A DNA stretch of 64,000 bases from Methylibium sp. Root1272 (GTDB taxonomy: Bacteria > Pseudomonadota > Gammaproteobacteria > Burkholderiales > Burkholderiaceae_C): the NCBI RefSeq assembly GCF_001425905.1, contig NZ_LMDY01000014.1, positions 1 through 64,000 of the forward strand, given 5' to 3'. Below, one piece after another: positions 1 through 64,000 of this stretch (position 1 is the stretch's first letter; the number at the start of each line of letters is the position of its first letter). The notes beneath the pieces were generated by a model, which did no database searches, was not told where the DNA came from, and saw nothing but the letters and a program-made list of their open reading frames with translations. A program made the position numbers and the translations under genes.

Positions 1-1
1 C

Positions 2-211
2 ATCGACATGATCACCATCGGGCAGTACCTGGCGCCCAGCGGGCACCACCTGCCGGTGCGGCGCTACGTGACGCCGGAGGCCTTCAAGCGCTTCGAGGCC
101 GAGGCCTATGCAATGGGCTTCAGCCACGCCGCCGTGGGCGCCATGGTGCGCTCGAGCTACCACGCCGACCAGCAGGCGCACGCCGCGGGTGTGGGCGGCG
201 TCGTGGGCTGA
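2..211 (+). CDS. lipA: Lipoyl synthase, C-terminal end (5' truncated by the window)
   Basis: The last 69 residues read [20 protein letters not shown] at the start of the window, the highly conserved C-terminal block of lipoyl synthase, followed by the family ending '[16 protein letters not shown]'. LipA is a radical-SAM enzyme that inserts two sulfurs into octanoyl groups on the E2 subunits of 2-oxoacid dehydrogenases and on GcvH. The radical-SAM and auxiliary cluster cysteines lie upstream, outside the window. thiL starts 23 bases downstream on the same strand. The reading frame is open to base 2. The identification is secure because this tail is nearly invariant. Confidence 0.95.
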
Positions 212-234
212 TCTCGCCACCGCGGAGTAACACC

Positions 235-1194
235 ATGCCGCTCGGTGAGTTCGAGCTGATCGACCGCTACTTCAAGCGGCCGGCCCGGCGCGCCGCGCTC
301 GGCGTCGGCGACGACTGCGCGCTGCTGCGCGTGAAACCCGGCATGTCGCTCGCGATCTCCAGCGACATGCTGGTCGAGGGCCGCCACTTCCTGTCGACGG
401 TGCGGCCCGAGCGACTGGGCCACAAGGCGCTCGCGGTGAATCTGTCCGACCTGGCCGCCTGCGGCGCACGGCCGCTGGCCTTCACGCTGGCGCTCTCGCT
501 GCCCAGCGCCGACCCCGACTTCCTGGCCGATTTCTCGACCGGCCTGTTCCGCCTGGCCGACGAGCACGACTGCGAACTGATCGGCGGCGACACCACCGCC
601 GGCCCGCTGAACATCTGCATCACGGTGTTCGGCGAGGTGCCCGTCGGAGCGGCGCTGTTGCGCTCGGGCGCCCTGCCCGGCGACGATCTCTACGTCAGCG
701 GCCAGCCCGGCCACGCACGCATCGCGCTCGAGGTGTTCCGCGGCACGCTGCAGGCCGACGGCGAGGTGTTCGAGACGGCCCGGATGGCGATGGAGATGCC
801 GACGCCGCGCGTCGAGCTCGGCCTCGCGCTGCGCGGCATCGCGACCAGCGCGGTCGACGTGTCCGACGGCTTGATCGGCGACCTGGGCCACATCCTCGAC
901 AGCTCGGCGGTCGGCGCCACGCTGGACGTCGACGCGCTACCCGAGTCGGCGCTGCTGATGCAGCTGCCGCCGACATTGCGCCGACAGTTTTCGCTGGCCG
1001 GCGGCGACGATTACGAGCTGCTGTTCACGGCCCGGCGCGGCGATCGGCAGGCGGTGGTCGACGCCGCCTGGGCGGCGCAGACGCCGGTGACGCGCATCGG
1101 CACCATCCAGGCCTCGGCGGGATTGCGACTGGTCGACGGACGGGGCTGCCCGGAGCGCGACATCTACGCCCGCTTCGACCACTTCAGAACCTGA
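235..1194 (+). CDS. thiL: Thiamine-monophosphate kinase ThiL
   Basis: The 319-residue protein phosphorylates thiamine monophosphate to thiamine diphosphate with ATP in the cytoplasm, the last step of thiamine cofactor synthesis. It has the AIRS/PurM-like ThiL signatures in order: G-V-G-D-D-C near residues 23-28, S-D-M-L-V-E-G near 42-48, G-G-D-T-T near 120, V-S-D-G-L near 209, and A-G-G-D-D-Y-E-L-L near 257. The length is normal for the family. The start is supported by a GGAG motif about 10 bases before the ATG. It follows lipA on the same strand. No pgpA partner is visible downstream, where the next gene is convergent. Confidence 0.95.
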   Translation: MPLGEFELIDRYFKRPARRAALGVGDDCALLRVKPGMSLAISSDMLVEGRHFLSTVRPERLGHKALAVNLSDLAACGARPLAFTLALSLPSADPDFLADFSTGLFRLADEHDCELIGGDTTAGPLNICITVFGEVPVGAALLRSGALPGDDLYVSGQPGHARIALEVFRGTLQADGEVFETARMAMEMPTPRVELGLALRGIATSAVDVSDGLIGDLGHILDSSAVGATLDVDALPESALLMQLPPTLRRQFSLAGGDDYELLFTARRGDRQAVVDAAWAAQTPVTRIGTIQASAGLRLVDGRGCPERDIYARFDHFRT

Positions 1195-1206
1195 ACGCAG
1201 CGCCTC

Positions 1207-1617
1207 TCACTGCGACGGTGGCTGCTTCGACAGGAACTGGATGTAGGCCACCAGCTCCCAGATCTGTTCCGGCGTGAAGGCATTGCCCCATGGCGGCATG
1301 ATGTCCGAGCCGCGGCGCCCTTCGCTGATGGTCTTGTAGGCATCGGCTGCCACGAAATTCTTGTTGCCCTTGAACGGCGGCGTCTTGCCGCCCTCGCCCT
1401 CTGCGCCGTGGCAGTAGGCGGAGCAAGTGGAGTTGAAGCGCTTCTTGCCGACCTCGATGCGCGCGGCGTCGCCCAGGTCGAAACTCGGGGCGGCAGCGCT
1501 GCTGGCAGACGCTGCCTCGTCGGCAGGCTTGGGCGGCGGCGTGCCGATCGCCGGACCGACGGCACACACCAGTACGGCGGCGAGGGTCACGAGGCGGGGG
1601 CTCAGCGGGCTCTTCAT
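1207..1617 (-). CDS. Secreted c-type cytochrome with a CX3CH haem motif, partner of the upstream PQQ dehydrogenase
   Basis: The 136-residue protein has an N-terminal signal peptide (about residues 1-25), a Pro/Ala-rich linker and one cytochrome c domain. The haem motif is C65-S-A-Y-C69-H70, that is CX3CH with three residues between the cysteines instead of two; the codons TGC TCC GCC TAC TGC CAC confirm it. The likely distal ligand is the Met of MPPWG (about residue 107), followed by a C-terminal helix W-E-L-V-A-Y-I-Q-F-L typical of cytochrome c. It lies 109 bases downstream of the dehydrogenase at 1727-3412 on the same strand, so it probably accepts electrons from that quinoprotein. It is clearly paralogous to the gene at 6012-6395. 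Confidence 0.85.
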   Translation of the reverse strand: MKSPLSPRLVTLAAVLVCAVGPAIGTPPPKPADEAASASSAAAPSFDLGDAARIEVGKKRFNSTCSAYCHGAEGEGGKTPPFKGNKNFVAADAYKTISEGRRGSDIMPPWGNAFTPEQIWELVAYIQFLSKQPPSQ

Positions 1618-1651
1618 CGGAAAGACTTCCTTCTCGTTTCACAAGGTCGAG

Positions 1652-1680
1652 GGGGAGGACGGCCACTAACCGTCCTCCCC
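1652..1680 (-). other. Perfect 11-bp inverted repeat between dehydrogenase 1 and its cytochrome
   Basis: GGGGAGGACGG at 1652-1662 and CCGTCCTCCCC at 1670-1680 form a GC-rich stem with a 7-base loop. No T-run follows on the minus strand, so it is not a standard intrinsic terminator. In the intergenic part of a dehydrogenase-cytochrome operon it could be a processing or mRNA-stabilising hairpin that sets the ratio of the two products. Confidence 0.55.
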
Positions 1681-1726
1681 GTCACGGCGCAGCGAGCGCC
1701 GTCATCAGAACATCACGCGGCCAGTA

Positions 1727-3412
1727 TCAGTCGACGGTGAACACCAGCAGCGCGGCGCCGCCCGGCAGGTTGCGGATCTGCGGGAAGGCCCCGGTCAGGA
1801 AGCCCGGCGCGTGCGAGCCGAGCCCGGTCGGGATCGCGATGTACTGCTTGCCGTTGACCGCATAGCTGATCGGGCCGCCGCGCGCTCCGGAGCCGGCGGC
1901 GAACTTCCACAGTTCCTTGCCGTTGTCGGCGTCGAAGGCGTAGAGGTTGCCGTACATGTCGCCGGTGAACACCAGGCCGCCGGCCGTGGCCAGCGCCGAG
2001 CTGAGCGGCGGCATGTCGAAGCGCACCTTCCAGGCCTGCTTGCCGGTCAGCGGATCGAAGGCGCCGAGCCAGCCGTCGGCCTTCTTGCCCGGAGGATCGG
2101 TCAGCTTGATGTCCGACAGCCCGAGCGACAGCCCGCCGATGCCGGGCACCGGGCCCTGCTTGGCGCTGGTCACGAAGTTGCAGACCTCCATGCCGTGCGA
2201 ATACCACAGCTTGGTGTTCGGGTTGTAGGCCCCGTGGTTCCAGCTGCGCGCGCCCAGCAGGTTGGGGCAGTGCAGCTTCTGCTTGTCGGTCTCGGGGTAG
2301 ACCGGATCGATCGGCAGGCCGGTCTTCGGGTCCACGCCCTTGGCCCAGTTCATGTTCTCGGTGTACTGCCAGGCATTGCGCATGGCACCACTGTCCTTGT
2401 CCATGACGTAGACGAAGCCGTTCTTGTTCAGGTGAACGAGCACGTTCTTGCCCTTGCCGTCCGGCACGAGCAGCGCCTCGTAGGCCGAGTCGAAGTCCCA
2501 GGTGTCCTGCGGCACTTCCTGGCGGTGCCACTTGATCTTGCCGGTCTTGGGCTCGAGCGCGAGCAGCGTCGCGGTGTAGAGGTTGTCGCCCTTGCGGTCG
2601 TCGTGGTTGAAGTCGGGCGCGGCGTTGCTGGTACCGATGTAGATCGTGTCGGTCGTCGGGTCGTAGGTGCCCGGCAGCCACGCCGAGCCGCCACCGACCT
2701 TGCGGCTGTCGCCGGGCCAGCTCTTCGGATCGTCCTTCGGCACCTCGAAGGTCCAGGTGCGCGCGCCGGTGTCGGCATTGACGGCGAAGATCTTGCCGAT
2801 GATCGGCTGGTCACCCCCGGTGGTGCCGCCGAACAGCGTGTCGCCGGCGAGTTGCGGCGGCGACGAGAACAGCGCGCCGTAGTCCTTCTTCATGTCGGTG
2901 AGCTGGGTCGACCACAGCTCCTTGCCGGTCTTCTGGTCGAGCGCGACGAAGCGGCCGTCCAGCGTGCCGATGAACACCTTGCCGCGGCCCACGGTGACAC
3001 CGCGGCTGGCAGAGCCGTAGAACACTTCCTTGACGATCGGGTCGAGCTTGGCGGTGTAGCGCCAGAGGATCTTGCCGGTGGCGGCGTCGAGCGCGAACAC
3101 GTTGTTGTCCGGCGCGATCGAGTACATCACGCCGTCGATCACGATCGGCGTCGCCTGCAAGCCGTGGGTGATGGTGCCCGGCTGGTGCATCCACGCCATG
3201 CGCAGCTTCTTGACGTTGCTCTTGTTGATCTGCTCGAGCGGGCTGAAGCGCCACGCGTTGTAGCTGCGGTGGTACTGGGGCCAGTTGTTGGGGTCGTCGA
3301 AGCCGGGGCCACTGCCCGCTGCGCCCGCGGGTGCCGCAGCGAACAGGCCGACGGTCAGGGCCGCGGCGAGCGCCGCCAGCTGTTTCTTGTTGCCGCTGGG
3401 AAAGTGATTCAT
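1727..3412 (-). CDS. PQQ-dependent alcohol dehydrogenase 1 (lanthanide-type Asp-x-Asp, no Cys-Cys ring)
   Basis: This is a 561-residue periplasmic quinoprotein with an eight-bladed propeller; tryptophan-docking repeats such as F-A-L-D-A-A-T-G-K-I-L-W are visible. The chosen ATG gives MNHFPSGNKKQLAALAAALT, a signal peptide ending near APAGAAG, with GGAG about 8 bases upstream; the frame stays open further but reads as noncoding there. The predicted catalytic Asp is D306 in W-D-F-D-S. The residue two positions later is D308, the extra acidic ligand seen in lanthanide-dependent XoxF/PedH-type enzymes (calcium enzymes have Ala/Ser). The usual vicinal Cys-Cys before the NRGV-like motif is replaced by G-S-A-S-R-G-V. 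The substrate is unknown; an alcohol is likely. Confidence 0.88.
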   Translation of the reverse strand: MNHFPSGNKKQLAALAAALTVGLFAAAPAGAAGSGPGFDDPNNWPQYHRSYNAWRFSPLEQINKSNVKKLRMAWMHQPGTITHGLQATPIVIDGVMYSIAPDNNVFALDAATGKILWRYTAKLDPIVKEVFYGSASRGVTVGRGKVFIGTLDGRFVALDQKTGKELWSTQLTDMKKDYGALFSSPPQLAGDTLFGGTTGGDQPIIGKIFAVNADTGARTWTFEVPKDDPKSWPGDSRKVGGGSAWLPGTYDPTTDTIYIGTSNAAPDFNHDDRKGDNLYTATLLALEPKTGKIKWHRQEVPQDTWDFDSAYEALLVPDGKGKNVLVHLNKNGFVYVMDKDSGAMRNAWQYTENMNWAKGVDPKTGLPIDPVYPETDKQKLHCPNLLGARSWNHGAYNPNTKLWYSHGMEVCNFVTSAKQGPVPGIGGLSLGLSDIKLTDPPGKKADGWLGAFDPLTGKQAWKVRFDMPPLSSALATAGGLVFTGDMYGNLYAFDADNGKELWKFAAGSGARGGPISYAVNGKQYIAIPTGLGSHAPGFLTGAFPQIRNLPGGAALLVFTVD

Positions 3413-3576
3413 CTCATCGTCTCCATGGTGGTTTTTTAGGTGCTTCTCGTGCGCCGACACACGGTATCGCAGGAGCCCCGGGCACCACAAAGGCAGTTTC
3501 CATGCCACGCGCCGCGGCGGCATCTCAACCGCACCGGACCGCGGTGCGCTGCAGATGTCGCGACGCGACGATCGGC

Positions 3577-3590
3577 GCGACAGGTGTCGC
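3577..3590. promoter_or_regulatory. Inverted repeat GCGACA-GG-TGTCGC
   Basis: A perfect 6-bp inverted repeat with a 2-base centre, GCGACAGGTGTCGC, lies 165 bases upstream of the dehydrogenase 1 start. Related GCGACA/TGTCGC elements recur at 6680-6829 before the porin and at 12074-12097 before the GlcG-like gene. This suggests a shared regulator of the cluster, although such short GC-rich motifs can also recur by chance. Confidence 0.4.
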
Positions 3591-3720
3591 AGCGACGGCG
3601 GCACCGAGTGTGCGCATCGGCGTCGCAGCGAGCGCGTGAGCAGCGATCGCGAGCTCGCTCCACACGGTGACCTCGCCGATTTCTCGCATTTCTCTAGCGG
3701 GGGATTCACGCCGCGAATAC

Positions 3721-3788
3721 GGGAATTCGTCCCGACATATCGCACGCGGGAAGTTATCCCGGGTTATGCCGGGTCGGGAGTTAATCCC
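3721..3788. promoter_or_regulatory. Three phased GGGA-N5-TCCC operator palindromes
   Basis: GGGAATTCGTCCC (3721-3733), GGGAAGTTATCCC (3748-3760) and GGGAGTTAATCCC (3776-3788) share perfect GGGA/TCCC arms with a variable 5-base centre. They start 27 and 28 bases apart, close to 2.6 helical turns. A possible half-site (GGGATTCACG) lies at 3701. They precede a sigma-54-like promoter and dehydrogenase 2. This arrangement is typical of cooperative binding by a dimeric activator such as an enhancer-binding protein or response regulator. The binding protein is not in the window. Confidence 0.65.
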
Positions 3789-3796
3789 TGCAGAAA

Positions 3797-3812
3797 TGGC
3801 ATGTGTCCTGCA
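3797..3812 (+). promoter_or_regulatory. Putative sigma-54 (-24/-12) promoter of dehydrogenase 2
   Basis: TGGCATGTGTCCTGCA matches the RpoN consensus TGGCACG-N4-TTGCA at all key positions: GG at -24 and GC at -12 with correct 10-base spacing. It lies just downstream of the triple palindrome and 131 bases before the ATG at 3943. The match is by eye only. Confidence 0.5.
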
Positions 3813-3942
3813 GCCCGGGGCTGCGCAGGCAGTTTGTCGCTATCCCGCAAATTGCCCGCCGGACCGGTCGGCCGCGTGCCTGCCGAATATATGGAGACAA
3901 GGGACAGGCGCCGCGCGTCGTCCCATCACGAGGAGCAAGACA

Positions 3943-5898
3943 ATGTCGATCAGAACCACGGCGCTGCTGACGGCGACGGCCGCTGCATGCATCGCTGCGA
4001 GTGCCGCCGAGACCGGCAACTGGCGCGAGTACAACGGCGACAAGGCGGGGTCCCGCTTCGAGCCGGGTGTCAACGTCACGCTGCAGAGCGTGAAGTCGAT
4101 GAAGGTGGCCTGGCGCGTGCCGCTGCCCGGCAATCAGTTGCCCATCGACAACCCGGAGCTGCGCACCTGGGTCAACCAGTCCACGCCGCTGGCCATCAAC
4201 GGCGTCCTCTACTCCAGTTCGCCGCTGGGCATCGTGACCGCGCTCGACGGCGCCACCGGCAAGACGCTGTGGACCTGGGACGGCGGTGGCTACGTCGACG
4301 GCACGCCGCCGAACCTGGGCTTCATCAGCCGCGGTGTGACCTACTGGGAAAAGGGTAACGACCAGCGGCTCTTCGTCGGCACCCCCGACGCCTACCTGGT
4401 GGCGCTGAACGCGAAGACCGGCAAGCCGATCGAGAGCTGGGGCGACCAGGGCCGCATCGACCTGACCAAGGGCCTGCGCCGGCCGGTCGATCGCTCGCTG
4501 GTGAGCCCGACCACACCGCCGATCATCTGCGGCGGCCAGGTCATTCCCAGCCTCGCCGTCCTCGACTCCTTCGCGATCGGCCGCGATCCGCTGAAGAACC
4601 ACCCGCCCGGCGACGTGCGCGGCTTCGATCTCATGACCGGCAAGCAGAACTGGGTCTTCCATGCGCCGCCGCAGAAGGGCGAGCCCGGCAACGAGACCTG
4701 GGAAGGCGACTCGGCGCTGTCGACCGGCGGCATGAACCTGTGGACGCGCGCGAGCTGCGACGACGAGCTGGGCGTCGTCTACCTGCCGCTGTCGACGCCG
4801 GCCAACGACTTCTACGGCGGCCAGCGCAAGGGCGACGGCCTGTTCGGTGAATCGCTGGTGGCGCTGAATGCCAAGACCGGCAAGATCGCCTGGTACTACC
4901 AGATCGTGCACCACGGCATCTGGGACTACGACCTGCCCGCCGCGCCCAACCTGATGGACCTCACCGTCGACGGCCGCAAGATCAAGGCCGCGGTGCAGGT
5001 GACCAAGCAGGGCTTCGTGTTCGCCTTCGACCGCGTCAACGGCAAGCCGATCTGGCCGATCGAGGAAAAGGCGGTGCCGCAATCCACCGTGCCCGGCGAG
5101 AAGTCTTCGCCGACGCAGCCCTTCCCCAGCAAGCCGGCACCTTTCGTGCAGCAGGGCGTGACCGAGGACGACCTGATCGACCTGACACCCAAGCTGAAGG
5201 AAGAAGCGAAGAAGATCCTGGCACGCTACAACTACGGCCCGCTGTACTTCCCGCCGACGCTCGACAAGGCCGGCACCCTGGAAGTGCCGGGCGTGCTGGG
5301 CGGCGCAAGCTGGGTGGGTGCGGCGCACAACCCGAAGTCCAACGTGCTCTACGTGCCCTCGTTCACGATCCCCTTCGGCATCAAGCTGAAGAAGGGCACG
5401 ACGGGCGTGTACGACTACACCGGCACCTGGGCCGGTGTCGGCGGTCCGGACGGCCTGCCGCTGTTCAAGCCGCCGTTCAGCACCGTCACCGCGATCGACA
5501 TGAACACCGGCAAGCACCTGTGGCGCATTCCGGCAGGCCGCGGCCCGGTCGATCATCCGGCGTTGAAGGACCTGAAGCTCGACCGAGTGGGCGTGCCGCG
5601 CCAGAGCCATATCGCGCTGACCGAGAACGTGCTGTTCCTGGCACCGGAAGGCACCAACAGCGTCATCGGCCTGTCGGCGCGCGGCAATGCGCTGATCACG
5701 CAGGCCACGAAGGAGGAGCCCGAGCCCTTCCTCTACGCGCATGACGCGAAGACCGGTGCGCTGGTCGGCGAGGTCCGTCTGCCCGGGGGCGTGTTCGGCA
5801 ATCTGATGACCTACACGGCCGGCGGCAAGCAGTTCGTCGTGGCGCCGATCGGCGGTGCCGGCCTCCCGGCCGAACTGGTTGCCGTGCAGGTGAACTGA
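3943..5898 (+). CDS. PQQ-dependent dehydrogenase 2 (membrane glucose dehydrogenase-like family, secreted form)
   Basis: A 651-residue quinoprotein. The ATG at 3943 has AGGAG upstream and gives a signal peptide MSIRTTALLTATAAACIAAS; the frame is open 276 bases further upstream but that part covers the operators. The sequence resembles the glucose/quinate dehydrogenase branch rather than methanol dehydrogenases: H-H-G-I-W-D-Y-D-L-P-A-A-P around D328, and Y-F-P-P-T followed by G-A-S-W-V-G-A-A-H-N-P. The N-terminal membrane anchor of that branch is absent. No vicinal Cys-Cys is present. The following gene is a CX3CH cytochrome, the likely electron acceptor. The substrate cannot be read from sequence; a sugar, polyol or aromatic alcohol is possible. 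Confidence 0.88.
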   Translation: MSIRTTALLTATAAACIAASAAETGNWREYNGDKAGSRFEPGVNVTLQSVKSMKVAWRVPLPGNQLPIDNPELRTWVNQSTPLAINGVLYSSSPLGIVTALDGATGKTLWTWDGGGYVDGTPPNLGFISRGVTYWEKGNDQRLFVGTPDAYLVALNAKTGKPIESWGDQGRIDLTKGLRRPVDRSLVSPTTPPIICGGQVIPSLAVLDSFAIGRDPLKNHPPGDVRGFDLMTGKQNWVFHAPPQKGEPGNETWEGDSALSTGGMNLWTRASCDDELGVVYLPLSTPANDFYGGQRKGDGLFGESLVALNAKTGKIAWYYQIVHHGIWDYDLPAAPNLMDLTVDGRKIKAAVQVTKQGFVFAFDRVNGKPIWPIEEKAVPQSTVPGEKSSPTQPFPSKPAPFVQQGVTEDDLIDLTPKLKEEAKKILARYNYGPLYFPPTLDKAGTLEVPGVLGGASWVGAAHNPKSNVLYVPSFTIPFGIKLKKGTTGVYDYTGTWAGVGGPDGLPLFKPPFSTVTAIDMNTGKHLWRIPAGRGPVDHPALKDLKLDRVGVPRQSHIALTENVLFLAPEGTNSVIGLSARGNALITQATKEEPEPFLYAHDAKTGALVGEVRLPGGVFGNLMTYTAGGKQFVVAPIGGAGLPAELVAVQVN

Positions 5899-6011
5899 GG
5901 CTGCGTGATGCCGGCGAGCACGCTCGCTGGCATCACGCGAGGCGCGGATCAGCCACCGCGGCCCGCGCCTCGTCGAACCCTGCCCCAAGACCACGACCTC
6001 GAAGCTTCCGC

Positions 6012-6395
6012 ATGAGACCTTCCGTTCTGACCCTCACCTTCGTCGCCGGCGTCGCGCTGCTGATCGCACGCGCCCTGGCCGGCGGCTCACCGCCGCCAGA
6101 TCCTGCGGTCGGCGCCGGCCCAGGCGGTGCACCGACGATCGACTTGAGCGATCCCGCGCGCATCCGTGCCGGCAAGAGCCGCTTCGACTCGACCTGCGCG
6201 GCGTTCTGCCACGGCCATGCGCCACCGCTGTTCGTGGGCCGCCAGGATCTGCTGCCCGAATACGCCTTCCGAATGATTTCCGACGGCGGCGGCAGCGCCA
6301 CGCCGATGCCGCCCTGGGGCGATGTATTCACCACCGAAGAGATCTGGGAACTGGTGGCATATCTGAAATTCCTGGGCACGCAGAAGCCGGAGTGA
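6012..6395 (+). CDS. Secreted c-type cytochrome with a CX3CH haem motif, partner of dehydrogenase 2
   Basis: A 127-residue protein with a signal peptide (about residues 1-24) and a single cytochrome c domain. The haem site is C62-A-A-F-C66-H67, a CX3CH motif (codons TGC GCG GCG TTC TGC CAC). The probable axial Met is M99 in M-P-P-W-G-D, followed by the helix I-W-E-L-V-A-Y-L-K-F-L. It lies 113 bases downstream of dehydrogenase 2, same strand. It aligns with the protein at 1207-1617 over the whole domain, including the unusual motif, so the two derive from one ancestor and the third spacer residue is not a sequencing artefact. Confidence 0.85.
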   Translation: MRPSVLTLTFVAGVALLIARALAGGSPPPDPAVGAGPGGAPTIDLSDPARIRAGKSRFDSTCAAFCHGHAPPLFVGRQDLLPEYAFRMISDGGGSATPMPPWGDVFTTEEIWELVAYLKFLGTQKPE

Positions 6396-6679
6396 TATTC
6401 GCCGGCTGTCGGCCCGGGTTATATCTGCGCGCGGTGACCTGCGCGCCGAACCCGCTTATCAGCCCGCGGGTCGATATATCCGCGGGCAACGTCCGCGGTT
6501 CATGACATCGCTCGTCCGTGGCGGGCGGGCGCAGCCTGGCGCGTACCCGAGCGCGGCGCGATGACCACGATACGGCGCGCGACGTCTGTCGCCGACGCCT
6601 CGCCGACCGCGACTCGAACACCGACGATGCGCGGAAGACGCGCTCGCTCGATGCATCGCAGCAAAGCACCGCGCGCAGC

Positions 6680-6829
6680 GACACGTGTCCTGCATCAACT
6701 GTCGCTGAGTGACAGGGGCAAACCCTGGGGATGCGTCCGCCGATGCGAGACGCACCGCGCATCTCGCGCGCGCTGCGCACACCGCCATCTCCACCCACGC
6801 GAGCTGCCATTCGTGTCGCACGAGCGACA
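6680..6829. promoter_or_regulatory. Cluster of TGTCGC/GCGACA-type inverted repeats
   Basis: Three short dyads lie within 150 bases: GACACGTGTC (6680-6689), CTGTCGCTGAGTGACAG (6699-6715) and TGTCGCACGAGCGACA (6814-6829). They resemble GCGACAGGTGTCGC before dehydrogenase 1. They may be operators for the porin promoter. No binding protein is identified. Confidence 0.4.
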
Positions 6830-6884
6830 TCTGTGATGCGGCAGATGCGCCATCGAAACACCGCGCGCACCCGGCTTTCCCCTT

Positions 6885-6900
6885 GCGTACGAGGGTACGC
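6885..6900. promoter_or_regulatory. Inverted repeat GCGTAC-GAGG-GTACGC
   Basis: A perfect 6-bp inverted repeat with a 4-base spacer, about 150 bases before the porin start. The position fits an activator site near a -35 region for the porin transcript. This is an inference from symmetry alone. Confidence 0.4.
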
Positions 6901-7049
6901 CCCCGTGAAGAGGCGCATCGCGACGCATGGCATGGATGCTGCAGAAGAGGCCGCACGGCGACACGGCAGGAAGTCGACCGTTCATGACAGGCGAGCCCCG
7001 CAATCAACGAAGCGGGGACTGCCCTTACCTAACAAAACCAGGAGACACA

Positions 7050-8201
7050 ATGGACAAGAAAGCCACCGGCATCTCGGCACAGCAGCGACGCCTCGCCGCC
7101 ACTGCAGCAGTCCTTTCACTCGCCTCCGGCTGGGCCGCAGCCGCCGACGCCTCGTCGGTCCAGATCTTCGGCATCATCGACGCCGGCATCCTGACCCAAT
7201 CGAAGTCCGCCGCCGGCGGCCGCCTCACGCGGCTCGAGACCAGCGGCCTGCGCCAGAGCGTGTGGGGCCTCAAGGGCACCGAGGATCTGGGCGGCGGTCT
7301 GAAGGCCTTCTTCAACCTCGAGTCGCACTTCGACACCGACACCGGCGGCCTGCACGGCACCGGCGACAACGGCACGCCCGCTGTCGGCACGGTGCTCTTC
7401 CGTCGTCAGGCCAACGTGGGCCTGTCCGGCGACTGGGGCACGCTGATCCTGGGCCGCCAGTACGGCCCCGCGCTGCTGGCGCACCTCGGCACCGAGCCGC
7501 GCGCCTTCAAGGAGCAGTTCTCGAGCCTCTACACCTGGGCCTACAACCAGCTCGAGCCGATCGCCGGCGCGGGCAGCGCCAACAGCAACAACGACGTCGG
7601 GATCTTCTTCAAGAACTCGATCCAGTACCGCAACACCTTCGGTCCGGTCACGGCCGGGGTGCTGTACTCGCTGGGCGAACAGGCGGGCAGCACCTCCAAC
7701 AACTCCGTCCTCGCGCTGGGCTTGAGCTATAGCGGCCCGGTGACGCTGTCGTTCTCGCACGAGTTCATGAAGGACCAGATCACCGGCGAGAAGGTCGTCA
7801 AGCACACCGGCGTGGGCGCGGCCGTGCCGTTCGGCGACTTCACGTTCAAGGCCAACTTCCTGCGCGGCGAGAACAACAACGCCGACGGCACCACCAGCTC
7901 CAAGGTCGACGGCTTCGGCGCTGGCGTCGACTGGAAGTGGCACCCGATGAACAACGCCACCGTCGCCTACTACGACAACAAGGACAAGGAAAACAAGTCC
8001 AACCACACGAAGAACCTCGTCATCAGCAACGACTACTTCATCTCCAAGCGCACCACGATCTACGCGCAGGCCGCGTTCGTGGACGCCGACGCCGGCGCCA
8101 CCGGTGCCGCCGCACTGAAGACCAGCATCGTGGCCGACGGCAGCTTCAAGCCGGACGCGAAGACGACGTTCATCAACGTCGGCATCAACCACAACTTCTG
8201 A
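7050..8201 (+). CDS. Outer-membrane porin (trimeric Gram-negative porin family)
   Basis: A 383-residue protein beginning with a signal peptide (MDKKATGISAQQRRLAATAA, cleavage near GWAAAADA). The mature start S-S-V-Q-I-F-G-I-I-D-A-G and later S-V-W-G-L-K-G-T-E-D-L-G-G-G are hallmarks of betaproteobacterial general porins. The C-terminus F-I-N-V-G-I-N-H-N-F ends in Phe, the outer-membrane beta-barrel sorting signal. AGGAGA lies just before the ATG. It sits between dehydrogenases 2 and 3 and probably admits their substrates or products. A strong terminator follows, so it is likely its own transcript. Confidence 0.92.
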   Translation: MDKKATGISAQQRRLAATAAVLSLASGWAAAADASSVQIFGIIDAGILTQSKSAAGGRLTRLETSGLRQSVWGLKGTEDLGGGLKAFFNLESHFDTDTGGLHGTGDNGTPAVGTVLFRRQANVGLSGDWGTLILGRQYGPALLAHLGTEPRAFKEQFSSLYTWAYNQLEPIAGAGSANSNNDVGIFFKNSIQYRNTFGPVTAGVLYSLGEQAGSTSNNSVLALGLSYSGPVTLSFSHEFMKDQITGEKVVKHTGVGAAVPFGDFTFKANFLRGENNNADGTTSSKVDGFGAGVDWKWHPMNNATVAYYDNKDKENKSNHTKNLVISNDYFISKRTTIYAQAAFVDADAGATGAAALKTSIVADGSFKPDAKTTFINVGINHNF

Positions 8202-8233
8202 TCTTCCGAAGAACACTTTCGTCAGTGTCTTGA

Positions 8234-8284
8234 GGCCCGCGTTCACACACCGCTCCGGCTGTGTGGGAGCCCGGGCCATTTTTT
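8234..8284 (+). terminator. Intrinsic terminator after the porin
   Basis: Nested stems GGCCCG (8234-8239)/CGGGCC (8272-8277) and CACACA/TGTGTG flank a GC loop, followed by a run of six T residues (8279-8284). It lies 33 bases after the porin stop and 58 bases before the next ATG. Confidence 0.85.
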
Positions 8285-8341
8285 CGAGACGAACAACACG
8301 ACGTACCGATCCGCACGCGTACGCGACCAGGAGACCCCACG

Positions 8342-10093
8342 ATGATCCGCTTCAACCTCTCCCGCACGGCAGGGCTGCGCCCGCTCGCCGCCTGCCTGGG
8401 CTTGCTCGCCCTCACCTCGATAGGCCAGGCGCAGGACGCCGAACCGCCGCTCGGCGTCAACGTGCTCGAGGCCACCTTCAAGTGGCGCCCCAACTACGTC
8501 AGCAACGACATGCTGCTCCATGCCGACAAGGACGCCAACAACTGGCTGCACTACGGCAAGGACTACCAGAACACGCGCTTCAGCACGCTGACGCAGATCA
8601 CCACCGAGAACGTGAAGAAGCTGGTCCCGAAGTGGAACCTCTCCTTCGGCGTCAACGAGGCGCAGGACAGCCAGACCACCGTGGTCAACGGCCGCGTCTA
8701 CGTGACCGCCAGCCAGAACAAGGTGTTCTCGCTCGACGGCGTGACCGGCAAGATGCTGTGGAAGTACGAGCGCTCGCTGCCCGGCGACCTGGGCCCCAAG
8801 CTGTGCTGCGACGCGGTGAACCGCGGCGTGGCCGTCTACAAGGACATGGTCTTCATGGCCACGCTCGACACCCACGTCGTCGCGCTGAACAACACCACCG
8901 GCGCGGTCGTGTGGGAAAAGAAGATGGGCGACTACAAGACCGGCGAGATCTACACCTCGATGCCGCTGGTCGCCAAGGGCATGGTGATCGTCGGCAACTC
9001 GGGCGGTGACGTCGGGGCCAACGTCGGCCGCATCACGGCGCTCGACCCGGCCACCGGCAACGTGATCTGGGAGTTCAAGACGCGCCCCACCAGCGCCGAC
9101 CATCCGCAGGCCAAGACCTGGGCCAACGATTCGTGGAAGACCGGCGGCGGCTCGGCCTGGCTGACCGGCACCTACGACGCGAAGACCAACACGGTGCTGT
9201 GGGGCGTGGGCAATCCGGCGCCCGACTTCGATCCGAGCGTGCGCAAGGGCGACAACCTGTACACCAACTCGACGGTGGCGCTCGACGCCGACACCGGCAA
9301 GATCAAGTACCACTTCCAGTACACGCCGAACGACGCCTGGGACTACGACGGCAACAACGAGATGATCCTGGTCGATGACGACAAGGGTCGCAAGGTCTGG
9401 TTGCACGGCGACCGCAACGGCCACCTGTATTCGATCGACCGCACCAACGGCAAGTGCAACTGGGTGGTGCCGATCGCGCGGGTGAACTGGGTCACCGGCT
9501 TCGGCGAGAACTGCCGCCCGATCGTGAACCCCGACAAGGTGCCGGGCTACGACCGCATCGCGACCGACATCGCGCCGATCCTCGATGGCGGCAAGGAATG
9601 GCACCCGGCCGCCTACAGCCTGCGGACCAAGCTGCTCTATGTGCCCTTCATCGACAGCTCGATGGACGTGCAGGCGAAGAAGTCCGAGTGGAAGAAGGGC
9701 GAGTGGTTCCTGTCGTCGAAGGTGCTGAAGGCCAACCCGTACACCGGCGGCGTGAAGGCCTTCAACGCCACCACCGGCGAACAGGTCTGGACGCGCCCGC
9801 AAAGCACCCCGGCCACCAGCGGCCTGCTCGCCACCGCGGGCAAGCTGGTGTTCACCGGCGACGCCGAGGGCTGGTTCAGCGCGCTGAAGGACGACACCGG
9901 CGAGGAGCTGTGGCGCTTCAACGTCGGCACCGGCATCCACGGCAACCCGACCACCTTCACGGCCGACGGCAAGCAGTACGTCGCGATCGTCTACGGCCCG
10001 GGCGGCGGCAGCCTGTGGCCGCTGGTCTACGACGAGCTGTTCAAGCGCAACAACCGCGGCGGCGGGATGATGGTGTTCGGTCTGACCGACTGA
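8342..10093 (+). CDS. PQQ-dependent alcohol dehydrogenase 3 (lanthanide-type, ExaF/PedH-like)
   Basis: A 583-residue periplasmic quinoprotein with a signal peptide ending near S-I-G-Q-A-Q-D. AGGAGA precedes the ATG. It has the vicinal C155-C156 pair followed by D-A-V-N-R-G-V, the Trp-docking repeats, and the active-site stretch T-P-N-D-A-W-D-Y-D-G-N-N-E with catalytic D334 and the extra D336 that marks lanthanide-dependent enzymes. The G-N-N-E context is like the ExaF/PedH ethanol dehydrogenases. It is followed by a binding protein and a CXXCH cytochrome, the typical xox/exa order. It probably oxidises short-chain alcohols and passes electrons to the cytochrome at 10929-11435. Confidence 0.92.
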   Translation: MIRFNLSRTAGLRPLAACLGLLALTSIGQAQDAEPPLGVNVLEATFKWRPNYVSNDMLLHADKDANNWLHYGKDYQNTRFSTLTQITTENVKKLVPKWNLSFGVNEAQDSQTTVVNGRVYVTASQNKVFSLDGVTGKMLWKYERSLPGDLGPKLCCDAVNRGVAVYKDMVFMATLDTHVVALNNTTGAVVWEKKMGDYKTGEIYTSMPLVAKGMVIVGNSGGDVGANVGRITALDPATGNVIWEFKTRPTSADHPQAKTWANDSWKTGGGSAWLTGTYDAKTNTVLWGVGNPAPDFDPSVRKGDNLYTNSTVALDADTGKIKYHFQYTPNDAWDYDGNNEMILVDDDKGRKVWLHGDRNGHLYSIDRTNGKCNWVVPIARVNWVTGFGENCRPIVNPDKVPGYDRIATDIAPILDGGKEWHPAAYSLRTKLLYVPFIDSSMDVQAKKSEWKKGEWFLSSKVLKANPYTGGVKAFNATTGEQVWTRPQSTPATSGLLATAGKLVFTGDAEGWFSALKDDTGEELWRFNVGTGIHGNPTTFTADGKQYVAIVYGPGGGSLWPLVYDELFKRNNRGGGMMVFGLTD

Positions 10094-10143
10094 TGAGCGT
10101 GCGGGGCGCGGCGCGCGCCCTGCACCGCCCGCCCCACGACACC

Positions 10144-10932
10144 ATGAAACGCTTTTCGAGTTTCCTTCTCGCCGCGGCCCTGCTGGCCGCGGCCTTCCCG
10201 GGCCGCGCCGCCGACAACGCGCCGCCCGCCTACCTCAAGGTCTGCGTCGACAGCGACGATGCGCCGTTCTCGCTGGAAGCGAACCCGGAGCGCGGCATCG
10301 ACGTCGAGGTCGCCCAGGCGCTGGCGCAGCAGCTCGGCCGGCCGCTGAAGCTGGTGTGGGTGCAGGTGCCCAGCCGCGGCGGCCTCGGCAAGGCGCTGCG
10401 GCAGACCATTGCCGCCGGGCAATGCGATGCCTACCTCGGCATTCCGCAAGGACCCGACATGGGTCGCGAGCTGGCCGAACGCCAGCTCGTGGCGACCGGC
10501 CCCTACCTGACGCTCGGCTACGTGCTGGTCGGCAAGCCCGGCAGTGCGCCGCCGACAGCCGCCACGCTGCGGCGTGCGAAGAAGGTCGGCGCCACCTCTG
10601 CGACGCCGGCCGACCTCTATCTGCACCGCATGCAACTCGCTCGCGCGCCCTACGCCGGCAGCGCGGCGTTGATCGCGGCACTGAAGGCCGGCGAGATCGA
10701 GCTCGCGCTGGTGTGGTCGCCCGCGCTCGCCGATGAAGCGGCCGCGACCCTGGTCCGGGCCACGGAATCGCTGGACGATGCCGACCTCTACACCGGCCTG
10801 ACCGTCGCGACGCGCAACGCCGACGCGGCGCTGACCAAGGAGATCGCCATGGCGGTCGATGCACTGCGCTCGGAGGGCCGCTTCGATGCGATCGCGCAGC
10901 GCTACGGGCTGCCGCGAATCGCCCGCCGATGA
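10144..10932 (+). CDS. Quinoprotein dehydrogenase-associated periplasmic substrate-binding protein (XoxJ-like)
   Basis: A 262-residue family-3 solute-binding-like protein with a signal peptide (MKRFSSFLLAAALLAAAFPG). The mature N-terminus L-K-V-C-V-D-S-D-D-A-P-F-S is typical of proteins encoded beside PQQ dehydrogenases and thought to help their maturation rather than transport; no ABC permease or ATPase is present. An alternative start at 10093 overlaps the dehydrogenase stop (TGATG), which would allow translational coupling but adds 17 residues before the signal peptide. Its own stop overlaps the next start (ATGA), so dehydrogenase, this gene and the cytochrome form one operon. Confidence 0.85.
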   Translation: MKRFSSFLLAAALLAAAFPGRAADNAPPAYLKVCVDSDDAPFSLEANPERGIDVEVAQALAQQLGRPLKLVWVQVPSRGGLGKALRQTIAAGQCDAYLGIPQGPDMGRELAERQLVATGPYLTLGYVLVGKPGSAPPTAATLRRAKKVGATSATPADLYLHRMQLARAPYAGSAALIAALKAGEIELALVWSPALADEAAATLVRATESLDDADLYTGLTVATRNADAALTKEIAMAVDALRSEGRFDAIAQRYGLPRIARR

Positions 10933-11435
10933 ACAGCCTTTTCTCCATTCCTTTTCGATCTCAGACGATGCGCTCCCCCACGACCTTCCACCGCACGATC
11001 GCCGCCGCACTGTTCGCGGCGGCGCTGCCTGGCCTGACACTGGCCTTCGGCCCGGCACCGACGCCGGGCGCCGCCACGCCCACGACCCACGTCGCCGCAG
11101 CACCGGCCAGCGGCCCGGTGTCCGCCGGTGACGATCTCGAGCGCCAGGGCGGCGAACTGTTCGGCCGCAACTGCCAGCTCTGCCACAACTCGCGCGGCAA
11201 GGGCGGCAAGGGGCCGCAACTCGTCAAGGGCGCCTGGGGCCCCGGCGGCGCCAACAGCGACGACTACATGTTCGGCATCATCAAGAACGGCCGCCCCAAC
11301 ACGCAGATGGGCGGCTTCGGCGGCGCGCTCGGCGATGCGGAGATCCGCGTGATCATCGCCTTCCTGCGGGCCGAGTCGGTGCGCGTGAAGGCCGCCGAGC
11401 GCAAGTCGGCCGACGCCGACAGCGTGCCCTGGTAG
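10929..11435 (+). CDS. c-type cytochrome with CXXCH motif (XoxG-like electron acceptor)
   Basis: A 168-residue secreted monohaem cytochrome c. The haem motif is C82-Q-L-C85-H86, followed by N-S-R-G-K-G-G-K-G-P. The Met ligand is likely in N-T-Q-M-G-G-F-G-G. The start at 10929 overlaps the preceding stop as ATGA; a second in-frame ATG at 10968 gives a more ordinary signal peptide and is an equally good start. It ends the three-gene operon with dehydrogenase 3 and is its likely electron acceptor. Unlike the two other cytochromes of the cluster it has the normal two-residue spacer. Confidence 0.88.
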   Translation: MNSLFSIPFRSQTMRSPTTFHRTIAAALFAAALPGLTLAFGPAPTPGAATPTTHVAAAPASGPVSAGDDLERQGGELFGRNCQLCHNSRGKGGKGPQLVKGAWGPGGANSDDYMFGIIKNGRPNTQMGGFGGALGDAEIRVIIAFLRAESVRVKAAERKSADADSVPW

Positions 11436-11529
11436 CCGCCGGATCGTTCAGGACCGGCCGTCGAGCCGGTACGGATCTGCGAGGTGAGGCCGCATCGCGC
11501 CGCCCCAACCCGCATCGATCAGCCGAGCG

Positions 11530-12033
11530 TCACTTCAACAGGTCCTTGATCGCGTCGAGACCGGCCTTCGCGCACTGCTCGTCCTCCTCGGGCGAACCGC
11601 CGCTCGCGCCGATGCCGCCGATGTGCGTGCCGCCGGCCATGATCGGCAGCCCGCCACCGTAGGTCACCACGCCGGGTGTCCAGGCGAAGCCCGGCACCAC
11701 GCCCGGCCTGCCGTCCTTGCCATGGCTCAGTTCGGCCGCGGTGCTGGTGGGGAAAGGGAAATTGGCCGAGGTCTTGGCCTTGCGCACCGCGATGTCGGAG
11801 CTGCCGAGGAAGCTGCGGTCCATGCGCTCGAACAGCACGGTGTTGGCGCCGGCATCGGCGATCGCGATCGCCATGCGCCAGTTCTTCCGCACGGCCAGCC
11901 CGCGGCAGGCCGCGGCGGCCTTCTGCGCCACGTCGAGCGAGAGCACCGGCGCCTTCTCGAGCGCCTGGCCCGAGGCACCGCACAGCAGGAGGCCGCTTGT
12001 CAGGACGGCCAGGGTGGTGATTCGAATTTTCAT
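11530..12033 (-). CDS. Secreted GlcG/HbpS-family protein
   Basis: A 167-residue protein. A signal peptide (MKIRITTLAVLTSGLLLCGA) precedes a GlcG/HbpS (DUF336) domain with the typical sequence M-A-I-A-I-A-D-A-G-A-N near residue 55 and the glycine-rich G-G-G-L-P-I-M...G-G-I-G-A-S-G-G near 120-140. Members are often encoded beside PQQ alcohol dehydrogenases; some bind haem or corrinoids, but the role in these clusters is unsettled. It is convergent with the dehydrogenase 3 operon. The ATG at 12033 is preferred over an upstream extension that lacks a signal peptide. Confidence 0.85.
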   Translation of the reverse strand: MKIRITTLAVLTSGLLLCGASGQALEKAPVLSLDVAQKAAAACRGLAVRKNWRMAIAIADAGANTVLFERMDRSFLGSSDIAVRKAKTSANFPFPTSTAAELSHGKDGRPGVVPGFAWTPGVVTYGGGLPIMAGGTHIGGIGASGGSPEEDEQCAKAGLDAIKDLLK

Positions 12034-12423
12034 TGTGGGAACCGTGATTGAGGTTTGTCTCCTGTGGCGGACCGTCGCACGCCTCGCGCGTTGCGACACC
12101 GCCCCACCCTCACAGTGCAATGACCGTGCCGCACGGCATCGACCGACCGCGGCCTCCGAGCCCTGGTGCCGGAAGCCGCACGAACAAAGGCCTGGCGGCC
12201 CGCGATGGCCCGACAAGGGCGGCACGGCCATCGCCCGACGCGTGTCGCACCGGGCGCGCCGATGCAACACCTGTGGCGCGGCGCGGCGCAACACCTGCCC
12301 CCTTCATCAAAGCTTAAGAAACGCCCCGTAGCCTACGCCGCAGGCGAGCCGCGGTCCCCGCGTTTCGCCGGTGACCGCGCGCGTGCTCCCGCACGCACCC
12401 CGCTCTCCCGACAGGCCACGCCG
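12034..12423. other. 390-base intergenic region upstream of the GlcG-like gene
   Basis: No gene is supported. It contains GTCGCA...TGCGAC half-sites at 12074-12079 and 12092-12097 and another TGTCGCA at 12243-12249, resembling the dyads in front of dehydrogenase 1 and the porin. The promoter of the minus-strand GlcG-like gene must lie here. Confidence 0.6.
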
Positions 12424-12564
12424 ATGAAGACCACGACACTCGATGCCACTGCACCGCCGCCATTGACCCTGCCACTGCGCAGGCCTGCGCGCCTGCGCAG
12501 CGTGGTCGAGTGCCTGGTGTCTGCGGCAGTCGCCTGTTTCGGCGTCTACCTGATGCTCGACTAG
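12424..12564 (+). CDS. Small hypothetical membrane protein, 46 residues
   Basis: A short open frame from an ATG encodes a basic, proline-rich N-terminus (L-P-L-R-R-P-A-R-L-R) and one hydrophobic C-terminal helix (V-V-E-C-L-V-S-A-A-V-A-C-F-G-V-Y-L-M-L). The layout is that of a single-pass small membrane protein. No ribosome-binding site stands out and no family is recognised. It could be chance coding between two operons. Confidence 0.35.
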   Translation: MKTTTLDATAPPPLTLPLRRPARLRSVVECLVSAAVACFGVYLMLD

Positions 12565-12672
12565 CCGTCCCAGGGCGGCGCGGGCGTCGCCTGCAGGTCT
12601 CTTGTCGCCCTTTCGACGGATCGGCGATGCGCGAGCGCACCCGGGCGTGGTCACGAACGTGTCATCATATTC

Positions 12673-12688
12673 TTCCAGAATAATGGAA
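12673..12688. promoter_or_regulatory. Probable ArsR operator TTCCA-GAATAA-TGGAA
   Basis: A perfect 5-bp inverted repeat with a 6-base AT-rich centre lies 38 bases before the first ars gene, in the only AT-rich stretch of the region. This is where an ArsR-family repressor would overlap the promoter. The likely binder is the ArsR encoded at 15088-15414. Confidence 0.6.
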
Positions 12689-12725
12689 ACGTTCGCAATC
12701 TCGATCCCCGAAGGAAGCTCTGCAC

Positions 12726-13769
12726 ATGAAAGTCGGCATCAATGGCATGGGCCGTATCGGACGTCTGGCGCTGCGAGCGGCCCTGGGGGCTGCCGACCGG
12801 CCGACCGATGATCCTCGCGCTCACCATCGCCTCGATGTCGTCTACCTCAACGAGCTGAAGGGCGGCGCGGCGGCAACCGCCCACCTCCTGGCGTTCGACA
12901 GCGTGCAGGGTCGCTGGCGTGCCGACATCGAAGCAGAGGGTGAGCGCGCGGTCCATATCGACGGCCGCGAACTGCGCTACTCCGCCCACGCCAGCCCGGC
13001 CGACATCCCCTGGGGCGACCACGGCGTGGACGTGGTGCTCGAGTGCACGGGCAAGTTCCTGACGCCCGAGACTCTGCAGGGTCACCTCGACCGCGGCGCC
13101 AAGCGGGTGATCGTGGCCGCCCCGGTGAAGGTGGGTGGCGTGCTGAACGTGGTGGTGGGTGTCAACCACCACTTGTACGACCCGGCGCGGCACCGCATCG
13201 TCACCGCCGCGTCCTGCACCACCAACTGCCTGGCCCCGGTCGTCAAGGTCGTGCACGAGAGCCTCGGCATCCGCCACGGCCAGATCACCACGATCCACGA
13301 CCCAACCAACACCAACCTCATGGTCGACGCGCCGCACAAGGATCTGCGCCGCGCGCGCAGCGCCATGCTCAGCCTCGCGCCCACCACCACCGGCAGCGCC
13401 ACGGCCATCGCGCTGATCTATCCCGAACTCAAGGGCAAGCTCAACGGCCATGCGGTGCGTGCACCGGTGCTCAATGCCTCGCTCACCGACTGCGTGTTCG
13501 AGCTGAAGCGCGAGACCACCGCGGAGGAAGTGAACCGCCTGTTCGCCGAGGCGGCGCGTGGCCCGCTCGCCGGCATCCTGGGCTACGAGGAGCGCCCGCT
13601 GGTCAGCGCCGATTACGCGCGCGACACCCGCAGTTCGATCGTCGACGCGTTGTCCACGATGGTCACCGACGCCACGATGCTGAAGGTCTACGCCTGGTAC
13701 GACAACGAGATGGGTTACGCCTGCCGCATGGTGGATCTGGCCTGCCACCTGAACGCCGAGGGGCTGTGA
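12726..13769 (+). CDS. ArsJ-associated glyceraldehyde-3-phosphate dehydrogenase
   Basis: A 347-residue GAPDH with the N-terminal Rossmann motif [10 protein letters not shown] and the catalytic S-C-T-T-N-C near residue 160. Ahead of arsJ it has a known special role: it uses arsenate in place of phosphate to make 1-arseno-3-phosphoglycerate, which ArsJ exports. GGAAG lies upstream of the ATG. The operator at 12673-12688 sits in front, and arsJ starts 5 bases after the stop. An insertion [12 protein letters not shown] near residues 22-35 departs from central-metabolism GAPDH. Confidence 0.92.
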
Positions 13770-13774
13770 CCGGC

Positions 13775-15088
13775 ATGGACACCCGCACCCCGATGCCCGC
13801 GAACCCGGCCGTGCCTCCGATGGCCCCGACCAGCGGCGCGCGCCACTACGCCATCGTCACTGCGGCCTACTGGGGCTTCACTCTCACCGACGGCGCATTG
13901 CGCATGCTGGTGCTGCTGCATTTCTACCGTCTGGGCTATTCGCCCTTCACGCTGGCCTTCCTGTTCCTGCTGTACGAGGCGATGGGCGTGGTGGCCAACC
14001 TCGTGGGCGGCTGGCTGGCCACGCGCTACGGCATCCAGCGCATGCTGATCGTGGGGCTGTGCACGCAGATCCTGGGGTTCCTGCTGCTGTCGCAGCTGTC
14101 GCCCGACTGGACGGTGACGATGTCGGTCGCCTGGGTCGTGCTGTCGCAGGGCGTGTGCGGCGTCGCCAAGGACCTGACCAAGACCGCCAGCAAGTCGGCC
14201 ATCAAGCTGACCGCGAGCACCGCCTCGGGCCAGCTGTTCAAGTGGGTCGCGTGGTTCACCGGAAGCAAGAACGCGATGAAGGGCGTGGGCTTCTTCCTCG
14301 GCGGGCTGTTGCTCGACCGGCTCGGCTTCCAGGCCTCGCTGTGGGCGATGGCGGGGCTGCTGTCGCTCGTGTTGGTCGGTGTGGCGGGCTTCGTGCCCCC
14401 GCTGATGGGCAAGGCCAAGGCCTCCAAGTCGGCGAAGGAGCTGTTCGCGAAGAACCGCGCCATCAACCTGCTGGCCGCGGCGCGCGTTGCCTTGTTCGGT
14501 GCGCGCGACGTGTGGTTCGTCGTCGGTGTGCCGGTGTTCCTCTACGCGTCGGGCTGGACCTTCACGATGGTCGGTGGCTTCCTTGCCGCGTGGACCATCG
14601 GCTACGGGCTCGTGCAGGCCCTGGCGCCCGCGCTGGTGAAGCGCAGCGACGACGGGCTGAGCACCGAGGTCCCCGCGGCACGCTGGTGGTCGGCGCTTCT
14701 GGCCGTCGTGCCCATGGGCCTGGCCGTCGCGGTGGCGATGGAGCTCCCGAACCTGGAGTGGGTGGTGGTGGGCGGCCTGGGGCTGTTCGGCTTCGCGTTC
14801 GCCGTCAACTCGTCGGTGCACTCCTACCTGATCCTGGCCTATGCCGGTTCCGAGAAGGCGGCCGAGGACGTGGGCTTCTACTACGCAGCCAATGCACTGG
14901 GTCGCTTCTTCGGCACGCTGCTGTCGGGGCTGCTGTATCAGTGGGGTGGCCTGCTGTTCTCGCTGAGCGGCTCCGCGGCGATGTTGACGGCTTGCTGGCT
15001 GATCACGCTCGCCTTGCCCGCCCAACGGGCCGCCGTGTCGCCTTCGCAGGCGCTCCCCGAGCCACCCCTCGCCCGAAGGACTGACTGA
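13775..15088 (+). CDS. arsJ: Organoarsenical efflux MFS transporter ArsJ
   Basis: A 437-residue inner-membrane protein with about 12 hydrophobic segments, starting after a polar N-terminus (A-I-V-T-A-A-Y-W-G-F-T-L-T-D-G-A-L-R-M). The central loop S-K-S-A-I-K-L-T and the N-T-terminal L-T-D-G-A motif are characteristic of ArsJ. It exports 1-arseno-3-phosphoglycerate, which breaks down to arsenate outside, so together with the preceding GAPDH it removes arsenate without reduction. Its stop overlaps the arsR start (TGATG), indicating coupled translation. Confidence 0.92.
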   Translation: MDTRTPMPANPAVPPMAPTSGARHYAIVTAAYWGFTLTDGALRMLVLLHFYRLGYSPFTLAFLFLLYEAMGVVANLVGGWLATRYGIQRMLIVGLCTQILGFLLLSQLSPDWTVTMSVAWVVLSQGVCGVAKDLTKTASKSAIKLTASTASGQLFKWVAWFTGSKNAMKGVGFFLGGLLLDRLGFQASLWAMAGLLSLVLVGVAGFVPPLMGKAKASKSAKELFAKNRAINLLAAARVALFGARDVWFVVGVPVFLYASGWTFTMVGGFLAAWTIGYGLVQALAPALVKRSDDGLSTEVPAARWWSALLAVVPMGLAVAVAMELPNLEWVVVGGLGLFGFAFAVNSSVHSYLILAYAGSEKAAEDVGFYYAANALGRFFGTLLSGLLYQWGGLLFSLSGSAAMLTACWLITLALPAQRAAVSPSQALPEPPLARRTD

Positions 15089-15414
15089 TGGAAGAGAAGA
15101 CTGCCGTGACATCGCTCGCCGCGCTGGCCCAGCCGATGCGCCTGCGCATCTTCCGGGCCCTCGTGGGTGCGGGGCCGCAGGGCATGACGCCGGGGGCGCT
15201 GTCGGCCACGCTCGACGTGCCGGCCTCCACGCTGTCCTTCCACCTGAAGGGGCTGTTGGTTTCGGGCCTGGTCTCGCAGGAGCGGGATGGCCGCCACCTG
15301 ATCTACCGGCCCGAACTGGCCCACATGAACGAGTTGCTCACCTACCTGACCGCTCACTGCTGCCAGGGCGAAGCCTGCGTGCTCGTGCCGGCCACCGGCT
15401 GCACGACCTGCTGA
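15088..15414 (+). CDS. arsR: ArsR-family arsenic-responsive repressor
   Basis: A 108-residue winged-helix regulator. The recognition helix region is A-S-T-L-S-F-H-L-K-G-L, followed by the wing R-D-G-R-H-L-I-Y. Cysteines cluster at the C-terminus (H-C-C-Q-G-E-A-C and G-C-T-T-C); that arrangement suggests As(III) binding by C-terminal thiols, as in some proteobacterial ArsR types, rather than the classical ELCVC site in the helix. It is the third gene of the operon, not the first, so it represses its own operon from inside. Confidence 0.92.
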   Translation: MEEKTAVTSLAALAQPMRLRIFRALVGAGPQGMTPGALSATLDVPASTLSFHLKGLLVSGLVSQERDGRHLIYRPELAHMNELLTYLTAHCCQGEACVLVPATGCTTC

Positions 15415-15454
15415 GACTTGCGTGAACTCCCACCCCCTCGACCAGGACTCGAAC

Positions 15455-15949
15455 ATGACCGACAAGATCTACAACGTGCTCTTCGTCTGCACGCACAACT
15501 CCGCCCGCTCGATCCTGGCCGAAGGCCTGCTCAACAGCGCCGGAGGTCGACGCTTCAAGGCCTACTCCGCCGGCAGTCACCCCGCGGGCACGGTGAACCC
15601 GCTCGCGCTGCACACGCTGGGCAAGATGCGCATCCCCTCGGACGGCTACCGCAGCAAGGACTGGTCGGAGTACGGCCGGCCCGGCGCACCGGAGATGGAC
15701 TTCGTGTTCACCGTCTGCGACAACGCCGCGGGCGAGGTGTGCCCGGTATGGCCCGGTCAGCCGATGACGGCCCACTGGGGGGTGCCGGACCCTTCGGCGG
15801 TGCAAGGAACCGATGAAGAGAAGGAACGTGCCTTCTGGGATACGGCGGTCATCCTCAAGCGGCGCATCGACCTGATGCTGGCCCTGCCGATGGCCTCGCT
15901 GGACCGGCTAGCGATCCAGCGCGAGATCAAGGACATCGGTACGCGCTGA
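15455..15949 (+). CDS. arsC: Arsenate reductase, low-molecular-weight phosphatase type
   Basis: A 164-residue protein with the N-terminal P-loop V-C-T-H-N-S-A-R (C-X5-R) and further cysteines in V-C-D-N-A-A-G-E-V-C-P used for the relay disulfide. It reduces As(V) to As(III), which Acr3 then exports; the reductant would be thioredoxin or glutaredoxin. A GTG at 15422 would add 11 residues, but the ATG at 15455 has AGGA at good spacing and matches family starts. Acr3 begins 3 bases after the stop. Confidence 0.9.
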   Translation: MTDKIYNVLFVCTHNSARSILAEGLLNSAGGRRFKAYSAGSHPAGTVNPLALHTLGKMRIPSDGYRSKDWSEYGRPGAPEMDFVFTVCDNAAGEVCPVWPGQPMTAHWGVPDPSAVQGTDEEKERAFWDTAVILKRRIDLMLALPMASLDRLAIQREIKDIGTR

Positions 15950-15952
15950 TCG

Positions 15953-17026
15953 ATGTCCACCGCCACCCTGCCCGCGCCGGCGACGCCGCCCGCGCCGATG
16001 AGCGTCTTCGAGCGCTACCTCAGCGTCTGGGTCTTCCTCTGCATCGTGGTCGGCATCGCGCTCGGGCAGTGGCTGCCGGCGCCGTTCCAGGCCATCGGGC
16101 GCATGGAAGTGGCGCAGGTCAATCTGCCGGTGGGCCTGCTGATCTGGGTGATGATCATTCCGATGCTGCTGAAGGTGGACTTCGGCGCACTGGCCGAGGT
16201 TCGGCGGCATTGGCGCGGCATCGGCGTCACGCTGTTCGTCAACTGGGCTGTCAAGCCGTTCTCGATGGCGTTGCTCGCATGGGTGTTCATCCGCCACGTG
16301 TTCGCGCCCTACCTGCCCGCCGATCAGACCGACAGCTACGTGGCCGGCCTGATCCTGCTGGCCGCCGCGCCCTGCACGGCGATGGTGTTCGTATGGAGCC
16401 GGCTCACCGGCGGGCACGCGCTCTTCACGTTGTCGCAGGTGGCACTGAACGACGCCATCATGGTGTTCGCCTTCGCGCCGCTGGTGGCGCTGCTGCTGGG
16501 TCTGTCGGCCATCAGCGTGCCGTGGGACACGCTGATCACGTCGGTCGTGCTCTACATCGTGATGCCGGTCGTGCTGGCGCAGCTGTGGCGCCGCGCGCTG
16601 CTGCGGCGCGGTGCGGGCGCGCTCGACGCCCTGCTGGCCCGCATCGGCCCGTGGTCGATCACCGCGCTGCTCGCGACCCTGGTGCTGTTGTTCGCCTTTC
16701 AGGGCCGTGCCATCCTGCAGCAGCCGCTGGTGATCGCGATGCTGGCGGTGCCGATCCTGATCCAGGTGTTCTTCAACGCCGGCCTCGCCTACTGGCTGAA
16801 CCGGCGGCTCGGTGAATCCCATGCCGTCGCCTGCCCGTCGGCGCTGATCGGTGCCAGCAATTTCTTCGAGCTCGCCGTGGCCGCGGCGATCAGCCTGTTC
16901 GGCTTCGAATCGGGCGCGGCGCTGGCCACCGTGGTGGGCGTGCTGATCGAGGTGCCGGTGATGCTGCTGGTGGTGCGCTGGGTCAACGCCAGCAAGGGCT
17001 GGTACGAGGACGGACAGAAGCCATGA
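15953..17026 (+). CDS. acr3: Arsenite efflux permease of the ACR3 family
   Basis: A 357-residue membrane protein with ten predicted helices. It carries the ACR3 hallmarks: [10 protein letters not shown] near residue 63, the conserved cysteine in [11 protein letters not shown], and the conserved Glu in G-A-S-N-F-F-E-L-A. It exports arsenite (and possibly antimonite) by proton antiport. Its stop overlaps the arsH start (ATGA). It gives the operon a second, reductive route beside the GAPDH/ArsJ route. Confidence 0.93.
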
Positions 17027-17781
17027 CGACAATCCACACCTTGATGAGAGAGGCTGCCGTGTCACTCCCCGACCTGACCCTGCCCAACGTCGACGCGACG
17101 CTGTTCGATACGCCCACCGGCGCCCACCTGAACGGTGCCGGCACGTCGAGCCATGCCCCGCGTTTCCTGCTCCTCTATGGCTCGTTGCGCGAGCGCTCGT
17201 ACAGCAAGCTGCTGACGCTCGAAGCCGCGCGCCTGCTGATCGCCATGGGCGGCGACGTGCGGGTGTTCGATCCCGCCGGCCTGCCCCTGCCCGATGGCGC
17301 ACCGGAGAGCCACCCCAAGGTCCAGGAGCTGCGCGAGGCCGCCGCCTGGGCCGAAGGCATGGTCTGGACCTCTCCCGAACGCCACGGCGCCATGACCGCC
17401 ATCATGAAGGCGCAGATCGACTGGATCCCGCTGAGCGTGGGCGCGGTGCGTCCGACGCAGGGCAAGACCCTCGCGGTGATGCAGGTATCGGGCGGCTCGC
17501 AGTCCTTCAATGCGGTGAACCAGCTGCGCGTGCTGGGGCGCTGGATGCGCATGATCACGATCCCGAACCAGTCTTCGGTCGCGAAGGCCTACCTCGAGTT
17601 CGACGACGCGGGCCGGATGAAGCCCTCGGCCTACTACGAGCGCGTGGTCGATGTGATGGAAGAGCTGATGAAGTTCACGCTGCTGACGCGCGACGTGGCG
17701 CCCTACCTGGCAGACCGCTACAGCGAGCGCAAGGAGAGCGCGGACGCGCTGTCCTTGCGCGTCAGCCAGCGCGCGATCTGA
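17023..17781 (+). CDS. arsH: ArsH, NADPH-dependent FMN reductase / organoarsenical oxidase
   Basis: A 252-residue flavodoxin-like protein with [14 protein letters not shown], the phosphate-binding loop of ArsH, and S-P-E-R-H-G-A-M-T in the FMN-binding region. ArsH oxidises trivalent organoarsenicals to less toxic pentavalent forms. It is the last gene of the operon and is followed by a hairpin at 17785-17808. Confidence 0.93.
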
Positions 17782-17784
17782 GGC

Positions 17785-17808
17785 GCGATCCGCGACTTTG
17801 CGGGTCGC
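17785..17808 (+). terminator. Probable terminator hairpin of the ars operon
   Basis: GCGATCCGC (17785-17793) pairs fully with GCGGGTCGC (17800-17808), one G-T pair, around a 6-base loop, 3 bases after the arsH stop. The following T-run is weak, so termination may be partial or Rho-assisted. Confidence 0.5.
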
Positions 17809-17922
17809 ACTGTAAGTTTGATCCTCCGGAAGCGACAACGCATTCAAGCGTTGCCGAAGGCCCGATGCGGGCGGCCGGCGCGTTGCGTCCCAACCCCTCT
17901 TCTCGCCTCAGGAGCTACTTCC

Positions 17923-18936
17923 ATGACCCAGCTGGTTCTCTCCGCCGTGGCCGCGGCCTCCGCCCTGTTGACCTCGAGCGCATTCGCGCAATCGCCCGCA
18001 GCGCCGGTCGACCCGAACACCTTCCTGAACCAGTTCGAGTCCACCTTCGGCAAGTTCGAGGGTTTTCGCCGCTCCGGCGCCAAGGGCATCTGCGCGACGG
18101 GCGAATTCGTCGGCTCGGCGGATGCACGCGCGCTGTCCACGGCCTCGGCTTTCAGCGGCAGCCCGGTGCCGGTGGTGGCGCGCTTCTCGGTGGGCGGCGC
18201 CAACCCGAAGGCACCGGACAACGCAAGGTCACAGCGCAACCTGGCCCTGCAGTTCAACCTGCCCAACGGCGAGCAATGGCAGATGGGCAACATCTCGGCG
18301 CCGGTGTTCGGTGCGTCGTCGCCGCAGCAGTTCTTCGGCCGCCTGGCTTCGCTGCAACCCGACCCGGCCACCAAGATGCCGGACGCGGCCAAGGTCAAGG
18401 CCTTCGCCGAGGCCAACCCCGAAGTGCTGCTGCAGGGCAAGTACTTCGCGTCGCAGCCGGTGCCGGCCAGCTTCGGCACGGTCAACTACTGGGGCGTGCA
18501 CGCCTTCGGCTTCGTCAACGCCGGCGGAACCCGGCAGTTCGGGAAATGGATCTTCGAACCCGTCGGTGGGCTCCAGGGCCTGACGGACGACGAAGCCAAG
18601 GCCAAGGGGCCTGCCTTCCTGTTCGACGACCTGCGCCAACGCGTGAAGGACGGCAAGGTCGCATTCAACTTCAACCTCGAGCTGGCCCAGGGCGACGACA
18701 AGATCGACAGCGCCACCGTGCCGCTGCCGGAAGGCCGCAAGAAGGTGAATCTGGGCTTGCTGAAGATCACCTCCGTGGCGGAAGACGGCGGCGGCGAATG
18801 CCTGACGATCACCTACAACCCGATGGTGCTGCCCAAGGGCGTGGAGCCGTCCGGCGACCCGATGCTCGCGGCCCGTGCCGCCCCGTACGCGGTCGGGCTG
18901 GGTCGGCGCCTGACGGAGGGGGCGAAGCAGCAGTAG
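17923..18936 (+). CDS. Secreted catalase-related peroxidase
   Basis: A 337-residue protein of the catalase fold, shorter than true catalases (about 480 or more). A signal peptide (to about A-F-A-Q-S) sends it to the periplasm. It has V-A-R-F-S-V-G-G-A-N-P-K-A-P-D, the family version of the catalase substrate-side motif, and W-G-V-H-A-F-G-F-V-N. Such proteins are haem peroxidases using organic substrates with H2O2 rather than strong catalases. AGGAG precedes the ATG. It follows the ars operon but has its own leader, so joint regulation is not evident. Confidence 0.87.
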   Translation: MTQLVLSAVAAASALLTSSAFAQSPAAPVDPNTFLNQFESTFGKFEGFRRSGAKGICATGEFVGSADARALSTASAFSGSPVPVVARFSVGGANPKAPDNARSQRNLALQFNLPNGEQWQMGNISAPVFGASSPQQFFGRLASLQPDPATKMPDAAKVKAFAEANPEVLLQGKYFASQPVPASFGTVNYWGVHAFGFVNAGGTRQFGKWIFEPVGGLQGLTDDEAKAKGPAFLFDDLRQRVKDGKVAFNFNLELAQGDDKIDSATVPLPEGRKKVNLGLLKITSVAEDGGGECLTITYNPMVLPKGVEPSGDPMLAARAAPYAVGLGRRLTEGAKQQ

Positions 18937-18973
18937 TGCGCATCGAGGCCCCGCCGTCGCAGGCCATACCCCC

Positions 18974-19008
18974 AAGAAAAAAGCACCTGGCGTCTCTGCC
19001 AGGTGCTT
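18974..19008 (-). terminator. Terminator downstream of the tRNA-Val locus
   Basis: AAGCACCTGGC (18981-18991) and GCCAGGTGCTT (18998-19008) form a perfect 11-bp stem with a 6-base loop. On the minus strand it is followed by a T-run (A-run 18974-18982 on the plus strand). It terminates the minus-strand tRNA-Val and may also stop the plus-strand peroxidase transcript. Confidence 0.85.
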
Positions 19009-19025
19009 GTTCTTCCTACCGGATT

Positions 19026-19075
19026 TGGTAGGCGCGATTGGACTCGAACCAACGACCCCCACCATGTCAAGGTGG
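19026..19075 (-). pseudogene. 3' half of tRNA-Val(GAC): attachment-site copy at the ICE end
   Basis: Read on the minus strand, this is anticodon arm CCACC-TTGACAT-GGTGG (anticodon GAC), variable loop, T-arm GTTGG-TTCGAGT-CCAAT, the 3' acceptor strand CGCGCCT, and ACCA. The 5' half (acceptor strand AGGCGCG and the D-arm) is missing: the sequence beyond 19075 is unrelated. The native tRNA terminator lies on the left. This is what remains at one end when an element integrates at the anticodon-arm region of a tRNA gene. The intact tRNA should be at the other end, outside the window. Confidence 0.85.
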
Positions 19076-19208
19076 GAAAGCGGGACTTTCCGGGATCTCC
19101 GGAGATGCAACTTTTATAGGAGAAAGTGACATCGGAGGTCCCGCGAGGTCTCCTAAAATCCACCCCAGTTTTTGGTACTTTTTTGGTACCTTGCCATCAG
19201 GGGTAGGT

Positions 19209-20381
19209 ATGGCCGTCCGCATAGACACAGTCGCGTCGCGCGAGAAGCTGAAGCCTCGGCGAGGTCCTTACTGGCACCGGGTGCTGAAGGGTTGCCACGT
19301 TGGCTACCGGAAGATGTCCGCCACCGGACACGGATCCTGGCTCGCTCGGGCACGCGACGAAGAGGCTTCCGTGCAGCACTTGTACAAGCCCCTCGGCGAG
19401 TTTCTCGAGCTCGCTGACCACTTGCGCTTCGACGCTGCCGCGAAGGCCGCCCAGGCTTGGTTCGAGCATCTGGGGCGAGGCGGGAACACCAATGGTTCGA
19501 CAGTGGCGGATGCGTGCTCCCGGTACGTGAAGCACCTTCGCGCCCACAAGACCGACCGCGCGGCCGACGATGTCGACGCGCGCTTCAAAAACTACGTGCT
19601 GAACAACCGCAGGTTGGCATCGACTGAGCTGACGAAGTTGACACCATCTCAGCTGGAGGCCTGGCGCAAGGCCCTGAGGGAGTTGCCGACGCGCAGCGGC
19701 GGCCGTCGTGGCGAACTGAGGTCGGAGAGCACCCTGAATCGCGACATGACCTGCTTCCGTGCCGCGTTGAACCTAGCATTTCTGGACGGCCTCGTCACCA
19801 GCGACTTTGCATGGCGCAGCAAGCTCCGACCGATCAAGAACGCCGACAGGCGGCGTGAGCTGTACCTCGACCGATCCCAGCGGCTCATGTTCATCGAGAA
19901 GGCCCCCGCGGACCTCGCCGCTTTCCTGCGCGGCCTATGCCAGTTGCCTCTTCGGCCAGGGGCGCTGGCTAAGCTGACCGCAGGCGACTACGACAAGCGC
20001 CTCAAGGTCCTCAAGGTCGGCCAGGACAAGGCGGGCAAGGATCGGCGGATCAAGATGCCCGATGTCACCGCGGCCTTTTTCGAGGATGCCTGCAAGGACA
20101 AGCTGCCATCGGCCCCGCTGCTTGCGCGTGCCGATGGCAAGGCCTGGAACAAGGATGCCTGGAAAGGTCCGGTCAAAGAAGCTGTGGTGGCTGCCAAGCT
20201 CCCCGAGGGGACAACTGCCTACACCCTGCGTCATAGCGTCATCAGCGATCTGGTGCACGACGGACTCGACCTGCTAACCGTGGCGCAAATCTCGGGGACC
20301 AGCGTCGCCATGATCGAACGCCACTACGGGCACCTGCGAAGCGAAGTCGCGGCAAGCGCTTTGGCCAAGCTTGCTTTGTAA
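19209..20381 (+). CDS. int: Tyrosine recombinase / ICE integrase
   Basis: A 390-residue phage-type integrase. The catalytic set is R249 (L-R-P-G-A-L), R341 in A-Y-T-L-R-H-S (Tyr338 stands where the first His of HxxR is usual) and nucleophile Y373 in E-R-H-Y-G-H. The N-terminal half has the SAM-like core-binding fold region (T-V-A-D-A-C-S-R-Y). The start is the ATG at 19209; the frame extends back into the att fragment but that part is noncoding. It lies 134 bases from the tRNA fragment and would catalyse insertion into and excision from tRNA-Val. Confidence 0.92.
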   Translation: MAVRIDTVASREKLKPRRGPYWHRVLKGCHVGYRKMSATGHGSWLARARDEEASVQHLYKPLGEFLELADHLRFDAAAKAAQAWFEHLGRGGNTNGSTVADACSRYVKHLRAHKTDRAADDVDARFKNYVLNNRRLASTELTKLTPSQLEAWRKALRELPTRSGGRRGELRSESTLNRDMTCFRAALNLAFLDGLVTSDFAWRSKLRPIKNADRRRELYLDRSQRLMFIEKAPADLAAFLRGLCQLPLRPGALAKLTAGDYDKRLKVLKVGQDKAGKDRRIKMPDVTAAFFEDACKDKLPSAPLLARADGKAWNKDAWKGPVKEAVVAAKLPEGTTAYTLRHSVISDLVHDGLDLLTVAQISGTSVAMIERHYGHLRSEVAASALAKLAL

Positions 20382-20396
20382 GTCGCCCGCTCGCCT

Positions 20397-20459
20397 CTAC
20401 GTTGTGGGCGTCATCACAGCAGTTGGTGCGAGCTTACGGGGGCGCAGCGTCCAACGTAG
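20397..20459. other. 8-bp inverted repeat between int and the convergent subtilase gene
   Basis: CTACGTTG (20397-20404) and CAACGTAG (20452-20459) flank 47 bases between two convergent genes. It could be part of a bidirectional terminator or a recombination-accessory site near the integrase. No T-run is seen. Confidence 0.35.
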
Positions 20460-20527
20460 GGTCAAGGCGAGTGCACCGACATTCGGGAAAGAGTAAAGAC
20501 CCGTGCCGCCGCTGTTCATGCGTCTCG

Positions 20528-22747
20528 TCACCAAGACGACAACGGCAGAGAGATCACCGGTTCCAGCGCCTGCAGATCAATGTGCGACTGAAGAATCTGG
20601 TCGTACAGGTCAGCGTGCCGCGGCGCGCGCAAGGTCAACACCAATGCGTAGCGAATGCGATCGGCGCCAGACGTCGGAGCGCCTGCATCACGTGCGTTGT
20701 AGTGGACGTCGAAGACCGACTGCTTCAGGCTCGATGCCAGGAACCGCTTCGAGGCGTGCAAGACCGTTTCCCACTTGTGCAGGTCGGCGCGTTGCTCTTC
20801 CTCAGTCCGCCACTGATTCGCCGGAAAAAACGTCGCGCTGGTCGCGTTCTGGCTGTCCGGCTTGCGTTTGTCGACATTCGGTCGGAAAGTGATGCCCAAA
20901 CCTGCCTTGGTGTACGCACTCGCGTCCTGGGGGTCCACCGCGCTGGCATAGCAGAACGTTGCGGTCAACTCGACCCTGCCCTGCATGGCCGCAATTGGCA
21001 ACGGCACAGGTGCCCTCAAAAACTTTCCCGGACGCAATTCACCTTGATAAATGATCCGCGCCACGCCCTCACCGCAGGTGATGAGGCTGTCCAAGTCGGC
21101 AGGCACCCTGCCCCAGCCCACGTGTGCCGCATCTTCAAGCTCGTGCGTCTCGCAGCCATGAACCAACAACGCCTTGATCGCAAGCGGTGAGACCTCGTTG
21201 CCCAAGATCGCGCGGATGCCAACGGCTGATCGCAGGGCGAGCGGCGCGGCGAAGCTCGTTCCTTGAGCGCCCGCCAAGGCCAGCTGGAGACCTGGTGCGG
21301 CGATGTGAAACAGTTCGCGTGGTGAGCCCCCGAACGCGAGCAGATCAGGCTTGCGACGGCCAGGGCTGCGTCCGGGGCCGATCGCGCTATACGCTGCCTT
21401 GGACCAGCCATCGCTTGAGCGATCGGCTGCCCCGACCGACAGCGCATTCACGCTGTCTGCGGGCACTTGAATCCGGTTCAGTCCTTCAGTCGCATCACCT
21501 TGTCCGTTGTTGCCCACGGCCACCGTCATCAAGGTCTCGCCGTCGCTCAAGATGTTGTCAATGACGGCAGTCCAAGCATGGACGTCGCTGTCCTCGACGC
21601 ATAGCTCGGGACCCAGACTGAGGTTGATGAACTGGTAGGACCGCGACAGCAGCACCGCCTCGACATGGCCCAAGGTCCTGTACAGGTCGTAGGCGCTTTC
21701 TCCATCCGACAGCGTGTCGAGCACGCGGTGATGGTCGACGGGCGCATAGGCTCGCTCGGCCCTGCCGCCAGGCTCGATCGCGCCGAAGAGCAGCGCCGAG
21801 GTCACGCCGAGACCGTGGGCGGCATAGTCCGCCACGGGCGCGGCATCAGGGTCTGACTCGTGATACCGGCGCAGGTGATCGCCAAGCAGATGGTCTTCGG
21901 GCAACCCACCATCGAGCACCGCGACCTTGGGTTCGCGCGACAGAGGCGGCGCATCCGGCATCCGAAAACCTTGCGGCACAGCCACGGCCCGCGTCATCGG
22001 CCTTGCAGAACGCAACTTGGGCATGTCTCTCACGACACGCATCATCGAAAACTGTGCCAAACGGCGAAGGTTTGTGCGTTCTCCTTCGACCGGCAGGAAG
22101 AGCAGCCGACCGGCTTCGAACTCGAACGATGCGTTGACCTCGAACTCGCACATCGATGCAAACTCATCAAACTGAGCCCGAAGGCGACGTGTGCTCGCGT
22201 CCATGGGGACATGCAGACCCACCTCAAACACCGTTGCGCCACGGCTCGCCGCAGGCCGAATGCGATCGCTGGCATCCATGGCGCTGAACGATTCAATCTG
22301 CGCGAATTGCATCGCCGGTTTGGACCCTTCTTCCAACTCACGCGCAAGCACGGCAAAGCGAGCCAGAGCCGCGCGCTTGCCCGCAACCAGCAGCTGCGTG
22401 GTGTCCGCCTCTGCGGCAGCGCTCGCAACGGCCAGGCCGCGCGGTCGCACGCGCTGGGTCCGACTACCCACCGTCTCGAGCTCCACGGTGCGCAGAAGCT
22501 CCCGAGGGAAGTAGCTCTTGGCCAAGTACGCTGGATGCAAGGTGAACTTGGCCACTGCCATGTCTTCGTAGCACGCCGAAGCGGGCAGCGCTTCGAAGTT
22601 GCGGCTTGCCGCCTCGATCTGCGGAATCAGCACCGCCTGGTTCGATGCCAAGTCATAGGGATGGGCTTTGGTGCCAGGCTCACGGCGAGGCGCCTCAATC
22701 GGATAGGTAAGCCGTTCGCCTTTGCCGATCAAGTACCTGGTCGCCAT
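20528..22747 (-). CDS. Subtilisin-like serine protease of an ATPase-subtilase defence pair (IetS-like)
   Basis: A 739-residue S8-family protease without a signal peptide, so cytoplasmic. The catalytic triad is visible: D279 (V-A-V-L-D-G-G), H311 (Y-A-A-H-G-L-G-V) and S498 (Q-G-T-S-F-A-A-P), with oxyanion N413 in V-A-V-G-N-N-G. A 260-residue N-terminal domain and a 200-residue C-terminal domain have no recognisable family. Its ATG directly follows the stop of the AAA ATPase gene (TAAATG), so the two are translationally coupled. Such cytoplasmic subtilases paired with an AAA ATPase form known antiphage (ietAS-type) systems. The target protein is unknown. Confidence 0.85.
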   Translation of the reverse strand: MATRYLIGKGERLTYPIEAPRREPGTKAHPYDLASNQAVLIPQIEAASRNFEALPASACYEDMAVAKFTLHPAYLAKSYFPRELLRTVELETVGSRTQRVRPRGLAVASAAAEADTTQLLVAGKRAALARFAVLARELEEGSKPAMQFAQIESFSAMDASDRIRPAASRGATVFEVGLHVPMDASTRRLRAQFDEFASMCEFEVNASFEFEAGRLLFLPVEGERTNLRRLAQFSMMRVVRDMPKLRSARPMTRAVAVPQGFRMPDAPPLSREPKVAVLDGGLPEDHLLGDHLRRYHESDPDAAPVADYAAHGLGVTSALLFGAIEPGGRAERAYAPVDHHRVLDTLSDGESAYDLYRTLGHVEAVLLSRSYQFINLSLGPELCVEDSDVHAWTAVIDNILSDGETLMTVAVGNNGQGDATEGLNRIQVPADSVNALSVGAADRSSDGWSKAAYSAIGPGRSPGRRKPDLLAFGGSPRELFHIAAPGLQLALAGAQGTSFAAPLALRSAVGIRAILGNEVSPLAIKALLVHGCETHELEDAAHVGWGRVPADLDSLITCGEGVARIIYQGELRPGKFLRAPVPLPIAAMQGRVELTATFCYASAVDPQDASAYTKAGLGITFRPNVDKRKPDSQNATSATFFPANQWRTEEEQRADLHKWETVLHASKRFLASSLKQSVFDVHYNARDAGAPTSGADRIRYALVLTLRAPRHADLYDQILQSHIDLQALEPVISLPLSSW

Positions 22748-23902
22748 TTACTTCATCCCTCTGCCGCGCCGCGGCGATGGACCGGCGTGCTTGCGGATGG
22801 TGTCCCGCGCGACGCCGGTCAGTCTGCTAATTTCTTGGTGGGTGTGCTTACCCGCTTTGGCCATTTCCACGGCCAGAGTCAAACGCTCAACCTTGGACTT
22901 CATGCCAAGGTCTGCCCCGACCATCGCGCTCACCAGCTCCTCGTCGGGCGCGTGCCGCAGCGCATGGCCCCGGCGCAACGTAGTCACCGCGCGCTCCACG
23001 TCCGACAGTGAGCGGCCCTTCAGACTGGTGGCAATCGTGTCGATCCACTGCCCGAGCGCTTCCGTGTCCGGGCCTAGAAAGCGGCGCACTGCCTGCACCG
23101 TCAGTTCGGTGTCGGGTGCGCTGAAGCGCAGCTCCGCGTCGAACCGACGCCAGAGCGCCGGGTCGATCAACTCCGGATGGTTGGTGGCTGCCAAGAGCAG
23201 GCCTGTGTCCGGCCAGTGGTCGACCTCCTGCAGAATCACGGTGACCAGCCGCTTTAGCTCGCCAATGTCTGATTCATCGCTTCGCCGCTTGGCAATCGAG
23301 TCGATCTCATCAAGAAGCAAGATTGCGGAGTGCCGCTTGGCATAGTCCAGCGCGGCTCGCAAGTTCGCCCCGGTCTTGCCGAGCATGCTGCTCATCACCG
23401 TGGTGAGGTCGAGGACCCACAGGGGCTTGCCTAGCCGGCTAGCGATCCAGCGGGCCGACATCGTTTTTCCGAGGCCCGGGGGGCCCACAAGGATCGCCGA
23501 TCGCGTAGGCGCCAAGCCCCTCGCCAGCAGGGTCTCCCTCGCCTGCCGCTCTTGAATGATGGACTCGACCTGGCGCAGCAGGCCCGACGGAAGTAGCGGG
23601 ACGCTCATCCCGCCGCGGTCGTCGAATTCCTTGAGCAACTCCAAGCGGGAGTCACGGTCCAGCGGAACGCCGGCGCCTGGTGCTTGCTCGGACAGCGACT
23701 CGCGCCGAAGCGCGCCTGACCCCGAGCGCGTCTGGATGGATTTAAGACTCAGGTTTAGCTGCTCGGCCAGCTCTGGGTGCCGCTGGCGATACTTACGCAC
23801 CAAGCGCCCAAGCAGCAGGCGCACATCCTCCTCCGACTGCTGAACCGCCAGCTTCGCCAGAGTGGCAAAATCACTCTCGAATTCCTTCAGATCGTCAGAC
23901 AC
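22748..23902 (-). CDS. AAA ATPase of the same defence pair, with C-terminal HTH (IetA-like)
   Basis: A 384-residue AAA+ ATPase. Walker A is G140-P-P-G-L-G-K-T147, Walker B L-L-L-D-E-I-D (195-201), sensor A-A-T-N-H-P (238-243), and a likely arginine finger in A-L-W-R-R-F-D. An alpha-helical N-terminal part (1-110) precedes it. The last 30 residues, H-Q-E-I-S-R-L-T-G-V-A-R-D-T-I-R-K-H (355-372), look like a resolvase-type helix-turn-helix, so the ATPase may bind DNA. It is the first gene of the pair and shares a promoter at 23946-23975. Confidence 0.85.
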   Translation of the reverse strand: MSDDLKEFESDFATLAKLAVQQSEEDVRLLLGRLVRKYRQRHPELAEQLNLSLKSIQTRSGSGALRRESLSEQAPGAGVPLDRDSRLELLKEFDDRGGMSVPLLPSGLLRQVESIIQERQARETLLARGLAPTRSAILVGPPGLGKTMSARWIASRLGKPLWVLDLTTVMSSMLGKTGANLRAALDYAKRHSAILLLDEIDSIAKRRSDESDIGELKRLVTVILQEVDHWPDTGLLLAATNHPELIDPALWRRFDAELRFSAPDTELTVQAVRRFLGPDTEALGQWIDTIATSLKGRSLSDVERAVTTLRRGHALRHAPDEELVSAMVGADLGMKSKVERLTLAVEMAKAGKHTHQEISRLTGVARDTIRKHAGPSPRRGRGMK

Positions 23903-24433
23903 AGGCTCGTAAGAGAAGAATCACTCTGGTAAGCGCCAGACCGCCAATATGGCGAAGTTTATGACGAAAAATCAAGTCTCGTCAGATTTGTTTTTGACTC
24001 GCGGACTTCAGCGTGCCCGCGCTGTCCCGCCCGGCTCCCCAAAAGCAGATGGCCCATGACCCCGGGGCACTAAGTCGCCATCGAGCCAGGCTCCAAGCTG
24101 GTGACCGCCTTCGACCACCTGACCGGCGAAAGTCCCAGGATCAACTGAGGGCAGACAACTGGGTTGCCGATCCGCTGCAAGGCCAGACGCCGCTCGCGCA
24201 GGCGATCGACGGCGCCAAAGGAGTTGGAAACAACCTCTTCCACGACGGTGGTCGGACTATTACTCCCCGCAAGCCGGCCGGCCCGTCGCTGAGCCCAGCG
24301 GCCTACGCTTGGCGGGTCTCACGCCTGCACAGCGCTCAACTTCGCCACCCGGCGAGATTTGCAAGCAAATCAAGCAGCCCAGAGAGTGGCTCGTCCGCCT
24401 ACAGTGCGTTTACCGACTAGCCGAGGGACACCC
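23903..24433. other. 531-base region between the defence pair and the AlpA-like gene
   Basis: Apart from the promoter at 23946-23975, no gene is supported. Open frames on the plus strand here (for example 24013-24420) have no recognisable domain and shift frame relative to short protein-like stretches (such as E-P-G-S-K-L-V-T-A-F-D-H-L-T-G-E-S near 24080-24130). This suggests decayed coding sequence. Confidence 0.5.
23942..23975 (-). promoter_or_regulatory. Promoter of the ATPase-subtilase pair with a dyad over the -10
   Basis: On the minus strand, TTGATT (23970-23975) and CATATT (23946-23951) are separated by 18 bases, a plausible sigma-70 promoter 44 bases upstream of the start. The -10 lies inside the dyad CGCCA-N3-TGGCG (23942-23954). 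This could be an operator, possibly for the ATPase's own HTH. Confidence 0.45.
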
Positions 24434-24661
24434 ATGGAGCGCTCACTGCAAGCGACCGCCGACCTCGACGACAACTCGCCGTCGCTCTTGCTTCGACTGC
24501 CTGCAGTCATGAAGTTGACAGGACTCGGCAGGTCCACGATCTACCGCATGGTTTCGGAGCGACGCTTCCCCTGCCCGGTACGCATTACGAAGCGCGCTGT
24601 CGCCTGGAGACGTGTGGACCTGGATCAGTGGAGCGACACCCGCCCGGCAGCTACGCACTGA
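24434..24661 (+). CDS. AlpA-like small DNA-binding regulator
   Basis: A 75-residue protein with a MerR-like helix-turn-helix: R-L-P-A-V-M-K-L-T-G-L-G-R-S-T-I-Y-R-M followed by F-P-C-P-V-R-I and V-A-W-R-R-V-D-L-D-Q-W, the full AlpA signature. AlpA-type proteins next to integrases often act as excision factors or regulators of excision. Here it lies 4 kb from int. Its end overlaps by 11 bases the 3' end of the opposite-strand membrane protein gene. Confidence 0.85.
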   Translation: MERSLQATADLDDNSPSLLLRLPAVMKLTGLGRSTIYRMVSERRFPCPVRITKRAVAWRRVDLDQWSDTRPAATH

Positions 24662-24965
24662 GGAATGCCGCCAGCTTCAATGCGTAGCCGAACGCGAGCG
24701 CGAGCAGGATCCAGCGCCCCCAGCGCCAGGTGGTGAAGTGGTAGCGGTGGTTCTCGCCCACGGCTCGAACTGCACGGCGCACCGCGGCGACGCCGCACCA
24801 CGCCAACGCGCACTGGCCCGCCAGCCCGAGCGGCACCGACAGAACAAGCAGCCAGGCCGCCCACACCGCGGGCCAGGCGACAGCATCGACGAGCGCAAGC
24901 GCCCGACGCCCCGGCCAGACGTGGACGTCGGGTGGTGGCGCCCGCGCAAAGATCACCCACATCAT
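24651..24965 (-). CDS. Hypothetical inner-membrane protein downstream of parB
   Basis: A 104-residue protein with about three hydrophobic segments (V-A-W-P-A-V-W-A-A-W-L-L-V; L-G-L-A-G-Q-C-A-L-A-W; I-L-L-A-L-A-F-G-Y-A-L). The start at 24965 (ATGATG) has an excellent GAGGGG site. It lies 50 bases after the ParB-like gene on the same strand, so it is probably co-transcribed. No function is recognised; similarly placed small membrane proteins occur in related conjugative elements. Confidence 0.6.
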   Translation of the reverse strand: MMWVIFARAPPPDVHVWPGRRALALVDAVAWPAVWAAWLLVLSVPLGLAGQCALAWCGVAAVRRAVRAVGENHRYHFTTWRWGRWILLALAFGYALKLAAFLSA

Positions 24966-25015
24966 CGTCCCCTCTTGCGGGCAGGCGATGGACCTCGCCT
25001 GCCCGGGTTCGCCTG

Positions 25016-26932
25016 CTACGTGCAGGTAACTGCCTTCAGCGGCTCCGGCAACCACCCCTTGCCCGCCAGCTTCGTCGCCGCCAGGGTGGCGAGTTCACCC
25101 TTCTTCATGCCGGTCGTGGCCGATGCTTCCGACCCGGCACCGCCCTCCCGCAGCGCCTGCGCGATTTGCACTTTCGACACGTGGTTCAGGAAGGCCTCCG
25201 GCGTCGGCTCCCACCATTGCCGCATGTCGAGGCCGGCCAGGCGTTCCAGCCCGCTGGCCGCACTCGCCGGTCCGGTCGGTACCAGCGCAAGGCTGGCCGA
25301 ACAAAGGCCGAGCAGGTCGAGCAGCTCCGGCTGAGGAAGCGCTGCAAGCCACTCCAGCCATTCGCTCTCGGCCTGCGGAAGCCGGCCAAGCCACACGGCG
25401 CGACGGGCCTCCAGGTCGGCCCAAGCCCGACCGGCGGGCAGGTCGTCCGCGGCGCGCAGCAGCTCATGCCGCGGCGGGCGAGCCGTGATCTGCAACGCAG
25501 ACCGCGCCTCCAGGCCGAAGCGGTCGAACACCTGCAGCGCCAACGCGTGTGTCAGCGCCACCAGGGGCGCATGGGTGCCCCGCGCCAGCACGGCCTGCAG
25601 CGCCGCGGTGCGATGCGCGGCAAGTCGGCGCAGCAGCGTCTCGCTGAACGGCGCGCGCGGCTCGGCAGACTCGGTCGTTGCCGGTTCGTGGCTTCCCGAC
25701 TCGGCGGCCTGCTCCCGGGCGGTCCGGCTTCGCGCCTCCGCCTTCGTCGCCTGCCGGTCCTCCGGGCGGAGCAGCCCACGGATCATCTCGGTAGAGCCAT
25801 CGCGACCCACGGTGACGATCACACCGGCGCGGGCCTTGTCCTGGTCACGCCAGACCTGGCGCGCCACCTGGATGGCCTTGCGCCGCGCCTCGATGTCCTG
25901 CTCTTCCAGGTCGATGCGCTCGCCATCGCTGGGCGTCCAGGTGTCGTTGTCGTCGAGGGCCTGTTGCTCGGCGTCCAGTTCCTTCGAGCGCTGATCGAGT
26001 TCGGCCAAGGCCTTCTTCTGCTCGGCGCTCGGCGCGCGCACGCCCGGCTCGCACCGCGAGAACTCACGCAGCGCGGCCGAATCCAGTTCGATGCGGGCCT
26101 CCACCCAGGCCCAGCCCTCGCCGCGCACCGCCTGCGCCTCGGCATCCAGCTTCTCGCCAGCCAGGCGCCGCAGCAGCTCCGGATCGCAGATCCAGCACGA
26201 CTGGTCGCTGTCGAACAGGTCGCGGCGCACGGCCCCGCCTGCTGCCTCGTACGCCTCGATCCCGACGAAGCGTGCCAGCGCGCTCTGGTGGGCCAGCAAC
26301 TCGCCTTCCGTCAGGCGCTTGCGCAGCGCCGCAGGCGTCCGGTCCCAGGGCTGCGCCTCGAACCAGGCGCGCTCCTGCGCCGCGTGATCGCTGCTCAGGC
26401 ACAGCGCCATCAGCTGGTCGAGGTTGACGCCGTCCTCGCGGTACAGCGCGAGCAGCTTCGGGGACAGCGCCGCCAGTTTGAGCCGGCGCTGCACGACCAC
26501 CGGCGACACGCCAAAGCGCGCCGCCACGTCCTCGATGCCCCGTCCCTGCTGGACGAGCGCATGGAACGCGTCGAACTCGTCGGCCGGGTGCATCGCCTCG
26601 CGCCCGCTGTTCTCTGCGAGGCTGATCTCGACTGCGTGGTCGGCGCTGACCAGCTCGCACAGCACCACGTGCCCTGCGGCCAGCGCCTTGCGCTCCAGCA
26701 GCAGCACCAGCGCGCGTCGCCGCCGCTCGCCGGCCACGACGCCGAACTTGGTCTGCTGGCGCTTGCCGCGGCCGACCACCTGCTCGGTGACGATCAGGTT
26801 CTGCAGCAGCCCCTGCGAGGCGATCAGCGCCGCAAGTTCCTCGACCTGGCCGGCCGAGTAGCGACGCACGTTGTACGGCGAGGGCACCAAGTCCTCGACC
26901 TTGATCAACAGGATTTCCTTCGTGTGCTTCAT
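25016..26932 (-). CDS. ParB/Srx-domain partition-like protein
   Basis: A 638-residue protein. The N-terminal ParB domain has V-E-D-L-V-P-S-P-Y-N-V-R-R (about 12-24) and the nuclease-like V-A-G-E-R-R-R-R-A-L (about 66-75). It is followed by an HTH (I-E-D-V-A-A-R-F-G-V-S-P-V-V-V-Q-R-R-L-K), a charged coiled-coil stretch (A-E-Q-K-K-A-L-A-E-L-D-Q-R) near 310-370, and a long C-terminal region. It is much longer than chromosomal ParB. GGAG lies 7 bases upstream of the chosen ATG. No ParA is adjacent. On ICEs such proteins probably aid maintenance of the excised circle or regulate transfer. Confidence 0.85.
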   Translation of the reverse strand: MKHTKEILLIKVEDLVPSPYNVRRYSAGQVEELAALIASQGLLQNLIVTEQVVGRGKRQQTKFGVVAGERRRRALVLLLERKALAAGHVVLCELVSADHAVEISLAENSGREAMHPADEFDAFHALVQQGRGIEDVAARFGVSPVVVQRRLKLAALSPKLLALYREDGVNLDQLMALCLSSDHAAQERAWFEAQPWDRTPAALRKRLTEGELLAHQSALARFVGIEAYEAAGGAVRRDLFDSDQSCWICDPELLRRLAGEKLDAEAQAVRGEGWAWVEARIELDSAALREFSRCEPGVRAPSAEQKKALAELDQRSKELDAEQQALDDNDTWTPSDGERIDLEEQDIEARRKAIQVARQVWRDQDKARAGVIVTVGRDGSTEMIRGLLRPEDRQATKAEARSRTAREQAAESGSHEPATTESAEPRAPFSETLLRRLAAHRTAALQAVLARGTHAPLVALTHALALQVFDRFGLEARSALQITARPPRHELLRAADDLPAGRAWADLEARRAVWLGRLPQAESEWLEWLAALPQPELLDLLGLCSASLALVPTGPASAASGLERLAGLDMRQWWEPTPEAFLNHVSKVQIAQALREGGAGSEASATTGMKKGELATLAATKLAGKGWLPEPLKAVTCT

Positions 26933-27767
26933 AACGGACTCCATGAGTGGTTGAGACGATCCGGGACGGCTCGCCCGCCTCACGGCGGTACGCCCGCATG
27001 CCAGCAGCCGCCATGTCTGGCCCGCATGGCAACTTTCCGTAATCGCCCAGGTGCTCGCACTGCGTTCCCCTTCGCTCCGCGTGACGGCGGTGTCAGACCT
27101 GCCTTCCAGCCCCCTGCCCTAAGTTCCGAGGGAGCCGATCGTGGCTGTTGGTCCCTCGGAGAAAGCCAGGCTGTCGAGCTGGTGCCTGCCCCGCATTCGT
27201 CGGTCGCCGTGCGGCACCGAGAGCGCCGCAAGCAAGCGCGGCTGCAAGGGGACCGGGGCGTTAATGGAGGGGACCCGCGCCAGCGGGGCGCAGGCCGTTC
27301 ATGCCGCGCACGCCCCTTGTGGCCGTGCGTGCGGCGCTACGGTCCGCAATGAAGGCGAGCGGCGAGGCGGGCCGCCGGCATTCGCAAGCGATCGAGGGAC
27401 ACGGGCAAGCGCAGGCCAAATGGCCGGAGCGAAGACCGCCAGTCCCGCGCGTGCGAACGCGCGCTGATCAGCCTGCATTCACGATTTGTCACGTAACGCC
27501 TGTGGACAACTCGACCGCTGCAGCGCATCAATAGCGACTTGCACGAAGCCGCCGCCGAAGCGGTCCAACGAGCACCCGCAGTCCGATGTGTCTCGCTTGG
27601 AAAAACCGGCTCTGCGCCTCCTCAGCGACGACGAAGGTCGTTCTGTCCTGACGGTGCAGCACCGGCATCGACGCAGATCGTCTCCAGCGCCCACGGCACC
27701 GGGATCACCGTTCCTCCGGCCGCGACCGGGTATCCGTCTCGCGCGCCGCCCGACAGGAGATCGCGCC
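26933..27767. other. 835-base region between parB and the LysR gene
   Basis: No gene is supported. It holds the inverted repeat TCCGAGGGA (27125-27133)/TCCCTCGGA (27152-27160), G-rich direct stretches, and one DnaA-box-like TGTGGACAA (27501-27509). It must contain the parB leader and the promoter of the LysR gene. Confidence 0.6.
27125..27160. promoter_or_regulatory. 9-bp inverted repeat in the parB leader
   Basis: TCCGAGGGA and TCCCTCGGA are perfect inverse copies separated by 18 bases, about 190 bases upstream of parB. The spacing of two to three helical turns suits a dimer or tetramer-binding operator; a hairpin in the leader RNA is also possible. Confidence 0.4.
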
Positions 27768-28754
27768 ATGCTGGACCGAGATCAACTGGAGACTTTTGCC
27801 ACCGTTGCCGAGCAGCAGAGCTTCGAGCGCGCGGCGGCGGTACTCAACGTGACCCGCGGTGCCGTGTCACAGCGGATCAAGGCGCTGGAGGAGTCGCTGG
27901 CGACCATCCTGCTGCTGCGAGACAAGCCGGTCACACCGACGCCCGCCGGCGAATCACTGCTACGCCACGTGAAGGCACTGCGGCTGCTCGAGGCTTCGTC
28001 GCTCCGCGAACTGTCCACCGGGACGGATCACGATGGTCCCGTTCCCCTGTCCATCGCCGTGAACGCCGATTCGCTGGCCACCTGGTTCCCGCCGCTCCTG
28101 CGCGAGCTCTTCGCCAGGCGCCTGGTCGCGCTCGAGGTCGTCACCGATGACCAGGACCACACCTCCAGCCGCCTGCTGCGGGGCGAGGTGGTCGGCTGCA
28201 TCTCGACCGATGCCAAGGCTGCCGCGGGCTTCCTCGCCAAGCCGCTCGGAGCGATGGAGTACCGCTGCTACGCCACTCCCGGCTTCATCGCGGAGTTTCT
28301 GGCCGACGGCCTGATCGTCCGCAACATCCTTCGCGCACCGGCGGTCCTCTTCAACCGCAAGGATGCGCTGCACGACGAGTTCCTGCAACGGCGGTTCGGC
28401 ATGCGGATCGACCGCTATCCGCGCCACTACCTGCCCTCGCCCTCCGCCCTCCTCGAAGGCATCGCCATGGGCGCGGGTTACGGACTGGTGCCGACGACGC
28501 AGGCGCAGGGGCTGCTCCAGGAGGGCGTGCTGCAGGAACTGGCGCCCGACGACCCTGTGCAGGTTGACCTGTATTGGCATCACTGGGAGATGGAGCCGCC
28601 CATCGCGCGCGAGATCACCGAGCTGATCGTCAGCCGCGCCGAAAAGTGCCTCATCCAGCCGCGTAAACCCGCCCGGAAGGTGTCGCGTCAGCGGGCGCTG
28701 GCCCTGCTACCTTCGCACCGTCCGGTACCCGGGCTCTCCGTGACGTCGATGTAG
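27768..28754 (+). CDS. LysR-family regulator, ArgP/IciA type
   Basis: A 328-residue regulator with the N-terminal LysR HTH (L-E-T-F-A-T-V-A-E-Q-Q-S-F-E-R-A-A, then T-R-G-A-V-S-Q-R-I-K-A-L-E). The effector domain resembles ArgP (L-S-I-A-V-N-A-D-S-L-A-T-W-F). ArgP relatives usually control amino-acid exporters. Here the convergent neighbours are a transporter and a desaturase, so a target within this cassette is plausible. AGGAG precedes the ATG. The 3' end overlaps the opposite-strand transporter gene by 48 bases. Confidence 0.88.
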   Translation: MLDRDQLETFATVAEQQSFERAAAVLNVTRGAVSQRIKALEESLATILLLRDKPVTPTPAGESLLRHVKALRLLEASSLRELSTGTDHDGPVPLSIAVNADSLATWFPPLLRELFARRLVALEVVTDDQDHTSSRLLRGEVVGCISTDAKAAAGFLAKPLGAMEYRCYATPGFIAEFLADGLIVRNILRAPAVLFNRKDALHDEFLQRRFGMRIDRYPRHYLPSPSALLEGIAMGAGYGLVPTTQAQGLLQEGVLQELAPDDPVQVDLYWHHWEMEPPIAREITELIVSRAEKCLIQPRKPARKVSRQRALALLPSHRPVPGLSVTSM

Positions 28755-29972
28755 TACCACCCGCGTCACGGTCGCCGACGCCAAGCCGACGAGGAGCGCG
28801 ATCAGTTCGACGTTCGGGATGGACCACCCTGCCCACGTCGGGAGGAAGGCGGCGACGGCACCGGCGAATCCCGCCGCAATCGACCAGGTCTCGTCCACTG
28901 GGTCGCCGTCCTTGCCGCGCAGCAGGCCGAAGAGGCTGACGCCGACGCTCGCGATGTAGACGACGTTCACCGACACCATCGTGTCGACGATGGGTAGCCC
29001 GGTGGCCGTCAGCGCCGCGGCCACGGCCATTGGGATGGCGGCCAGGACGATCGGTGACGTCGACGCGCTGCGCGGCCGGGCCGCCTCAAGCGCTGACACC
29101 ATCGCGCGGAGCACCGCGGCACCCGAGCCAAGCGCCGCCATGCCTAGGACTGCGAACATCACCGGGCCCGCAACTGCCGCGAACTCCGCCGCAGCCAGCG
29201 ACAGCGCCTGCGGCACGACCTGCTTGGCATCGGCGACCCCGGGCCACGACGGCTGGGCGACCGCCGACAGCACGACCGCCGGCGGCAGGAACGCCAGCAG
29301 CAGCAGGCCAGCGCCGGCCAGCAGGCATCCGCGGATGGCAGCGCCAGGCCCACGGGCCGCGAGCACGAACTGGTGATAGTCCGCGCCCGTGCAGACGAGC
29401 AGCCCGACGCCGATGGCGATCGTGAACGCCTGGGTCACGCCGAGCGACGGCAAGGCGTGAGCGAACGCAGGCAGCGAAGCGGCGTAGAGCTCGACGCCTC
29501 CGCTGCGCACGAGCGCGTAGAGCAGGACGACCGCGCTCGCCGCGAGGCACCCGGCGAAGGCCAGGGACGCTGCACGCAGCTCGAACCGCGATGCCGCGAA
29601 GATGAGGGCGATGGCGACGGCATGGGCCGCCACCGGGCCCGCACCGAGCAGCCTCACCACCGCCACGGCGCCGTGGATCTGCGCGGCCAGCACACCTGCC
29701 ATCCAGACGATCGACAGCAGCGCAACCAGCCGTCGCACGCGATCGCCGGACCGGTCTCCGAGCAGGTCCCACACGGCGCGACCGGCCAGCCACAGCCTGC
29801 CGGCGAAAACCGCCATCGCGATCATCCCCAGCCCGGTGGCGACACCGTAGATCGCACCGGCCATGCCGTAGCGCAGGGCGTACTCCCCCGACCCGAACAG
29901 GAACCCGATGCCGTAGCTGGCAGAGACGAGCAGCGCTGCCACCTGCAGCGCCCCGAGCGTCCGGGTGGTCAC
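28707..29972 (-). CDS. Sodium/solute symporter-like membrane transporter
   Basis: A 421-residue protein with about 12 hydrophobic helices. T-G-A-D-Y-H-Q-F-V-L-A-A-R near residue 220 resembles the T-G-x-D-Y-x-Q motif of solute:sodium symporters, and the N-terminus S-Y-G-I-G-F-L-F-G-S-G-E-Y matches the discontinuous helix 1 of the LeuT fold. The start is GTG at 29972, overlapping the desaturase stop (GTGA), so translation is coupled. The upstream open frame is the shadow of the desaturase. The substrate is unknown. The coupled desaturase suggests transport of the desaturase's substrate or product, or of a lipid-like small molecule. Confidence 0.75.
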   Translation of the reverse strand: MTTRTLGALQVAALLVSASYGIGFLFGSGEYALRYGMAGAIYGVATGLGMIAMAVFAGRLWLAGRAVWDLLGDRSGDRVRRLVALLSIVWMAGVLAAQIHGAVAVVRLLGAGPVAAHAVAIALIFAASRFELRAASLAFAGCLAASAVVLLYALVRSGGVELYAASLPAFAHALPSLGVTQAFTIAIGVGLLVCTGADYHQFVLAARGPGAAIRGCLLAGAGLLLLAFLPPAVVLSAVAQPSWPGVADAKQVVPQALSLAAAEFAAVAGPVMFAVLGMAALGSGAAVLRAMVSALEAARPRSASTSPIVLAAIPMAVAAALTATGLPIVDTMVSVNVVYIASVGVSLFGLLRGKDGDPVDETWSIAAGFAGAVAAFLPTWAGWSIPNVELIALLVGLASATVTRVVLHRRHGEPGYRTVRR

Positions 29973-30910
29973 CGGGCCAGGCTCCGCTGCCACGAACCTA
30001 CCGCGGGCCCCGGCTCTGCGAAGTATGCCTCGCAGACCTGGGCGCGTTCCTGGTACTCCGGCAGCGTCGAAAAGAGGCGCTGCGCCTCGGGCAGCCGGTA
30101 GTAGGGAACGGCCGGCAGCAGATGGTGGGTCAGGTGGTAGGCGTTGTTCCGGGGATGGAACAGCACCGACCAGAGTCCAGCCGCCTTGATGTCGCGCGTG
30201 AAGCAGAACACGCCGCCGGGGGACAGCCCGTGGTGGTCGCACATTTCCCGGAACGTCGTGATCACGTGGAATGCCGTGGCACGCGCGGCCAGCCATAGGG
30301 CGAGCATCGCAGCGGCTTCGCCAATGCCGGCCGTCAAGCCAAGCACGGCGACAGGGACGGTCCACCACCCGAGGATGTACAACCGTGCTCCCAGCGGAAC
30401 GGAGCGGTCGACCAGGTGCCCGAAGGTGGACCCGAGGACGGCACGCAGCGACAGCGTGTTCGCGGCCACGGCCGCAATCCAGGACTTCGCCTTCGCTGCC
30501 GGGATCGGGATCAGATCGGGATCGGCGTCCTGCGCGCCGAGGTCCAAATGATGGCGGAAGTGCAGTTCGCGATAGTGCGACAGGCTCGCGAAGAGAAGCG
30601 GAGCGATCAGCGCCCGGGTCACCAGATCGTTCAGCAGGCGGTTGCGCGTCAGGTTGCGGTGCGCAGCGTCATGCAGGATGTTGCCCAGCGCCCGCTGTCG
30701 GTTGCCGAGGACCAGCAGCGCGATCGGTGCGGCCCAGGGCGCCTGGAGGGCCAGCAGGAGCGCCGCAACGATGGCAGTGATATCCACGGTGACGTCCCAG
30801 GCGGGACGCCACCCTTGCAGCTTCAGCAGGGGCAGGTGTGGATTGCCGACGCGCCGCAGCGACTGCCTGAGCAGAGCGATGTCGGAAAGCACTTGCGAGC
30901 GGGTGGCCAT
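29969..30910 (-). CDS. Membrane fatty-acid desaturase-family enzyme
   Basis: A 313-residue diiron membrane enzyme. The three histidine boxes are H-D-A-A-H-R-N near residue 80, H-Y-R-E-L-H-F-R-H-H near 112-121, and Y-H-L-T-H-H near 258-263, with hydrophobic segments between. It would desaturate or hydroxylate an acyl chain or small hydrophobic substrate using O2. AAGGAAG lies before the ATG at 30910; a longer open frame to 30967 is less likely. It is translationally coupled to the transporter and read divergently from the ACT protein. Confidence 0.85.
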   Translation of the reverse strand: MATRSQVLSDIALLRQSLRRVGNPHLPLLKLQGWRPAWDVTVDITAIVAALLLALQAPWAAPIALLVLGNRQRALGNILHDAAHRNLTRNRLLNDLVTRALIAPLLFASLSHYRELHFRHHLDLGAQDADPDLIPIPAAKAKSWIAAVAANTLSLRAVLGSTFGHLVDRSVPLGARLYILGWWTVPVAVLGLTAGIGEAAAMLALWLAARATAFHVITTFREMCDHHGLSPGGVFCFTRDIKAAGLWSVLFHPRNNAYHLTHHLLPAVPYYRLPEAQRLFSTLPEYQERAQVCEAYFAEPGPAVGSWQRSLAR

Positions 30911-31020
30911 GGCAGACTTCCTTGCACGCGGCTGTCGGGCTGGATGGTCCCGGCCCGTCCTCGACACGATCGTCCCAGCCGCGCTCTCAAGGTACCAAGT
31001 GACCGCGACGGATGCTCGCG

Positions 31021-31057
31021 GTTTAGCAACTTTCGCCGCGCGTCAGCAGCGCTAAAC
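31021..31057. promoter_or_regulatory. Inverted repeat GTTTAGC-N23-GCTAAAC
   Basis: GTTTAGC (31021-31027) and GCTAAAC (31051-31057) lie in the 254-base divergent region between the desaturase and the ACT protein. The 30-base spacing of half-sites fits LysR-type activators, and a LysR regulator is encoded 2.3 kb away. A related GTTTAGCGGC occurs near 31610. Confidence 0.45.
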
Positions 31058-31164
31058 CTGCCGGTTCATGCCCCGACGGCCCGCTCGGATCAGGGTGCCC
31101 GCAACGGTCCGGGATGCCCATAATCTTCGGCGAGGTGGAGCAAGGCAGATTGGAGGGGATGGGG

Positions 31165-31572
31165 ATGACCGGCGTTCGTGACCTGCACGACCTGTGCCGA
31201 CAGATGACACCGAGCATCGCGGACGGGGTCTTCGTCTACTGCACCTTCAGCGACTTCCGCCTACCGCGTGGGCTTGAACCGATCTGCACCTTCCGCGAGT
31301 CCGAAGGACTGACGGCCATCGTCGGCAAGTCCCAGGCCGAAGCGGCCGGCGTTCCCTACACCTTCCCCTGTCGCCTCATCACTCTCGCAGTGCATTCGTC
31401 GCTCGATGCGGTCGGGTTCCTGGCCTGCATCACCGACCGGCTCGCTCAGGCGGGCATCGCTTGCAATGCCGTGGCGGCCTTCCACCACGACCACCTCTTT
31501 GTGCCCGAGGCTCGCGCGGCAGAGACCTTGAACCTACTCCACCGCCTGGCCGCTGAGGCCCGCTTCGTCTGA
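31165..31572 (+). CDS. ACT-domain protein
   Basis: A 135-residue protein of the tandem ACT family: D-L-H-D-L-C-R-Q-M-T-P-S-I-A-D-G-V-F-V-Y-C near the start and L-A-A-I/L-T-L-A-V-H-S-S-L-D-A-V-G-F in the second half. Such proteins bind small ligands, usually amino acids, but their role is mostly unknown. Three in-frame ATGs exist (31114, 31159, 31165). The last has GGAGG at 8-base spacing and matches the usual family start. Confidence 0.75.
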   Translation: MTGVRDLHDLCRQMTPSIADGVFVYCTFSDFRLPRGLEPICTFRESEGLTAIVGKSQAEAAGVPYTFPCRLITLAVHSSLDAVGFLACITDRLAQAGIACNAVAAFHHDHLFVPEARAAETLNLLHRLAAEARFV

Positions 31573-31630
31573 CATCCACAAGGTCGTGCAACGGTCCGAA
31601 CGAACGTCGTTTAGCGGCGCTGACGCTGCC

Positions 31631-31665
31631 GCAAATTTGCGCAACTTGGCGCCAATGCGTTGACA
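31631..31665 (+). promoter_or_regulatory. Two perfect palindromes next to a TTGACA box before the T4SS regulators
   Basis: GCAAATTTGC (31631-31640) and TTGGCGCCAA (31646-31655) are 10-bp perfect palindromes separated by 5 bases and followed by TTGACA (31660-31665), about 105 bases before the next gene. No convincing -10 is seen at 17 bases. The arrangement suggests a regulated promoter for the LuxR/T4SS block. Confidence 0.5.
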
Positions 31666-31768
31666 GCAGCGGCAGCAGTTTTTTAGGCTGAACTCCCGGT
31701 AGCTCTCGGAGCGTCTAACCCGTGATCGGGAAGACGCCCAGGTGGCCGGAGCCAACGGGAGTGTCGCC

Positions 31769-32179
31769 ATGATCACGCCGCAACCGCCACGCCTCGGGCC
31801 GCTGACCGATCGCCCTGCCCTCGACCACGATGGGCGCCGCCGCCGAGCTAAATCTTCGGCGCCATCCCGCCGCGCGAGGGTCGCCCCGGTCCTGCCGGCC
31901 CGCCCGATGGTCTCGTCGATCACGCGGGATGTCGAACAGCTATGTGCATCCTGGACCTCGGAACACGCTTGCTTCGAGCTTGTTGTGCGCTCTCACTCGA
32001 CAGGCCTGCAGGTAAAGCTGTGCAGCTGGCTGAACTCAGGGCCCGCCTTGGAGGAGCGCTTCGTCATTCACACACTGGCGGAGTTCGAACAGTGGGTCGC
32101 GAAGGCGCCGACGAAGTTCGACCACCCGGTCGCTCACGAAGAGATCAAGAGGTTCGCCCATGGAACCTTTGCTCGATGA
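31769..32179 (+). CDS. Hypothetical protein preceding the LuxR-type regulator
   Basis: A 136-residue protein with a basic, proline-rich N-terminal third and a more globular C-terminal part (W-T-S-E-H-A-C-F-E-L-V-V ... F-V-I-H-T-L-A-E-F-E-Q-W-V). GGGAG precedes the ATG. Its end overlaps the start of the LuxR gene by 20 bases, a sign of coupling. No family is recognised; it could be a small partner of the regulator. Confidence 0.6.
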   Translation: MITPQPPRLGPLTDRPALDHDGRRRRAKSSAPSRRARVAPVLPARPMVSSITRDVEQLCASWTSEHACFELVVRSHSTGLQVKLCSWLNSGPALEERFVIHTLAEFEQWVAKAPTKFDHPVAHEEIKRFAHGTFAR

Positions 32180-32924
32180 GCCCGATTGCCCTGGCGACTC
32201 GCCGAGGCCCTCACCTCAAGCTGCAGCCTTCGAGCTCTGCCAACTGGTCAGGTCGCTCGTGGTCGCCGATGAAGCGAGCGCCATAGCCGCGCTGGAACTG
32301 GCCGCACGAGCGGGTGGCGCCGACGCAGCCTTGTTCGTGTGGGTGATCCCCGACGACGATCGTTGCTGGTACCGATCGATCGCCGCACTGGATCCCGAAT
32401 GGAGTGCGAGCGCCCTGCGGCGATTGCACAGCGGCCCCTGCACTTGGCTGGCCCATGCCGCGCGCTCGAGCGAGCCGCTGCTTGTCTGTCCGAGCCTCGA
32501 CAAGGGCGAAGAGGGAATCGAACGGGACGACGCCTTGGACCCTCCGCGCGCGATCTGGTTGATTCCGGCCCCGCCGCCGCGCGGTTCCGATGTGCTCGGA
32601 ATCCTGATGCTCGCGGGCAAGGATGAGCAGCAACTCGACGCCACCAGCCGATTGATGCCGGTCTACCGTGCGCTGGCCCTGGGGCTGACCGACTGGTTCC
32701 AGCGTCAAGGTCGGAACGAACTCGTGCAGCGCGCCCACCTGACCGACCGGGATCTCGATCTGCTTCGGTACGAGTCCCTCGGGCACGGCTCGAAGCGAAT
32801 TGCCTCTGCGCTCAACGCCGAGCCGAAAACCATCGACTGCCGATTCCATCGTCTCAACGTGCGCCTCGGCGTCGCGAATCGCCGAGATGCCGTGAGGCTG
32901 TGCCAGCGCTATGGACTGCTCTGA
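32160..32924 (+). CDS. LuxR-family transcriptional regulator
   Basis: A 254-residue regulator. The C-terminal 60 residues form a LuxR/GerE HTH (L-T-D-R-D-L-D-L-L-R-Y-E-S-L-G-H, K-R-I-A-S-A-L-N, T-I-D-C-R-F-H-R-L-N-V-R-L-G-V). The N-terminal 170 residues resemble an autoinducer-binding or GAF-like sensor domain. No luxI-type synthase is nearby, so it would be an orphan receptor. Directly upstream of the T4SS operon, it is the best candidate for its regulator. Confidence 0.85.
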   Translation: MEPLLDEPDCPGDSPRPSPQAAAFELCQLVRSLVVADEASAIAALELAARAGGADAALFVWVIPDDDRCWYRSIAALDPEWSASALRRLHSGPCTWLAHAARSSEPLLVCPSLDKGEEGIERDDALDPPRAIWLIPAPPPRGSDVLGILMLAGKDEQQLDATSRLMPVYRALALGLTDWFQRQGRNELVQRAHLTDRDLDLLRYESLGHGSKRIASALNAEPKTIDCRFHRLNVRLGVANRRDAVRLCQRYGLL

Positions 32925-33060
32925 CACGCGGCCGCAGCGCACATGCAAGAAAGTCGCGCAATTGAAGCAGTCGTGGTCGCCCCTGCCGCTCCTAGAGTGA
33001 ACTCACTGCAAGGCCCCGGGTATCCCGAGACGTCCTCGCGACATCGGAAGGAGCAGCGAC

Positions 33061-33630
33061 ATGACGACCGAACTGGCGAACCGTCTTCCCTCACAGATGT
33101 GCGCGAGCCGGCGCCCGCGCCGGGCTGCGATCGCCCTGGCGATCGTTGTAACAATGACCAGCGCTTTGCTCCCCAGGGCGGCACAGGCCGTGGACGGCTG
33201 CCTGGTGCTGCTCTGCTTCGCCGCCCCGAGCTGGCGCTCCATCCCGCAGTGCGTGCCGCCGATCAAGCAAGTGCTGCGTGACCTGGCGCGCGGCAAGGCG
33301 TTCCCAACCTGCAGCATGGCCGGCGGCGGCAACTCCGCCAACCACGCCTGGGCCAGCGCGCCCAGCTACTGCCCGCCGCAGTACACCCGGGTGTTCGACG
33401 GCGAGAGCGGGCCGATCTACTCCTGCGACTACACAGGCGCCGTCTCCGTCTCGATCAACGGTGCGCCCTTCGCCCGCACGTGGTGGACGATGGACGGCGA
33501 CACAGTCACCGAGTTCAGTCCAGCGGCAAAAGCGCAGCTCGGCACGTGGGACACGCGCTTCGACGACGACTACGCCGCATGGCTTGCGTCGCTGCCGCCT
33601 CCGGCTCCGGTCGCCGAGTCCGGCTACTGA
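33061..33630 (+). CDS. Conserved T4SS-operon protein of unknown function, exported
   Basis: A 189-residue protein with a long N-terminal signal peptide (hydrophobic A-I-A-L-A-I-V-V-T-M-T-S-A-L-L) and a mature part with about six cysteines (G-C-L-V-L-L-C-F, Q-C-V-P-P, T-C-S-M, Y-C-P-P, S-C-D-Y). Disulfides in the periplasm are likely. GGAG precedes the ATG. It is the first gene of the virB operon, and virB1 starts 11 bases after its stop, so it probably serves the secretion apparatus or the pilus. Confidence 0.75.
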   Translation: MTTELANRLPSQMCASRRPRRAAIALAIVVTMTSALLPRAAQAVDGCLVLLCFAAPSWRSIPQCVPPIKQVLRDLARGKAFPTCSMAGGGNSANHAWASAPSYCPPQYTRVFDGESGPIYSCDYTGAVSVSINGAPFARTWWTMDGDTVTEFSPAAKAQLGTWDTRFDDDYAAWLASLPPPAPVAESGY

Positions 33631-33641
33631 GGCAGCGCACC

Positions 33642-34136
33642 ATGGATGCGTCCGTCTTCCTCGCGCTGGTGCTGGCCTGTGCGCCCCAGGTGCACGCCGA
33701 CACGGCACGGGCCCTGGTCAGTGTCGAGAGCGCCTTCAACCCGTGGGCGATCGGCGTGGTCGGCGGTGTGCTCGTGCGCCAGCCGCGGCACCGGGCCGAG
33801 GCCCTGGCCACAGCCCGGGCGCTGCGGGATGCCGGCTGGAATTTCAGCGTCGGCCTCGGGCAGATCAACGTTGGCAACTTCGATCGGCTCGGTCTGACCG
33901 TGGAGTCCGCCTTCGAGCCCTGCGCCAACCTGGCCGCCATGCAGACGGTGCTCGCCGAGTGCTTCGACCGTGCGAGCGCATCAACGTCGAGTGCCGCAGA
34001 TCAGATGGCCCTGCGACAGGCCCTGTCCTGCTACTACAGCGGCAACTTCGCCACAGGCTTCCGCCACGGCTACGTGCGCAAGGTCGTGACCGCTGCGCGC
34101 CTCGTTCCCACCGACCAACCGAAGGAGAAGACATGA
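33642..34136 (+). CDS. virB1: Lytic transglycosylase VirB1
   Basis: A 164-residue SLT-domain protein. The catalytic Glu is in A-L-V-S-V-E-S-A-F-N-P, followed by the G-L-G-Q-I-N-V motif typical of VirB1. The N-terminus M-D-A-S-V-F-L-A-L-V-L-A-C-A-P is a short hydrophobic export signal. It opens the peptidoglycan for assembly of the conjugation channel. Its stop overlaps the virB2 start (ATGA). Confidence 0.9.
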   Translation: MDASVFLALVLACAPQVHADTARALVSVESAFNPWAIGVVGGVLVRQPRHRAEALATARALRDAGWNFSVGLGQINVGNFDRLGLTVESAFEPCANLAAMQTVLAECFDRASASTSSAADQMALRQALSCYYSGNFATGFRHGYVRKVVTAARLVPTDQPKEKT

Positions 34137-34423
34137 GACCGATCGCATCGATCCGCCGCGCGGCGCCGGCCCTGGCCGCCATCGTCCCGGCCCTGCTGTC
34201 GCAGGCAGCGCTCGCCCAGGGCTTCGACAAGATCAACACCACGGTCACGAACGTCAACACCATCCTGGTGACGATCTCGATCGCGGTGGTCACGATCGCG
34301 ATCATCTGGGCCGGCTTCAAGATGATCTTCCAGGGTGCCCGCCTGGCCGATGTCGCCAACGTGCTGATCGGTGGCACCCTGGTCGGCGGCGCAGCGGCTT
34401 TCGCCAGCTACATCGTCACCTGA
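34133..34423 (+). CDS. virB2: Major pilin TrbC/VirB2
   Basis: A 96-residue pre-pilin with a long signal peptide (cleavage near A-L-A-Q-G) and two hydrophobic helices (I-L-V-T-I-S-I-A-V-V-T-I-A-I-I-W-A and V-L-I-G-G-T-L-V-G-G-A-A-A). Size and layout are those of VirB2, the pilus subunit. It overlaps virB1 by 4 bases; virB3 follows after 15 bases. Confidence 0.88.
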   Translation: MRPIASIRRAAPALAAIVPALLSQAALAQGFDKINTTVTNVNTILVTISIAVVTIAIIWAGFKMIFQGARLADVANVLIGGTLVGGAAAFASYIVT

Positions 34424-34438
34424 TCGGCGAGCGCAACC

Positions 34439-34771
34439 ATGCAAGGCGAAGCCATCTACAAGGGCGCCACGCGCCCGGCCATGAAGCTGGGCATCCCGCT
34501 CGTGCCCCTGGTGGTGCTGTTCGGCACTGGCATGCTGCTGATCATGTGGGGCGGCACCCTGGTGAGCTGGTGGCTCGCCCTCGGCGTGGTCGTGGCCTTC
34601 GTGCCCGCGCTGCTGTGGATGCGCTTCGTGACCTCCAAGGACGACCAGCGCTTCCGCCAGATGTTCGTTGCCCTGAAGCTGCGCCTGCACGACCGCAACC
34701 GCCGCTTCTGGCATGCGCGCAGCTACGCGCCCACCCTCTACCGGGGAGCCCGCGATGCTTGGCATGTCTAG
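34439..34771 (+). CDS. virB3: VirB3 inner-membrane protein
   Basis: A 110-residue protein starting I-Y-K-G-A-T-R-P-A-M, the VirB3/TrbD signature, followed by two adjacent hydrophobic segments and a basic C-terminus. VirB3 associates with VirB4 at the inner membrane. The virB4 start lies 16 bases inside its 3' end. Confidence 0.88.
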   Translation: MQGEAIYKGATRPAMKLGIPLVPLVVLFGTGMLLIMWGGTLVSWWLALGVVVAFVPALLWMRFVTSKDDQRFRQMFVALKLRLHDRNRRFWHARSYAPTLYRGARDAWHV

Positions 34772-37238
34772 GGGCAACGGCGCCGACACACGACCGGGCC
34801 GCAACAGCATCAGGCCTCGGCACTGGGCGCAGGCCCAGGCGGAGAACCCGCTGGCGCGTTTCGTCCCGTTCTCTTCGCTGGTCAGCCCGCACGACGTGAT
34901 CACCCGCGGCGGCGACTACCTGCGCGTCTGGCGGCTCGACGGCGTGGCCTTCGAATGCGCTGACGAGCACCAGATCGGTGAGCGGCACGAGGCGCTTTGC
35001 AGCCTGCTGCGCAACCTGGCTGGCGGCCAGTGGGCGGTGTGGACTCACCGCATCCACCGCGTGGTCAGCGACAGCCTGCAGGACCCGGTGCAACCAGGCT
35101 TCGCGCGCGACCTGTCCCAGGCCTACCAGGCGAAGCTCAGCGAGCGCCGGATGATGAGCAACGAGCTCTACTTGACGCTCGTCTACCGGCCCAACGTATC
35201 CCGCGTGGGCCGTGCCCTGCAATCGACGCAGCGCACCCGTGCCGCCATCGCAGAAGCTCAGGCCGAGGCCCTGCGCGTCATGCAAGAGCGCTCGGCCCTC
35301 GTCGGCCGGGTGCTGCGCGGCTTTGGCCCCGAGTTGCTCGGCACGCGCGAGCAGCGCGGCAGGACCTACTCCGAACTGGCAGAGTTCCTCGGCTACCTGA
35401 TCAACGGCTGCTGGCGGCCGATCCCGATGACCGCCGGCCCGCTGTACCGGACGCTGCCGACCGCGCGCCTGTCCTTCGGCGGCGACAAGCTCGAACTGCG
35501 CCACGGCGATCACCGTCGCTACGCAGCGCTGGTCGACATCAAGGAGTACGCCGACGCGGTCGAGCCTGGCATCCTGAACGCGCTGCTCTACGAAGCCAGC
35601 GAATTCATCGAAACGCAGAGCTTCTCGATCCTGCCGCGTCGAGAGGCGATGCGGGCCCTCGAACTTCAGCGCGACCAGCTGATCGCCAGCGACGACGTGG
35701 TGGCCAGCCAGGTCGCCGAGATGGACGTTGCGTTGAACGAACTCGGCGACGGCCAGTTCTGCATGGGCGAGTACCACTACAGCCTCGTCGTCTTCGGCGA
35801 GGACGTGGCCGATGCCGGACGCCGTGCGGCGCAGGCCATCGGCGCCGTCGGCGAGGCCTCCAGCCTGCAGATGTCCCCGGTGGACCTCGTGGCCGATGCG
35901 GCGTGGTTTGCGCAGATGCCGGGCAACTGGCAGTGGCGGCCCAGGGATGCCAAGCTCAGCTCGCGCGCCTTCGCGGCGCTGTCGAGCGGCCACAACTTCG
36001 CTCGCGGCAAGCGCGACGGCAACCCCTGGGGCGAAGCGCTGGCCCTCCTGCGCACGCCATCGGGCCAGCCCTTCTACCTAAACCTGCACAGCAGCCCCGA
36101 AGGTGAAGACTCCGCCGACAAGAAGCTGCCGGGCAACACGCTCATCATCGGATCGACAGGCGTCGGCAAGACAACGCTGGAGATGTTCCTGCTGACGCTC
36201 ACGCGCAAGTGGGACCCGGCGCCGCGCCTGGTGCTCTTCGACCTGGACCGCGGCTGCGAGATCGCGATCCGTGCGCTCGGTGGCCGGTACTTCACGCTCG
36301 AAGCTGGCAAGCCCACGGGCTGCAACCCGCTGCAGCGCGAGCCGACACCGGCACGCATCCAGTTTTGGGAGCAGTTGATCCGCACCTGCATCGCCACGCC
36401 GGCCATGCCGCTGCTGCCGGCCGACGAGCGTGCCATCGCCGATGCGGTCAAGGCTGTGGCGATGATGCCGGCGCCACTGCGCCGCTTCTCGACCGTGCGG
36501 CAGAACCTACCCAAGGCGGGCGAGAACAGCCTCTTCGAGCGACTCGGCCGCTGGTGCCAGGGCGGCGCGCTCGGCTGGGTCTTCGATCAGGCTGACGACC
36601 GCCTGCTCGATCTGCACGCGGCCAACGTCATCGGCTTCGACACTACCGAGTTCCTCGACCTGCCCGAGGTCCGCACGCCGGTCATGATGTACCTGCTGCA
36701 AGTGATGGAAGAGCTCGTCAACGGCGAGCGGCTGATCTACGTGATCTCGGAGTTCTGGAAGGCGCTCGACCACGAGATCTTCAGCGACTTTGCCAAGCAG
36801 AAGCAGAAAACGATCCGCAAGCAGAATGGGCTCGGCATCTTCGACACTCAGAGCCCGTCCGACGTGCTGCGCCACCCAATCGGCCGCACGATGATCGAGC
36901 AGAGCGTGACCAAGATCTTCTTGGCCAACCCGGAGGCGGTGCGCGAGGAGTACGTCGACGGTTTCGGCCTGACGCAGGCCGAGTTCGACATCGTGCGCAG
37001 CCTGGGTGTGCAGGGCGGCCGGCGCTTCCTGGTCAAGCAGGGCCACGCCAGCGCGATCTGCGAACTGGACCTCGCCGGACTCGAGGACTTCATCACCGTG
37101 CTCTCGGCGACCACCGACAACGTGGCCCTGCTCGACGCCGTGCGCGAACGGCATGGCAACGATCCGTTTCAATGGCTTCCGGTTCTCCTTAGTGAGGTTC
37201 ACGATCGCAGGTTTCGTACCTCCAGGAGAGCCGCATGA
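34755..37238 (+). CDS. virB4: VirB4 conjugation ATPase
   Basis: An 827-residue ATPase that energises pilus and channel assembly. Walker A is G-S-T-G-V-G-K-T-T (about 466-474). The Walker B region reads L-I-Y-V-I-S665-E666-F-W-K-A-L, where VirB4 proteins normally have D-E-F-W or D-E-A-W, so the Mg-coordinating Asp is Ser here. The downstream F-A-K-Q-K-Q-K-T-I-R-K-Q-N-G-L-G-I-F-D-T-Q-S block is well conserved. The start ATG has GGGGAG upstream; earlier in-frame codons lie inside virB3. Confidence 0.92.
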   Translation: MLGMSRGNGADTRPGRNSIRPRHWAQAQAENPLARFVPFSSLVSPHDVITRGGDYLRVWRLDGVAFECADEHQIGERHEALCSLLRNLAGGQWAVWTHRIHRVVSDSLQDPVQPGFARDLSQAYQAKLSERRMMSNELYLTLVYRPNVSRVGRALQSTQRTRAAIAEAQAEALRVMQERSALVGRVLRGFGPELLGTREQRGRTYSELAEFLGYLINGCWRPIPMTAGPLYRTLPTARLSFGGDKLELRHGDHRRYAALVDIKEYADAVEPGILNALLYEASEFIETQSFSILPRREAMRALELQRDQLIASDDVVASQVAEMDVALNELGDGQFCMGEYHYSLVVFGEDVADAGRRAAQAIGAVGEASSLQMSPVDLVADAAWFAQMPGNWQWRPRDAKLSSRAFAALSSGHNFARGKRDGNPWGEALALLRTPSGQPFYLNLHSSPEGEDSADKKLPGNTLIIGSTGVGKTTLEMFLLTLTRKWDPAPRLVLFDLDRGCEIAIRALGGRYFTLEAGKPTGCNPLQREPTPARIQFWEQLIRTCIATPAMPLLPADERAIADAVKAVAMMPAPLRRFSTVRQNLPKAGENSLFERLGRWCQGGALGWVFDQADDRLLDLHAANVIGFDTTEFLDLPEVRTPVMMYLLQVMEELVNGERLIYVISEFWKALDHEIFSDFAKQKQKTIRKQNGLGIFDTQSPSDVLRHPIGRTMIEQSVTKIFLANPEAVREEYVDGFGLTQAEFDIVRSLGVQGGRRFLVKQGHASAICELDLAGLEDFITVLSATTDNVALLDAVRERHGNDPFQWLPVLLSEVHDRRFRTSRRAA

Positions 37239-37642
37239 GAGCTGTTCGTCATCTCCTCGCGCTGGGCGCGCTGGCACTCGCAGCCACTACCGCCAGCGCG
37301 CAGTTCGTCAAGGGCAACGAAGCCGTCAAGGTGATGCCCGATGGGACCAAGAAGGTCGAGACGCCTCCGCTGCCGACCGCATCACTCGGTGCACCGTGCC
37401 CGGCAGCGAAGTCAGGTTGTGCTGGCGGTGGCTGGAAGATGCTGGAGAGTCAGTCCGGTCTGGTCGAGTGCACGGAAGTCTTCGCCCGGCCAGGAACCTG
37501 TCGCGAATCGACCTACGGCACCGAGAAGCGCTCGCGGGTATGGATCGTCAAGGTCAAGGGTGAGTGGACGCAGTGCGAGCGACCGGACATCTCCGGCAAG
37601 TGCATCAGCCTCAAGGGCTTCCCGATCAGCGCCGTTCAGTAG
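37235..37642 (+). CDS. Exported cysteine-rich T4SS-operon protein of unknown function
   Basis: A 135-residue protein with a clear signal peptide (M-R-A-V-R-H-L-L-A-L-G-A-L-A-L-A, cleavage near A-S-A-Q-F). The mature part has six cysteines (A-P-C-P, G-C-A-G, E-C-T-E, T-C-R-E, Q-C-E-R, K-C-I-S), suggesting three disulfides. It overlaps virB4 by 4 bases (ATGA) and precedes virB6. No lipobox is present, so it is not an obvious VirB7, but it may fill a similar stabilising role. Confidence 0.72.
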   Translation: MRAVRHLLALGALALAATTASAQFVKGNEAVKVMPDGTKKVETPPLPTASLGAPCPAAKSGCAGGGWKMLESQSGLVECTEVFARPGTCRESTYGTEKRSRVWIVKVKGEWTQCERPDISGKCISLKGFPISAVQ

Positions 37643-37656
37643 AAGGGGGAGTAGCG

Positions 37657-38757
37657 ATGTTCGCCTGGGTCGGTTCTCAGTTCGATGCGGTCCTAAACAC
37701 CTATGTGCTCGGTGTCGTGACCGCACTGATGGCGGGTATCGCTCCCATTGCGCTGACCGCGATGACGCTCTGGGTCACGCTGTACGGCTGGGCCGTCTTG
37801 CGCAACGAAGTCTCCGAGACCGTGCCGACCTTCCTCTGGAAGGTGTTCAAGATTGGACTGGTCCTCGCGTTCGCACTGCAATCCGGCTTCTACATCTCCA
37901 ACGTGTCCGACTCGGCCAACGCACTGGCAACTGGTGTTGCAACCACGTTCCTGCCCGCGGCAGCGGACCCGATGGCGATCACCTCGCCCTACGTGTTGCT
38001 AGACAACTTCAACGACGAGGCCAGCAAGCTGGTGCTCGACCTCTTGAAGGACGCCGGAATCATGCGTCTTGATCTGCTGTTTGCGGCGGTGGTCTGCTCC
38101 ATCGGGAACGTCGTGTTCTTGTGCATTGCGCTGTTCGTCGTGACGCTGGCCAAGCTCTTCCTGACCTTTGTGATCGCCATCGGTCCGCTGTTCGTACTGT
38201 GTCTCGCGTGGCGTCCGACAGCCCGGTTCTTCGATAGTTGGCTCTCGATGGTCCTGAACGCTGTCGTGCTGACCTGGTTTGCATTCTTTGCACTTGGCCT
38301 GAGCGCGTTCATGGGTGACGCGCTCGTGCAGGCCATCCAAGTCAACGGCGGCTTCCTGGGCCCGACCTTCAACGTCGTCGGCGAGAGCCTGAAGTACTGC
38401 GTCGTCATGATCCTCATGGCGATCATCTGCTTCCAGGCCCCCAGCCTTGCCTCTGCACTCACGGGCGGCGCCGCAGTCCAGCAGGGCATCCAGATGATCC
38501 AGAACGCCATGATGGTCTCGGGCCTGCGCTCGGCATCCTCCGCACGGGGCGCCGGAGCCGCAGGCGCAGCCGGCGGTGTCGTTCGTGCCGGCGCCGGTCT
38601 GCCCTATGCGGCGGGCCAGGCCACGGGCGCCGCGGCTGTTGCGACCGGCCGGGCCGCAGGAACCGTGGCCGCCGGTGCCGGCGCCGTGGTCCGCCAGGGA
38701 TACGGCGCGGTGCGAACCGCTGCCTACAAGCTCGCCGCGTTGCGCGGTCGGGCATGA
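37657..38757 (+). CDS. virB6: VirB6/TrbL polytopic channel protein
   Basis: A 366-residue membrane protein with about six helices between residues 15 and 290 and a low-complexity Ala/Gly-rich C-terminal tail (G-A-G-A-A-G-A-A-G-G-V-V-R-A-G), typical of VirB6/TrbL. It forms part of the inner-membrane translocation pore. AAGGGGGAG precedes the ATG. Codon use from about 37650 to 38300 is noticeably less GC-rich than neighbouring virB genes. Confidence 0.88.
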   Translation: MFAWVGSQFDAVLNTYVLGVVTALMAGIAPIALTAMTLWVTLYGWAVLRNEVSETVPTFLWKVFKIGLVLAFALQSGFYISNVSDSANALATGVATTFLPAAADPMAITSPYVLLDNFNDEASKLVLDLLKDAGIMRLDLLFAAVVCSIGNVVFLCIALFVVTLAKLFLTFVIAIGPLFVLCLAWRPTARFFDSWLSMVLNAVVLTWFAFFALGLSAFMGDALVQAIQVNGGFLGPTFNVVGESLKYCVVMILMAIICFQAPSLASALTGGAAVQQGIQMIQNAMMVSGLRSASSARGAGAAGAAGGVVRAGAGLPYAAGQATGAAAVATGRAAGTVAAGAGAVVRQGYGAVRTAAYKLAALRGRA

Positions 38758-38793
38758 ACTTCAACCAGCGTCAACCAGCACAGGAGCGAAACC

Positions 38794-39489
38794 ATGCACA
38801 CACGTCTCAAGGTCGCTGCCGCCGTCCTCATCGCCATCGGCGCCAGTGGCGCCCGCGCACAGGGCATCCCGGTCATCGATGTTGCCAACCTGGTCCAGAC
38901 GATTCAGCAGGTGCTCGATGGCATCACGCAGATCAACAACCAGGTCCAGCAGATCAACCAGCTGCAGAGCCAGATCAACAGCATCAACGGCATCCGTAAT
39001 CTGGGCAACGTGTTCAACAACCCGCTGCTGAAGAACTACGTGCCCGCCGAGGCCTACACCTACGTCAACGCGATCAATACCTCGGGCTACTCTGGCCTGA
39101 ACGCCACGGCCAAGGCGCTGCGCGACGTGGGCATGGTCTACAACTGCATGGACCTCGCCGGTGACGCGCGCACCAGCTGCCAGGCAGCCCTGGCGCAGCC
39201 GTACCAGCAGAAGGGCCTGCTGCAGGACGCGATGAAGTCCGCCGCTGGTCGCCTGTCGCAGATCCAGTCGCTGATGGGCCAAATCAACGCCACCACCGAC
39301 CAGAAGGCGGTGCAGGAAGTCCAGGCCCGCATCGGCGCCGAGAACGCGCTGCTGGCGCATGAGATGTCCCAGGTGCAGATGCTGCAGGGCATGGCCGACA
39401 GCGAGGAGCGCATTGCCCGGTCGCGCGAGCGGGAGCGCCAGTACCAAATGCTCACGCGCACCGGGAAGGTGGCCGACTACCTCCCCTGA
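38794..39489 (+). CDS. virB5: VirB5/TrbJ minor pilin
   Basis: A 231-residue exported protein with a signal peptide (to about A-R-A-Q-G), a long coiled-coil N-terminal region (I-Q-Q-V-L-D-G-I-T-Q-I-N-N-Q-V-Q-Q-I-N-Q) and further helices. This is the VirB5 layout: a pilus-tip adhesin or assembly factor. Here it follows virB6 rather than preceding it, an order common in this ICE class. Confidence 0.85.
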   Translation: MHTRLKVAAAVLIAIGASGARAQGIPVIDVANLVQTIQQVLDGITQINNQVQQINQLQSQINSINGIRNLGNVFNNPLLKNYVPAEAYTYVNAINTSGYSGLNATAKALRDVGMVYNCMDLAGDARTSCQAALAQPYQQKGLLQDAMKSAAGRLSQIQSLMGQINATTDQKAVQEVQARIGAENALLAHEMSQVQMLQGMADSEERIARSRERERQYQMLTRTGKVADYLP

Positions 39490-39558
39490 TGCCTGATCAC
39501 TGAACCGCTGCGTCCGGTGCGGCCCGAAGGCCGCGCGCAGCCCAACCGAGGTCTCCCC

Positions 39559-40332
39559 ATGAGTGCCGTCCTGACGCCAGGAAGAGCCGCTGCATTGCCT
39601 GATCGCTCCCGCGACCATCGCCAGGCCGCTGCCGAGACGACGACGATCGACGCCAATCGCGCGTGGGAAGTCGACCGTGCGTTGATGTTGGAACGTTCGG
39701 AGCGCCGCGCCTGGTGGGTGGCCATCGCCGGCCTCGTGCTGGGCCTCATCGGCATCGCAGCGGTCTTCGTCCAGGGCCCGCTGCGCCGTGTGGTCGAGAT
39801 CCCCATCGTCGTCGACCGCGTCACCGGCGAGGCGACCATCCAGCAGCGTCTGGCCGTCGAGACGATCCCGCCGATGGAGGCGCTGGACAAGCACAACCTC
39901 GCGACCTTCGTCCGTGCACGCGAGGGCTACAGCTGGATGTTCCTGCAGCGCGACTTCGACCAGGTGGCGCGCATGGCGGTGCCGGCGGTCTTCGCCGACT
40001 ACAACCGCCAGTTTGAGGGCGACGCAGCCCTGCAGAAGAAGATCGGCGCCGCGGAAGACTGGCGCATCAACGTCATCGGCGTGCGCCTGGCGGCGTCCGG
40101 CCGCGCCGGCAACAAGGGCGAGGCCACGGTCACCTACGACAGGGTGGTACGCCTGACGGACCGCAACCTGCCCGAGGTCATCACCCGGCACGTGGCCAGC
40201 GTCGTCTACCAGTACCAGCCCAAGGTGCTGGCCAAGGAGCGCGACCGGCTCGAGAACCCGTTCGGCTTCGTCGTCACCGCCTATCGGTCCGATCCCGAGA
40301 TCAACACCGCCGCACCGGGGGCCAAGCCATGA
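39559..40332 (+). CDS. virB8: VirB8 inner-membrane scaffold protein
   Basis: A 257-residue bitopic protein. A cytoplasmic N-terminus is followed by one membrane helix (W-V-A-I-A-G-L-V-L-G-L-I-G-I-A-A-V-F) near residues 52-70 and a periplasmic NTF2-like domain (D-R-V-T-G-E-A, V-V-Y-Q-Y-Q-P, N-P-F-G-F-V-V). It nucleates the core complex. The ATG at 39559 is chosen over an upstream GTG because GAGG sits at proper distance. It overlaps virB9 by 4 bases. Confidence 0.9.
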   Translation: MSAVLTPGRAAALPDRSRDHRQAAAETTTIDANRAWEVDRALMLERSERRAWWVAIAGLVLGLIGIAAVFVQGPLRRVVEIPIVVDRVTGEATIQQRLAVETIPPMEALDKHNLATFVRAREGYSWMFLQRDFDQVARMAVPAVFADYNRQFEGDAALQKKIGAAEDWRINVIGVRLAASGRAGNKGEATVTYDRVVRLTDRNLPEVITRHVASVVYQYQPKVLAKERDRLENPFGFVVTAYRSDPEINTAAPGAKP

Positions 40333-41249
40333 AGCCGCTGGCCTGGCTGGCCGCCCTGGGCTGCGTCGCGGTATACGGCTCCACGATGGCCGCGGCGGAG
40401 CCTACGGACCCGCGGCTCCGCGAGGTGGTCTACGACCCGCGCACCGTCGTCACCGTCCCGGTCAAGCGCGGCGTCGTGACGCTGGTCGTGCTCGATGCCG
40501 ACGAGGCGATCACCGAGGTAGCCGCCGGTCTGGGTGGCGACTGCACGAAGGCCGATGCCGCATGGTGCGTCGCAGCCCAGCCCGGAGGCCGGAACCTGTT
40601 CGTCAAGGCCAAGAGCTCGGCCAGCGCCGCGAACACCTTGGCCGTGGTCACCGACCGCCGCACGCATAGCTTCCGCTTCGTCGTGCTGGCAGACGGCGAC
40701 CCGAAGCCGCCGGTCTACCGCCTCGTAGTCAAGGCACCGGACCGGATGGCCCCCCCGGCGCGTCTCGCGCTGCGCGACGCGGCGCCACTGATGGCGTTGC
40801 CGGTGGTGCCCCCACCCCCGTCACCGCATCAGGTCGTCGCCGAGCGCCTCCAGGCCAAGCCGCAGGTGATGAATACCCAGTACTCGATCGCCGAGGGCGC
40901 CGGCTCTCAGGACATCGTTCCGACGCTGGTCTACGACGACGGGCGCTTCACCTACCTGCGCTTCCCCGGCAACCGCGAGGTACCGGCCGTGTTCCATGTC
41001 CTGGGTGACGGCAGCGAGACGCTCGTCAACGCCCGCATGGAGGACGACCTGCTCGTGGTGGACCGCGTCAGCCGGCGGCTGATGCTGCGGGCCGGCTCCG
41101 CCGTCGTCGGTCTATGGAACGAAGCCTTCGATCTGGACGGCAGGCCCCCGGGCGACGGCACGACGGTGCCCGGCGTGCAGCGCGTGCTGAGGGCCGATGT
41201 CAGTGGCAACAACGCGCCCTCCGACGACCGCAAGGGAGCGACACCATGA
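40329..41249 (+). CDS. virB9: VirB9 core-complex protein
   Basis: A 306-residue periplasmic/outer-membrane-associated protein with a signal peptide. The N-terminal beta domain contains Y-D-P-R-T-V-V-T-V-P-V; the C-terminal domain contains the conserved Y-D-D-G-R-F-T-Y-L-R-F and G-L-W-N-E. It forms the outer-membrane ring with VirB10 (and VirB7 in other systems). Its ATGA overlaps join it to virB8 and virB10. Confidence 0.92.
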   Translation: MKPLAWLAALGCVAVYGSTMAAAEPTDPRLREVVYDPRTVVTVPVKRGVVTLVVLDADEAITEVAAGLGGDCTKADAAWCVAAQPGGRNLFVKAKSSASAANTLAVVTDRRTHSFRFVVLADGDPKPPVYRLVVKAPDRMAPPARLALRDAAPLMALPVVPPPPSPHQVVAERLQAKPQVMNTQYSIAEGAGSQDIVPTLVYDDGRFTYLRFPGNREVPAVFHVLGDGSETLVNARMEDDLLVVDRVSRRLMLRAGSAVVGLWNEAFDLDGRPPGDGTTVPGVQRVLRADVSGNNAPSDDRKGATP

Positions 41250-42700
41250 CGCACGACCAGAACGATCCGCGCGACCGCGATCCAAACTTGGGCGCTGACC
41301 GCGAACCCGACGGCAACGCCATCTCGCCGCTGCCCGGCGAGCCGGGCATCCCCAACGTCGCCGCCCGACAGCGTGTTTCGATGTCGAAGAAGGGGCTGCT
41401 GGCGGTGGCACTGCTCGTCGGCTCCCTGGTCGCGGTGGCGGCCGTCACCATCCAGCGCTTCTCGTCCAGCGGCCAGAAGGCCGAGGACGCGGAGTCGAAG
41501 CTAGTGCGCGACAAGCCAGCCGCCGCCACGGCCGAACCACGCAGGCTTGAGATGCCGCCCGCGCCAACCGCGAGTGCCGCGGTGGCGACAGCTCCCCGCA
41601 TCCCCGCCCTGACACCCACGGCCGACGAACTGGCCGAGCCCATCGGAGTTCGCCGCACCGGATCGGGTGCACCGACATCGGGTGCCCCGAAGGTGGCCCC
41701 GCCCGAGGATGCCCCCGTCCTGCTGGTGACCACCCGGCCGGGGGCACTCCCGGCGCCGGGGGCCGCCACCCGAAGGGCGGATGCCTCAGCACCCCCGATC
41801 GAGGGAACAGCCGCACCAGAGGCTGCCGATCCGAACGATCCGATTGCGGCGACGTCGCGCAACCTCCAGGGATACCAGCGCCAGTTGCAGGGCCTGCTCG
41901 ACAACCTCACGAAGACTGCGGCGCTGGCCACGGGCCAGGCCACCGGGCAGATGCCCTCGGGGGCCCTCCTCGGCGGGCCCCCGATGGCGGGCCCCGCACC
42001 CATCGGGGCATCCCCTGCAGGGAGTGGCCTGTTCGGGGGCCAGCTCCAGGGCTCCGCCACTCTGAAGGTGGCTGCCTCGATGCTGGGCAATCGCAGCCTG
42101 ACGCTGCCCAGGGGCACGGCCTTCACCTGTGCACTCAAGACCAAGGTGATCAGCGCCACCTCGGGCCTCGTAGGCTGCCAGGTACAGCGCAACGTCTTCA
42201 GCGACGACGGCCGCGTGCTGCTCATCGAACGCGGGTCCCACCTTGACGGCGAATACCGCATTGCCTCGGTGAGGCCCGGCACCGTCCGCATCCCCGTACT
42301 CTGGACCCGCATCCGCACGCCGCTGGGCGTCACGGTGGACATCGACTCCCCCGGCACCGGCCAAGTCGGCGAGTCCGGCATCGACGGCTACGTCGACAAC
42401 CGCTGGGGCGAGCGTATCGGCGCAGCCATGCTGCTGTCGCTGATCGACGACTCGGTGAAGCTGGTCATCCAGAACCAGGCCAGCGACCGGCAGGCCGACA
42501 CCATCGTGCTGCCATCGACCACGGCCAACACCAGCAAGCTGGCCGAGAAGGTGCTGGACAGCACCATCAACATCCCGCCGCTGATCTACCAGAACCAGGG
42601 CGGCATCGTCGGCATCTACGTCGCCCGCGACGTGGACTTCTCGTCGGTGTACGAGTTGAAGCCCACGGCTGCCGCACCGGCTGGCGAGGTCAGGCCATGA
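41246..42700 (+). CDS. virB10: VirB10 energy-transducing channel protein
   Basis: A 484-residue protein. A charged cytoplasmic N-terminus (about 1-48) precedes one membrane helix (L-L-A-V-A-L-L-V-G-S-L-V-A-V), a long Pro/Ala-rich periplasmic linker (about 75-200), and a C-terminal beta domain with G-T-A-F-T-C-A-L-K-T and R-G-S-H-L-D-G-E-Y, then the antenna and W-G-E-R-I-G-A-A helix. It spans both membranes and senses ATPase activity. It overlaps its neighbours as ATGA. Confidence 0.92.
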   Translation: MTHDQNDPRDRDPNLGADREPDGNAISPLPGEPGIPNVAARQRVSMSKKGLLAVALLVGSLVAVAAVTIQRFSSSGQKAEDAESKLVRDKPAAATAEPRRLEMPPAPTASAAVATAPRIPALTPTADELAEPIGVRRTGSGAPTSGAPKVAPPEDAPVLLVTTRPGALPAPGAATRRADASAPPIEGTAAPEAADPNDPIAATSRNLQGYQRQLQGLLDNLTKTAALATGQATGQMPSGALLGGPPMAGPAPIGASPAGSGLFGGQLQGSATLKVAASMLGNRSLTLPRGTAFTCALKTKVISATSGLVGCQVQRNVFSDDGRVLLIERGSHLDGEYRIASVRPGTVRIPVLWTRIRTPLGVTVDIDSPGTGQVGESGIDGYVDNRWGERIGAAMLLSLIDDSVKLVIQNQASDRQADTIVLPSTTANTSKLAEKVLDSTINIPPLIYQNQGGIVGIYVARDVDFSSVYELKPTAAAPAGEVRP

Positions 42701-43788
42701 ACCAGCACACCTGTGAGCGCGAGGGCCTGGTGAACCTGGATGCGGGCTGGTGCGGCGATGCCACGTCGGTCGTCGAGTTCCTGCGACCTCTGCGCGAGCA
42801 ACTCGATGCGCCCGGCGTGCTGGAGGTCTGCGTGAACCGACCTGGCGAACTGCTCGTTGAGACGGTGCGCGGCTGGCAGACCGTGCCGGCGCCGGAGATG
42901 ACGCAGGAGCGCTGCCTATCACTGGCCACCGCGGTGGCCACCTTCTGCGACCAGCAGGTCAACCAGGAACGGCCGCTGCTGTCCGCCACGCTGCCCAGCG
43001 GCGAGCGCATCCAGTTCGTCATCCCTCCAGCCGTGCCGCGCGGCACCGTGTCGATCACGGTGCGCAAGCCGTCGCACCTGATCAAGCGGCTCGATGACTT
43101 CGAGCGCGAAGGCCTATTCGAGCGCACGGCCACCGTGACGCGCACTCCGAACGCGGAACTGCTTCCCTTCGAGCGCGAACTGGTCGAGCTGAAGGACGCC
43201 GGCCGCTATGCCGAGTTCCTGCGCCTGGCGGTGCGCAAGCACCAGACCATCGTGGTCAGCGGCAAGACCGGCTCGGGCAAGACCACCTTCATGAAGGGCC
43301 TCGTTGAAGAGGTGCCCAAGCACGAGCGCCTGATCACGATCCAGGACACGGCCGAGCTGACGTTGCCGAACCACCCGAACGTCGTGCACCTGTTCTACAG
43401 CAAGGATGCACAGGGGACAGCAAAGGTCACGGCCAAATCGCTGCTCGAAGCCTGCCTGCGCATGAAGCCCGACCGCATCTTTCTGGCTGAGGTGCGCGGC
43501 GACGAGTGCTTCTACTTCGTGCGCCTGGCGGCCTCGGGTCACCCGGGCAGCATCACGAGCGTGCACGCGGGCAGCTGCGCGCTCGCCTTCGAACAGATGT
43601 CGCTGATGATCCGAGAGACCGGCGCCGGCGGCGGCCTGCGCATGGACGAGATCAAGTGGCTGCTGAGCGTGGTGGTCGACGTGATCGTGCAGTTCGATCG
43701 CGACGAGCGCGGGCGCTTCATCTCCGAGATCCTCTACGAGCCCCGACGCCAGCGGCTCGGCCGATGGGATCAGCAGGCCGCGGCATGA
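42697..43788 (+). CDS. virB11: VirB11 traffic ATPase
   Basis: A 363-residue hexameric ATPase of the secretion superfamily. Walker A is G-K-T-G-S-G-K-T-T near 189-197, the Asp box is I-Q-D-T-A-E-L, Walker B is in R-I-F-L-A-E-V-R-G, and the His box is T-S-V-H-A-G. It switches the machinery between pilus building and DNA transfer. Its stop overlaps the virD4 start. Confidence 0.93.
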   Translation: MNQHTCEREGLVNLDAGWCGDATSVVEFLRPLREQLDAPGVLEVCVNRPGELLVETVRGWQTVPAPEMTQERCLSLATAVATFCDQQVNQERPLLSATLPSGERIQFVIPPAVPRGTVSITVRKPSHLIKRLDDFEREGLFERTATVTRTPNAELLPFERELVELKDAGRYAEFLRLAVRKHQTIVVSGKTGSGKTTFMKGLVEEVPKHERLITIQDTAELTLPNHPNVVHLFYSKDAQGTAKVTAKSLLEACLRMKPDRIFLAEVRGDECFYFVRLAASGHPGSITSVHAGSCALAFEQMSLMIRETGAGGGLRMDEIKWLLSVVVDVIVQFDRDERGRFISEILYEPRRQRLGRWDQQAAA

Positions 43789-45809
43789 GCAGCGTCGCAA
43801 CCCTGCCGTTCTCGGCCTGGCCCACGGGCCGCAAGGTCGCGGCGGGCGCTTTCGCCGTCATCGGCTACGCGGCGTTGGCCTGCGCGGCGGTCTACCTGGC
43901 CGGCGTGCTGTTCCTGGTGCTGAACAAGGCGAACCCGAAGCAGGCCCAGTTCGCCAGCATCGTTCACTACTGGAACCTCTACGCGGACGATGCCCAGCTG
44001 CGCAAGAAGCTGCATCTCGCGATCGGCGCCTCGGGGATCGGCCTGTTGATCCTGCTGCCAGCAGGTCTGGTTGCCGCTGCCCGACCACGCCGCGCACTGC
44101 ACGGCGATGCCCGGTTCGCCAGCCCGGCCGAGGTCGATCACGCGGGGCTCACCGGCAGCGACGGGCAGCCGGGCATCCTGATCGGCCGGCACCGGGGCAA
44201 GTTCTTGACGCTGCCCGGCCAGCTCTCCGTGATGCTGTCGGCGCCCACCCGCAGCGGCAAGGGCGTCGGGGTCGTCATTCCCAACCTGCTGAACTGGCCC
44301 GACTCGGTCGTGGTGCTCGACATCAAGGGCGAGAACTACGACATCACGGCCGGCTACCGCGCCGCACACGGCCAGGCGGTCTACGCCTTCTCGCCCTTCG
44401 ACGAGGACGCGCGCAGCCACCGCTGGAACCCGCTGACCGCCGTGCGCCCCAGCCCGCTGCACCGCGTAGGCGACCTGCTCACCATCGGCCAGGTCTTCTT
44501 CCCCAACGATGGCGGCGGCACCTCGTCGGAAGCCTTCTTCAACGACCAGGCGCGCAACCTGTTCCTCGGCCTGGGCCTCGTCCTCCTCGAAACCCCCTCG
44601 CTCCCGCGCACCATCGGCGAGATGCTGCGCCAGTCCTCGGGCAAGGGTCGGTCCCTCAAGGACCACCTGAGCGGACTGATTACACAACGCCGCGAGGAAG
44701 GTAACCCTCTGTCGGACGAGTGCGCCGATGCCCTGCAGCGCCTGCTGTCGAACTCGGAGAACACGCTGTCCAGCGTGGTCGCCACCTTCAACGCGCCCCT
44801 GACGATCTTCGCGGACGCGGTGGTCGACGCAGCCACCAGCGCCGACGACTTCAAGCTCGACGATGTTCGTCGCCGCCGCATGTCGGTCTACGTGCGCATC
44901 CCGCCGAACCGGCTGGCCAACGCCCGGCCACTGCTGAACCTGTTCTTCTCGCAACTCGTCAGCCTGAATACTCAGCACCTCCCTGAGCAGGACCCGACGC
45001 TGATAGTTCAGTGCCTGCTGGTCAACGACGAGTTCACGGCGATGGGCCGGGTGGGCGTCATCACCACTGCCGCCGCCTTCCTCGCGGGCTACAACCTGCG
45101 GCTGCTGACGGTGGTGCAGGCCATGTCGCAGCTCGATGCGGTCTACGGCGACAAGGAAGCCCGCACCTTCGCCACCAACCACGGCCTGCAGATCCTGTAC
45201 GCCCCGCGCGAGCAGCGCGATGCCGACGAGTACAGCGCCATGCTTGGCCACTTCACCGAGCGCGCCACCTCCCGCGGGCGCAGCCGGTCATTCGGCGGCC
45301 ATGGGAGCAGCACCGTCAGCCGTAATGAGAGCGAGCAGCGCCGCGCGCTGCTGCTGCCGCAGGAGTTCAAGGAACTGGGCAGCGAACGGCTGGTGGTGAT
45401 CTTCGAGAACTGCAAGCCGATCCTCGGCGAGAAGATTCGGTACTACCGCGACCGGGCCTTCACGTCGCGCCTGCTGCCGGCACCTTCGGTGCCGCGCATG
45501 AACATGGACCTGCACCTGGCCCGCGTGCAGGAGCGCTGGCGCTACGCCGACGATGAGCTGAGCCCGGGCGATGGCTTGGACTATGAGCAACTGGCCTATG
45601 ACATGAGCCGGCTGCCCGAACTCGCCGACGCAGAGCCCGGCCAGGTCGCCGAAGGCATCCTCGATTTCATGGTCGGCCCTCGGCCGGGCGGATCCTCGAT
45701 CGGCGGCGCGATCGAAGCCGTCGCCGACGAGGACGGCGTCCTACTCAGCGAAGACAGCGGAGTGGTCATCGCCGAACTGTCAGCCATCGAACGCGCCGAT
45801 ATCACCTAG
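43785..45809 (+). CDS. virD4: VirD4/TraG coupling protein
   Basis: A 674-residue inner-membrane ATPase that brings the relaxase-DNA complex to the channel. Two N-terminal membrane helices (about 20-45 and 80-100) are followed by Walker A A-P-T-R-S-G-K-G-V-G (about 153) and Walker B-like L-L-V-N-D-E-F near 410. The C-terminus is acidic (A-D-E-D-G-V-L-L-S-E-D-S-G), as expected for a substrate-recruiting tail. It begins at the ATGA overlap with virB11. Confidence 0.93.
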   Translation: MSSVATLPFSAWPTGRKVAAGAFAVIGYAALACAAVYLAGVLFLVLNKANPKQAQFASIVHYWNLYADDAQLRKKLHLAIGASGIGLLILLPAGLVAAARPRRALHGDARFASPAEVDHAGLTGSDGQPGILIGRHRGKFLTLPGQLSVMLSAPTRSGKGVGVVIPNLLNWPDSVVVLDIKGENYDITAGYRAAHGQAVYAFSPFDEDARSHRWNPLTAVRPSPLHRVGDLLTIGQVFFPNDGGGTSSEAFFNDQARNLFLGLGLVLLETPSLPRTIGEMLRQSSGKGRSLKDHLSGLITQRREEGNPLSDECADALQRLLSNSENTLSSVVATFNAPLTIFADAVVDAATSADDFKLDDVRRRRMSVYVRIPPNRLANARPLLNLFFSQLVSLNTQHLPEQDPTLIVQCLLVNDEFTAMGRVGVITTAAAFLAGYNLRLLTVVQAMSQLDAVYGDKEARTFATNHGLQILYAPREQRDADEYSAMLGHFTERATSRGRSRSFGGHGSSTVSRNESEQRRALLLPQEFKELGSERLVVIFENCKPILGEKIRYYRDRAFTSRLLPAPSVPRMNMDLHLARVQERWRYADDELSPGDGLDYEQLAYDMSRLPELADAEPGQVAEGILDFMVGPRPGGSSIGGAIEAVADEDGVLLSEDSGVVIAELSAIERADIT

Positions 45810-45825
45810 ACCCGGGAGCAACGCC

Positions 45826-46479
45826 ATGCGAACCCGCATCGCCCTCACACCCTTCGTGCCCTGGCTCTTCGCGCTGGCCTCGTGCAGTTCCCCGCCGAAG
45901 CCGCCGACGGTCGACGAGTCGCAGAAGCGGCCAGTGAACTCCCAGGTGGCCGTCGAGCTGCAGGTCTGCAAGAACGACCTGCAGAACACCCGCCTGCTCG
46001 CCACCGAGGCCAGCCGCATCGCGGAGACCACCTCGGCCACGTTGGCGAACATGGCGGCGCGCCAGCAACTTCTGGCCGCCATGCAGGCTCCAGCCGCCCA
46101 GCAAGTCAAGGCCAACAGTGTCTTCACAGTGCGGTTCGACTTCGGCAGCACGCGCGTGGCCATCCCGCCCGATGTCACCGCGGCCCTTGTCGAAGATGCG
46201 AAGGCGTCTCCGATGGTCCTGCTGCGAGGGCGCACCGATGGCACCACCGACGCGCCGGCCGAAAGCCGTATTGCCCGGGAGCGGGCGGCGGCGGTGCGTG
46301 ACTACCTCGTGGCCGCGGGCGTGGACCCGGCCCGCATCCGCGCTACCTATCAGCCGGCTGGCGACCACGTCGCCGACAACGCCAGCGCCGGAGGCCGCAG
46401 CCTGAACCGCCGTGTCGAGATCGAGCTGTACCGGGCGCTGCCGGTAGCGCTGAGCGCGACAGCCGTCGCCCAGCCCTGA
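45826..46479 (+). CDS. OmpA-domain lipoprotein at the end of the T4SS operon
   Basis: A 217-residue protein. The N-terminal lipobox L-A-S-C (Cys about 20) indicates a lipoprotein. A helical stretch is followed by an OmpA/MotB peptidoglycan-binding domain (V-R-F-D-F-G-S-T-R-V, L-R-G-R-T-D-G, N-R-R-V-E-I-E). It lies 16 bases after virD4. The operon shows no separate VirB7; this lipoprotein may anchor the machine to the outer membrane and cell wall instead. Confidence 0.85.
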   Translation: MRTRIALTPFVPWLFALASCSSPPKPPTVDESQKRPVNSQVAVELQVCKNDLQNTRLLATEASRIAETTSATLANMAARQQLLAAMQAPAAQQVKANSVFTVRFDFGSTRVAIPPDVTAALVEDAKASPMVLLRGRTDGTTDAPAESRIARERAAAVRDYLVAAGVDPARIRATYQPAGDHVADNASAGGRSLNRRVEIELYRALPVALSATAVAQP

Positions 46480-46511
46480 GCCCCCACCTCACTCAACACC
46501 CCGAGGTCACC

Positions 46512-47654
46512 ATGGACGCAGACAACTCCCCAGCCCGCCAGGGCGTGCCGACCCAGGGCGGTACCGTCGAGCCCGCGAACCGTGCACCGGTGGCCATCGC
46601 GAAGTTCCAGACGCCGGAGCCGGAACCTGGCGAACGCTACGAGTTGCGAGACCCCTTCGCCGAGGTGACCTACCGCGCCAACACCTTCCCCGAGATGGTC
46701 GCCAAGGCGGACCAGCTGGGCAGCACACGCTTCGTCGCCGTGGCCGAGGACGGTAAGCGCACAACGATGCAGAAGGTCGACGGCGGGTGGCAACGCGGTG
46801 AGCAGCGTCCTGCGCGGCCCGAGCGGCCGCTGGACCCGGGTCCGGCGCGCGACGAGGTTCCAGAGGCCGCAAGCTCGGCCGCAGCACCTGGCGCCAGCAA
46901 GGCCACGGCGCCGCCGGAACAGGACGTTGCCAAGTCCGTGGCGAAGATCGACACCCAGGCCGAACGCGCGGCGCTCCTCGCGCGCCTCGAAGCCGCGCTG
47001 ACGGAGCGCTACATCATCAAGCGGGCTCCGGTGACGATGGGCGACGTGACCATCGGCCGCACCGAATACCGCTTTCGCGGCGACACCTCCCGCGTGGCCT
47101 TCACCGAGTCGACGTTTCGCCTCGCCACCGACACCAACAGCCCCTCGGTCGCTCGGTCGATGGTCGATGTGGCCGAGGCGCGCAACTGGAAGGCGCTGCG
47201 AGTGTCCGGCAACGAGGACTTCAAGCGCATGGTCTGGCTCGAGGCATCCGTGCGCGGCGTGAAGACCCTGGGCTACGAGCCGAACCCCAGTGACCTGGAA
47301 GTGCTGAAGCGCGAGCGCGAGGCGCGCCAAGTCAACCGCATCGAACCGGCCCGGGATGCGAGTGGCGGTGCAGCGGCAGCGCCGGCCGAGAAGGCATCCG
47401 CCCGCGGCGGCGGTGGTCGCAAGGCAGTGCTCGCCGCCATCGAGGCGGTGCTGGTTGCCAAGAAGGTGCCCGAGAAGCAGCGCGCCGCCGTGATCGCCGC
47501 CGCGACCGAAAAACTGGCCCAGCGCATCCGCGACGGCCAAGTGCCCAAGGTGAAGGTCTACGACAAGGCCGCGCCGTCGCAGCGACCCGTCGTCGTCCCC
47601 GCGCCTGAGATGCAGCGCTCGCGCGACCGCGCCGCGCCGGCACCGGCGCGGTAA
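46512..47654 (+). CDS. KfrB/LPD7-domain protein of the transfer region
   Basis: A 380-residue protein. The N-terminal part (Y-E-L-R-D-P-F-A-E-V-T-Y-R-A) looks KfrB-like. The centre has the LPD7 pattern: Y-R-F-R-G-D-T-S-R-V-A-F-T-E, A-R-N-W-K-A-L-R-V-S-G-N-E-D-F-K-R-M-V-W-L-E-A and G-Y-E-P-N-P-S-D. The C-terminus is basic and low in complexity. LPD7 domains are usually found in or beside large relaxase/primase polyproteins; here the domain stands alone. GAGG precedes the ATG. The role is unknown, probably DNA processing or plasmid maintenance. Confidence 0.75.
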   Translation: MDADNSPARQGVPTQGGTVEPANRAPVAIAKFQTPEPEPGERYELRDPFAEVTYRANTFPEMVAKADQLGSTRFVAVAEDGKRTTMQKVDGGWQRGEQRPARPERPLDPGPARDEVPEAASSAAAPGASKATAPPEQDVAKSVAKIDTQAERAALLARLEAALTERYIIKRAPVTMGDVTIGRTEYRFRGDTSRVAFTESTFRLATDTNSPSVARSMVDVAEARNWKALRVSGNEDFKRMVWLEASVRGVKTLGYEPNPSDLEVLKREREARQVNRIEPARDASGGAAAAPAEKASARGGGGRKAVLAAIEAVLVAKKVPEKQRAAVIAAATEKLAQRIRDGQVPKVKVYDKAAPSQRPVVVPAPEMQRSRDRAAPAPAR

Positions 47655-47664
47655 GGCCACGCCC

Positions 47665-48930
47665 GTGGAGACTTCGGCCCGTGGCATCGCGGCACCTGCC
47701 GCGTTGTACGAGATCGCCGGCCGGCGCTTCGAGATCGGGTCGCGAGGGTTCGCAGATGCCGTCGCCGACGCCCACGCGGCCCACCAGCGCCCACGTTGCT
47801 TGTGCCAGGTCGAAGGCGTCGAGATGTACGTGGCGCGCTTTGGCGAGGGCTACATCGTCAAGCGCATGCCCGACACGGGCAGCCACCACGCCCCCGACTG
47901 CCCGTCCTACGAGCCGCCGACCGAGTTCTCCGGCCTGGGGCAGGTGCTGGGCAGCGCGATCACCGAAGACCCGGCAACCGGGGAGACGACGCTCAGGCTC
48001 GACTTCCCGCTGACCAAGATGCCGGGACGATCGCAGATGCCACCCAGCGGTAGCGACAGCGACAGCGTCGTCAGCGACGGCACCAGGCTCTCATTGCGCG
48101 GCCTGCTGCACTACCTGTGGGACCAGGCTGAACTGACACGCTGGCATCCAGGCTTCGCTGGAAAGAGGACCTGGGCCACAGTGCGAAGGCACCTTCTCCA
48201 GGCGGCCGAACGCAAGCTCGCTCGCGGTAGCCCATTGCGCACCCGTCTCTACGTGCCGGAGCCGTTCGCGCCAGACCAACGCGATGCAATCAACGCCCGG
48301 CGCCTGGCGCATTGGCAGCCTGCCGTGGCAGCGCCCGGGAGACTCCAGCAGCTGATGCTTCTGATCGGGGAGGTGAAGGAAATCGTCCCGGCGCGATACG
48401 GGTTCAAGGCGGTGGTGAAGCACCTCCCAGACCAGGCCTTCGCGATCGACGAGCATCTGTACCGACGGCTCGGACGCCGCTTCGAGTCTGAACTGGCGCT
48501 TTGGGGGGCCGCGGACGACATCCACATGATGATGGTCGCGACCTTCAGCGTTGCCGCGACGGGCGTCCCCACCATCGCGGAACTGTCGTTGATGCCGGCA
48601 ACGCGGCATTGGCTGCCTGTCGAAGACGGATTCGAGAAGCAGCTCATTGAGCAACTGGTCGCTCAAGGGCGATCCTTCGTGAAGGGACTGCGCTACAACC
48701 TGGGCAAGGTCAGCGCGCTGGCGTGCGCAGCGCTCACCGACTGCGAGGGCTCAACACCCTCGCTGTACATCGTTGACGCTGGCAGCCAGGACCGTGAACA
48801 GCACCGTCAGGCCCCCTCGCCTTCGGGTTCAGTGTGGCTGTGGAATCCATCTTTCGAGGCGATGCCATCGTTCCCGCCAAGGCACCCAAGTCAGCCGAGA
48901 GCAGCTGAGACCGCCGTCGAATGCCGGTAG
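47665..48930 (+). CDS. DUF1173 family protein
   Basis: A 421-residue protein matching the pattern of the DUF1173 family common in ICEs and conjugative plasmids: R-C-L-C-Q-V-E-G-V-E-M-Y-V-A-R-F near residue 45, S-H-H-A-P-D-C-P-S-Y-E-P near 75, and L-H-Y-L-W-D-Q-A-E-L-T-R-W near 148. The Cys/His pattern (C-x-C, H-H-x3-C) may bind a metal. The start is GTG with AAGG upstream. The biochemical function is not known. Confidence 0.8.
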   Translation: METSARGIAAPAALYEIAGRRFEIGSRGFADAVADAHAAHQRPRCLCQVEGVEMYVARFGEGYIVKRMPDTGSHHAPDCPSYEPPTEFSGLGQVLGSAITEDPATGETTLRLDFPLTKMPGRSQMPPSGSDSDSVVSDGTRLSLRGLLHYLWDQAELTRWHPGFAGKRTWATVRRHLLQAAERKLARGSPLRTRLYVPEPFAPDQRDAINARRLAHWQPAVAAPGRLQQLMLLIGEVKEIVPARYGFKAVVKHLPDQAFAIDEHLYRRLGRRFESELALWGAADDIHMMMVATFSVAATGVPTIAELSLMPATRHWLPVEDGFEKQLIEQLVAQGRSFVKGLRYNLGKVSALACAALTDCEGSTPSLYIVDAGSQDREQHRQAPSPSGSVWLWNPSFEAMPSFPPRHPSQPRAAETAVECR

Positions 48931-48938
48931 ACATGCGG

Positions 48939-48968
48939 TTGTCGGCAACCGAACCGGGATGGTATAAA
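48939..48968 (+). promoter_or_regulatory. Promoter of the AbiEi-like antitoxin gene
   Basis: TTGTCG (48939-48944) and TATAAA (48963-48968) are spaced by 18 bases, 40 bases before the ATG at 49008, in a locally AT-rich stretch. This fits an autoregulated toxin-antitoxin promoter. Confidence 0.5.
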
Positions 48969-49007
48969 TCATCGGACGCTTACTTCGTTCGACCTAGGAT
49001 TCATAAC

Positions 49008-49631
49008 ATGCCCGCCCCGACCGCTTCAACCCAGCGCAGCCAGGCGCTGGCGCTGCTCAAGCGACGGGGGCTGCTCCGGCTGGCAGAGTTTGGCGAGGCG
49101 GGCATCACCGCCACGACCGTCAGCCGCATGGAGCGCGCCGGCGAGGTCGTGCGCCTCGCCCGCGGCCTGTACCAACTCGCCGACGCCGCGCTTGATCCGC
49201 AGCAGTCGCTGGCTGAGGCGGCGCGGCTCGTACCTAGAGGCGTCATCTGCCTGGCGTCTGCACTGGCGTTCCACGGCCTGACCGACCAGATGCCGCCGAA
49301 GGTCTGGATCGCCATCGGGCGCAAGGACTGGCGGCCTCGGGTCACCTATCCACCGATCCGAATCGCCCGGTTCTCTGACGAGCTGCTTCAACGCAGCGTT
49401 GAACACAAGAAGATCGCCGGCACGCCCGTGCCTGTCTTCGGCGTAGCCAAGACCGTGGCCGACCTGTTCCGCTACCGCCGAACAGTGGGCGATGCCCTCG
49501 CTGTCGAGGGCCTGCGCCAAGCGCTGCGGCAGCGCAAGGCCACGCCAGCAGAAATCGCCCGCGAAGCCAACGCAGCGGGCGTCTGGGCCACGATGGAGCC
49601 CTACGTGATGGCGCTGACCAGCGATGCCTGA
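49008..49631 (+). CDS. abiEi: Type IV AbiEi-family antitoxin
   Basis: A 207-residue protein. The N-terminal winged HTH (A-L-A-L-L-K-R-R-G-L-L-R-L, T-A-T-T-V-S-R-M-E-R-A-G-E-V-V-R-L-A-R-G-L-Y) and the antitoxin core (G-V-I-C-L-A-S-A-L-A-F-H-G-L, F-G-V-A-K-T-V-A-D-L-F-R-Y-R) are those of AbiEi. It normally represses its operon and counters AbiEii, a nucleotidyltransferase toxin. AGGA precedes the ATG. The toxin gene is truncated to its first 25 codons, so this antitoxin is an orphan. Confidence 0.88.
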   Translation: MPAPTASTQRSQALALLKRRGLLRLAEFGEAGITATTVSRMERAGEVVRLARGLYQLADAALDPQQSLAEAARLVPRGVICLASALAFHGLTDQMPPKVWIAIGRKDWRPRVTYPPIRIARFSDELLQRSVEHKKIAGTPVPVFGVAKTVADLFRYRRTVGDALAVEGLRQALRQRKATPAEIAREANAAGVWATMEPYVMALTSDA

Positions 49632-49713
49632 TCACCCGCGCAACATGGGCGCCTCGGTGCGCCAGCGGCTGCTCAACCTGGCGCATGCACGCGGCCAGCG
49701 GCATCGTCAATGA
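49624..49713 (+). pseudogene. Remnant of the AbiEii toxin gene
   Basis: Starting in overlap with the antitoxin stop, the frame encodes N-M-G-A-S-V-R-Q-R-L-L-N-L-A-H-A-R-G, the conserved beginning of AbiEii nucleotidyltransferases, then runs out of homology near 49690 and stops at 49713. The catalytic domain is absent. A deletion has joined it to the 3' end of another gene (49685-49840). Confidence 0.8.
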
Positions 49714-49840
49714 CGCCAACGACTGGGCAGTCGAAACCGTGGGCAACCCGCGTTACCCGCTCGAACTGCTGCTGCGCGTGATCACGGTGAGCGTCGAGAC
49801 GATGAAGATCGTGCGTGCGCTGCCGCCGCTGGTGATCTGA
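49685..49840 (+). pseudogene. 3' end of a helicase/methylase-type gene fused behind the toxin remnant
   Basis: In another frame this stretch encodes S-G-I-V-N-D-A-N-D-W-A-V-E, then R-Y-P-L-E-L-L-L-R-V-I-T-V-S-V-E-T-M-K-I-V, ending at 49840. It resembles the C-terminus of large helicase or type-ISP restriction-like proteins often carried on such elements. Only about 50 codons remain, so it marks a deletion scar. The family assignment is moderate. Confidence 0.6.
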
Positions 49841-49854
49841 CGCGGCCCGGCCGA

Positions 49855-50949
49855 TCAGGCCATGGCGAAGAGGTTCACCACCTTGGTGTCGGTTGGATCC
49901 TCTTCGTCACCGAGCAGATTGCGCAGCAGCTTCGGCTGCACGCACATCTTGCGGGCGACGGCGGCGAGCGGCACGCCCATCTCGTCGGTCATCATGCGCA
50001 GGCCGTCCTTCACCATCTCGGGCTGCTCCACCGGCATGAATTCGTCTTCGCGCTCCTCGATGGCCTCGCCATGGCGCTTGAGCGAGATGTAGCCGGCGCG
50101 CACCTGGTCGTCGGAGAACACGCCGAGTTGACGGCCGCGGTACAGCAGCGCTGACTTGGACACGCCCCAGCGTTGCTTCAGCTGGCTCATGTAGTCCCAA
50201 TTGATCCTCGATCCGCGCAGCGCGCGATGGCTTTCGGCCAGGAACGACGCACGCGGCAGCAAGAACGAGCTCGCGAAGCGGTTGGCCTGGGTCTCGGTCA
50301 GACGGTCACCAGTAAGCACGCCGATGTGCAGCGCGAAATGCCCCAGCTCATGGGCGATACCAAAGCGCGCGCGGCACGCCGACCGCCCGGAGCCGTTCAG
50401 CGCAATCACAGGACGCCGCGTTGCGAACGACACGGCGTCGACTTCATTGGCCAGGCCGTTCACACGCATGACAACCGCGCCGGCGTTCTCGGCCACGCGA
50501 GTGATGTTGCTGATCGGCCCCCAGCCGAGGCCCCAGGCACTTCGGCACTGCTCGGCACCACGCTCGATCGATTCTTCGGAGGTCGGATCCGCCTCGGCGA
50601 TGCGGTAGCCGGGCATGTCGAGGTGCTCTTCGAGCACGCACACCAGTCGCTTGAGCATCTCGCCGCGCGCACGGGCGTACTGACGCAGGGCCACCTTGGT
50701 GGTCAGCTGCTTGCGGAAGTGACACTGCTCTTCGGTGAGCGGCATCGGGTCTACGTGCCGCAGGAACTCGGGATGGATGCCCAGGTGCTCAACGAGCGCC
50801 TGCTCCAGAGAAGCAGAGACCGGCTCGGCGCCGGTCTCCACACGACTCAGATACTGCTTGGACTTGTCGAGCCGCTCGCCCAGGTCGGTGAGGGACAAGC
50901 CATTGAACAGCCGCGCGAGACGGATATTCGAGTAGATGATCTGGCTCAT
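49855..50949 (-). CDS. HTH-ImmA/IrrE zinc peptidase fusion protein
   Basis: A 364-residue protein. The N-terminal XRE-type HTH (I-R-L-A-R-L-F-N-G-L-S-L-T-D-L-G-E-R-L-D-K-S-K-Q-Y-L) is followed by an ImmA/IrrE metallopeptidase domain with H-E-L-G-H near residue 205 and a downstream N-R-F-A-S-S-F-L-L-P. Such fusions act as repressors and self- or partner-cleaving switches in phages, ICEs and toxin-antitoxin loci. It is translationally coupled (ATGA) to the gene at 50946-51554 and belongs to a unit with an SOS-like box. Confidence 0.88.
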   Translation of the reverse strand: MSQIIYSNIRLARLFNGLSLTDLGERLDKSKQYLSRVETGAEPVSASLEQALVEHLGIHPEFLRHVDPMPLTEEQCHFRKQLTTKVALRQYARARGEMLKRLVCVLEEHLDMPGYRIAEADPTSEESIERGAEQCRSAWGLGWGPISNITRVAENAGAVVMRVNGLANEVDAVSFATRRPVIALNGSGRSACRARFGIAHELGHFALHIGVLTGDRLTETQANRFASSFLLPRASFLAESHRALRGSRINWDYMSQLKQRWGVSKSALLYRGRQLGVFSDDQVRAGYISLKRHGEAIEEREDEFMPVEQPEMVKDGLRMMTDEMGVPLAAVARKMCVQPKLLRNLLGDEEDPTDTKVVNLFAMA

Positions 50950-51554
50950 GGCCCTGCAGATGCGACTGCCTCGTCATCGTCGTCACGGCGGCGCTTCGGC
51001 GCGATGACCGGCTTCGGAACCTCGACGGCTGCCGGCAGCGAAGGGGTGGCTTCGCCGATGCGGCGCACACCGCCAGAGATCCAGCGGCAAACCACTTGGT
51101 CGGCGTTGGAGAACCCAAGCAGCTCGACGCGAGGGTCACTGGACTCATCGGCCCCGCAGTCGATGACGAAGACAAATCGCGCAGCTTCGCCGGGCTCGGC
51201 TTCATCCAACAACGGCATTTGGAACAGGTGGGTTTCCAGGACCGCGCGCTTCTTCGGCGCATCGGCATCGTCGTTGCTGAACCGGCATGGGATGCCGTTG
51301 ATCGCGAACACGATGTCGAGGCCACCGTTCATGACCTTCAGCCACGGGTGCCGGCCAGACAGGTACTCGAGCATGATGCGTTGCTTCTGTCGGCCGAAGC
51401 GCGCAGTGCCGCGGGTGTAGGGTGTGTCAGTGTCCCGGACCAGATCGTCTTCCGTGGCTCGCCACTCCTCGAGCAGCCAAGAGGCGACGAGCTGCAGGCA
51501 CTCCTCCTTGAGTTCGGAGGGAAGGCGACCGTCAGAGGGTTTCAAGACCAACAT
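50946..51554 (-). CDS. Unknown partner of the HTH-ImmA protein
   Basis: A 202-residue protein without a recognised family. It has a mixed alpha/beta pattern (M-N-G-G-L-D-I-V-F-A-I-N-G-I-P-C-R-F, A-A-R-F-V-F-V-I-D-C) and a disordered basic-acidic tail (P-K-R-R-R-D-D-D-D-E). No signal or membrane segment is seen. It precedes and overlaps the HTH-ImmA gene. This two-gene arrangement is used by toxin-antitoxin/defence loci such as RosmerTA, so it may be the toxin, but that is inference from arrangement only. Confidence 0.65.
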   Translation of the reverse strand: MLVLKPSDGRLPSELKEECLQLVASWLLEEWRATEDDLVRDTDTPYTRGTARFGRQKQRIMLEYLSGRHPWLKVMNGGLDIVFAINGIPCRFSNDDADAPKKRAVLETHLFQMPLLDEAEPGEAARFVFVIDCGADESSDPRVELLGFSNADQVVCRWISGGVRRIGEATPSLPAAVEVPKPVIAPKRRRDDDDEAVASAGP

Positions 51555-51578
51555 GGTTTGTGCAATCCAGGAAGAACG

Positions 51579-51824
51579 TCAACGCATTATGTGCGTTTTC
51601 ATCGATCCGTCAACCTCACGCCCTTCCAGGGGCTGCTGCACCTCAGCGATCGGCACGACTCGTTGTCCGTTCACCCATACGTCGCCACCAGCAACCTCGA
51701 TCAGCATGGCGCCGAACGCGCTCTGCCATAGGTAGCGCAGCACTCCCGCTGTCGCCAGATCGAGCGTCGATTGGTCTGCGGGTTGGACCCCGAGCAAGAC
51801 CTCGGGCAGCATGGGCGCGTTCAT
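51579..51824 (-). CDS. Small hypothetical protein behind an SOS-like box
   Basis: An 81-residue protein starting M-N-A-P-M-L-P-E-V-L-L-G-V-Q-P, with D-V-W-V-N-G-Q-R-V-V-P-I in the second half. The upstream extension of the open frame is rejected because it covers the LexA-like box. It lies 24 bases before the 202-residue gene on the same strand, so three genes (this, 50946-51554, 49855-50949) probably form one transcript. Function unknown. Confidence 0.65.
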   Translation of the reverse strand: MNAPMLPEVLLGVQPADQSTLDLATAGVLRYLWQSAFGAMLIEVAGGDVWVNGQRVVPIAEVQQPLEGREVDGSMKTHIMR

Positions 51825-51856
51825 GGCGGTGAGGCGACAACAGAGGCACAGGCAAA

Positions 51857-51876
51857 TACTGTACATCTATCCAGTA
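51857..51876 (-). promoter_or_regulatory. LexA/SOS-box-like palindrome
   Basis: TACTGTACATCTATCCAGTA keeps the CTG-N10-CAG frame and most of the alternating core of the E. coli-type LexA box, including the flanking TA on both sides. It lies 33 bases upstream of the 81-residue gene, where a repressor would overlap the promoter of the minus-strand operon. It also sits about 44 bases from the relaxase 3' end. Confidence 0.65.
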
Positions 51877-51919
51877 TCTTTGCCCTCGTCCGATCCCGAA
51901 ACTGCGCCCGTATCTCCCG

Positions 51920-52891
51920 TCAGCGTGATCGACCATGGGATCCCAAAGGTCGCGTCAGCGGATCAAGCCCAACATCACCGCGCGTCAGCAGGCCCGTGCG
52001 CTCCATGCCGTTCGCATAGCTGTTGATCGCTGCCGCAAGTTGCCGATCGCCCGCATCGCCAGACTTGGCCAGCGCTGTGGCAATCACCTGCCAGGCCCTC
52101 TGCGCCTCAGCCAGCGTGGCTTCCGCGCGAGCGCCACTCTTCGCGGCAGGTCTCGTGGTCCGCAGCCGTCCATCCTCGCGCGCCTTCATCCGCCACAAGG
52201 GGTCGTAGTTCCGACTCCTACCGCGAGTAGCCTGTCGCGTCGCCTCAGCCTCGATGCCGTATCCACGCAGCTTCTCAACAAAGGTCTCGCGCCACCGGTG
52301 CAGGTCGGCCTTGCGCGGGTTCAGGCGCTTGCCGGACTTGGACTCTGCGCGCACGCTGATGTGCACGTGCGGATTGGCCTGGTGATCGTGCAGGACCATC
52401 ACGTACTTGTGGTCCGCCAGCTCGGCTTGGGCGAACTCGCGCGCCGCGCGATGCACGGTCAGCGGGTCCGTCCCACGGGGCATCGACAGCATGATGTTGT
52501 AGGCCTCGCGCCGGTGACCAGGTTCGGCGTCGTCGGGGATCAGTGAGCCACCGAAGCGCCATTCATCGGCCAGGTCGCGCAAGGTGTCCTTGCCGCGTAT
52601 CGTCTCGCCTCGCTGGTCCTCGATTTCCAGCCGGCCGTTCTTGCTGATGTAGCGGAAGTGCGCGGCGATGGCCCTCATGCCGCGCCCGCCACCCGTCACC
52701 TTCACCATCACCTGCGGCGCACGTCGAACCACCGTCGCCTCGATGCGCTTGCGGATGGCTGCAGCGCGAAGGCGTGCCGCGTCCCCGCTCAGCCTGGGTT
52801 GCGGTTTCACCCTGACGACCCGGTTGCCGGGGTAGAACAGGCGATCGCCCCAGGTGATCAGGATGCCGTCGATGTTGGGGGCTTGAGCCAT
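51920..52891 (-). CDS. VirD2/MobA-like relaxase (MOBP-type)
   Basis: A 323-residue DNA-nicking enzyme. The likely catalytic Tyr is Y81 in A-H-F-R-Y-I-S-K-N-G. The metal-binding histidine motif is H168-D-H-Q-A-N-P-H175-V-H177. It starts 15 bases after the MobC-like gene on the same strand. It would nick oriT, attach to the 5' end and travel through the VirD4/VirB channel. It is short, with no C-terminal helicase or primase domain, like VirD2. Confidence 0.9.
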   Translation of the reverse strand: MAQAPNIDGILITWGDRLFYPGNRVVRVKPQPRLSGDAARLRAAAIRKRIEATVVRRAPQVMVKVTGGGRGMRAIAAHFRYISKNGRLEIEDQRGETIRGKDTLRDLADEWRFGGSLIPDDAEPGHRREAYNIMLSMPRGTDPLTVHRAAREFAQAELADHKYVMVLHDHQANPHVHISVRAESKSGKRLNPRKADLHRWRETFVEKLRGYGIEAEATRQATRGRSRNYDPLWRMKAREDGRLRTTRPAAKSGARAEATLAEAQRAWQVIATALAKSGDAGDRQLAAAINSYANGMERTGLLTRGDVGLDPLTRPLGSHGRSR

Positions 52892-52906
52892 GGGGAACTC
52901 CTTTCG

Positions 52907-53482
52907 TCACGAGGCTGATCGAGCCGTGGGCCGAGTGCTGCGGCTCTGTGGCTGCAGGTCGGCCAAGACACGGGCAGCCAGCTCGAGGTGCCGGCGCACG
53001 TCACCGGCCAGCGTGTCCAACATCTCCCGATAGGGCCTTGCGGGTTCCACGTTGGCCTGGCGCAGCAGCGCCGTCAGGCGGTGGACGTTGCGGCTGAGGG
53101 TCGACAGTTCGGCGCAGGACGCCATCAACGTGGCAATGTGCTCGGTCCGGCCTCCACCAGCGGACAGCACGGGCACATTGGCGATGAGACCGGCCAGGTA
53201 AGCGCCGCGCGAGAGGCCTGCGGCACGTGCGCCAGCAGCGAGCTGACGAGCCTCATCGGCGGTCATCCGAATCGACAGCTTGACGCTGGCGGCACTTGCA
53301 GGGCCTGCGGTGAGCGCATCCATGCGGCTGGCTTCGCCATCCGCCGCGAGCCCGAGATCGCGCATCACTGCGGTGCGAACCAGCACCGACACGCTCACCC
53401 GCTGCGCCTGCGCGCGAGCCACCAGCGCGGCCTTCAAGCCGCGCATCTCGACCGTGACGAAGTCATGGGCAGTGGTGTTCAT
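52907..53482 (-). CDS. MobC-like relaxosome accessory protein
   Basis: A 191-residue protein. An N-terminal ribbon-helix-helix-like stretch (F-V-T-V-E-M-R-G-L-K-A-A-L-V-A-R-A-Q) and S-I-R-M-T-A-D-E-A-R-Q-L-A-A-G-A-R-A-A-G-L-S near residue 70 match MobC-type nicking accessory proteins. The C-terminal half is helical (L-S-R-N-V-H-R-L-T-A-L-L-R-Q). It lies next to the presumed oriT and directly upstream of the relaxase. Confidence 0.8.
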   Translation of the reverse strand: MNTTAHDFVTVEMRGLKAALVARAQAQRVSVSVLVRTAVMRDLGLAADGEASRMDALTAGPASAASVKLSIRMTADEARQLAAGARAAGLSRGAYLAGLIANVPVLSAGGGRTEHIATLMASCAELSTLSRNVHRLTALLRQANVEPARPYREMLDTLAGDVRRHLELAARVLADLQPQSRSTRPTARSAS

Positions 53483-53797
53483 GAGCCGACGAAAGGAGGG
53501 TCGCGAAGCGCTTGTGAAACTGGCGGCAGGCCGCCTATCTCTGCACTCACCTTGAAGACCAGTATTGGCTTGGATCGAGGCAGCTTGCCTGCGAGATTCG
53601 GGCCGAAATGCTGCGCGGTCGCGGCCTGTGGCTACTCCTACGATGGACTCTGCGTAGCCGATGCCTAGGCGATGCGTACGCAGTGGTTAGGCGATGAGTA
53701 AACGATGCACAAGACTGACCAATTGGTGGTCAGCCGTTGCACAAACAGCGCAGCGCTTGCACAGCTACTGCATAGCGACTGACTCGGAGAGGAGCCG
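53483..53797. other. Probable origin of transfer (oriT) and stb control region
   Basis: A 315-base gene-free region between divergent mobC and the stb-like operon. It holds two direct repeats TAGGCGATG (53666-53674, 53688-53696) around the palindrome TGCGTACGCA (53673-53682), the inverted repeat CTGACCA-N5-TGGTCAG (53715-53733), and TTGCACA repeats at 53737 and 53757 (20 bases apart) with ATGCACA at 53705. Location between relaxase genes and stb genes matches oriT of R388-like systems. The nick site itself is not identified. Confidence 0.65.
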
Positions 53798-54229
53798 ATG
53801 AACCTGGTCCCCGTCCGCCCTCCGGGCCCGAACGCGCGCAAGGCTCGATCGTTCTCTTCCGAGATCCTTCAACTCAGGGCGCAGGGCTACACCTTCGAGG
53901 CGATCCGCGAAGCGCTGGGGGCCGCCGGCGTGTGCGTGAGCAACAGCACGGTCCAACGGGAGGCGGCCAGGGCTGCAGGGCATCCGCCGGCAGCCGCGTC
54001 GGCGGCCGAAGCTGGAGGACATCGACGCGCGTCGCAGCCAGCTCCCGCGCCAGGTGCGTCGGCCCATGCCTCGGAACCTGCCTCTTCATCAGGCCCCGCA
54101 TCACCCGCCATTAGGCGCGACGCCCGTACCAGCACATCGGCCGACCGCATCAGCGGCAAGGAAAGCGCCGAAGCCTTCTTCAACGCCCACCCGAGCAACC
54201 CCCTCTTCGCTGCCAAGGAGTCCCCATGA
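53798..54229 (+). CDS. StbA-like DNA-binding protein
   Basis: A 143-residue protein with an N-terminal HTH (S-S-E-I-L-Q-L-R-A-Q-G-Y-T-F-E-A-I-R-E-A-L, V-S-N-S-T-V-Q-R-E) and an Ala/Pro/Ser-rich disordered tail ending E-A-F-F-N-A-H-P-S-N-P-L-F. Next to oriT and first of a three-gene operon, it occupies the place of StbA, which binds repeats beside oriT and stabilises the element. GGAG precedes the ATG; the stop overlaps the next start (ATGA). Confidence 0.7.
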   Translation: MNLVPVRPPGPNARKARSFSSEILQLRAQGYTFEAIREALGAAGVCVSNSTVQREAARAAGHPPAAASAAEAGGHRRASQPAPAPGASAHASEPASSSGPASPAIRRDARTSTSADRISGKESAEAFFNAHPSNPLFAAKESP

Positions 54230-54960
54230 AACTAGCCGTCATCAACTTCTCGGGCAACGTAGGAAAGACGACAGTAGCCCGTCACCTGCTCGCCCCGCGC
54301 ATTCCCGGCTGTCAGGTCGTCGCGGTGGAGAGCATCAACGCCGACGACGGTCAGCCGGTCACGATCCGCGGGCGTCAGTTCGCCCAGCTTCAGGAGTTCC
54401 TGCAGAGCGTCGACGACGTGGTTGTCGATGTCGGCGCGAGCAACGTCGAGGAGCTGCTCAGGCTGATGCGGCGCTACCAGGACAGCCAGGAGGACTTCGA
54501 CGGCTTTGTCGTTCCCACCGTGCCGGCGCGCAAGCAGCAGCAGGACACGGCCGCCACGCTGGCGGAACTGTCACGCATCGGCGTGCCGCCGGAGCGCCTT
54601 CGGGTAGTCTTCAACCAGGTCGACGACGACAGTCCGATCGAGCGCACCTTCGAAACGCTTCTCGCTTACTGCGCCTCGACCGGCGTAGCCCAGACCTGCG
54701 CGGCAGCGTGCATCTCGTTCAACGAGGTGTACGCGCTCGTCCGCGGCAGCGGCCAGTCGCTCGCCGAGCTTGCGGCCGACGGCACCGATTACAAGGCCGC
54801 GATTGCCAATGCCGCTGCACAGCCGGACAAGCTGGCGCTGGCGCAGCGTCTGGCAACCCGCCGCCTGGCCCGGGGCGTCATCCCCGAACTCGACGCGTGC
54901 TTCGCAGCGCTGGAGCTGCATCGCCTCCCGTCGTGCCAGCAGGCGACACCGACGGCATGA
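54226..54960 (+). CDS. StbB-like P-loop ATPase
   Basis: A 244-residue protein with a deviant Walker A, F-S-G-N-V-G-K-T-T near residues 8-16, and V-V-V-D-V-G-A-S-N near 65 as Walker B, as in StbB/ParA-like proteins. V-V-P-T-V-P-A-R-K-Q-Q-Q-D-T is also typical. In R388-like plasmids StbB helps conjugation and positions the DNA opposite to StbA's effect. It overlaps both neighbours by ATGA. Confidence 0.82.
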   Translation: MKLAVINFSGNVGKTTVARHLLAPRIPGCQVVAVESINADDGQPVTIRGRQFAQLQEFLQSVDDVVVDVGASNVEELLRLMRRYQDSQEDFDGFVVPTVPARKQQQDTAATLAELSRIGVPPERLRVVFNQVDDDSPIERTFETLLAYCASTGVAQTCAAACISFNEVYALVRGSGQSLAELAADGTDYKAAIANAAAQPDKLALAQRLATRRLARGVIPELDACFAALELHRLPSCQQATPTA

Positions 54961-55418
54961 CGCATCCCAGCACGACGCGGGAGGCGCTCATTGCCGAGGC
55001 CCTCGATGACGCGGCCAAGCTGCTGCGACAGGTCGAGGCACTGGCACCGGCGCTGGATCAGTCGCGCCAGGCGCTCGCCGATGCGCACAGCGGACTCGCG
55101 GGGCAGCTGGCCGCGTTTGAAGCCCAGGTGACGGCGCTCACCGAACGGGCCAAGGTCCAGGCAGTCAAGCACGTCCTCGTACGCACTGACGAGGCGGCGA
55201 GGCGCTCGGTCGAGCTGCAGGCGCGGGCGATGGCCGACGCCGCGCGCGTGGCGCTCGGTGCGGAGCTCGGCGCCACGCTGCAGCGGCTCCAGTCGGCTGC
55301 GCAGCCACGGGCGGAGTCGCCGCGACGGCGCTGGGAGCCATGGCTGACGCATGCGGCGGCTGCGGCGACCGCTTCCGCCGTCACCTGGACGGTGGCCGTC
55401 ATGATGTGGGCGCGTTGA
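54957..55418 (+). CDS. StbC-like membrane-anchored protein
   Basis: A 153-residue, mostly helical protein (A-L-A-D-A-H-S-G-L-A-G-Q-L-A-A-F-E-A-Q, coiled-coil-like heptads) with one C-terminal membrane helix (H-A-A-A-A-A-T-A-S-A-V-T-W-T-V-A-V-M). It is the third gene of the stb-like operon. The position and tail anchor agree with StbC. Sequence similarity in such proteins is low, so the name rests mostly on context. Confidence 0.65.
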   Translation: MTHPSTTREALIAEALDDAAKLLRQVEALAPALDQSRQALADAHSGLAGQLAAFEAQVTALTERAKVQAVKHVLVRTDEAARRSVELQARAMADAARVALGAELGATLQRLQSAAQPRAESPRRRWEPWLTHAAAAATASAVTWTVAVMMWAR

Positions 55419-55496
55419 GCGCGCTTGACCCGCCAGGCGGGACACATCGGACAAAGGGAACCGGCCCCATGGCGAACCGCCGCACCGCTGTTGGCG

Positions 55497-55808
55497 TCAG
55501 TGGTAATCGTCCTCGAGCTGGTGACGCACGGCCAGGACAGTCACCGTCGCTGCATCCTCGATCTCGAAGAGCGTCACGTAGCCGCTGCTTCCAAAGGGGA
55601 TGAGCAGTTCGCGCAGGAAAGGGTCTTCGTCGGCCTTGCGGTAGATGAACGGCGAGCGCCTCAGGCTCTCGACCGCGCCGGTGATCGCCCCTAGGGCCCG
55701 CTCGGCGAGATCGAGGTCCTCGACCGACGTGGCGCGATCGAGCAGGTACTCGTAGAGCCGCGTCAGGTCATGCCGGGCCGACGCGCTGTACCGGACGACA
55801 AAGCTCAC
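55497..55808 (-). CDS. ParE/RelE-family toxin
   Basis: A 103-residue protein of the RelE/ParE fold: F-V-V-R-Y-S-A-S-A-R-H-D-L-T-R-L-Y-E-Y-L at the start and Y-V-T-L-F-E-I-E-D-A-A-T-V-T-V-L-A-V-R-H-Q-L-E-D-D-Y-H at the end, the R-H-x3-D-D-Y ending typical of ParE. The start is GTG, overlapping the antitoxin stop (GTGA). ParE toxins inhibit DNA gyrase; RelE-like members cleave mRNA. With its antitoxin it would keep the ICE in the host. Confidence 0.85.
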   Translation of the reverse strand: MSFVVRYSASARHDLTRLYEYLLDRATSVEDLDLAERALGAITGAVESLRRSPFIYRKADEDPFLRELLIPFGSSGYVTLFEIEDAATVTVLAVRHQLEDDYH

Positions 55809-56089
55809 GCACGGGCCTTCTTCTGCAGCCTCGTTCGGGCCTGGGCCAGCTTCTTGGCAAGCTCGGCGTGAACCACGTCGGCGTCGATGTACACACCCGT
55901 GCGCTTGGCCTCCTCGCGCGAGGCCAGGCCACGCGCGATGAACTCGGCACGGACGCGGCGTCGCTGGATCGTCTCCCTCACCGATGCCTCGATGAATCCC
56001 GACAGCGTCTCGCCTTCCTGGAGCACGCTCTCGGCGGCTTCGCGCAGTTCGGGCTCCACGCGCAGCGACGGCAGGGTGGCGGATTTCAT
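55805..56089 (-). CDS. Ribbon-helix-helix antitoxin of the ParE-like toxin
   Basis: A 94-residue protein. The N-terminus L-P-S-L-R-V-E-P-E-L-R-E-A-A-E-S-V-L and E-G-E-T-L-S-G-F-I-E-A-S-V form a CopG/RHH-type DNA-binding fold. The C-terminal half (F-I-A-R-G-L-A-S-R-E-E-A-K-R-T-G-V-Y) wraps the toxin in homologues. It is first in the operon and would repress it. The 244 bases upstream hold no gene. Confidence 0.82.
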   Translation of the reverse strand: MKSATLPSLRVEPELREAAESVLQEGETLSGFIEASVRETIQRRRVRAEFIARGLASREEAKRTGVYIDADVVHAELAKKLAQARTRLQKKARA

Positions 56090-56333
56090 GGTGGGCAGTC
56101 AGTGCGTTGCAGTTGCGATGCATTCTACGCGGACCGTCTGCCCACCGCCAGATGGGGGCAGCAGCGTCGACGCAGCGCAGGCTCCCGGTTGCCTGGCGTG
56201 CACCCCTCGACGGGGTGCCGCCGGGCCACGCGAGCCGGCCGACACGCAGTGGAGGCCGGCGAGCGGCCGTACAGCTCGTCTCGCGGCGAAGCGCGCGTGG
56301 CGGTCGATGCTGGGGCGATAGGCCGCCGCGCAA

Positions 56334-56687
56334 TCAAGATCCTTCCGGCCAGCGCAGGCCCCAGCCCTCGATGACGGCGCGCACGCGGGCGTCCCCATCG
56401 GGAATGAGCGTGTGCAGGTCGGCCCGGCCCCAGCGCAGCGCGTCGAGGCAGCACAGCATGTCGTCGCTGATGGCGATGTCGACGGCGCGCAGCTCGAACA
56501 GGTCGAACTTGAAGGCCCGGCCGTTGTAGGTCGCGGCCAGGAAGCGCGCGACGCGCGGAATCTGGCCGGAGTCGCGCTCCTCGGCCAGCTTGAGCAGGCG
56601 CGCGAACGCCTGCGCTCCTGCCTGGGTCGCCTGGCGCGACCGGGTGTCGAATTCCGTGAGCGCGGCTTCGATCGCATCGGGACTCAT
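56334..56687 (-). CDS. Conserved ICE/plasmid protein of unknown function
   Basis: A 117-residue cytoplasmic protein. It is strongly patterned (V-A-R-F-L-A-A-T-Y-N-G-R-A-F-K-F-D-L-F-E-L-R-A-V-D; A-V-I-E-G-W-G-L-R-W-P), a sequence type often seen beside DUF932 and ssb genes on conjugative elements. A near-perfect GAGGAGG site fixes the ATG at 56687. It is 105 bases downstream of the DUF932 gene on the same strand, so co-transcription is likely. Confidence 0.72.
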   Translation of the reverse strand: MSPDAIEAALTEFDTRSRQATQAGAQAFARLLKLAEERDSGQIPRVARFLAATYNGRAFKFDLFELRAVDIAISDDMLCCLDALRWGRADLHTLIPDGDARVRAVIEGWGLRWPEGS

Positions 56688-56792
56688 CGGCGCCTCCTCG
56701 GACCGTGTGGGAAGACCAGCCCGATGGTCGGGCCGGTGCGGCACGGACAGCGCGCCAGATTCGAGGCCGAATCTGGCGCGCTCGGCCTGCGT

Positions 56793-57656
56793 TCAGCCCT
56801 TCAGCTTGCGCATCTCCTCGGCCAGCATCCACAGCGCACGGTTCAGGCTCACGCCCCGGTCGATGCTGCCGACCGGCCGGGTCTGCAGCCGGCGCCCCTG
56901 AGCGCTGCGGCCAGGCTGCCCGCCGCGGATCACGTTCTCCTGCACGCGCTGGAAGGTGGTCCACAGGCTGTGGCCGATGTCCTCGGGCCGGCGCGCCTCG
57001 ATCAGCTGCTCGGCCGTGACGGGCGCGGGCTTGTGGCCGCCCGTCTCCTCCACGCCGCGCTCGCCGAAGCGGAGCGCCAGGGCGGCCGTCGCGAAGGCGA
57101 TCTCCTCGGGCGGCTGGAGCTGCAGCGCCTTCATCGCCTCGGTGTGCTCGTTCACCGCCTCGAACTCGTCGAGCACCCGGAACGCGCCTTCGATCACTTC
57201 GCCCTGGATGTTGCCCTTGTGCGGGATGCGGATGTCCTCCACCACTTCGCCCACCACCAGGCCGTTGCAGCAGACAAAGCGGAACATGCCTGCCAGCATC
57301 TGGTACGAGCTGGCGCCGTCGTGGCTGTTGATCAGGATGATCTCGTTCGCTTCGGGCCGGGTCTGCACCTGCCTGGCGTGGCGCATGCGGATCATGTGCT
57401 TGGTGAACTCCGCCTTGCCTTCGACGCGGCTGGCGCCCTGGGCGACCATGAAGGGCTCGAAGCCCTCCTTGCGCAGGCCGCGCAGGACATCGATGGTGGG
57501 GATGTAGGTGTAGCGCTCGGAGCGGCTCGCGTGCTTGCCCTCTGCGAAGATGGACGGCGCCGCGGCGCGCATCTGGTCTTCGCTCAGGGGCTGGTCGCCG
57601 CGCATCACGCGGGTGTTGCGGGCAAAGCGGGTCGCCAGGGTCGGGGTCGAGTACAT
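56793..57656 (-). CDS. DUF932 (plasmid/phage-like) protein
   Basis: A 287-residue protein with the DUF932 pattern: Y-T-Y-I-P-T-I-D-V-L near 48, H-M-I-R-M-R near 85, E-I-I-L-I-N-S-H-D-G-A-S-S-Y near 103, and F-R-F-V-C-C-N-G-L near 124. It is widespread on ICEs between ssb and radC-like genes. The function is unknown; a role in early DNA metabolism after entry has been proposed from context. It is in line with ssb (77 bases downstream). Confidence 0.85.
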   Translation of the reverse strand: MYSTPTLATRFARNTRVMRGDQPLSEDQMRAAAPSIFAEGKHASRSERYTYIPTIDVLRGLRKEGFEPFMVAQGASRVEGKAEFTKHMIRMRHARQVQTRPEANEIILINSHDGASSYQMLAGMFRFVCCNGLVVGEVVEDIRIPHKGNIQGEVIEGAFRVLDEFEAVNEHTEAMKALQLQPPEEIAFATAALALRFGERGVEETGGHKPAPVTAEQLIEARRPEDIGHSLWTTFQRVQENVIRGGQPGRSAQGRRLQTRPVGSIDRGVSLNRALWMLAEEMRKLKG

Positions 57657-57733
57657 GATGGTTTCCTTCGATCGTTGAATGAGGGTCGAAGGGCGGGCGC
57701 GGCTCGTCTGCCTCACGCCCACCCGATGAGGGT

Positions 57734-58198
57734 TCAGGCGTCGGCGTGCGCCGGCTGGCGCGCGTTGCGGGGCTTGCGGGTGCTGGCGGCCGGCGCCGGT
57801 CGCTCGGCGCTGCTCGTGCCGCTCTCGGCACCGAGACCACCGTTGCGGCGGGCTTCGGATTCGGCGCGGCTGTCGAGGTAGTCGATCTCCTCGGCCGTGA
57901 ACGCCATCCCGTAGACGGTCTCGCCGTCCTTCTCGTAGTTGTTGTTGCGGAGGCGCCCGACGATGTTGACGTGCGAGCCCTTGCCCAGGTACTCGGCGGC
58001 GTTCTCGGCCTGCTTGCCCCAGAGAGTCCACTGAATCGCGGTGGACTCCTCCTCGCGGGCGTCACCCGAACCGCGCCGGGTGTTGCTGATTGCGGTCAAC
58101 ACGCCCTTGGCGATCTTGCCCTCGCGGCCGTTGACGAATTCGAGCTTGACGGCCCCGGCCAGGTGCGCGTGACGCTGGATGACAGAAACGTTTGCCAT
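57734..58198 (-). CDS. ssb: Single-stranded DNA-binding protein
   Basis: A 154-residue OB-fold SSB with V-K-L-E-F-V-N-G-R-E near the start, T-A-I-Q-W-T-L-W-G-K-Q-A-E and K-G-S-H-V-N-I-V-G-R-L, followed by a variable tail. The tail ends A-R-Q-P-A-H-A-D-A and lacks the acidic D-D-x-P-F tip of chromosomal SSB, so it would not recruit the usual repair partners. It protects single-stranded ICE DNA during transfer. GGAG precedes the chosen ATG. Confidence 0.9.
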   Translation of the reverse strand: MANVSVIQRHAHLAGAVKLEFVNGREGKIAKGVLTAISNTRRGSGDAREEESTAIQWTLWGKQAENAAEYLGKGSHVNIVGRLRNNNYEKDGETVYGMAFTAEEIDYLDSRAESEARRNGGLGAESGTSSAERPAPAASTRKPRNARQPAHADA

Positions 58199-59181
58199 GA
58201 CGATCTCCAAACGAGAGCAACCAGCCGGGCCCCGGTCAGGGTTCCCTGAAAACTGATCCTCTCGCTCGGACTTCCTCGCTCCCGCCCACGGGCGGGCGGG
58301 GGGTGGGCATGGCCCCTTCCCTCACGGGAAGGGGTTGGGGATGGGTGGGGTTCCTCGCAGCCGAAGCAGTGAGCCAGTTACCCGGCCCACCGCTTGAAGA
58401 TCCCCCCACAAGTCCCCCTCGCAATTCGACGGGGCGCGTGGGGGGAGCGCGGTGGGACGACTGGCGCACGGGCTGCCACCTCCCCACGGGCGGCGCAGCG
58501 TCGCGGCCGATGTGCCAGCTCGCCTGGCGCAGCGGTTGCAGCGAAGCCGACCGAACATTCACGAGCAGCGGCGGCTCTGCGGCCGACGTGACACCGAGCG
58601 CAGCGAATGGCGCGGTGGTCGAGCCGCTGATCGCTGGCTTTGCAGCGGCGCAGCCGCTGCGTGCACTTCATTGCACCCGGCTTTCAGCGGCCCGGCTCCG
58701 GGCTTGGCGGGTGACCGGGGTGGCGTTCGGGACGGCAGAGCACCGAGCGGAGCGCAGCGACCTGCGAGCCGGCCCGATCGCCAAGCGGGCGTCGTTCACG
58801 CGCAGCGTGAAGGAATCAGGGCCCGCGATCCCCGGGCACGGGAAAGGGCCGCCACGTGTCCCAGCCGGCGGCGCCGGCCTGACCGTGTTGCGTGAGGGAC
58901 GGCAGCCCGTCAAGGGGCGAGACGCTGGTACCCCGGTGGCTCGACGCGCAGCGCAACGGCCCGGCCCCGCGCAGCGGGGACACGCCCGGGCCCACAGAGA
59001 CCTGGATGCAGACCCGACATCGGGATCATCTGCCCTCCCCTGGTACGCCCTGACGCCGATGAAGATCAGAACGCCGCCCGGAAGGCCGCCAGGGATCATG
59101 TCGTCCCGCCGCGCTGAACGTACCGACCGGGTGTATCCATGTGCCGTAGGCATCCAGAGATTCAGGCAGCCCGTCAAGCGC
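58199..59181. other. 983-base gene-free, hairpin-rich leader region upstream of ssb
   Basis: Open frames exist in all phases because of high GC, but none has a recognisable domain, start site or plausible composition. Several strong hairpins occur, for example CCCGCCC-ac-GGGCGGG (58275-58290) and CCCCTTCC-ctcac-GGGAAGGGG-like (about 58311-58331). It could carry promoters for ssb or a lead-strand single-strand promoter. Confidence 0.55.
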
Positions 59182-59400
59182 TCAGCTCGCGCAGCACGAA
59201 GAACCATCGGCCTGGATGGGCGGGCACTTGTTCGTGCCGTACGAGCAGAACACACAGCAGTCGCCCGCCTTGGGACGCAGCACCGCCTTGCAGTTCTCGC
59301 ACTCGTAGAACCATTGGCAGGCGTCGGTCGGCATCGTCTCTTCCTTGGCATGCCCGCACTGCGGACACGTGAGGACCGATTGAAGAACGATCGCAGTCAC
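59182..59400 (-). CDS. GDCCVxC-domain heavy-metal-associated protein
   Basis: A 72-residue cysteine-rich protein: C-P-Q-C-G-H near the start, C-E-N-C-K, then G-D-C-C-V-F-C-S-Y-G and G-S-S-C-C. It belongs to the small GDCCVxC family found next to mer genes. Soft-metal binding is expected from the cysteines. The GTG start lies 1 base after the merP stop region, so it is co-transcribed with merTP. Confidence 0.82.
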   Translation of the reverse strand: MTAIVLQSVLTCPQCGHAKEETMPTDACQWFYECENCKAVLRPKAGDCCVFCSYGTNKCPPIQADGSSCCAS

Positions 59401-59401
59401 G

Positions 59402-59686
59402 TCACTGATCCGGCTTCACCGACGACGGGAACCCAGCGTCGGCCGTCGCCCGGGTCAAAGCCTCGGGCGAGGTCTTCGCGGGGTCGAAGGCGACGATCGC
59501 GCGCCTGGTCTTGAAGTCCACTTTGGCGGTGTCCACGCCGGGCACCTTCTCGAGGGCCTTTCGCACGGTGATCGGGCACACCGCGCAGTCCATCTTGGTC
59601 ACGTCCAACGTGACGGTGCGGGAACCGGCGGCCAAGACGCCTGCGGAAACGATCAGGCCAGCAAACAGGACAGGAATGAACTTCAT
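59402..59686 (-). CDS. merP: Periplasmic mercury-binding protein MerP
   Basis: A 94-residue protein with a signal peptide (to about V-L-A-A-G) and one HMA domain. The metal site is M-D-C-A-V-C-P-I-T-V, the GMTCxxC-type loop. It passes Hg(II) to MerT. It lies 9 bases after merT in the mer operon. Confidence 0.92.
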   Translation of the reverse strand: MKFIPVLFAGLIVSAGVLAAGSRTVTLDVTKMDCAVCPITVRKALEKVPGVDTAKVDFKTRRAIVAFDPAKTSPEALTRATADAGFPSSVKPDQ

Positions 59687-59695
59687 GGAGTGATC

Positions 59696-60046
59696 TCAGT
59701 AAAAGAGCGTCGCGTACAGCGGAAACGCCATCAGGGCCCCTGCCGCAGCGGCGACCACCCAAAAAATGACGCGCTGCCGCCAGCGCACCACGGGGATGGC
59801 GCAGACTTCGCCGGGCGCACAGTCCTCGGGCCTGCGGTACAGCTTGAAGAACGCGTAGCCGAAGAACGCCAAGGCAGCCGCGACGAAGTAAGGCTGGTAG
59901 ACCTCCAGGGCCACCAGCCGCGAACCCCACGCGCCACCGACGCCGAGTACCACCAGCAGCAAAGGACCGGCGCAGCAGGCCGACGCGCCGATGGCAGCGG
60001 CGACGCCGCCCAGCAGCGAGCCTGAAGTCGTCCAGGGACGTGACAT
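59696..60046 (-). CDS. merT: Mercuric transport protein MerT
   Basis: A 116-residue membrane protein with three helices. The Cys pair in helix 1 (G-A-S-A-C-C-A-G-P) and cytoplasmic cysteines in D-C-A-P-G-E-V-C relay Hg(II) inward. It is the first gene of the operon, directly behind the MerR-controlled promoter at 60076-60106. Mercury imported this way would normally be reduced by MerA, which is not present here. Confidence 0.93.
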   Translation of the reverse strand: MSRPWTTSGSLLGGVAAAIGASACCAGPLLLVVLGVGGAWGSRLVALEVYQPYFVAAALAFFGYAFFKLYRRPEDCAPGEVCAIPVVRWRQRVIFWVVAAAAGALMAFPLYATLFY

Positions 60047-60075
60047 GCCTGTTTCTGTAGGGATCGATTGCGGCT

Positions 60076-60106
60076 AGTCTAGATACGTACCTGAGTACGG
60101 AGTCAA
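60076..60106 (-). promoter_or_regulatory. MerR-type operator-promoter of merTP
   Basis: On the minus strand TTGACT (60101-60106) and TAGACT (60076-60081) are separated by 19 bases, the stretched spacing diagnostic of MerR-activated promoters. The spacer holds the dyad CCGTAC-TCAG-GTACG. The divergent merR starts 5 bases away. Confidence 0.88.
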
Positions 60107-60110
60107 GCCC

Positions 60111-60524
60111 ATGACGGAACAGATGACGATCGGCCAGCTGGCCGCCGCGGCCGGAGTCAACGTCGAGACGGTTCGCTACTACCAGCGCCGCGAACTGCTG
60201 GCCATCCCCGACCGCCCGGCGGGCGGGATCGGCAAGTACACGCCATCGGCTCTGACGCGCCTCCGCTTCATCAAGCGGGCGCAGTCGCTGGGCTTCACGC
60301 TCGACGACGTGCACGCGCTGCTGTCGCTCGACGATGGCCGAGACTGTTCGGCAGCACGACAGATCGGCGAGCACAAGCTCGCGGACGTGCGGCAACGACT
60401 GCAGGCTCTGCGGGTCCTCGAAGCGGCCCTGCAAGACCTGGTGAGCCGCTGCTCGACGACGAAGCGCAAGGTGAACTGCCCATTGATCGAAGCCCTGATG
60501 CAGTCCGAGGAGCGGGTAGCCTGA
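60111..60524 (+). CDS. merR: Mercury-responsive regulator MerR
   Basis: A 137-residue regulator with the N-terminal HTH (M-T-I-G-Q-L-A-A-A-A-G-V-N-V-E-T-V-R-Y-Y-Q-R) and the three Hg(II)-binding cysteines of true MerR: D-G-R-D-C near 79, S-R-C-S near 114, and V-N-C-P-L-I near 123. It represses and, with mercury, activates the merTP promoter by untwisting the 19-base spacer. Confidence 0.93.
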   Translation: MTEQMTIGQLAAAAGVNVETVRYYQRRELLAIPDRPAGGIGKYTPSALTRLRFIKRAQSLGFTLDDVHALLSLDDGRDCSAARQIGEHKLADVRQRLQALRVLEAALQDLVSRCSTTKRKVNCPLIEALMQSEERVA

Positions 60525-60636
60525 GCGGCCGTGGGCAGCGCCTCAGGCGAGCGTCAGCGACGCCCGCCGAAGTTGCCGCGGCACCCGCGGCGGCGGTGCG
60601 GGACCGTCACCGCGCAGGCCCCGCACAGCGGGTCGT

Positions 60637-61152
60637 TCAGAGCAGCCCGCGCTCCGCAAAGCTGGTCACGTCGGCACACGCCACGACCAGATGATCGAGC
60701 ACCCGCACGTCGACCAGCGCCAGCGCCGTCTTCAGCGTCTGCGTCAAGAACTCATCGGCACGACTCGGTTCGGCAGCGCCCGAGGGATGGTTGTGGGCCA
60801 GGATCACCGCCGCAGCGTTCACCCCGAGCGCCTCCTTGACCACCTCACGCGGATACACCGAGGTCTGCGTCACTGTGCCGCGGAACATCTGCTTCAGCTC
60901 GATGATCCGGTGCTGCGCATCGAGGAACAGCACGCAGAACACCTCGTGCTCCAGCACCCCGATCTCGAGGCGCAGGTGATCCTTCACCGCCTGCGGCGAC
61001 GACATCGTGGCACCGCGCCGCACACGATGCGACAACACGCGCCGCGCCTGCGACAGCACCTCCTCGGCAAGCGCAGGACGGTACTGGCCATCGACATCGC
61101 GCACCAGCAGCGCATCGACAGCGACAACGGAAGAAGTGGAAGACAACGACAT
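60637..61152 (-). CDS. radC: RadC-family JAB/MPN protein
   Basis: A 171-residue protein with the metal-binding JAMM motif A-H-N-H-P-S-G-x8-D in [18 protein letters not shown] and upstream glutamate. The HhH part of chromosomal RadC is absent, as in the short RadC proteins of ICEs. Its function is unsettled; such genes may act in anti-restriction or DNA repair after entry. The ATG at 61152 is chosen; the frame upstream covers a leader hairpin. Confidence 0.88.
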
Positions 61153-61158
61153 GGCGAA

Positions 61159-61196
61159 CTCCGGTCTGTGTCGGGCGGGACTGCCCGAGACCGGAG
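61159..61196 (-). other. Leader hairpin directly upstream of radC
   Basis: CTCCGGTCT (61159-61167) pairs with AGACCGGAG (61188-61196), and an inner stem CGGGC/GCCCG lies at 61172-61187. It sits 6 bases upstream of the radC start, so it would cover the ribosome-binding site and could control translation. Confidence 0.6.
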
Positions 61197-61383
61197 CACC
61201 ACGCCGCAGCGCAGCTGTCAGGGTTCGAAGACGGCCGCAGGCCGCAAGCGCTCGCCTGAGCGAGCGCGCAGACCTTGACGGCGAGAACGACGTGGTAGCG
61301 TGGGTCGACACGGCAAGCCCACCCTCCGAAAGCCACTGCATCTGCCTTGCCGCCTGGCAGGCCACGCACACGCGAGCGGGCCC

Positions 61384-61956
61384 TCAGAACAATCGTCCGA
61401 CATTGAAGAGCGTCAGGACACCGAGGAAGGCGAAGATCGCCGCAGCGATGCCGTGGACCAATGGCATGGAGACCTTCTTCGCGATCCTGTCTCCCAGGAA
61501 CACCGCGGGCACGTTCGCCAGCATCATGCCGAGGGTCGTGCCCAGTACCACCTGAATGATGTCGGGGTAGCGCGCCGCCAGCGCCACGGTGGCGATCTGC
61601 GTCTTGTCGCCCATCTCCGCGAGAAAGAAGGCAACGACAGTCGTGCCGAAGACGCCGAAGCGCCGCGTGCCGCCAGCTGCCTCGCCATCGATCTTGTCCG
61701 GGATCAGGATCCAGCCCGCCATGGCCAGGAACGACACACCGATGACCTAGCGCAGGATGTCGGGGCCCAGCGCCTGGGCCACCCAGCCGCCGACGGCGCC
61801 CGCCGCCGCATGGTTGGCCAGGGTGGCCACCAGGATGCCGAGGACGATGGGGATGGGCTTGCGGAAGGCCGCCGCCAGCACGATCGCCAGCAACTGTGTC
61901 TTGTCGCCCATTTCACCCAGGGCGACCACGCCCGTCGAGACAAGGAAAGCTACCAC
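61384..61956 (-). pseudogene. TMEM165/GDT1-family manganese exporter gene, interrupted by an in-frame TAG
   Basis: The full frame (190 codons, GTG start at 61956 with TTGGAG upstream) encodes the two-repeat UPF0016/GDT1 fold with both E-M-G-D-K-T-Q motifs (A-L-G-E-M-G-D-K-T-Q and F-L-A-E-M-G-D-K-T-Q). At 61747-61749 a TAG stands after G-P-D-I-L-R, where homologues usually have Trp; TGG to TAG is a single change. The reading continues in frame as V-I-G-V-S-F-L-A-M-A-G-W. Only the first 69 residues would be made unless the stop is suppressed or is a sequencing error. A manganese riboswitch precedes it. Confidence 0.82.
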
Positions 61957-61984
61957 ACGAACTCCAAGGGCCAGCGAAGACGAA

Positions 61985-62025
61985 GACTGCACGGCATCCC
62001 CGGCCCATCCGGAGGCAGTGCAGTC
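61985..62025 (-). promoter_or_regulatory. Expression-platform stem of the manganese riboswitch
   Basis: GACTGCAC (61985-61992) and GTGCAGTC (62018-62025) are perfect inverse copies between the riboswitch aptamer and the exporter start. The right arm overlaps the end of the aptamer, so pairing would compete with ligand-bound folding, the usual switch design. Confidence 0.6.
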
Positions 62026-62125
62026 AAAGGTCTTGCCAGGCTTGAAGCTGCTTGCGCCATGACCGTGAGGGCCAAGTGTGTTGACGCAAGCCCCTGCGGG
62101 CGCAGGGCGGCTACTCCCCAATGAC
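62020..62125 (-). ncRNA. yybP-ykoY manganese riboswitch
   Basis: On the minus strand the leader has the two conserved internal-loop strands of this family: GGGGAGTAGC (62110-62119) and GGCAAGACCTTTG (62025-62037), joined by a three-helix region with CGTCAACACACTTGG between. yybP-ykoY RNAs bind Mn2+ and turn on exporters such as TMEM165/GDT1 or MntP proteins, which is exactly the gene that follows. Confidence 0.85.
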
Positions 62126-62182
62126 GGGTACAACGCCAATTGTAGAGGTCGACGGACGGCAGGGCGGCGGGGCGGGCACTAC

Positions 62183-62623
62183 TCAGTGCGTACCGCGCAC
62201 GTGGCGCCTGGACGCAGCCGCAGGCTTGGCGCCCGCGTGATCGATGCCCTGGAGAATGCCGCAGTCGGCAGCCGCATGTGGCACCGGGCAGGCGGCTCGC
62301 AGCGCGCGCAGTTCCTTCTCCAGGGCGCGCAGGGCCTTGATCCGCTCGGCCACGTGACCGATGTGCTCGTCGAGCAGGCGGTTCACTTCGCCGCAGTCGG
62401 CCAGCGGCTGATCCTTGAATCGGAGCAGCACCCGCACTTCGTCGAGCGCCATGTCCAGGCTGCGGCACTGGCGGATGAACGCCAACCGCTCGGCATGCTG
62501 GGGTGTGTAGATGCGGTAGTTGCCCTCCGTGCGCCCGGCCGCAGGCAACAGGCCCTCGCGCTCGTAGTAGCGGATGGTCTCGACCTGGGTCTGCGTCGCC
62601 AGGGCCAGTTCGCCGAACTTCAT
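62183..62623 (-). CDS. cadR: Cd(II)/Pb(II)-responsive MerR-family regulator CadR
   Basis: A 146-residue regulator with HTH M-K-F-G-E-L-A-L-A-T-Q-T-Q-V-E-T-I-R-Y-Y-E and the CadR/PbrR signature: L-A-D-C-G-E-V-N-R-L-L-D-E-H-I near 80, and A-C-P-V-P-H-A-A-A-D-C-G-I-L near 112. It would activate the CDF transporter promoter at 63034-63064. It follows ynfA by 15 bases on the same strand. Confidence 0.9.
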   Translation of the reverse strand: MKFGELALATQTQVETIRYYEREGLLPAAGRTEGNYRIYTPQHAERLAFIRQCRSLDMALDEVRVLLRFKDQPLADCGEVNRLLDEHIGHVAERIKALRALEKELRALRAACPVPHAAADCGILQGIDHAGAKPAAASRRHVRGTH

Positions 62624-62638
62624 AACTGTGTCCCTTCT

Positions 62639-62977
62639 TCAGCCTGCAGCCCTGGGCTGCAGGGCGATGACCGCCATGCCGGCCAGGCAGATGGCGCCAC
62701 CTACTAGGTCCCATCGCGTCGGTACGACGCCATCGACGCGCCACAGCCAGAGCAGCGCGACGACGACATAGACGCCGCCGTAGGCCGCATAGGTGCGGCC
62801 CGCGGCGCTGGGATGCAAGGTCAACAGCCACGCGAACGCCGCCAGCGACGCTGCCGCCGGCAGCAGCCACCAGACCGGACGGCCCTGCGTCAGCACCAGC
62901 CAGGGCAGGTAGCAGCCGACGATCTCAGCGACCGCGGTGATGAAGAACAGTCCTGTGACGCGAAGGAAGTCGAACAT
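62639..62977 (-). CDS. ynfA: YnfA-family small membrane protein
   Basis: A 112-residue protein with four hydrophobic helices and the YnfA motifs [10 protein letters not shown] and [12 protein letters not shown]. YnfA proteins resemble SMR exporters and are often next to cadmium genes. It is divergent from the CDF gene and shares a transcript with cadR. Confidence 0.92.
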
Positions 62978-63033
62978 GGGTCGTGTCTCTCAAGGTGCCG
63001 GGAATGACGGTCAAAGAATCGCAGCATAGCCGC

Positions 63034-63064
63034 TTGACTCTGGAGCGGCTACAGGGTTTCAAAT
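63034..63064 (+). promoter_or_regulatory. CadR/PbrR-type operator-promoter of the CDF gene
   Basis: TTGACT (63034-63039) and TCAAAT (63059-63064) are 19 bases apart, the MerR-family spacing. The spacer carries the imperfect dyad ACTCTGGAG-cgg-CTACAGGGT typical of cadmium/lead operators. The CDF start is 28 bases downstream. Confidence 0.72.
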
Positions 63065-63091
63065 GCGGACATCGATACCCGAAAGCCCCCA

Positions 63092-63724
63092 ATGAGTGAC
63101 TCATGCTGCAGCCACGGCTGCGCCGCCCCACCCGCCAGCCAGAGCCCGCGCTACCGCCGCGTGCTGTGGGCGGCCCTGTTCATCAACGCAGCGATGTTCG
63201 GCATCGAACTCGCTGGCGGCCTGCAGGCCGGCTCGGTCTCGCTGCTGGCAGACGCGGTCGACTTCTTCGGCGACGCGGCCAACTACGGCATCTCCTTGCT
63301 GGTCTTCGGCATGGCGCTGACCTGGCGCGCACGCGTCGCGCTCTTCAAGGGCCTGACCATGGGCGCCTTCGGTGTGTTCGTACTCGGCCGGGCCGCTTGG
63401 TCGGCCGCCGCTGGCACCGTGCCCGAGCCGGTGACGATGGGCGCGATCGGCGCCCTGGCGCTGGTGGCCAACGTGTCGGTGGCCGCGATGCTCTACGCCT
63501 GGCGCGAGGGCGACGCCAACATGCGCTCGGTGTGGCTGTGCAGCCGCAACGACGCCATCGGCAACCTGGCGGTGATGGCCGCCGCGCTGGGCGTTTTCGG
63601 CACCGGCAGCGGCTGGCCCGACCTGGCCGTCGCCGCGGTCATGGGAGTTCTGGCGCTGACCGCCGCGCGCTCCGTCATCCAGCAGGCCCGGGCAGAACTG
63701 CGCCCCGTGCCGGCGAACGCTTGA
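63092..63724 (+). CDS. CDF-type cation transporter, membrane domain only
   Basis: A 210-residue inner-membrane protein with six helices of the cation diffusion facilitator fold and an N-terminal Cys/His tip (S-C-C-S-H-G-C). The C-terminal cytoplasmic domain of classical CDF proteins is absent. The two metal-site motifs are D-A-V-D-F-F-G-D and R-N-D-A-I-G-N; classical transporters have HxxxD at both, so each His is replaced. The role is probably metal efflux under CadR control, with altered metal preference. Confidence 0.85.
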   Translation: MSDSCCSHGCAAPPASQSPRYRRVLWAALFINAAMFGIELAGGLQAGSVSLLADAVDFFGDAANYGISLLVFGMALTWRARVALFKGLTMGAFGVFVLGRAAWSAAAGTVPEPVTMGAIGALALVANVSVAAMLYAWREGDANMRSVWLCSRNDAIGNLAVMAAALGVFGTGSGWPDLAVAAVMGVLALTAARSVIQQARAELRPVPANA

Positions 63725-63737
63725 GAGGAAGAAGACC

Positions 63738-64000
63738 ATGTCCGACGCCATGCACCCCTTGTTGGCAGCAACGCCGCTGCTGGATGTTCACCACCCGGAC
63801 ATCGAGGCCCTGGTCGCCCGCCGCGGCTGGCGAACCCTCAGCCCCTACGACCGCATCGGCGCCGTATACGACTTCGTTCGCAACGAGATCGCCTTCGGCT
63901 ACAACAAAGGCGACGAACTGCCGGCATCCACGGTGCTGGCCGACAGCATCGGCCAGTGCAACACCAAGAGCACGCTGCTGATGGCCTTGCTGCGCGCGGT
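63738..64000 (+). CDS. Transglutaminase-like domain protein, N-terminal part (cut by the window edge)
   Basis: The first 87 residues: R-I-G-A-V-Y-D-F-V-R-N-E-I-A-F-G-Y near 45, and S-I-G-Q-C-N-T-K-S-T-L-L-M near 78, the cysteine-containing motif of the transglutaminase-like cysteine protease superfamily. GAGAGGAAGA precedes the ATG, 13 bases after the CDF gene, so it is probably co-transcribed. The His and Asp of the triad would lie beyond the window. Confidence 0.8.
   Translation, partial: MSDAMHPLLAATPLLDVHHPDIEALVARRGWRTLSPYDRIGAVYDFVRNEIAFGYNKGDELPASTVLADSIGQCNTKSTLLMALLRA

Follow-up and report, generated by a model that had tools for sequence, protein, structure and literature searches.

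Why do two small cytochromes encoded beside PQQ dehydrogenases carry three residues, rather than two, between their haem cysteines, and does this spacing mark a distinct quinoprotein/cytochrome module? The question is raised by the genome of Methylibium sp. Root1272, where the window – the whole stretch of DNA analysed, 64,000 nucleotides long – holds the following features:

1207..1617, minus strand: P0001, class I cytochrome c with CX3CH (CSAYCH, residue 65), from its PF13442 match and codons; partner of DH1
1727..3412, minus strand: DH1, a PQQ dehydrogenase closest to the methanol/ethanol type, with YGSASRG where a vicinal Cys pair would stand
3413..3942, no strand: divergent region of 530 bases separating the start codons of DH1 and DH2
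3943..5898, plus strand: DH2, quinoprotein nearest the glucose/quinate/shikimate type, without the Cys pair (LGFISRG)
6012..6395, plus strand: P0002, class I cytochrome c with CX3CH (CAAFCH, residue 62); partner of DH2
8342..10093, plus strand: DH3, a PQQ alcohol dehydrogenase that carries CCDAVNRG and is closest to PedH and ExaA; the contrast case
10150..10932, plus strand: family 3 solute-binding protein separating DH3 from its cytochrome; start approximate
10929..11435, plus strand: P0003, cytochrome c with ordinary CXXCH (CQLCH), after DH3 and the binding protein

The ATG of P0001 lies 109 bases beyond the DH1 stop (start codons were picked by eye), and P0002 begins 113 bases downstream of DH2. 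A preliminary description of the locus had assigned CX3CH to the cytochromes linked to DH1 and DH2 and CXXCH to that linked to DH3, and the codons agree: TGC TCC GCC TAC TGC CAC (CSAYCH) in P0001, TGC GCG GCG TTC TGC CAC (CAAFCH) in P0002 and TGC CAG CTC TGC CAC (CQLCH) in P0003. The first two had also been called paralogous, in keeping with their 48% identity across the matched part. Both pass the Pfam cut-off of 27 bits for PF13442 (Cytochrome_CBB3), at 50.2 bits for P0001 and 49.0 for P0002; since they have CX3CH in place of the CXXCH of class I cytochromes c, we term them variants of that class.

P0001 has an N-terminus of signal-peptide type and the expected Met ligand within DIMPPWG; P0002 is without the EGxGG stretch that would come after the haem motif. 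The predicted structure of P0001 (pLDDT 93.9) has the class I fold, and the Met ligand is invariant in the alignment of cytochrome rows. The first Foldseek match of this model is cytochrome cL 7c90 (E 4e-4, TMq 0.71), and its top Z to class I domains is with CcoP 3mk7 (Z 12.2, rmsd 1.8, 87 aligned). Neither P0001 nor P0002 reaches a named acceptor family: for TIGR04494 (cytochrome c550 PedF, equivalog cut-off 122 bits), P0001 scores 28.5 bits and P0002 has no match at E 0.001, while for TIGR03872 (cytochrome cL, equivalog cut-off 147.8 bits) P0001 and P0002 have no match at E 0.001 and P0003 scores 26.2 bits.

Had the spacing been a local mutation, homologues would mostly have carried CXXCH, an expectation that fails for close homologues: CX3CH is present in 10/10 relatives from a genome scan by six peptide patterns, none covering the haem motif, and a congener genome (G060) retains both CX3CH cytochromes. 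As relatives in other bacteria share it, the spacing is, on the sequence evidence, a genuine variant of a familiar protein and not a one-strain mutation. In a set made up of 57 loci plus the window's first 14 kb – one locus, L071, was left out, its contig being shared with L018 – 38 of 59 cytochrome rows have CX3CH. The residue preceding CH is Tyr or Phe in 37 of these 38 and Tyr in all 12 CXXCH partners of the DH1 family; the Met, both Cys and the His are invariant across 30 aligned rows covering both spacings. At the DNA level the bare CX3CH pattern shows no enrichment genome-wide (76 and 86 matches against 87 and 77 in the reversed control), so the evidence lies in conservation within the domain and not in the pattern.

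Genome-wide, PF13442 yields 29 matches at E 0.001, 23 of them exceeding the Pfam cut-off; 27 of the 29 are CXXCH and only P0001 and P0002 are CX3CH. P0001 finds matches at E 0.001 in 112 of 150 same-family genomes, with strong ones only in its own genome, G060, G052, G133 and G044; among the matches listed, those weaker than about E 1e-8 look like other class I cytochromes. Samples scored at E 1e-14, each including the own genome, gave at least 18/399 genomes in the order, at least 1/369 in the class and at least 1/398 in the phylum, these being lower bounds from the best 12–14 candidates per genome. In the family of one Hyphomicrobium genome, 11 of 103 genomes were positive. Two records of a plasmid collection match, both Skermanella, and the one examined is DH1-like with CXXCH (CVYCH). 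The wide-search profile was made from 15 CX3CH and 3 CXXCH rows, so the ratio of the two spacings is biased towards CX3CH.

As the preliminary description had it, DH1 and DH2 lack the vicinal Cys-Cys and DH3 has it: YGSASRG and LGFISRG align against CCDAVNRG. DH1 scores 466.3 bits with TIGR03075 (methanol/ethanol family), slightly short of the subfamily cut-off of 480.05 bits; it does not have that family's Cys-Cys ring (YGSASRG), yet keeps its active-site residues when aligned with 1kv9 and PedH. The catalytic site reads W-D-F-D, and D306, D308, N263 and W245 are invariant in 15 dehydrogenase rows, D306 being the catalytic Asp, N263 the metal Asn and W245 the stacking Trp. The fold of DH1 is nearest to PedH 6zcv (E 1.1e-52). 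DH2, only 25–27% identical to DH1 homologues and with a different best subfamily model, scores 358.7 bits with TIGR03074 (membrane glucose/quinate/shikimate type), below the cut-off of 832.65, covering positions 146–767 of 783 without the N-terminal membrane part; it resembles this kind of enzyme in sequence but is not counted as a member.

The pairing of spacing with dehydrogenase was read from 42 cytochrome genes directly behind DH1- or DH2-type enzymes. CX3CH stands behind 16/16 close DH1 relatives (at least 70% identity), 5/5 distant ones (41–44%) and 9/9 DH2-type enzymes, and CXXCH behind all 12 DH1 relatives at 49–62% identity, none of which has Cys-Cys. The missing pair is therefore not predictive of CX3CH, and the proposed split, in which enzymes without Cys-Cys go with CX3CH and those with it go with CXXCH, breaks down in these 12; the own genome itself has a DH1 paralogue (C13:208-210 kb) without Cys-Cys whose partner is CXXCH (CAYCH). 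A Fisher test on 16/0 versus 0/12 was set aside because the rows are related. On the opposite side, dehydrogenases with CC by the script rule have CXXCH partners in 3/3 cases (L069, L114, L118), and among the 59 cytochrome rows none with CX3CH directly follows a dehydrogenase whose CC is shown. In L069, an overlong frame covers the binding protein's place.

A co-oriented dehydrogenase lies directly upstream of 29 of the 38 CX3CH rows by the script rule, and of 30 when L013, which the rule missed, is added. The other eight comprise four (L012, L111, L171, L172) that start no more than about 55 bases from the edge of a contig and four that form a separate CGGFCH group. The suggested quinoprotein/cytochrome module thus holds in part: CX3CH is conserved and 30/38 rows stand behind a Cys-Cys-less quinoprotein, but these are not one dehydrogenase type.

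How often the extra residue was gained was addressed with trees. The dehydrogenase tree rejects a single clade of the 21 CX3CH-linked dehydrogenases (AU p 0.0048), a group defined by motif although an earlier dehydrogenase tree had already been seen; DH2-type enzymes were in that earlier tree and outside the AU-tested one, and the dehydrogenase trees exclude L103 (interrupted frame) and L119 (incomplete, its Cys pair uncertain). A single CX3CH clade was not rejected by the first cytochrome tree (p 0.061 with all CX3CH rows, 0.163 without the CGGFCH group) nor by a second, shorter one (p 0.429 without that group), which keeps 50 of 59 rows and omits L062, the CQLCH rows of L069 and the window, the CAICH row of L104, the partial L112, the near-copies L117, L172 and L175 (of L116, L171 and L174) and L180, the sole row without the motif, in which the entire haem site is lost. 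Two gains are thus claimed from the dehydrogenase tree: cytochromes that serve one Cys-Cys-less dehydrogenase clade probably acquired CX3CH on two or more occasions, and, a single CX3CH clade being compatible with the cytochrome trees, one gain followed by several losses is possible. Nine DH2-kind cytochromes fall inside a 26-row CX3CH clade of DH1 partners (support 99/97), at an unresolved fork in the second cytochrome tree, whereas DH2 is distant from DH1 in the earlier dehydrogenase tree; it seems that DH2 took over a DH1-type cytochrome.

The 19 distinct CX3CH genomes include 10 with CcmE and without ResB, 2 with CcmE and a weak partial ResB, 5 with both and 2 with ResB only; the own genome has one ResB and four Cytochrom_C_asm proteins – CcmC, CcmF, CcsA and one distant member, by place and size – none of them on the contig of P0001 and P0002. 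Two family searches found no dedicated maturation gene, for which the preliminary description had suggested looking, in the own genome, and since CX3CH carriers exist with Ccm alone or CcsBA alone, such a gene looks unnecessary. The Ccm system of E. coli is said (Allen et al. 2009) to attach haem to CXnCH with n from 2 to 6, cleanly for 3 and 4. PMC4158909 speaks of 'mixed results' when spacing or residues are altered, and PMC3601427 describes extra sulfur in the product upon altered cysteine spacing, a point against the explanation given next.

With moderate confidence, we take P0001 and P0002 to be cytochrome cL-like acceptors whose haem loop is lengthened by one small residue and whose haem is attached by the general machinery. 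This explanation rests on the motif, its conservation, gene pairing, the predicted fold, the dehydrogenase tree and the distribution of maturation systems. Each CX3CH protein would be a periplasmic monohaem cytochrome that accepts electrons from the PQQ dehydrogenase whose gene immediately precedes its own, much as cytochrome cL or PedF does, and passes them on to the respiratory chain. The extra small residue would have entered near the first cysteine (CxYCH to CxxYCH), without loss of the Met, the His or either cysteine, and Ccm or CcsBA would attach haem, most likely via both cysteines. There would probably have been two or more such gains, their number and direction conjectural, and a DH1-type cytochrome would have passed to the glucose/quinate-type DH2.

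Why the residue was gained is a separate matter, and both accounts of it considered here, drift and adaptation, are compatible with a cL-like acceptor. Neutral drift – fixation, by descent and operon transfer, of an extra residue that the maturation systems tolerate and that has no function – is a possibility to which we give rather less than an even chance: either spacing can be found in the same position next to related enzymes, and Ccm is reported to tolerate longer spacers (Allen et al. 2009), but probably two or more gains fell among partners of one enzyme clade and the insertion is kept in 26/26 main-clade rows. We think it unlikely that selection has repeatedly re-tuned haem c through CX3CH in the acceptors of quinoproteins that do without the disulfide ring, a shift in haem exposure or potential letting electrons leave PQQ along some path that bypasses the vicinal cystine; were it so, natural monohaem CX3CH cytochromes, handled as they are in genomes with System I only and in others with System II only, would be a whole class missed by CXXCH-only work. 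The adaptive account, in which lengthening of the loop alters haem exposure or potential to suit a dehydrogenase without the pair, no disulfide ring being needed, gains from the lack of any CX3CH found behind a CC dehydrogenase (CC pairs being CXXCH in 3/3), and from the reported need of ExaA for its ring if electrons are to pass efficiently to cytochrome c550, as cited in PMC12997753. Yet the 12/12 Cys-Cys-less relatives with CXXCH make ring absence insufficient, only a few CC pairs are available and the CX3CH rows represent few independent events, so that we judge adaptation distinctly improbable.

Two further rivals concern attachment itself. The motif might work like AXXCH, with haem on the second cysteine only and the first free or a redox switch: counting back from CH, the position where the first Cys normally sits is Ala, Gly or Ser in 38/38 rows, and single-thioether cytochromes occur in trypanosomes according to PMC4158909. 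This seems unlikely to us, as no row among the 59 has a haem site without the first Cys. A dedicated factor for CX3CH, comparable to NrfEFG or NrfI for CXXCK, has precedent for CXXCK and CX15CH in PMC3601427; with carriers of System I alone or System II alone, and with none of the ResB and Cytochrom_C_asm proteins of the own genome, the two families searched, lying on this contig, it is very improbable.

Counts restricted to CXXCH would miss P0001, P0002 and their relatives; some genome surveys do count CX3CH and CX4CH beside CXXCH (PMC10734462, PMC13386937). Natural relatives with either spacing, even in one genome, make the effect of one residue on attachment, potential and partner directly measurable; carriers that have only Ccm or only CcsBA offer a natural test of the substrates accepted by both synthases, and Cys-Cys-less quinoproteins with their own acceptors a way to probe the role of the disulfide ring. 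Among the matches listed, from searches with most subscription journals outside their reach, no paper on CX3CH/CXXXCH cytochromes has a quinoprotein in its title or abstract, and none of those listed on Cys-pair-less quinoproteins, also with Methyloversatilis, treats this module.

Among known systems, cytochrome cL (MoxG/XoxG) and the c550 PedF/ExaB are likewise small monohaem class I proteins encoded beside a PQQ dehydrogenase gene, but have CXXCH where P0001 and P0002 have CX3CH. The CcoP-type Cytochrome_CBB3 domain resembles them in PF13442 score and in the fold of the P0001 model, yet CcoP is an oxidase subunit, whereas P0001 and P0002 are single-domain proteins with a haem loop one residue longer. 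NrfA (CXXCK) and the Wolinella CX15CH cytochrome, which we take to be MccA, also have non-standard haem motifs. These two need their own attachment proteins, as stated in PMC3601427, whereas family searches found none for CX3CH. PedH, the nearest fold to DH1, shares with it Asp-x-Asp, the second Asp being lanthanide-linked in PedH (PMC5487730), but has the vicinal Cys pair and the Glu of GGE, while DH1 lacks the pair and has Asp at the Glu position. Finally, CX3CH is called a putative atypical haem site in the CymA homologues of Rhodoferax ferrireducens and in ImcH, in PMC6295460; natural CX3CH sites, as far as the sources consulted describe them, are single sites inside multihaem proteins, one of several by a transmembrane part in CymA and ImcH, whereas in P0001 and P0002 the motif is the only haem site, and here it characterises a monohaem family.

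The window, part of contig C14 in a 4.2 Mb genome, carries two divergent gene pairs at 1.2–6.4 kb – a cytochrome and the PQQ dehydrogenase DH1 on the reverse strand, DH2 and a second cytochrome on the forward strand. With starts picked by eye, 530 bases separate the DH1 and DH2 start codons, and the dehydrogenase-to-cytochrome gap is 109 bases in the DH1 pair and 113 in the DH2 pair.

1207–1617, reverse strand: P0001, cytochrome with haem motif CSAYCH
1727–3412, reverse strand: DH1, quinoprotein without the vicinal Cys–Cys pair (the ring)
3943–5898, forward strand: DH2, quinoprotein without Cys–Cys
6012–6395, forward strand: P0002, cytochrome with haem motif CAAFCH
after the two pairs: porin
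8342–10093, forward strand: DH3, quinoprotein with Cys–Cys
after DH3: family 3 solute-binding protein, then a CXXCH cytochrome
11530–12294, reverse strand: HbpS-like protein (PF03928) adjoining the PQQ cluster

Elsewhere in the window, 19038–52891 looks like an integrated conjugative element, judging from its Pfam matches; no tRNA gene was found within the window.

19038–20381, forward strand: phage-type integrase
34713–37238, forward strand: VirB4/TrbE-like protein
42697–43788, forward strand: type II/IV secretion ATPase
ending at 45809, forward strand: coupling protein
51920–52891, reverse strand: relaxase

The two motifs claimed in the preliminary description, with three residues between the haem cysteines (CX3CH) rather than the ordinary two (CXXCH), are certain from the codons, and their conservation makes them more than a local mutation. 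When a species-genome collection was scanned for relatives of P0001 with six peptide patterns, none covering the haem motif, all ten relatives had CX3CH (CAAYCH in seven, CAGYCH in three). Nine have a DH1 homologue directly upstream (70–86% identity), and the tenth, L012, starts at its contig's end; the hosts are Hyphomicrobium (2), Polynucleobacter, Rhizobacter, Azohydromonas (2), Methyloversatilis (2), a Zoogloeaceae bacterium and another Burkholderiales. Within the window's own genome, 27 of 29 PF13442 matches (23 of the 29 exceed Pfam's cut-off) are CXXCH, the other two being P0001 and P0002. Met, both haem cysteines and His are invariant across a 30-row cytochrome alignment covering both spacings. 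One two-domain relative (L017, 5075–5875, forward strand) combines an ordinary CVSCH and an expanded CAGYCH in one protein, a natural internal control; another (L180, 3933–4742, forward strand) retains the Met-ligand half without the haem-motif part, and is either a pseudogene or an assembly fault.

Pairing was assessed in 57 loci (duplicate L071 left out) plus the window's first 14 kb by one rule, which asked for a profile match at E 1e-5 with a PQQ dehydrogenase frame on the same strand at most 400 bases upstream. As 15 CX3CH and 3 CXXCH rows went into the profile, the counts show how the states sort with enzymes, not their frequency: of 59 cytochrome rows, 20 CX3CH and 11 CXXCH lay behind DH1-type frames, nine CX3CH behind DH2-type frames, three CXXCH behind a Cys–Cys enzyme and a further CXXCH row behind one that is incomplete; the remaining 15 (nine CX3CH, five CXXCH, one motif-less) had no dehydrogenase by this rule. 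Two of these 15, L013 (CX3CH) and L112 (CXXCH), were added to the pairs, as their DH1-type gene is present but overlapped by the cytochrome's long stop-to-stop frame, giving 42 pairs behind DH1- or DH2-type dehydrogenases. Partners of DH1 relatives with at least 70% identity are all CX3CH (16/16), those at 49–62% all CXXCH (12/12), and those at 41–44% CX3CH again (5/5); the partner is CX3CH in all nine DH2-type pairs, including L174 and L175, near-identical contigs of one genome in which only the dehydrogenase end is visible.

The proposed split by Cys–Cys thus survives in one direction only, because 12 Cys–Cys-less enzymes have CXXCH partners, among them a CAYCH cytochrome in the same genome as P0001 and P0002 (contig C13, 210 kb). 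The DH1-type enzymes examined showed no Cys–Cys where the ring would lie, and among the pairing loci no enzyme shown to carry the pair was found to be directly followed by a CX3CH cytochrome; in L111 and L113 a Cys–Cys enzyme neighbours a CX3CH gene, but on the opposite strand.

DH1-type enzymes form a single clade (27 rows, 100/98) in a tree with Cys–Cys enzymes and DH2 types as outgroups. In a larger dehydrogenase tree, the CX3CH-linked enzymes sit in two places, one of 5 rows and one of 16, set apart by CXXCH-linked enzymes. A tree that keeps these 21 together, a group defined by motif though after sight of an earlier tree, is worse by 25 log units (AU p 0.0048). Two gains of CX3CH are the simplest account; with a single gain, several losses would have to be assumed. 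In the cytochrome trees, built on about 91 columns without the motif, three changes are required and one CX3CH clade is not rejected (p 0.061 with all CX3CH rows; 0.163 and 0.429 with the CGGFCH group excluded). That third CX3CH group (L113, L115, L116, L117) stands apart in the tree and has no dehydrogenase directly upstream; it carries a further CxxC (PCLIC) after the haem motif, and in L117 the gene comes, as judged by eye, after a SelD-like gene and ahead of an NHL-repeat-like protein. The change itself looks like CxYCH to CxxYCH, because an aromatic residue almost always precedes CH in both states (Y or F in 37/38 CX3CH rows, Y in 12/12 CXXCH) and the second spacer residue is Ala or Gly in 34/38 CX3CH rows.

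The EGxGG stretch is missing from nine DH2-kind cytochromes, which fall inside a 26-row clade of DH1-type CX3CH partners (99/97); one, L171, sits at a contig end where no dehydrogenase is visible. The dehydrogenase tree places DH2 and DH1 far apart. A DH1-type cytochrome was probably taken over by the DH2 operon, though the cytochrome tree does not resolve the branching that bears on this. The nesting of Hyphomicrobium enzymes among Burkholderiales ones is a sign of operon transfer.

Among cytochrome c maturation families, contig C15 of the window's genome encodes CcmE and two Cytochrom_C_asm proteins, C17 ResB and one Cytochrom_C_asm protein, and C12 one distant Cytochrom_C_asm member; none of these families was found on the window's contig. 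The 21 genome handles searched gave 19 distinct CX3CH genomes, G044 (CXXCH member only) and G1261 (the same contigs and coordinates as G052) being dropped: ten have CcmE without ResB, two have CcmE and a ResB match that is no more than weak and partial, five have both, and two have ResB without CcmE (Azohydromonas lata and a Polynucleobacter metagenome-assembled genome of unstated completeness). This distribution makes a dedicated attachment factor unlikely, judged from the searched families. Allen and colleagues (2009) reportedly found that Ccm can attach haem to CX3CH. According to PMC3601427, altering the cysteine spacing leads to an extra sulfur. We infer covalent haem through both cysteines.

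DH1 retains the catalytic Asp with a further Asp two positions beyond it, as well as the stacking Trp and metal Asn; Asp replaces the metal Glu, and YGSASRG stands in place of the ring. The second Asp occupies a position linked to lanthanides in PedH, according to PMC5487730, and the predicted fold of DH1 is nearest PedH (pLDDT 84.6). In ExaA, efficient transfer to cytochrome c550 is reported to require the ring (cited in PMC12997753). Residues 382 and 411 of DH1, Cys nearly invariant in a 15-row dehydrogenase alignment and away from the usual ring, might form another disulfide.

P0001 is predicted with confidence (pLDDT 93.9) to fold as a class I cytochrome c; Foldseek places cytochrome cL first for this model, and the top match by Z is CcoP (Z 12.2, rmsd 1.8, 87 aligned). 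What surprises is the probable recurrence of CX3CH among partners of Cys–Cys-less quinoproteins, together with the natural occurrence of both spacings in one genome. The CX3CH cytochromes themselves are real and conserved, a variant within a well-known kind: most likely acceptors resembling cytochrome cL, with a haem loop longer by one residue.
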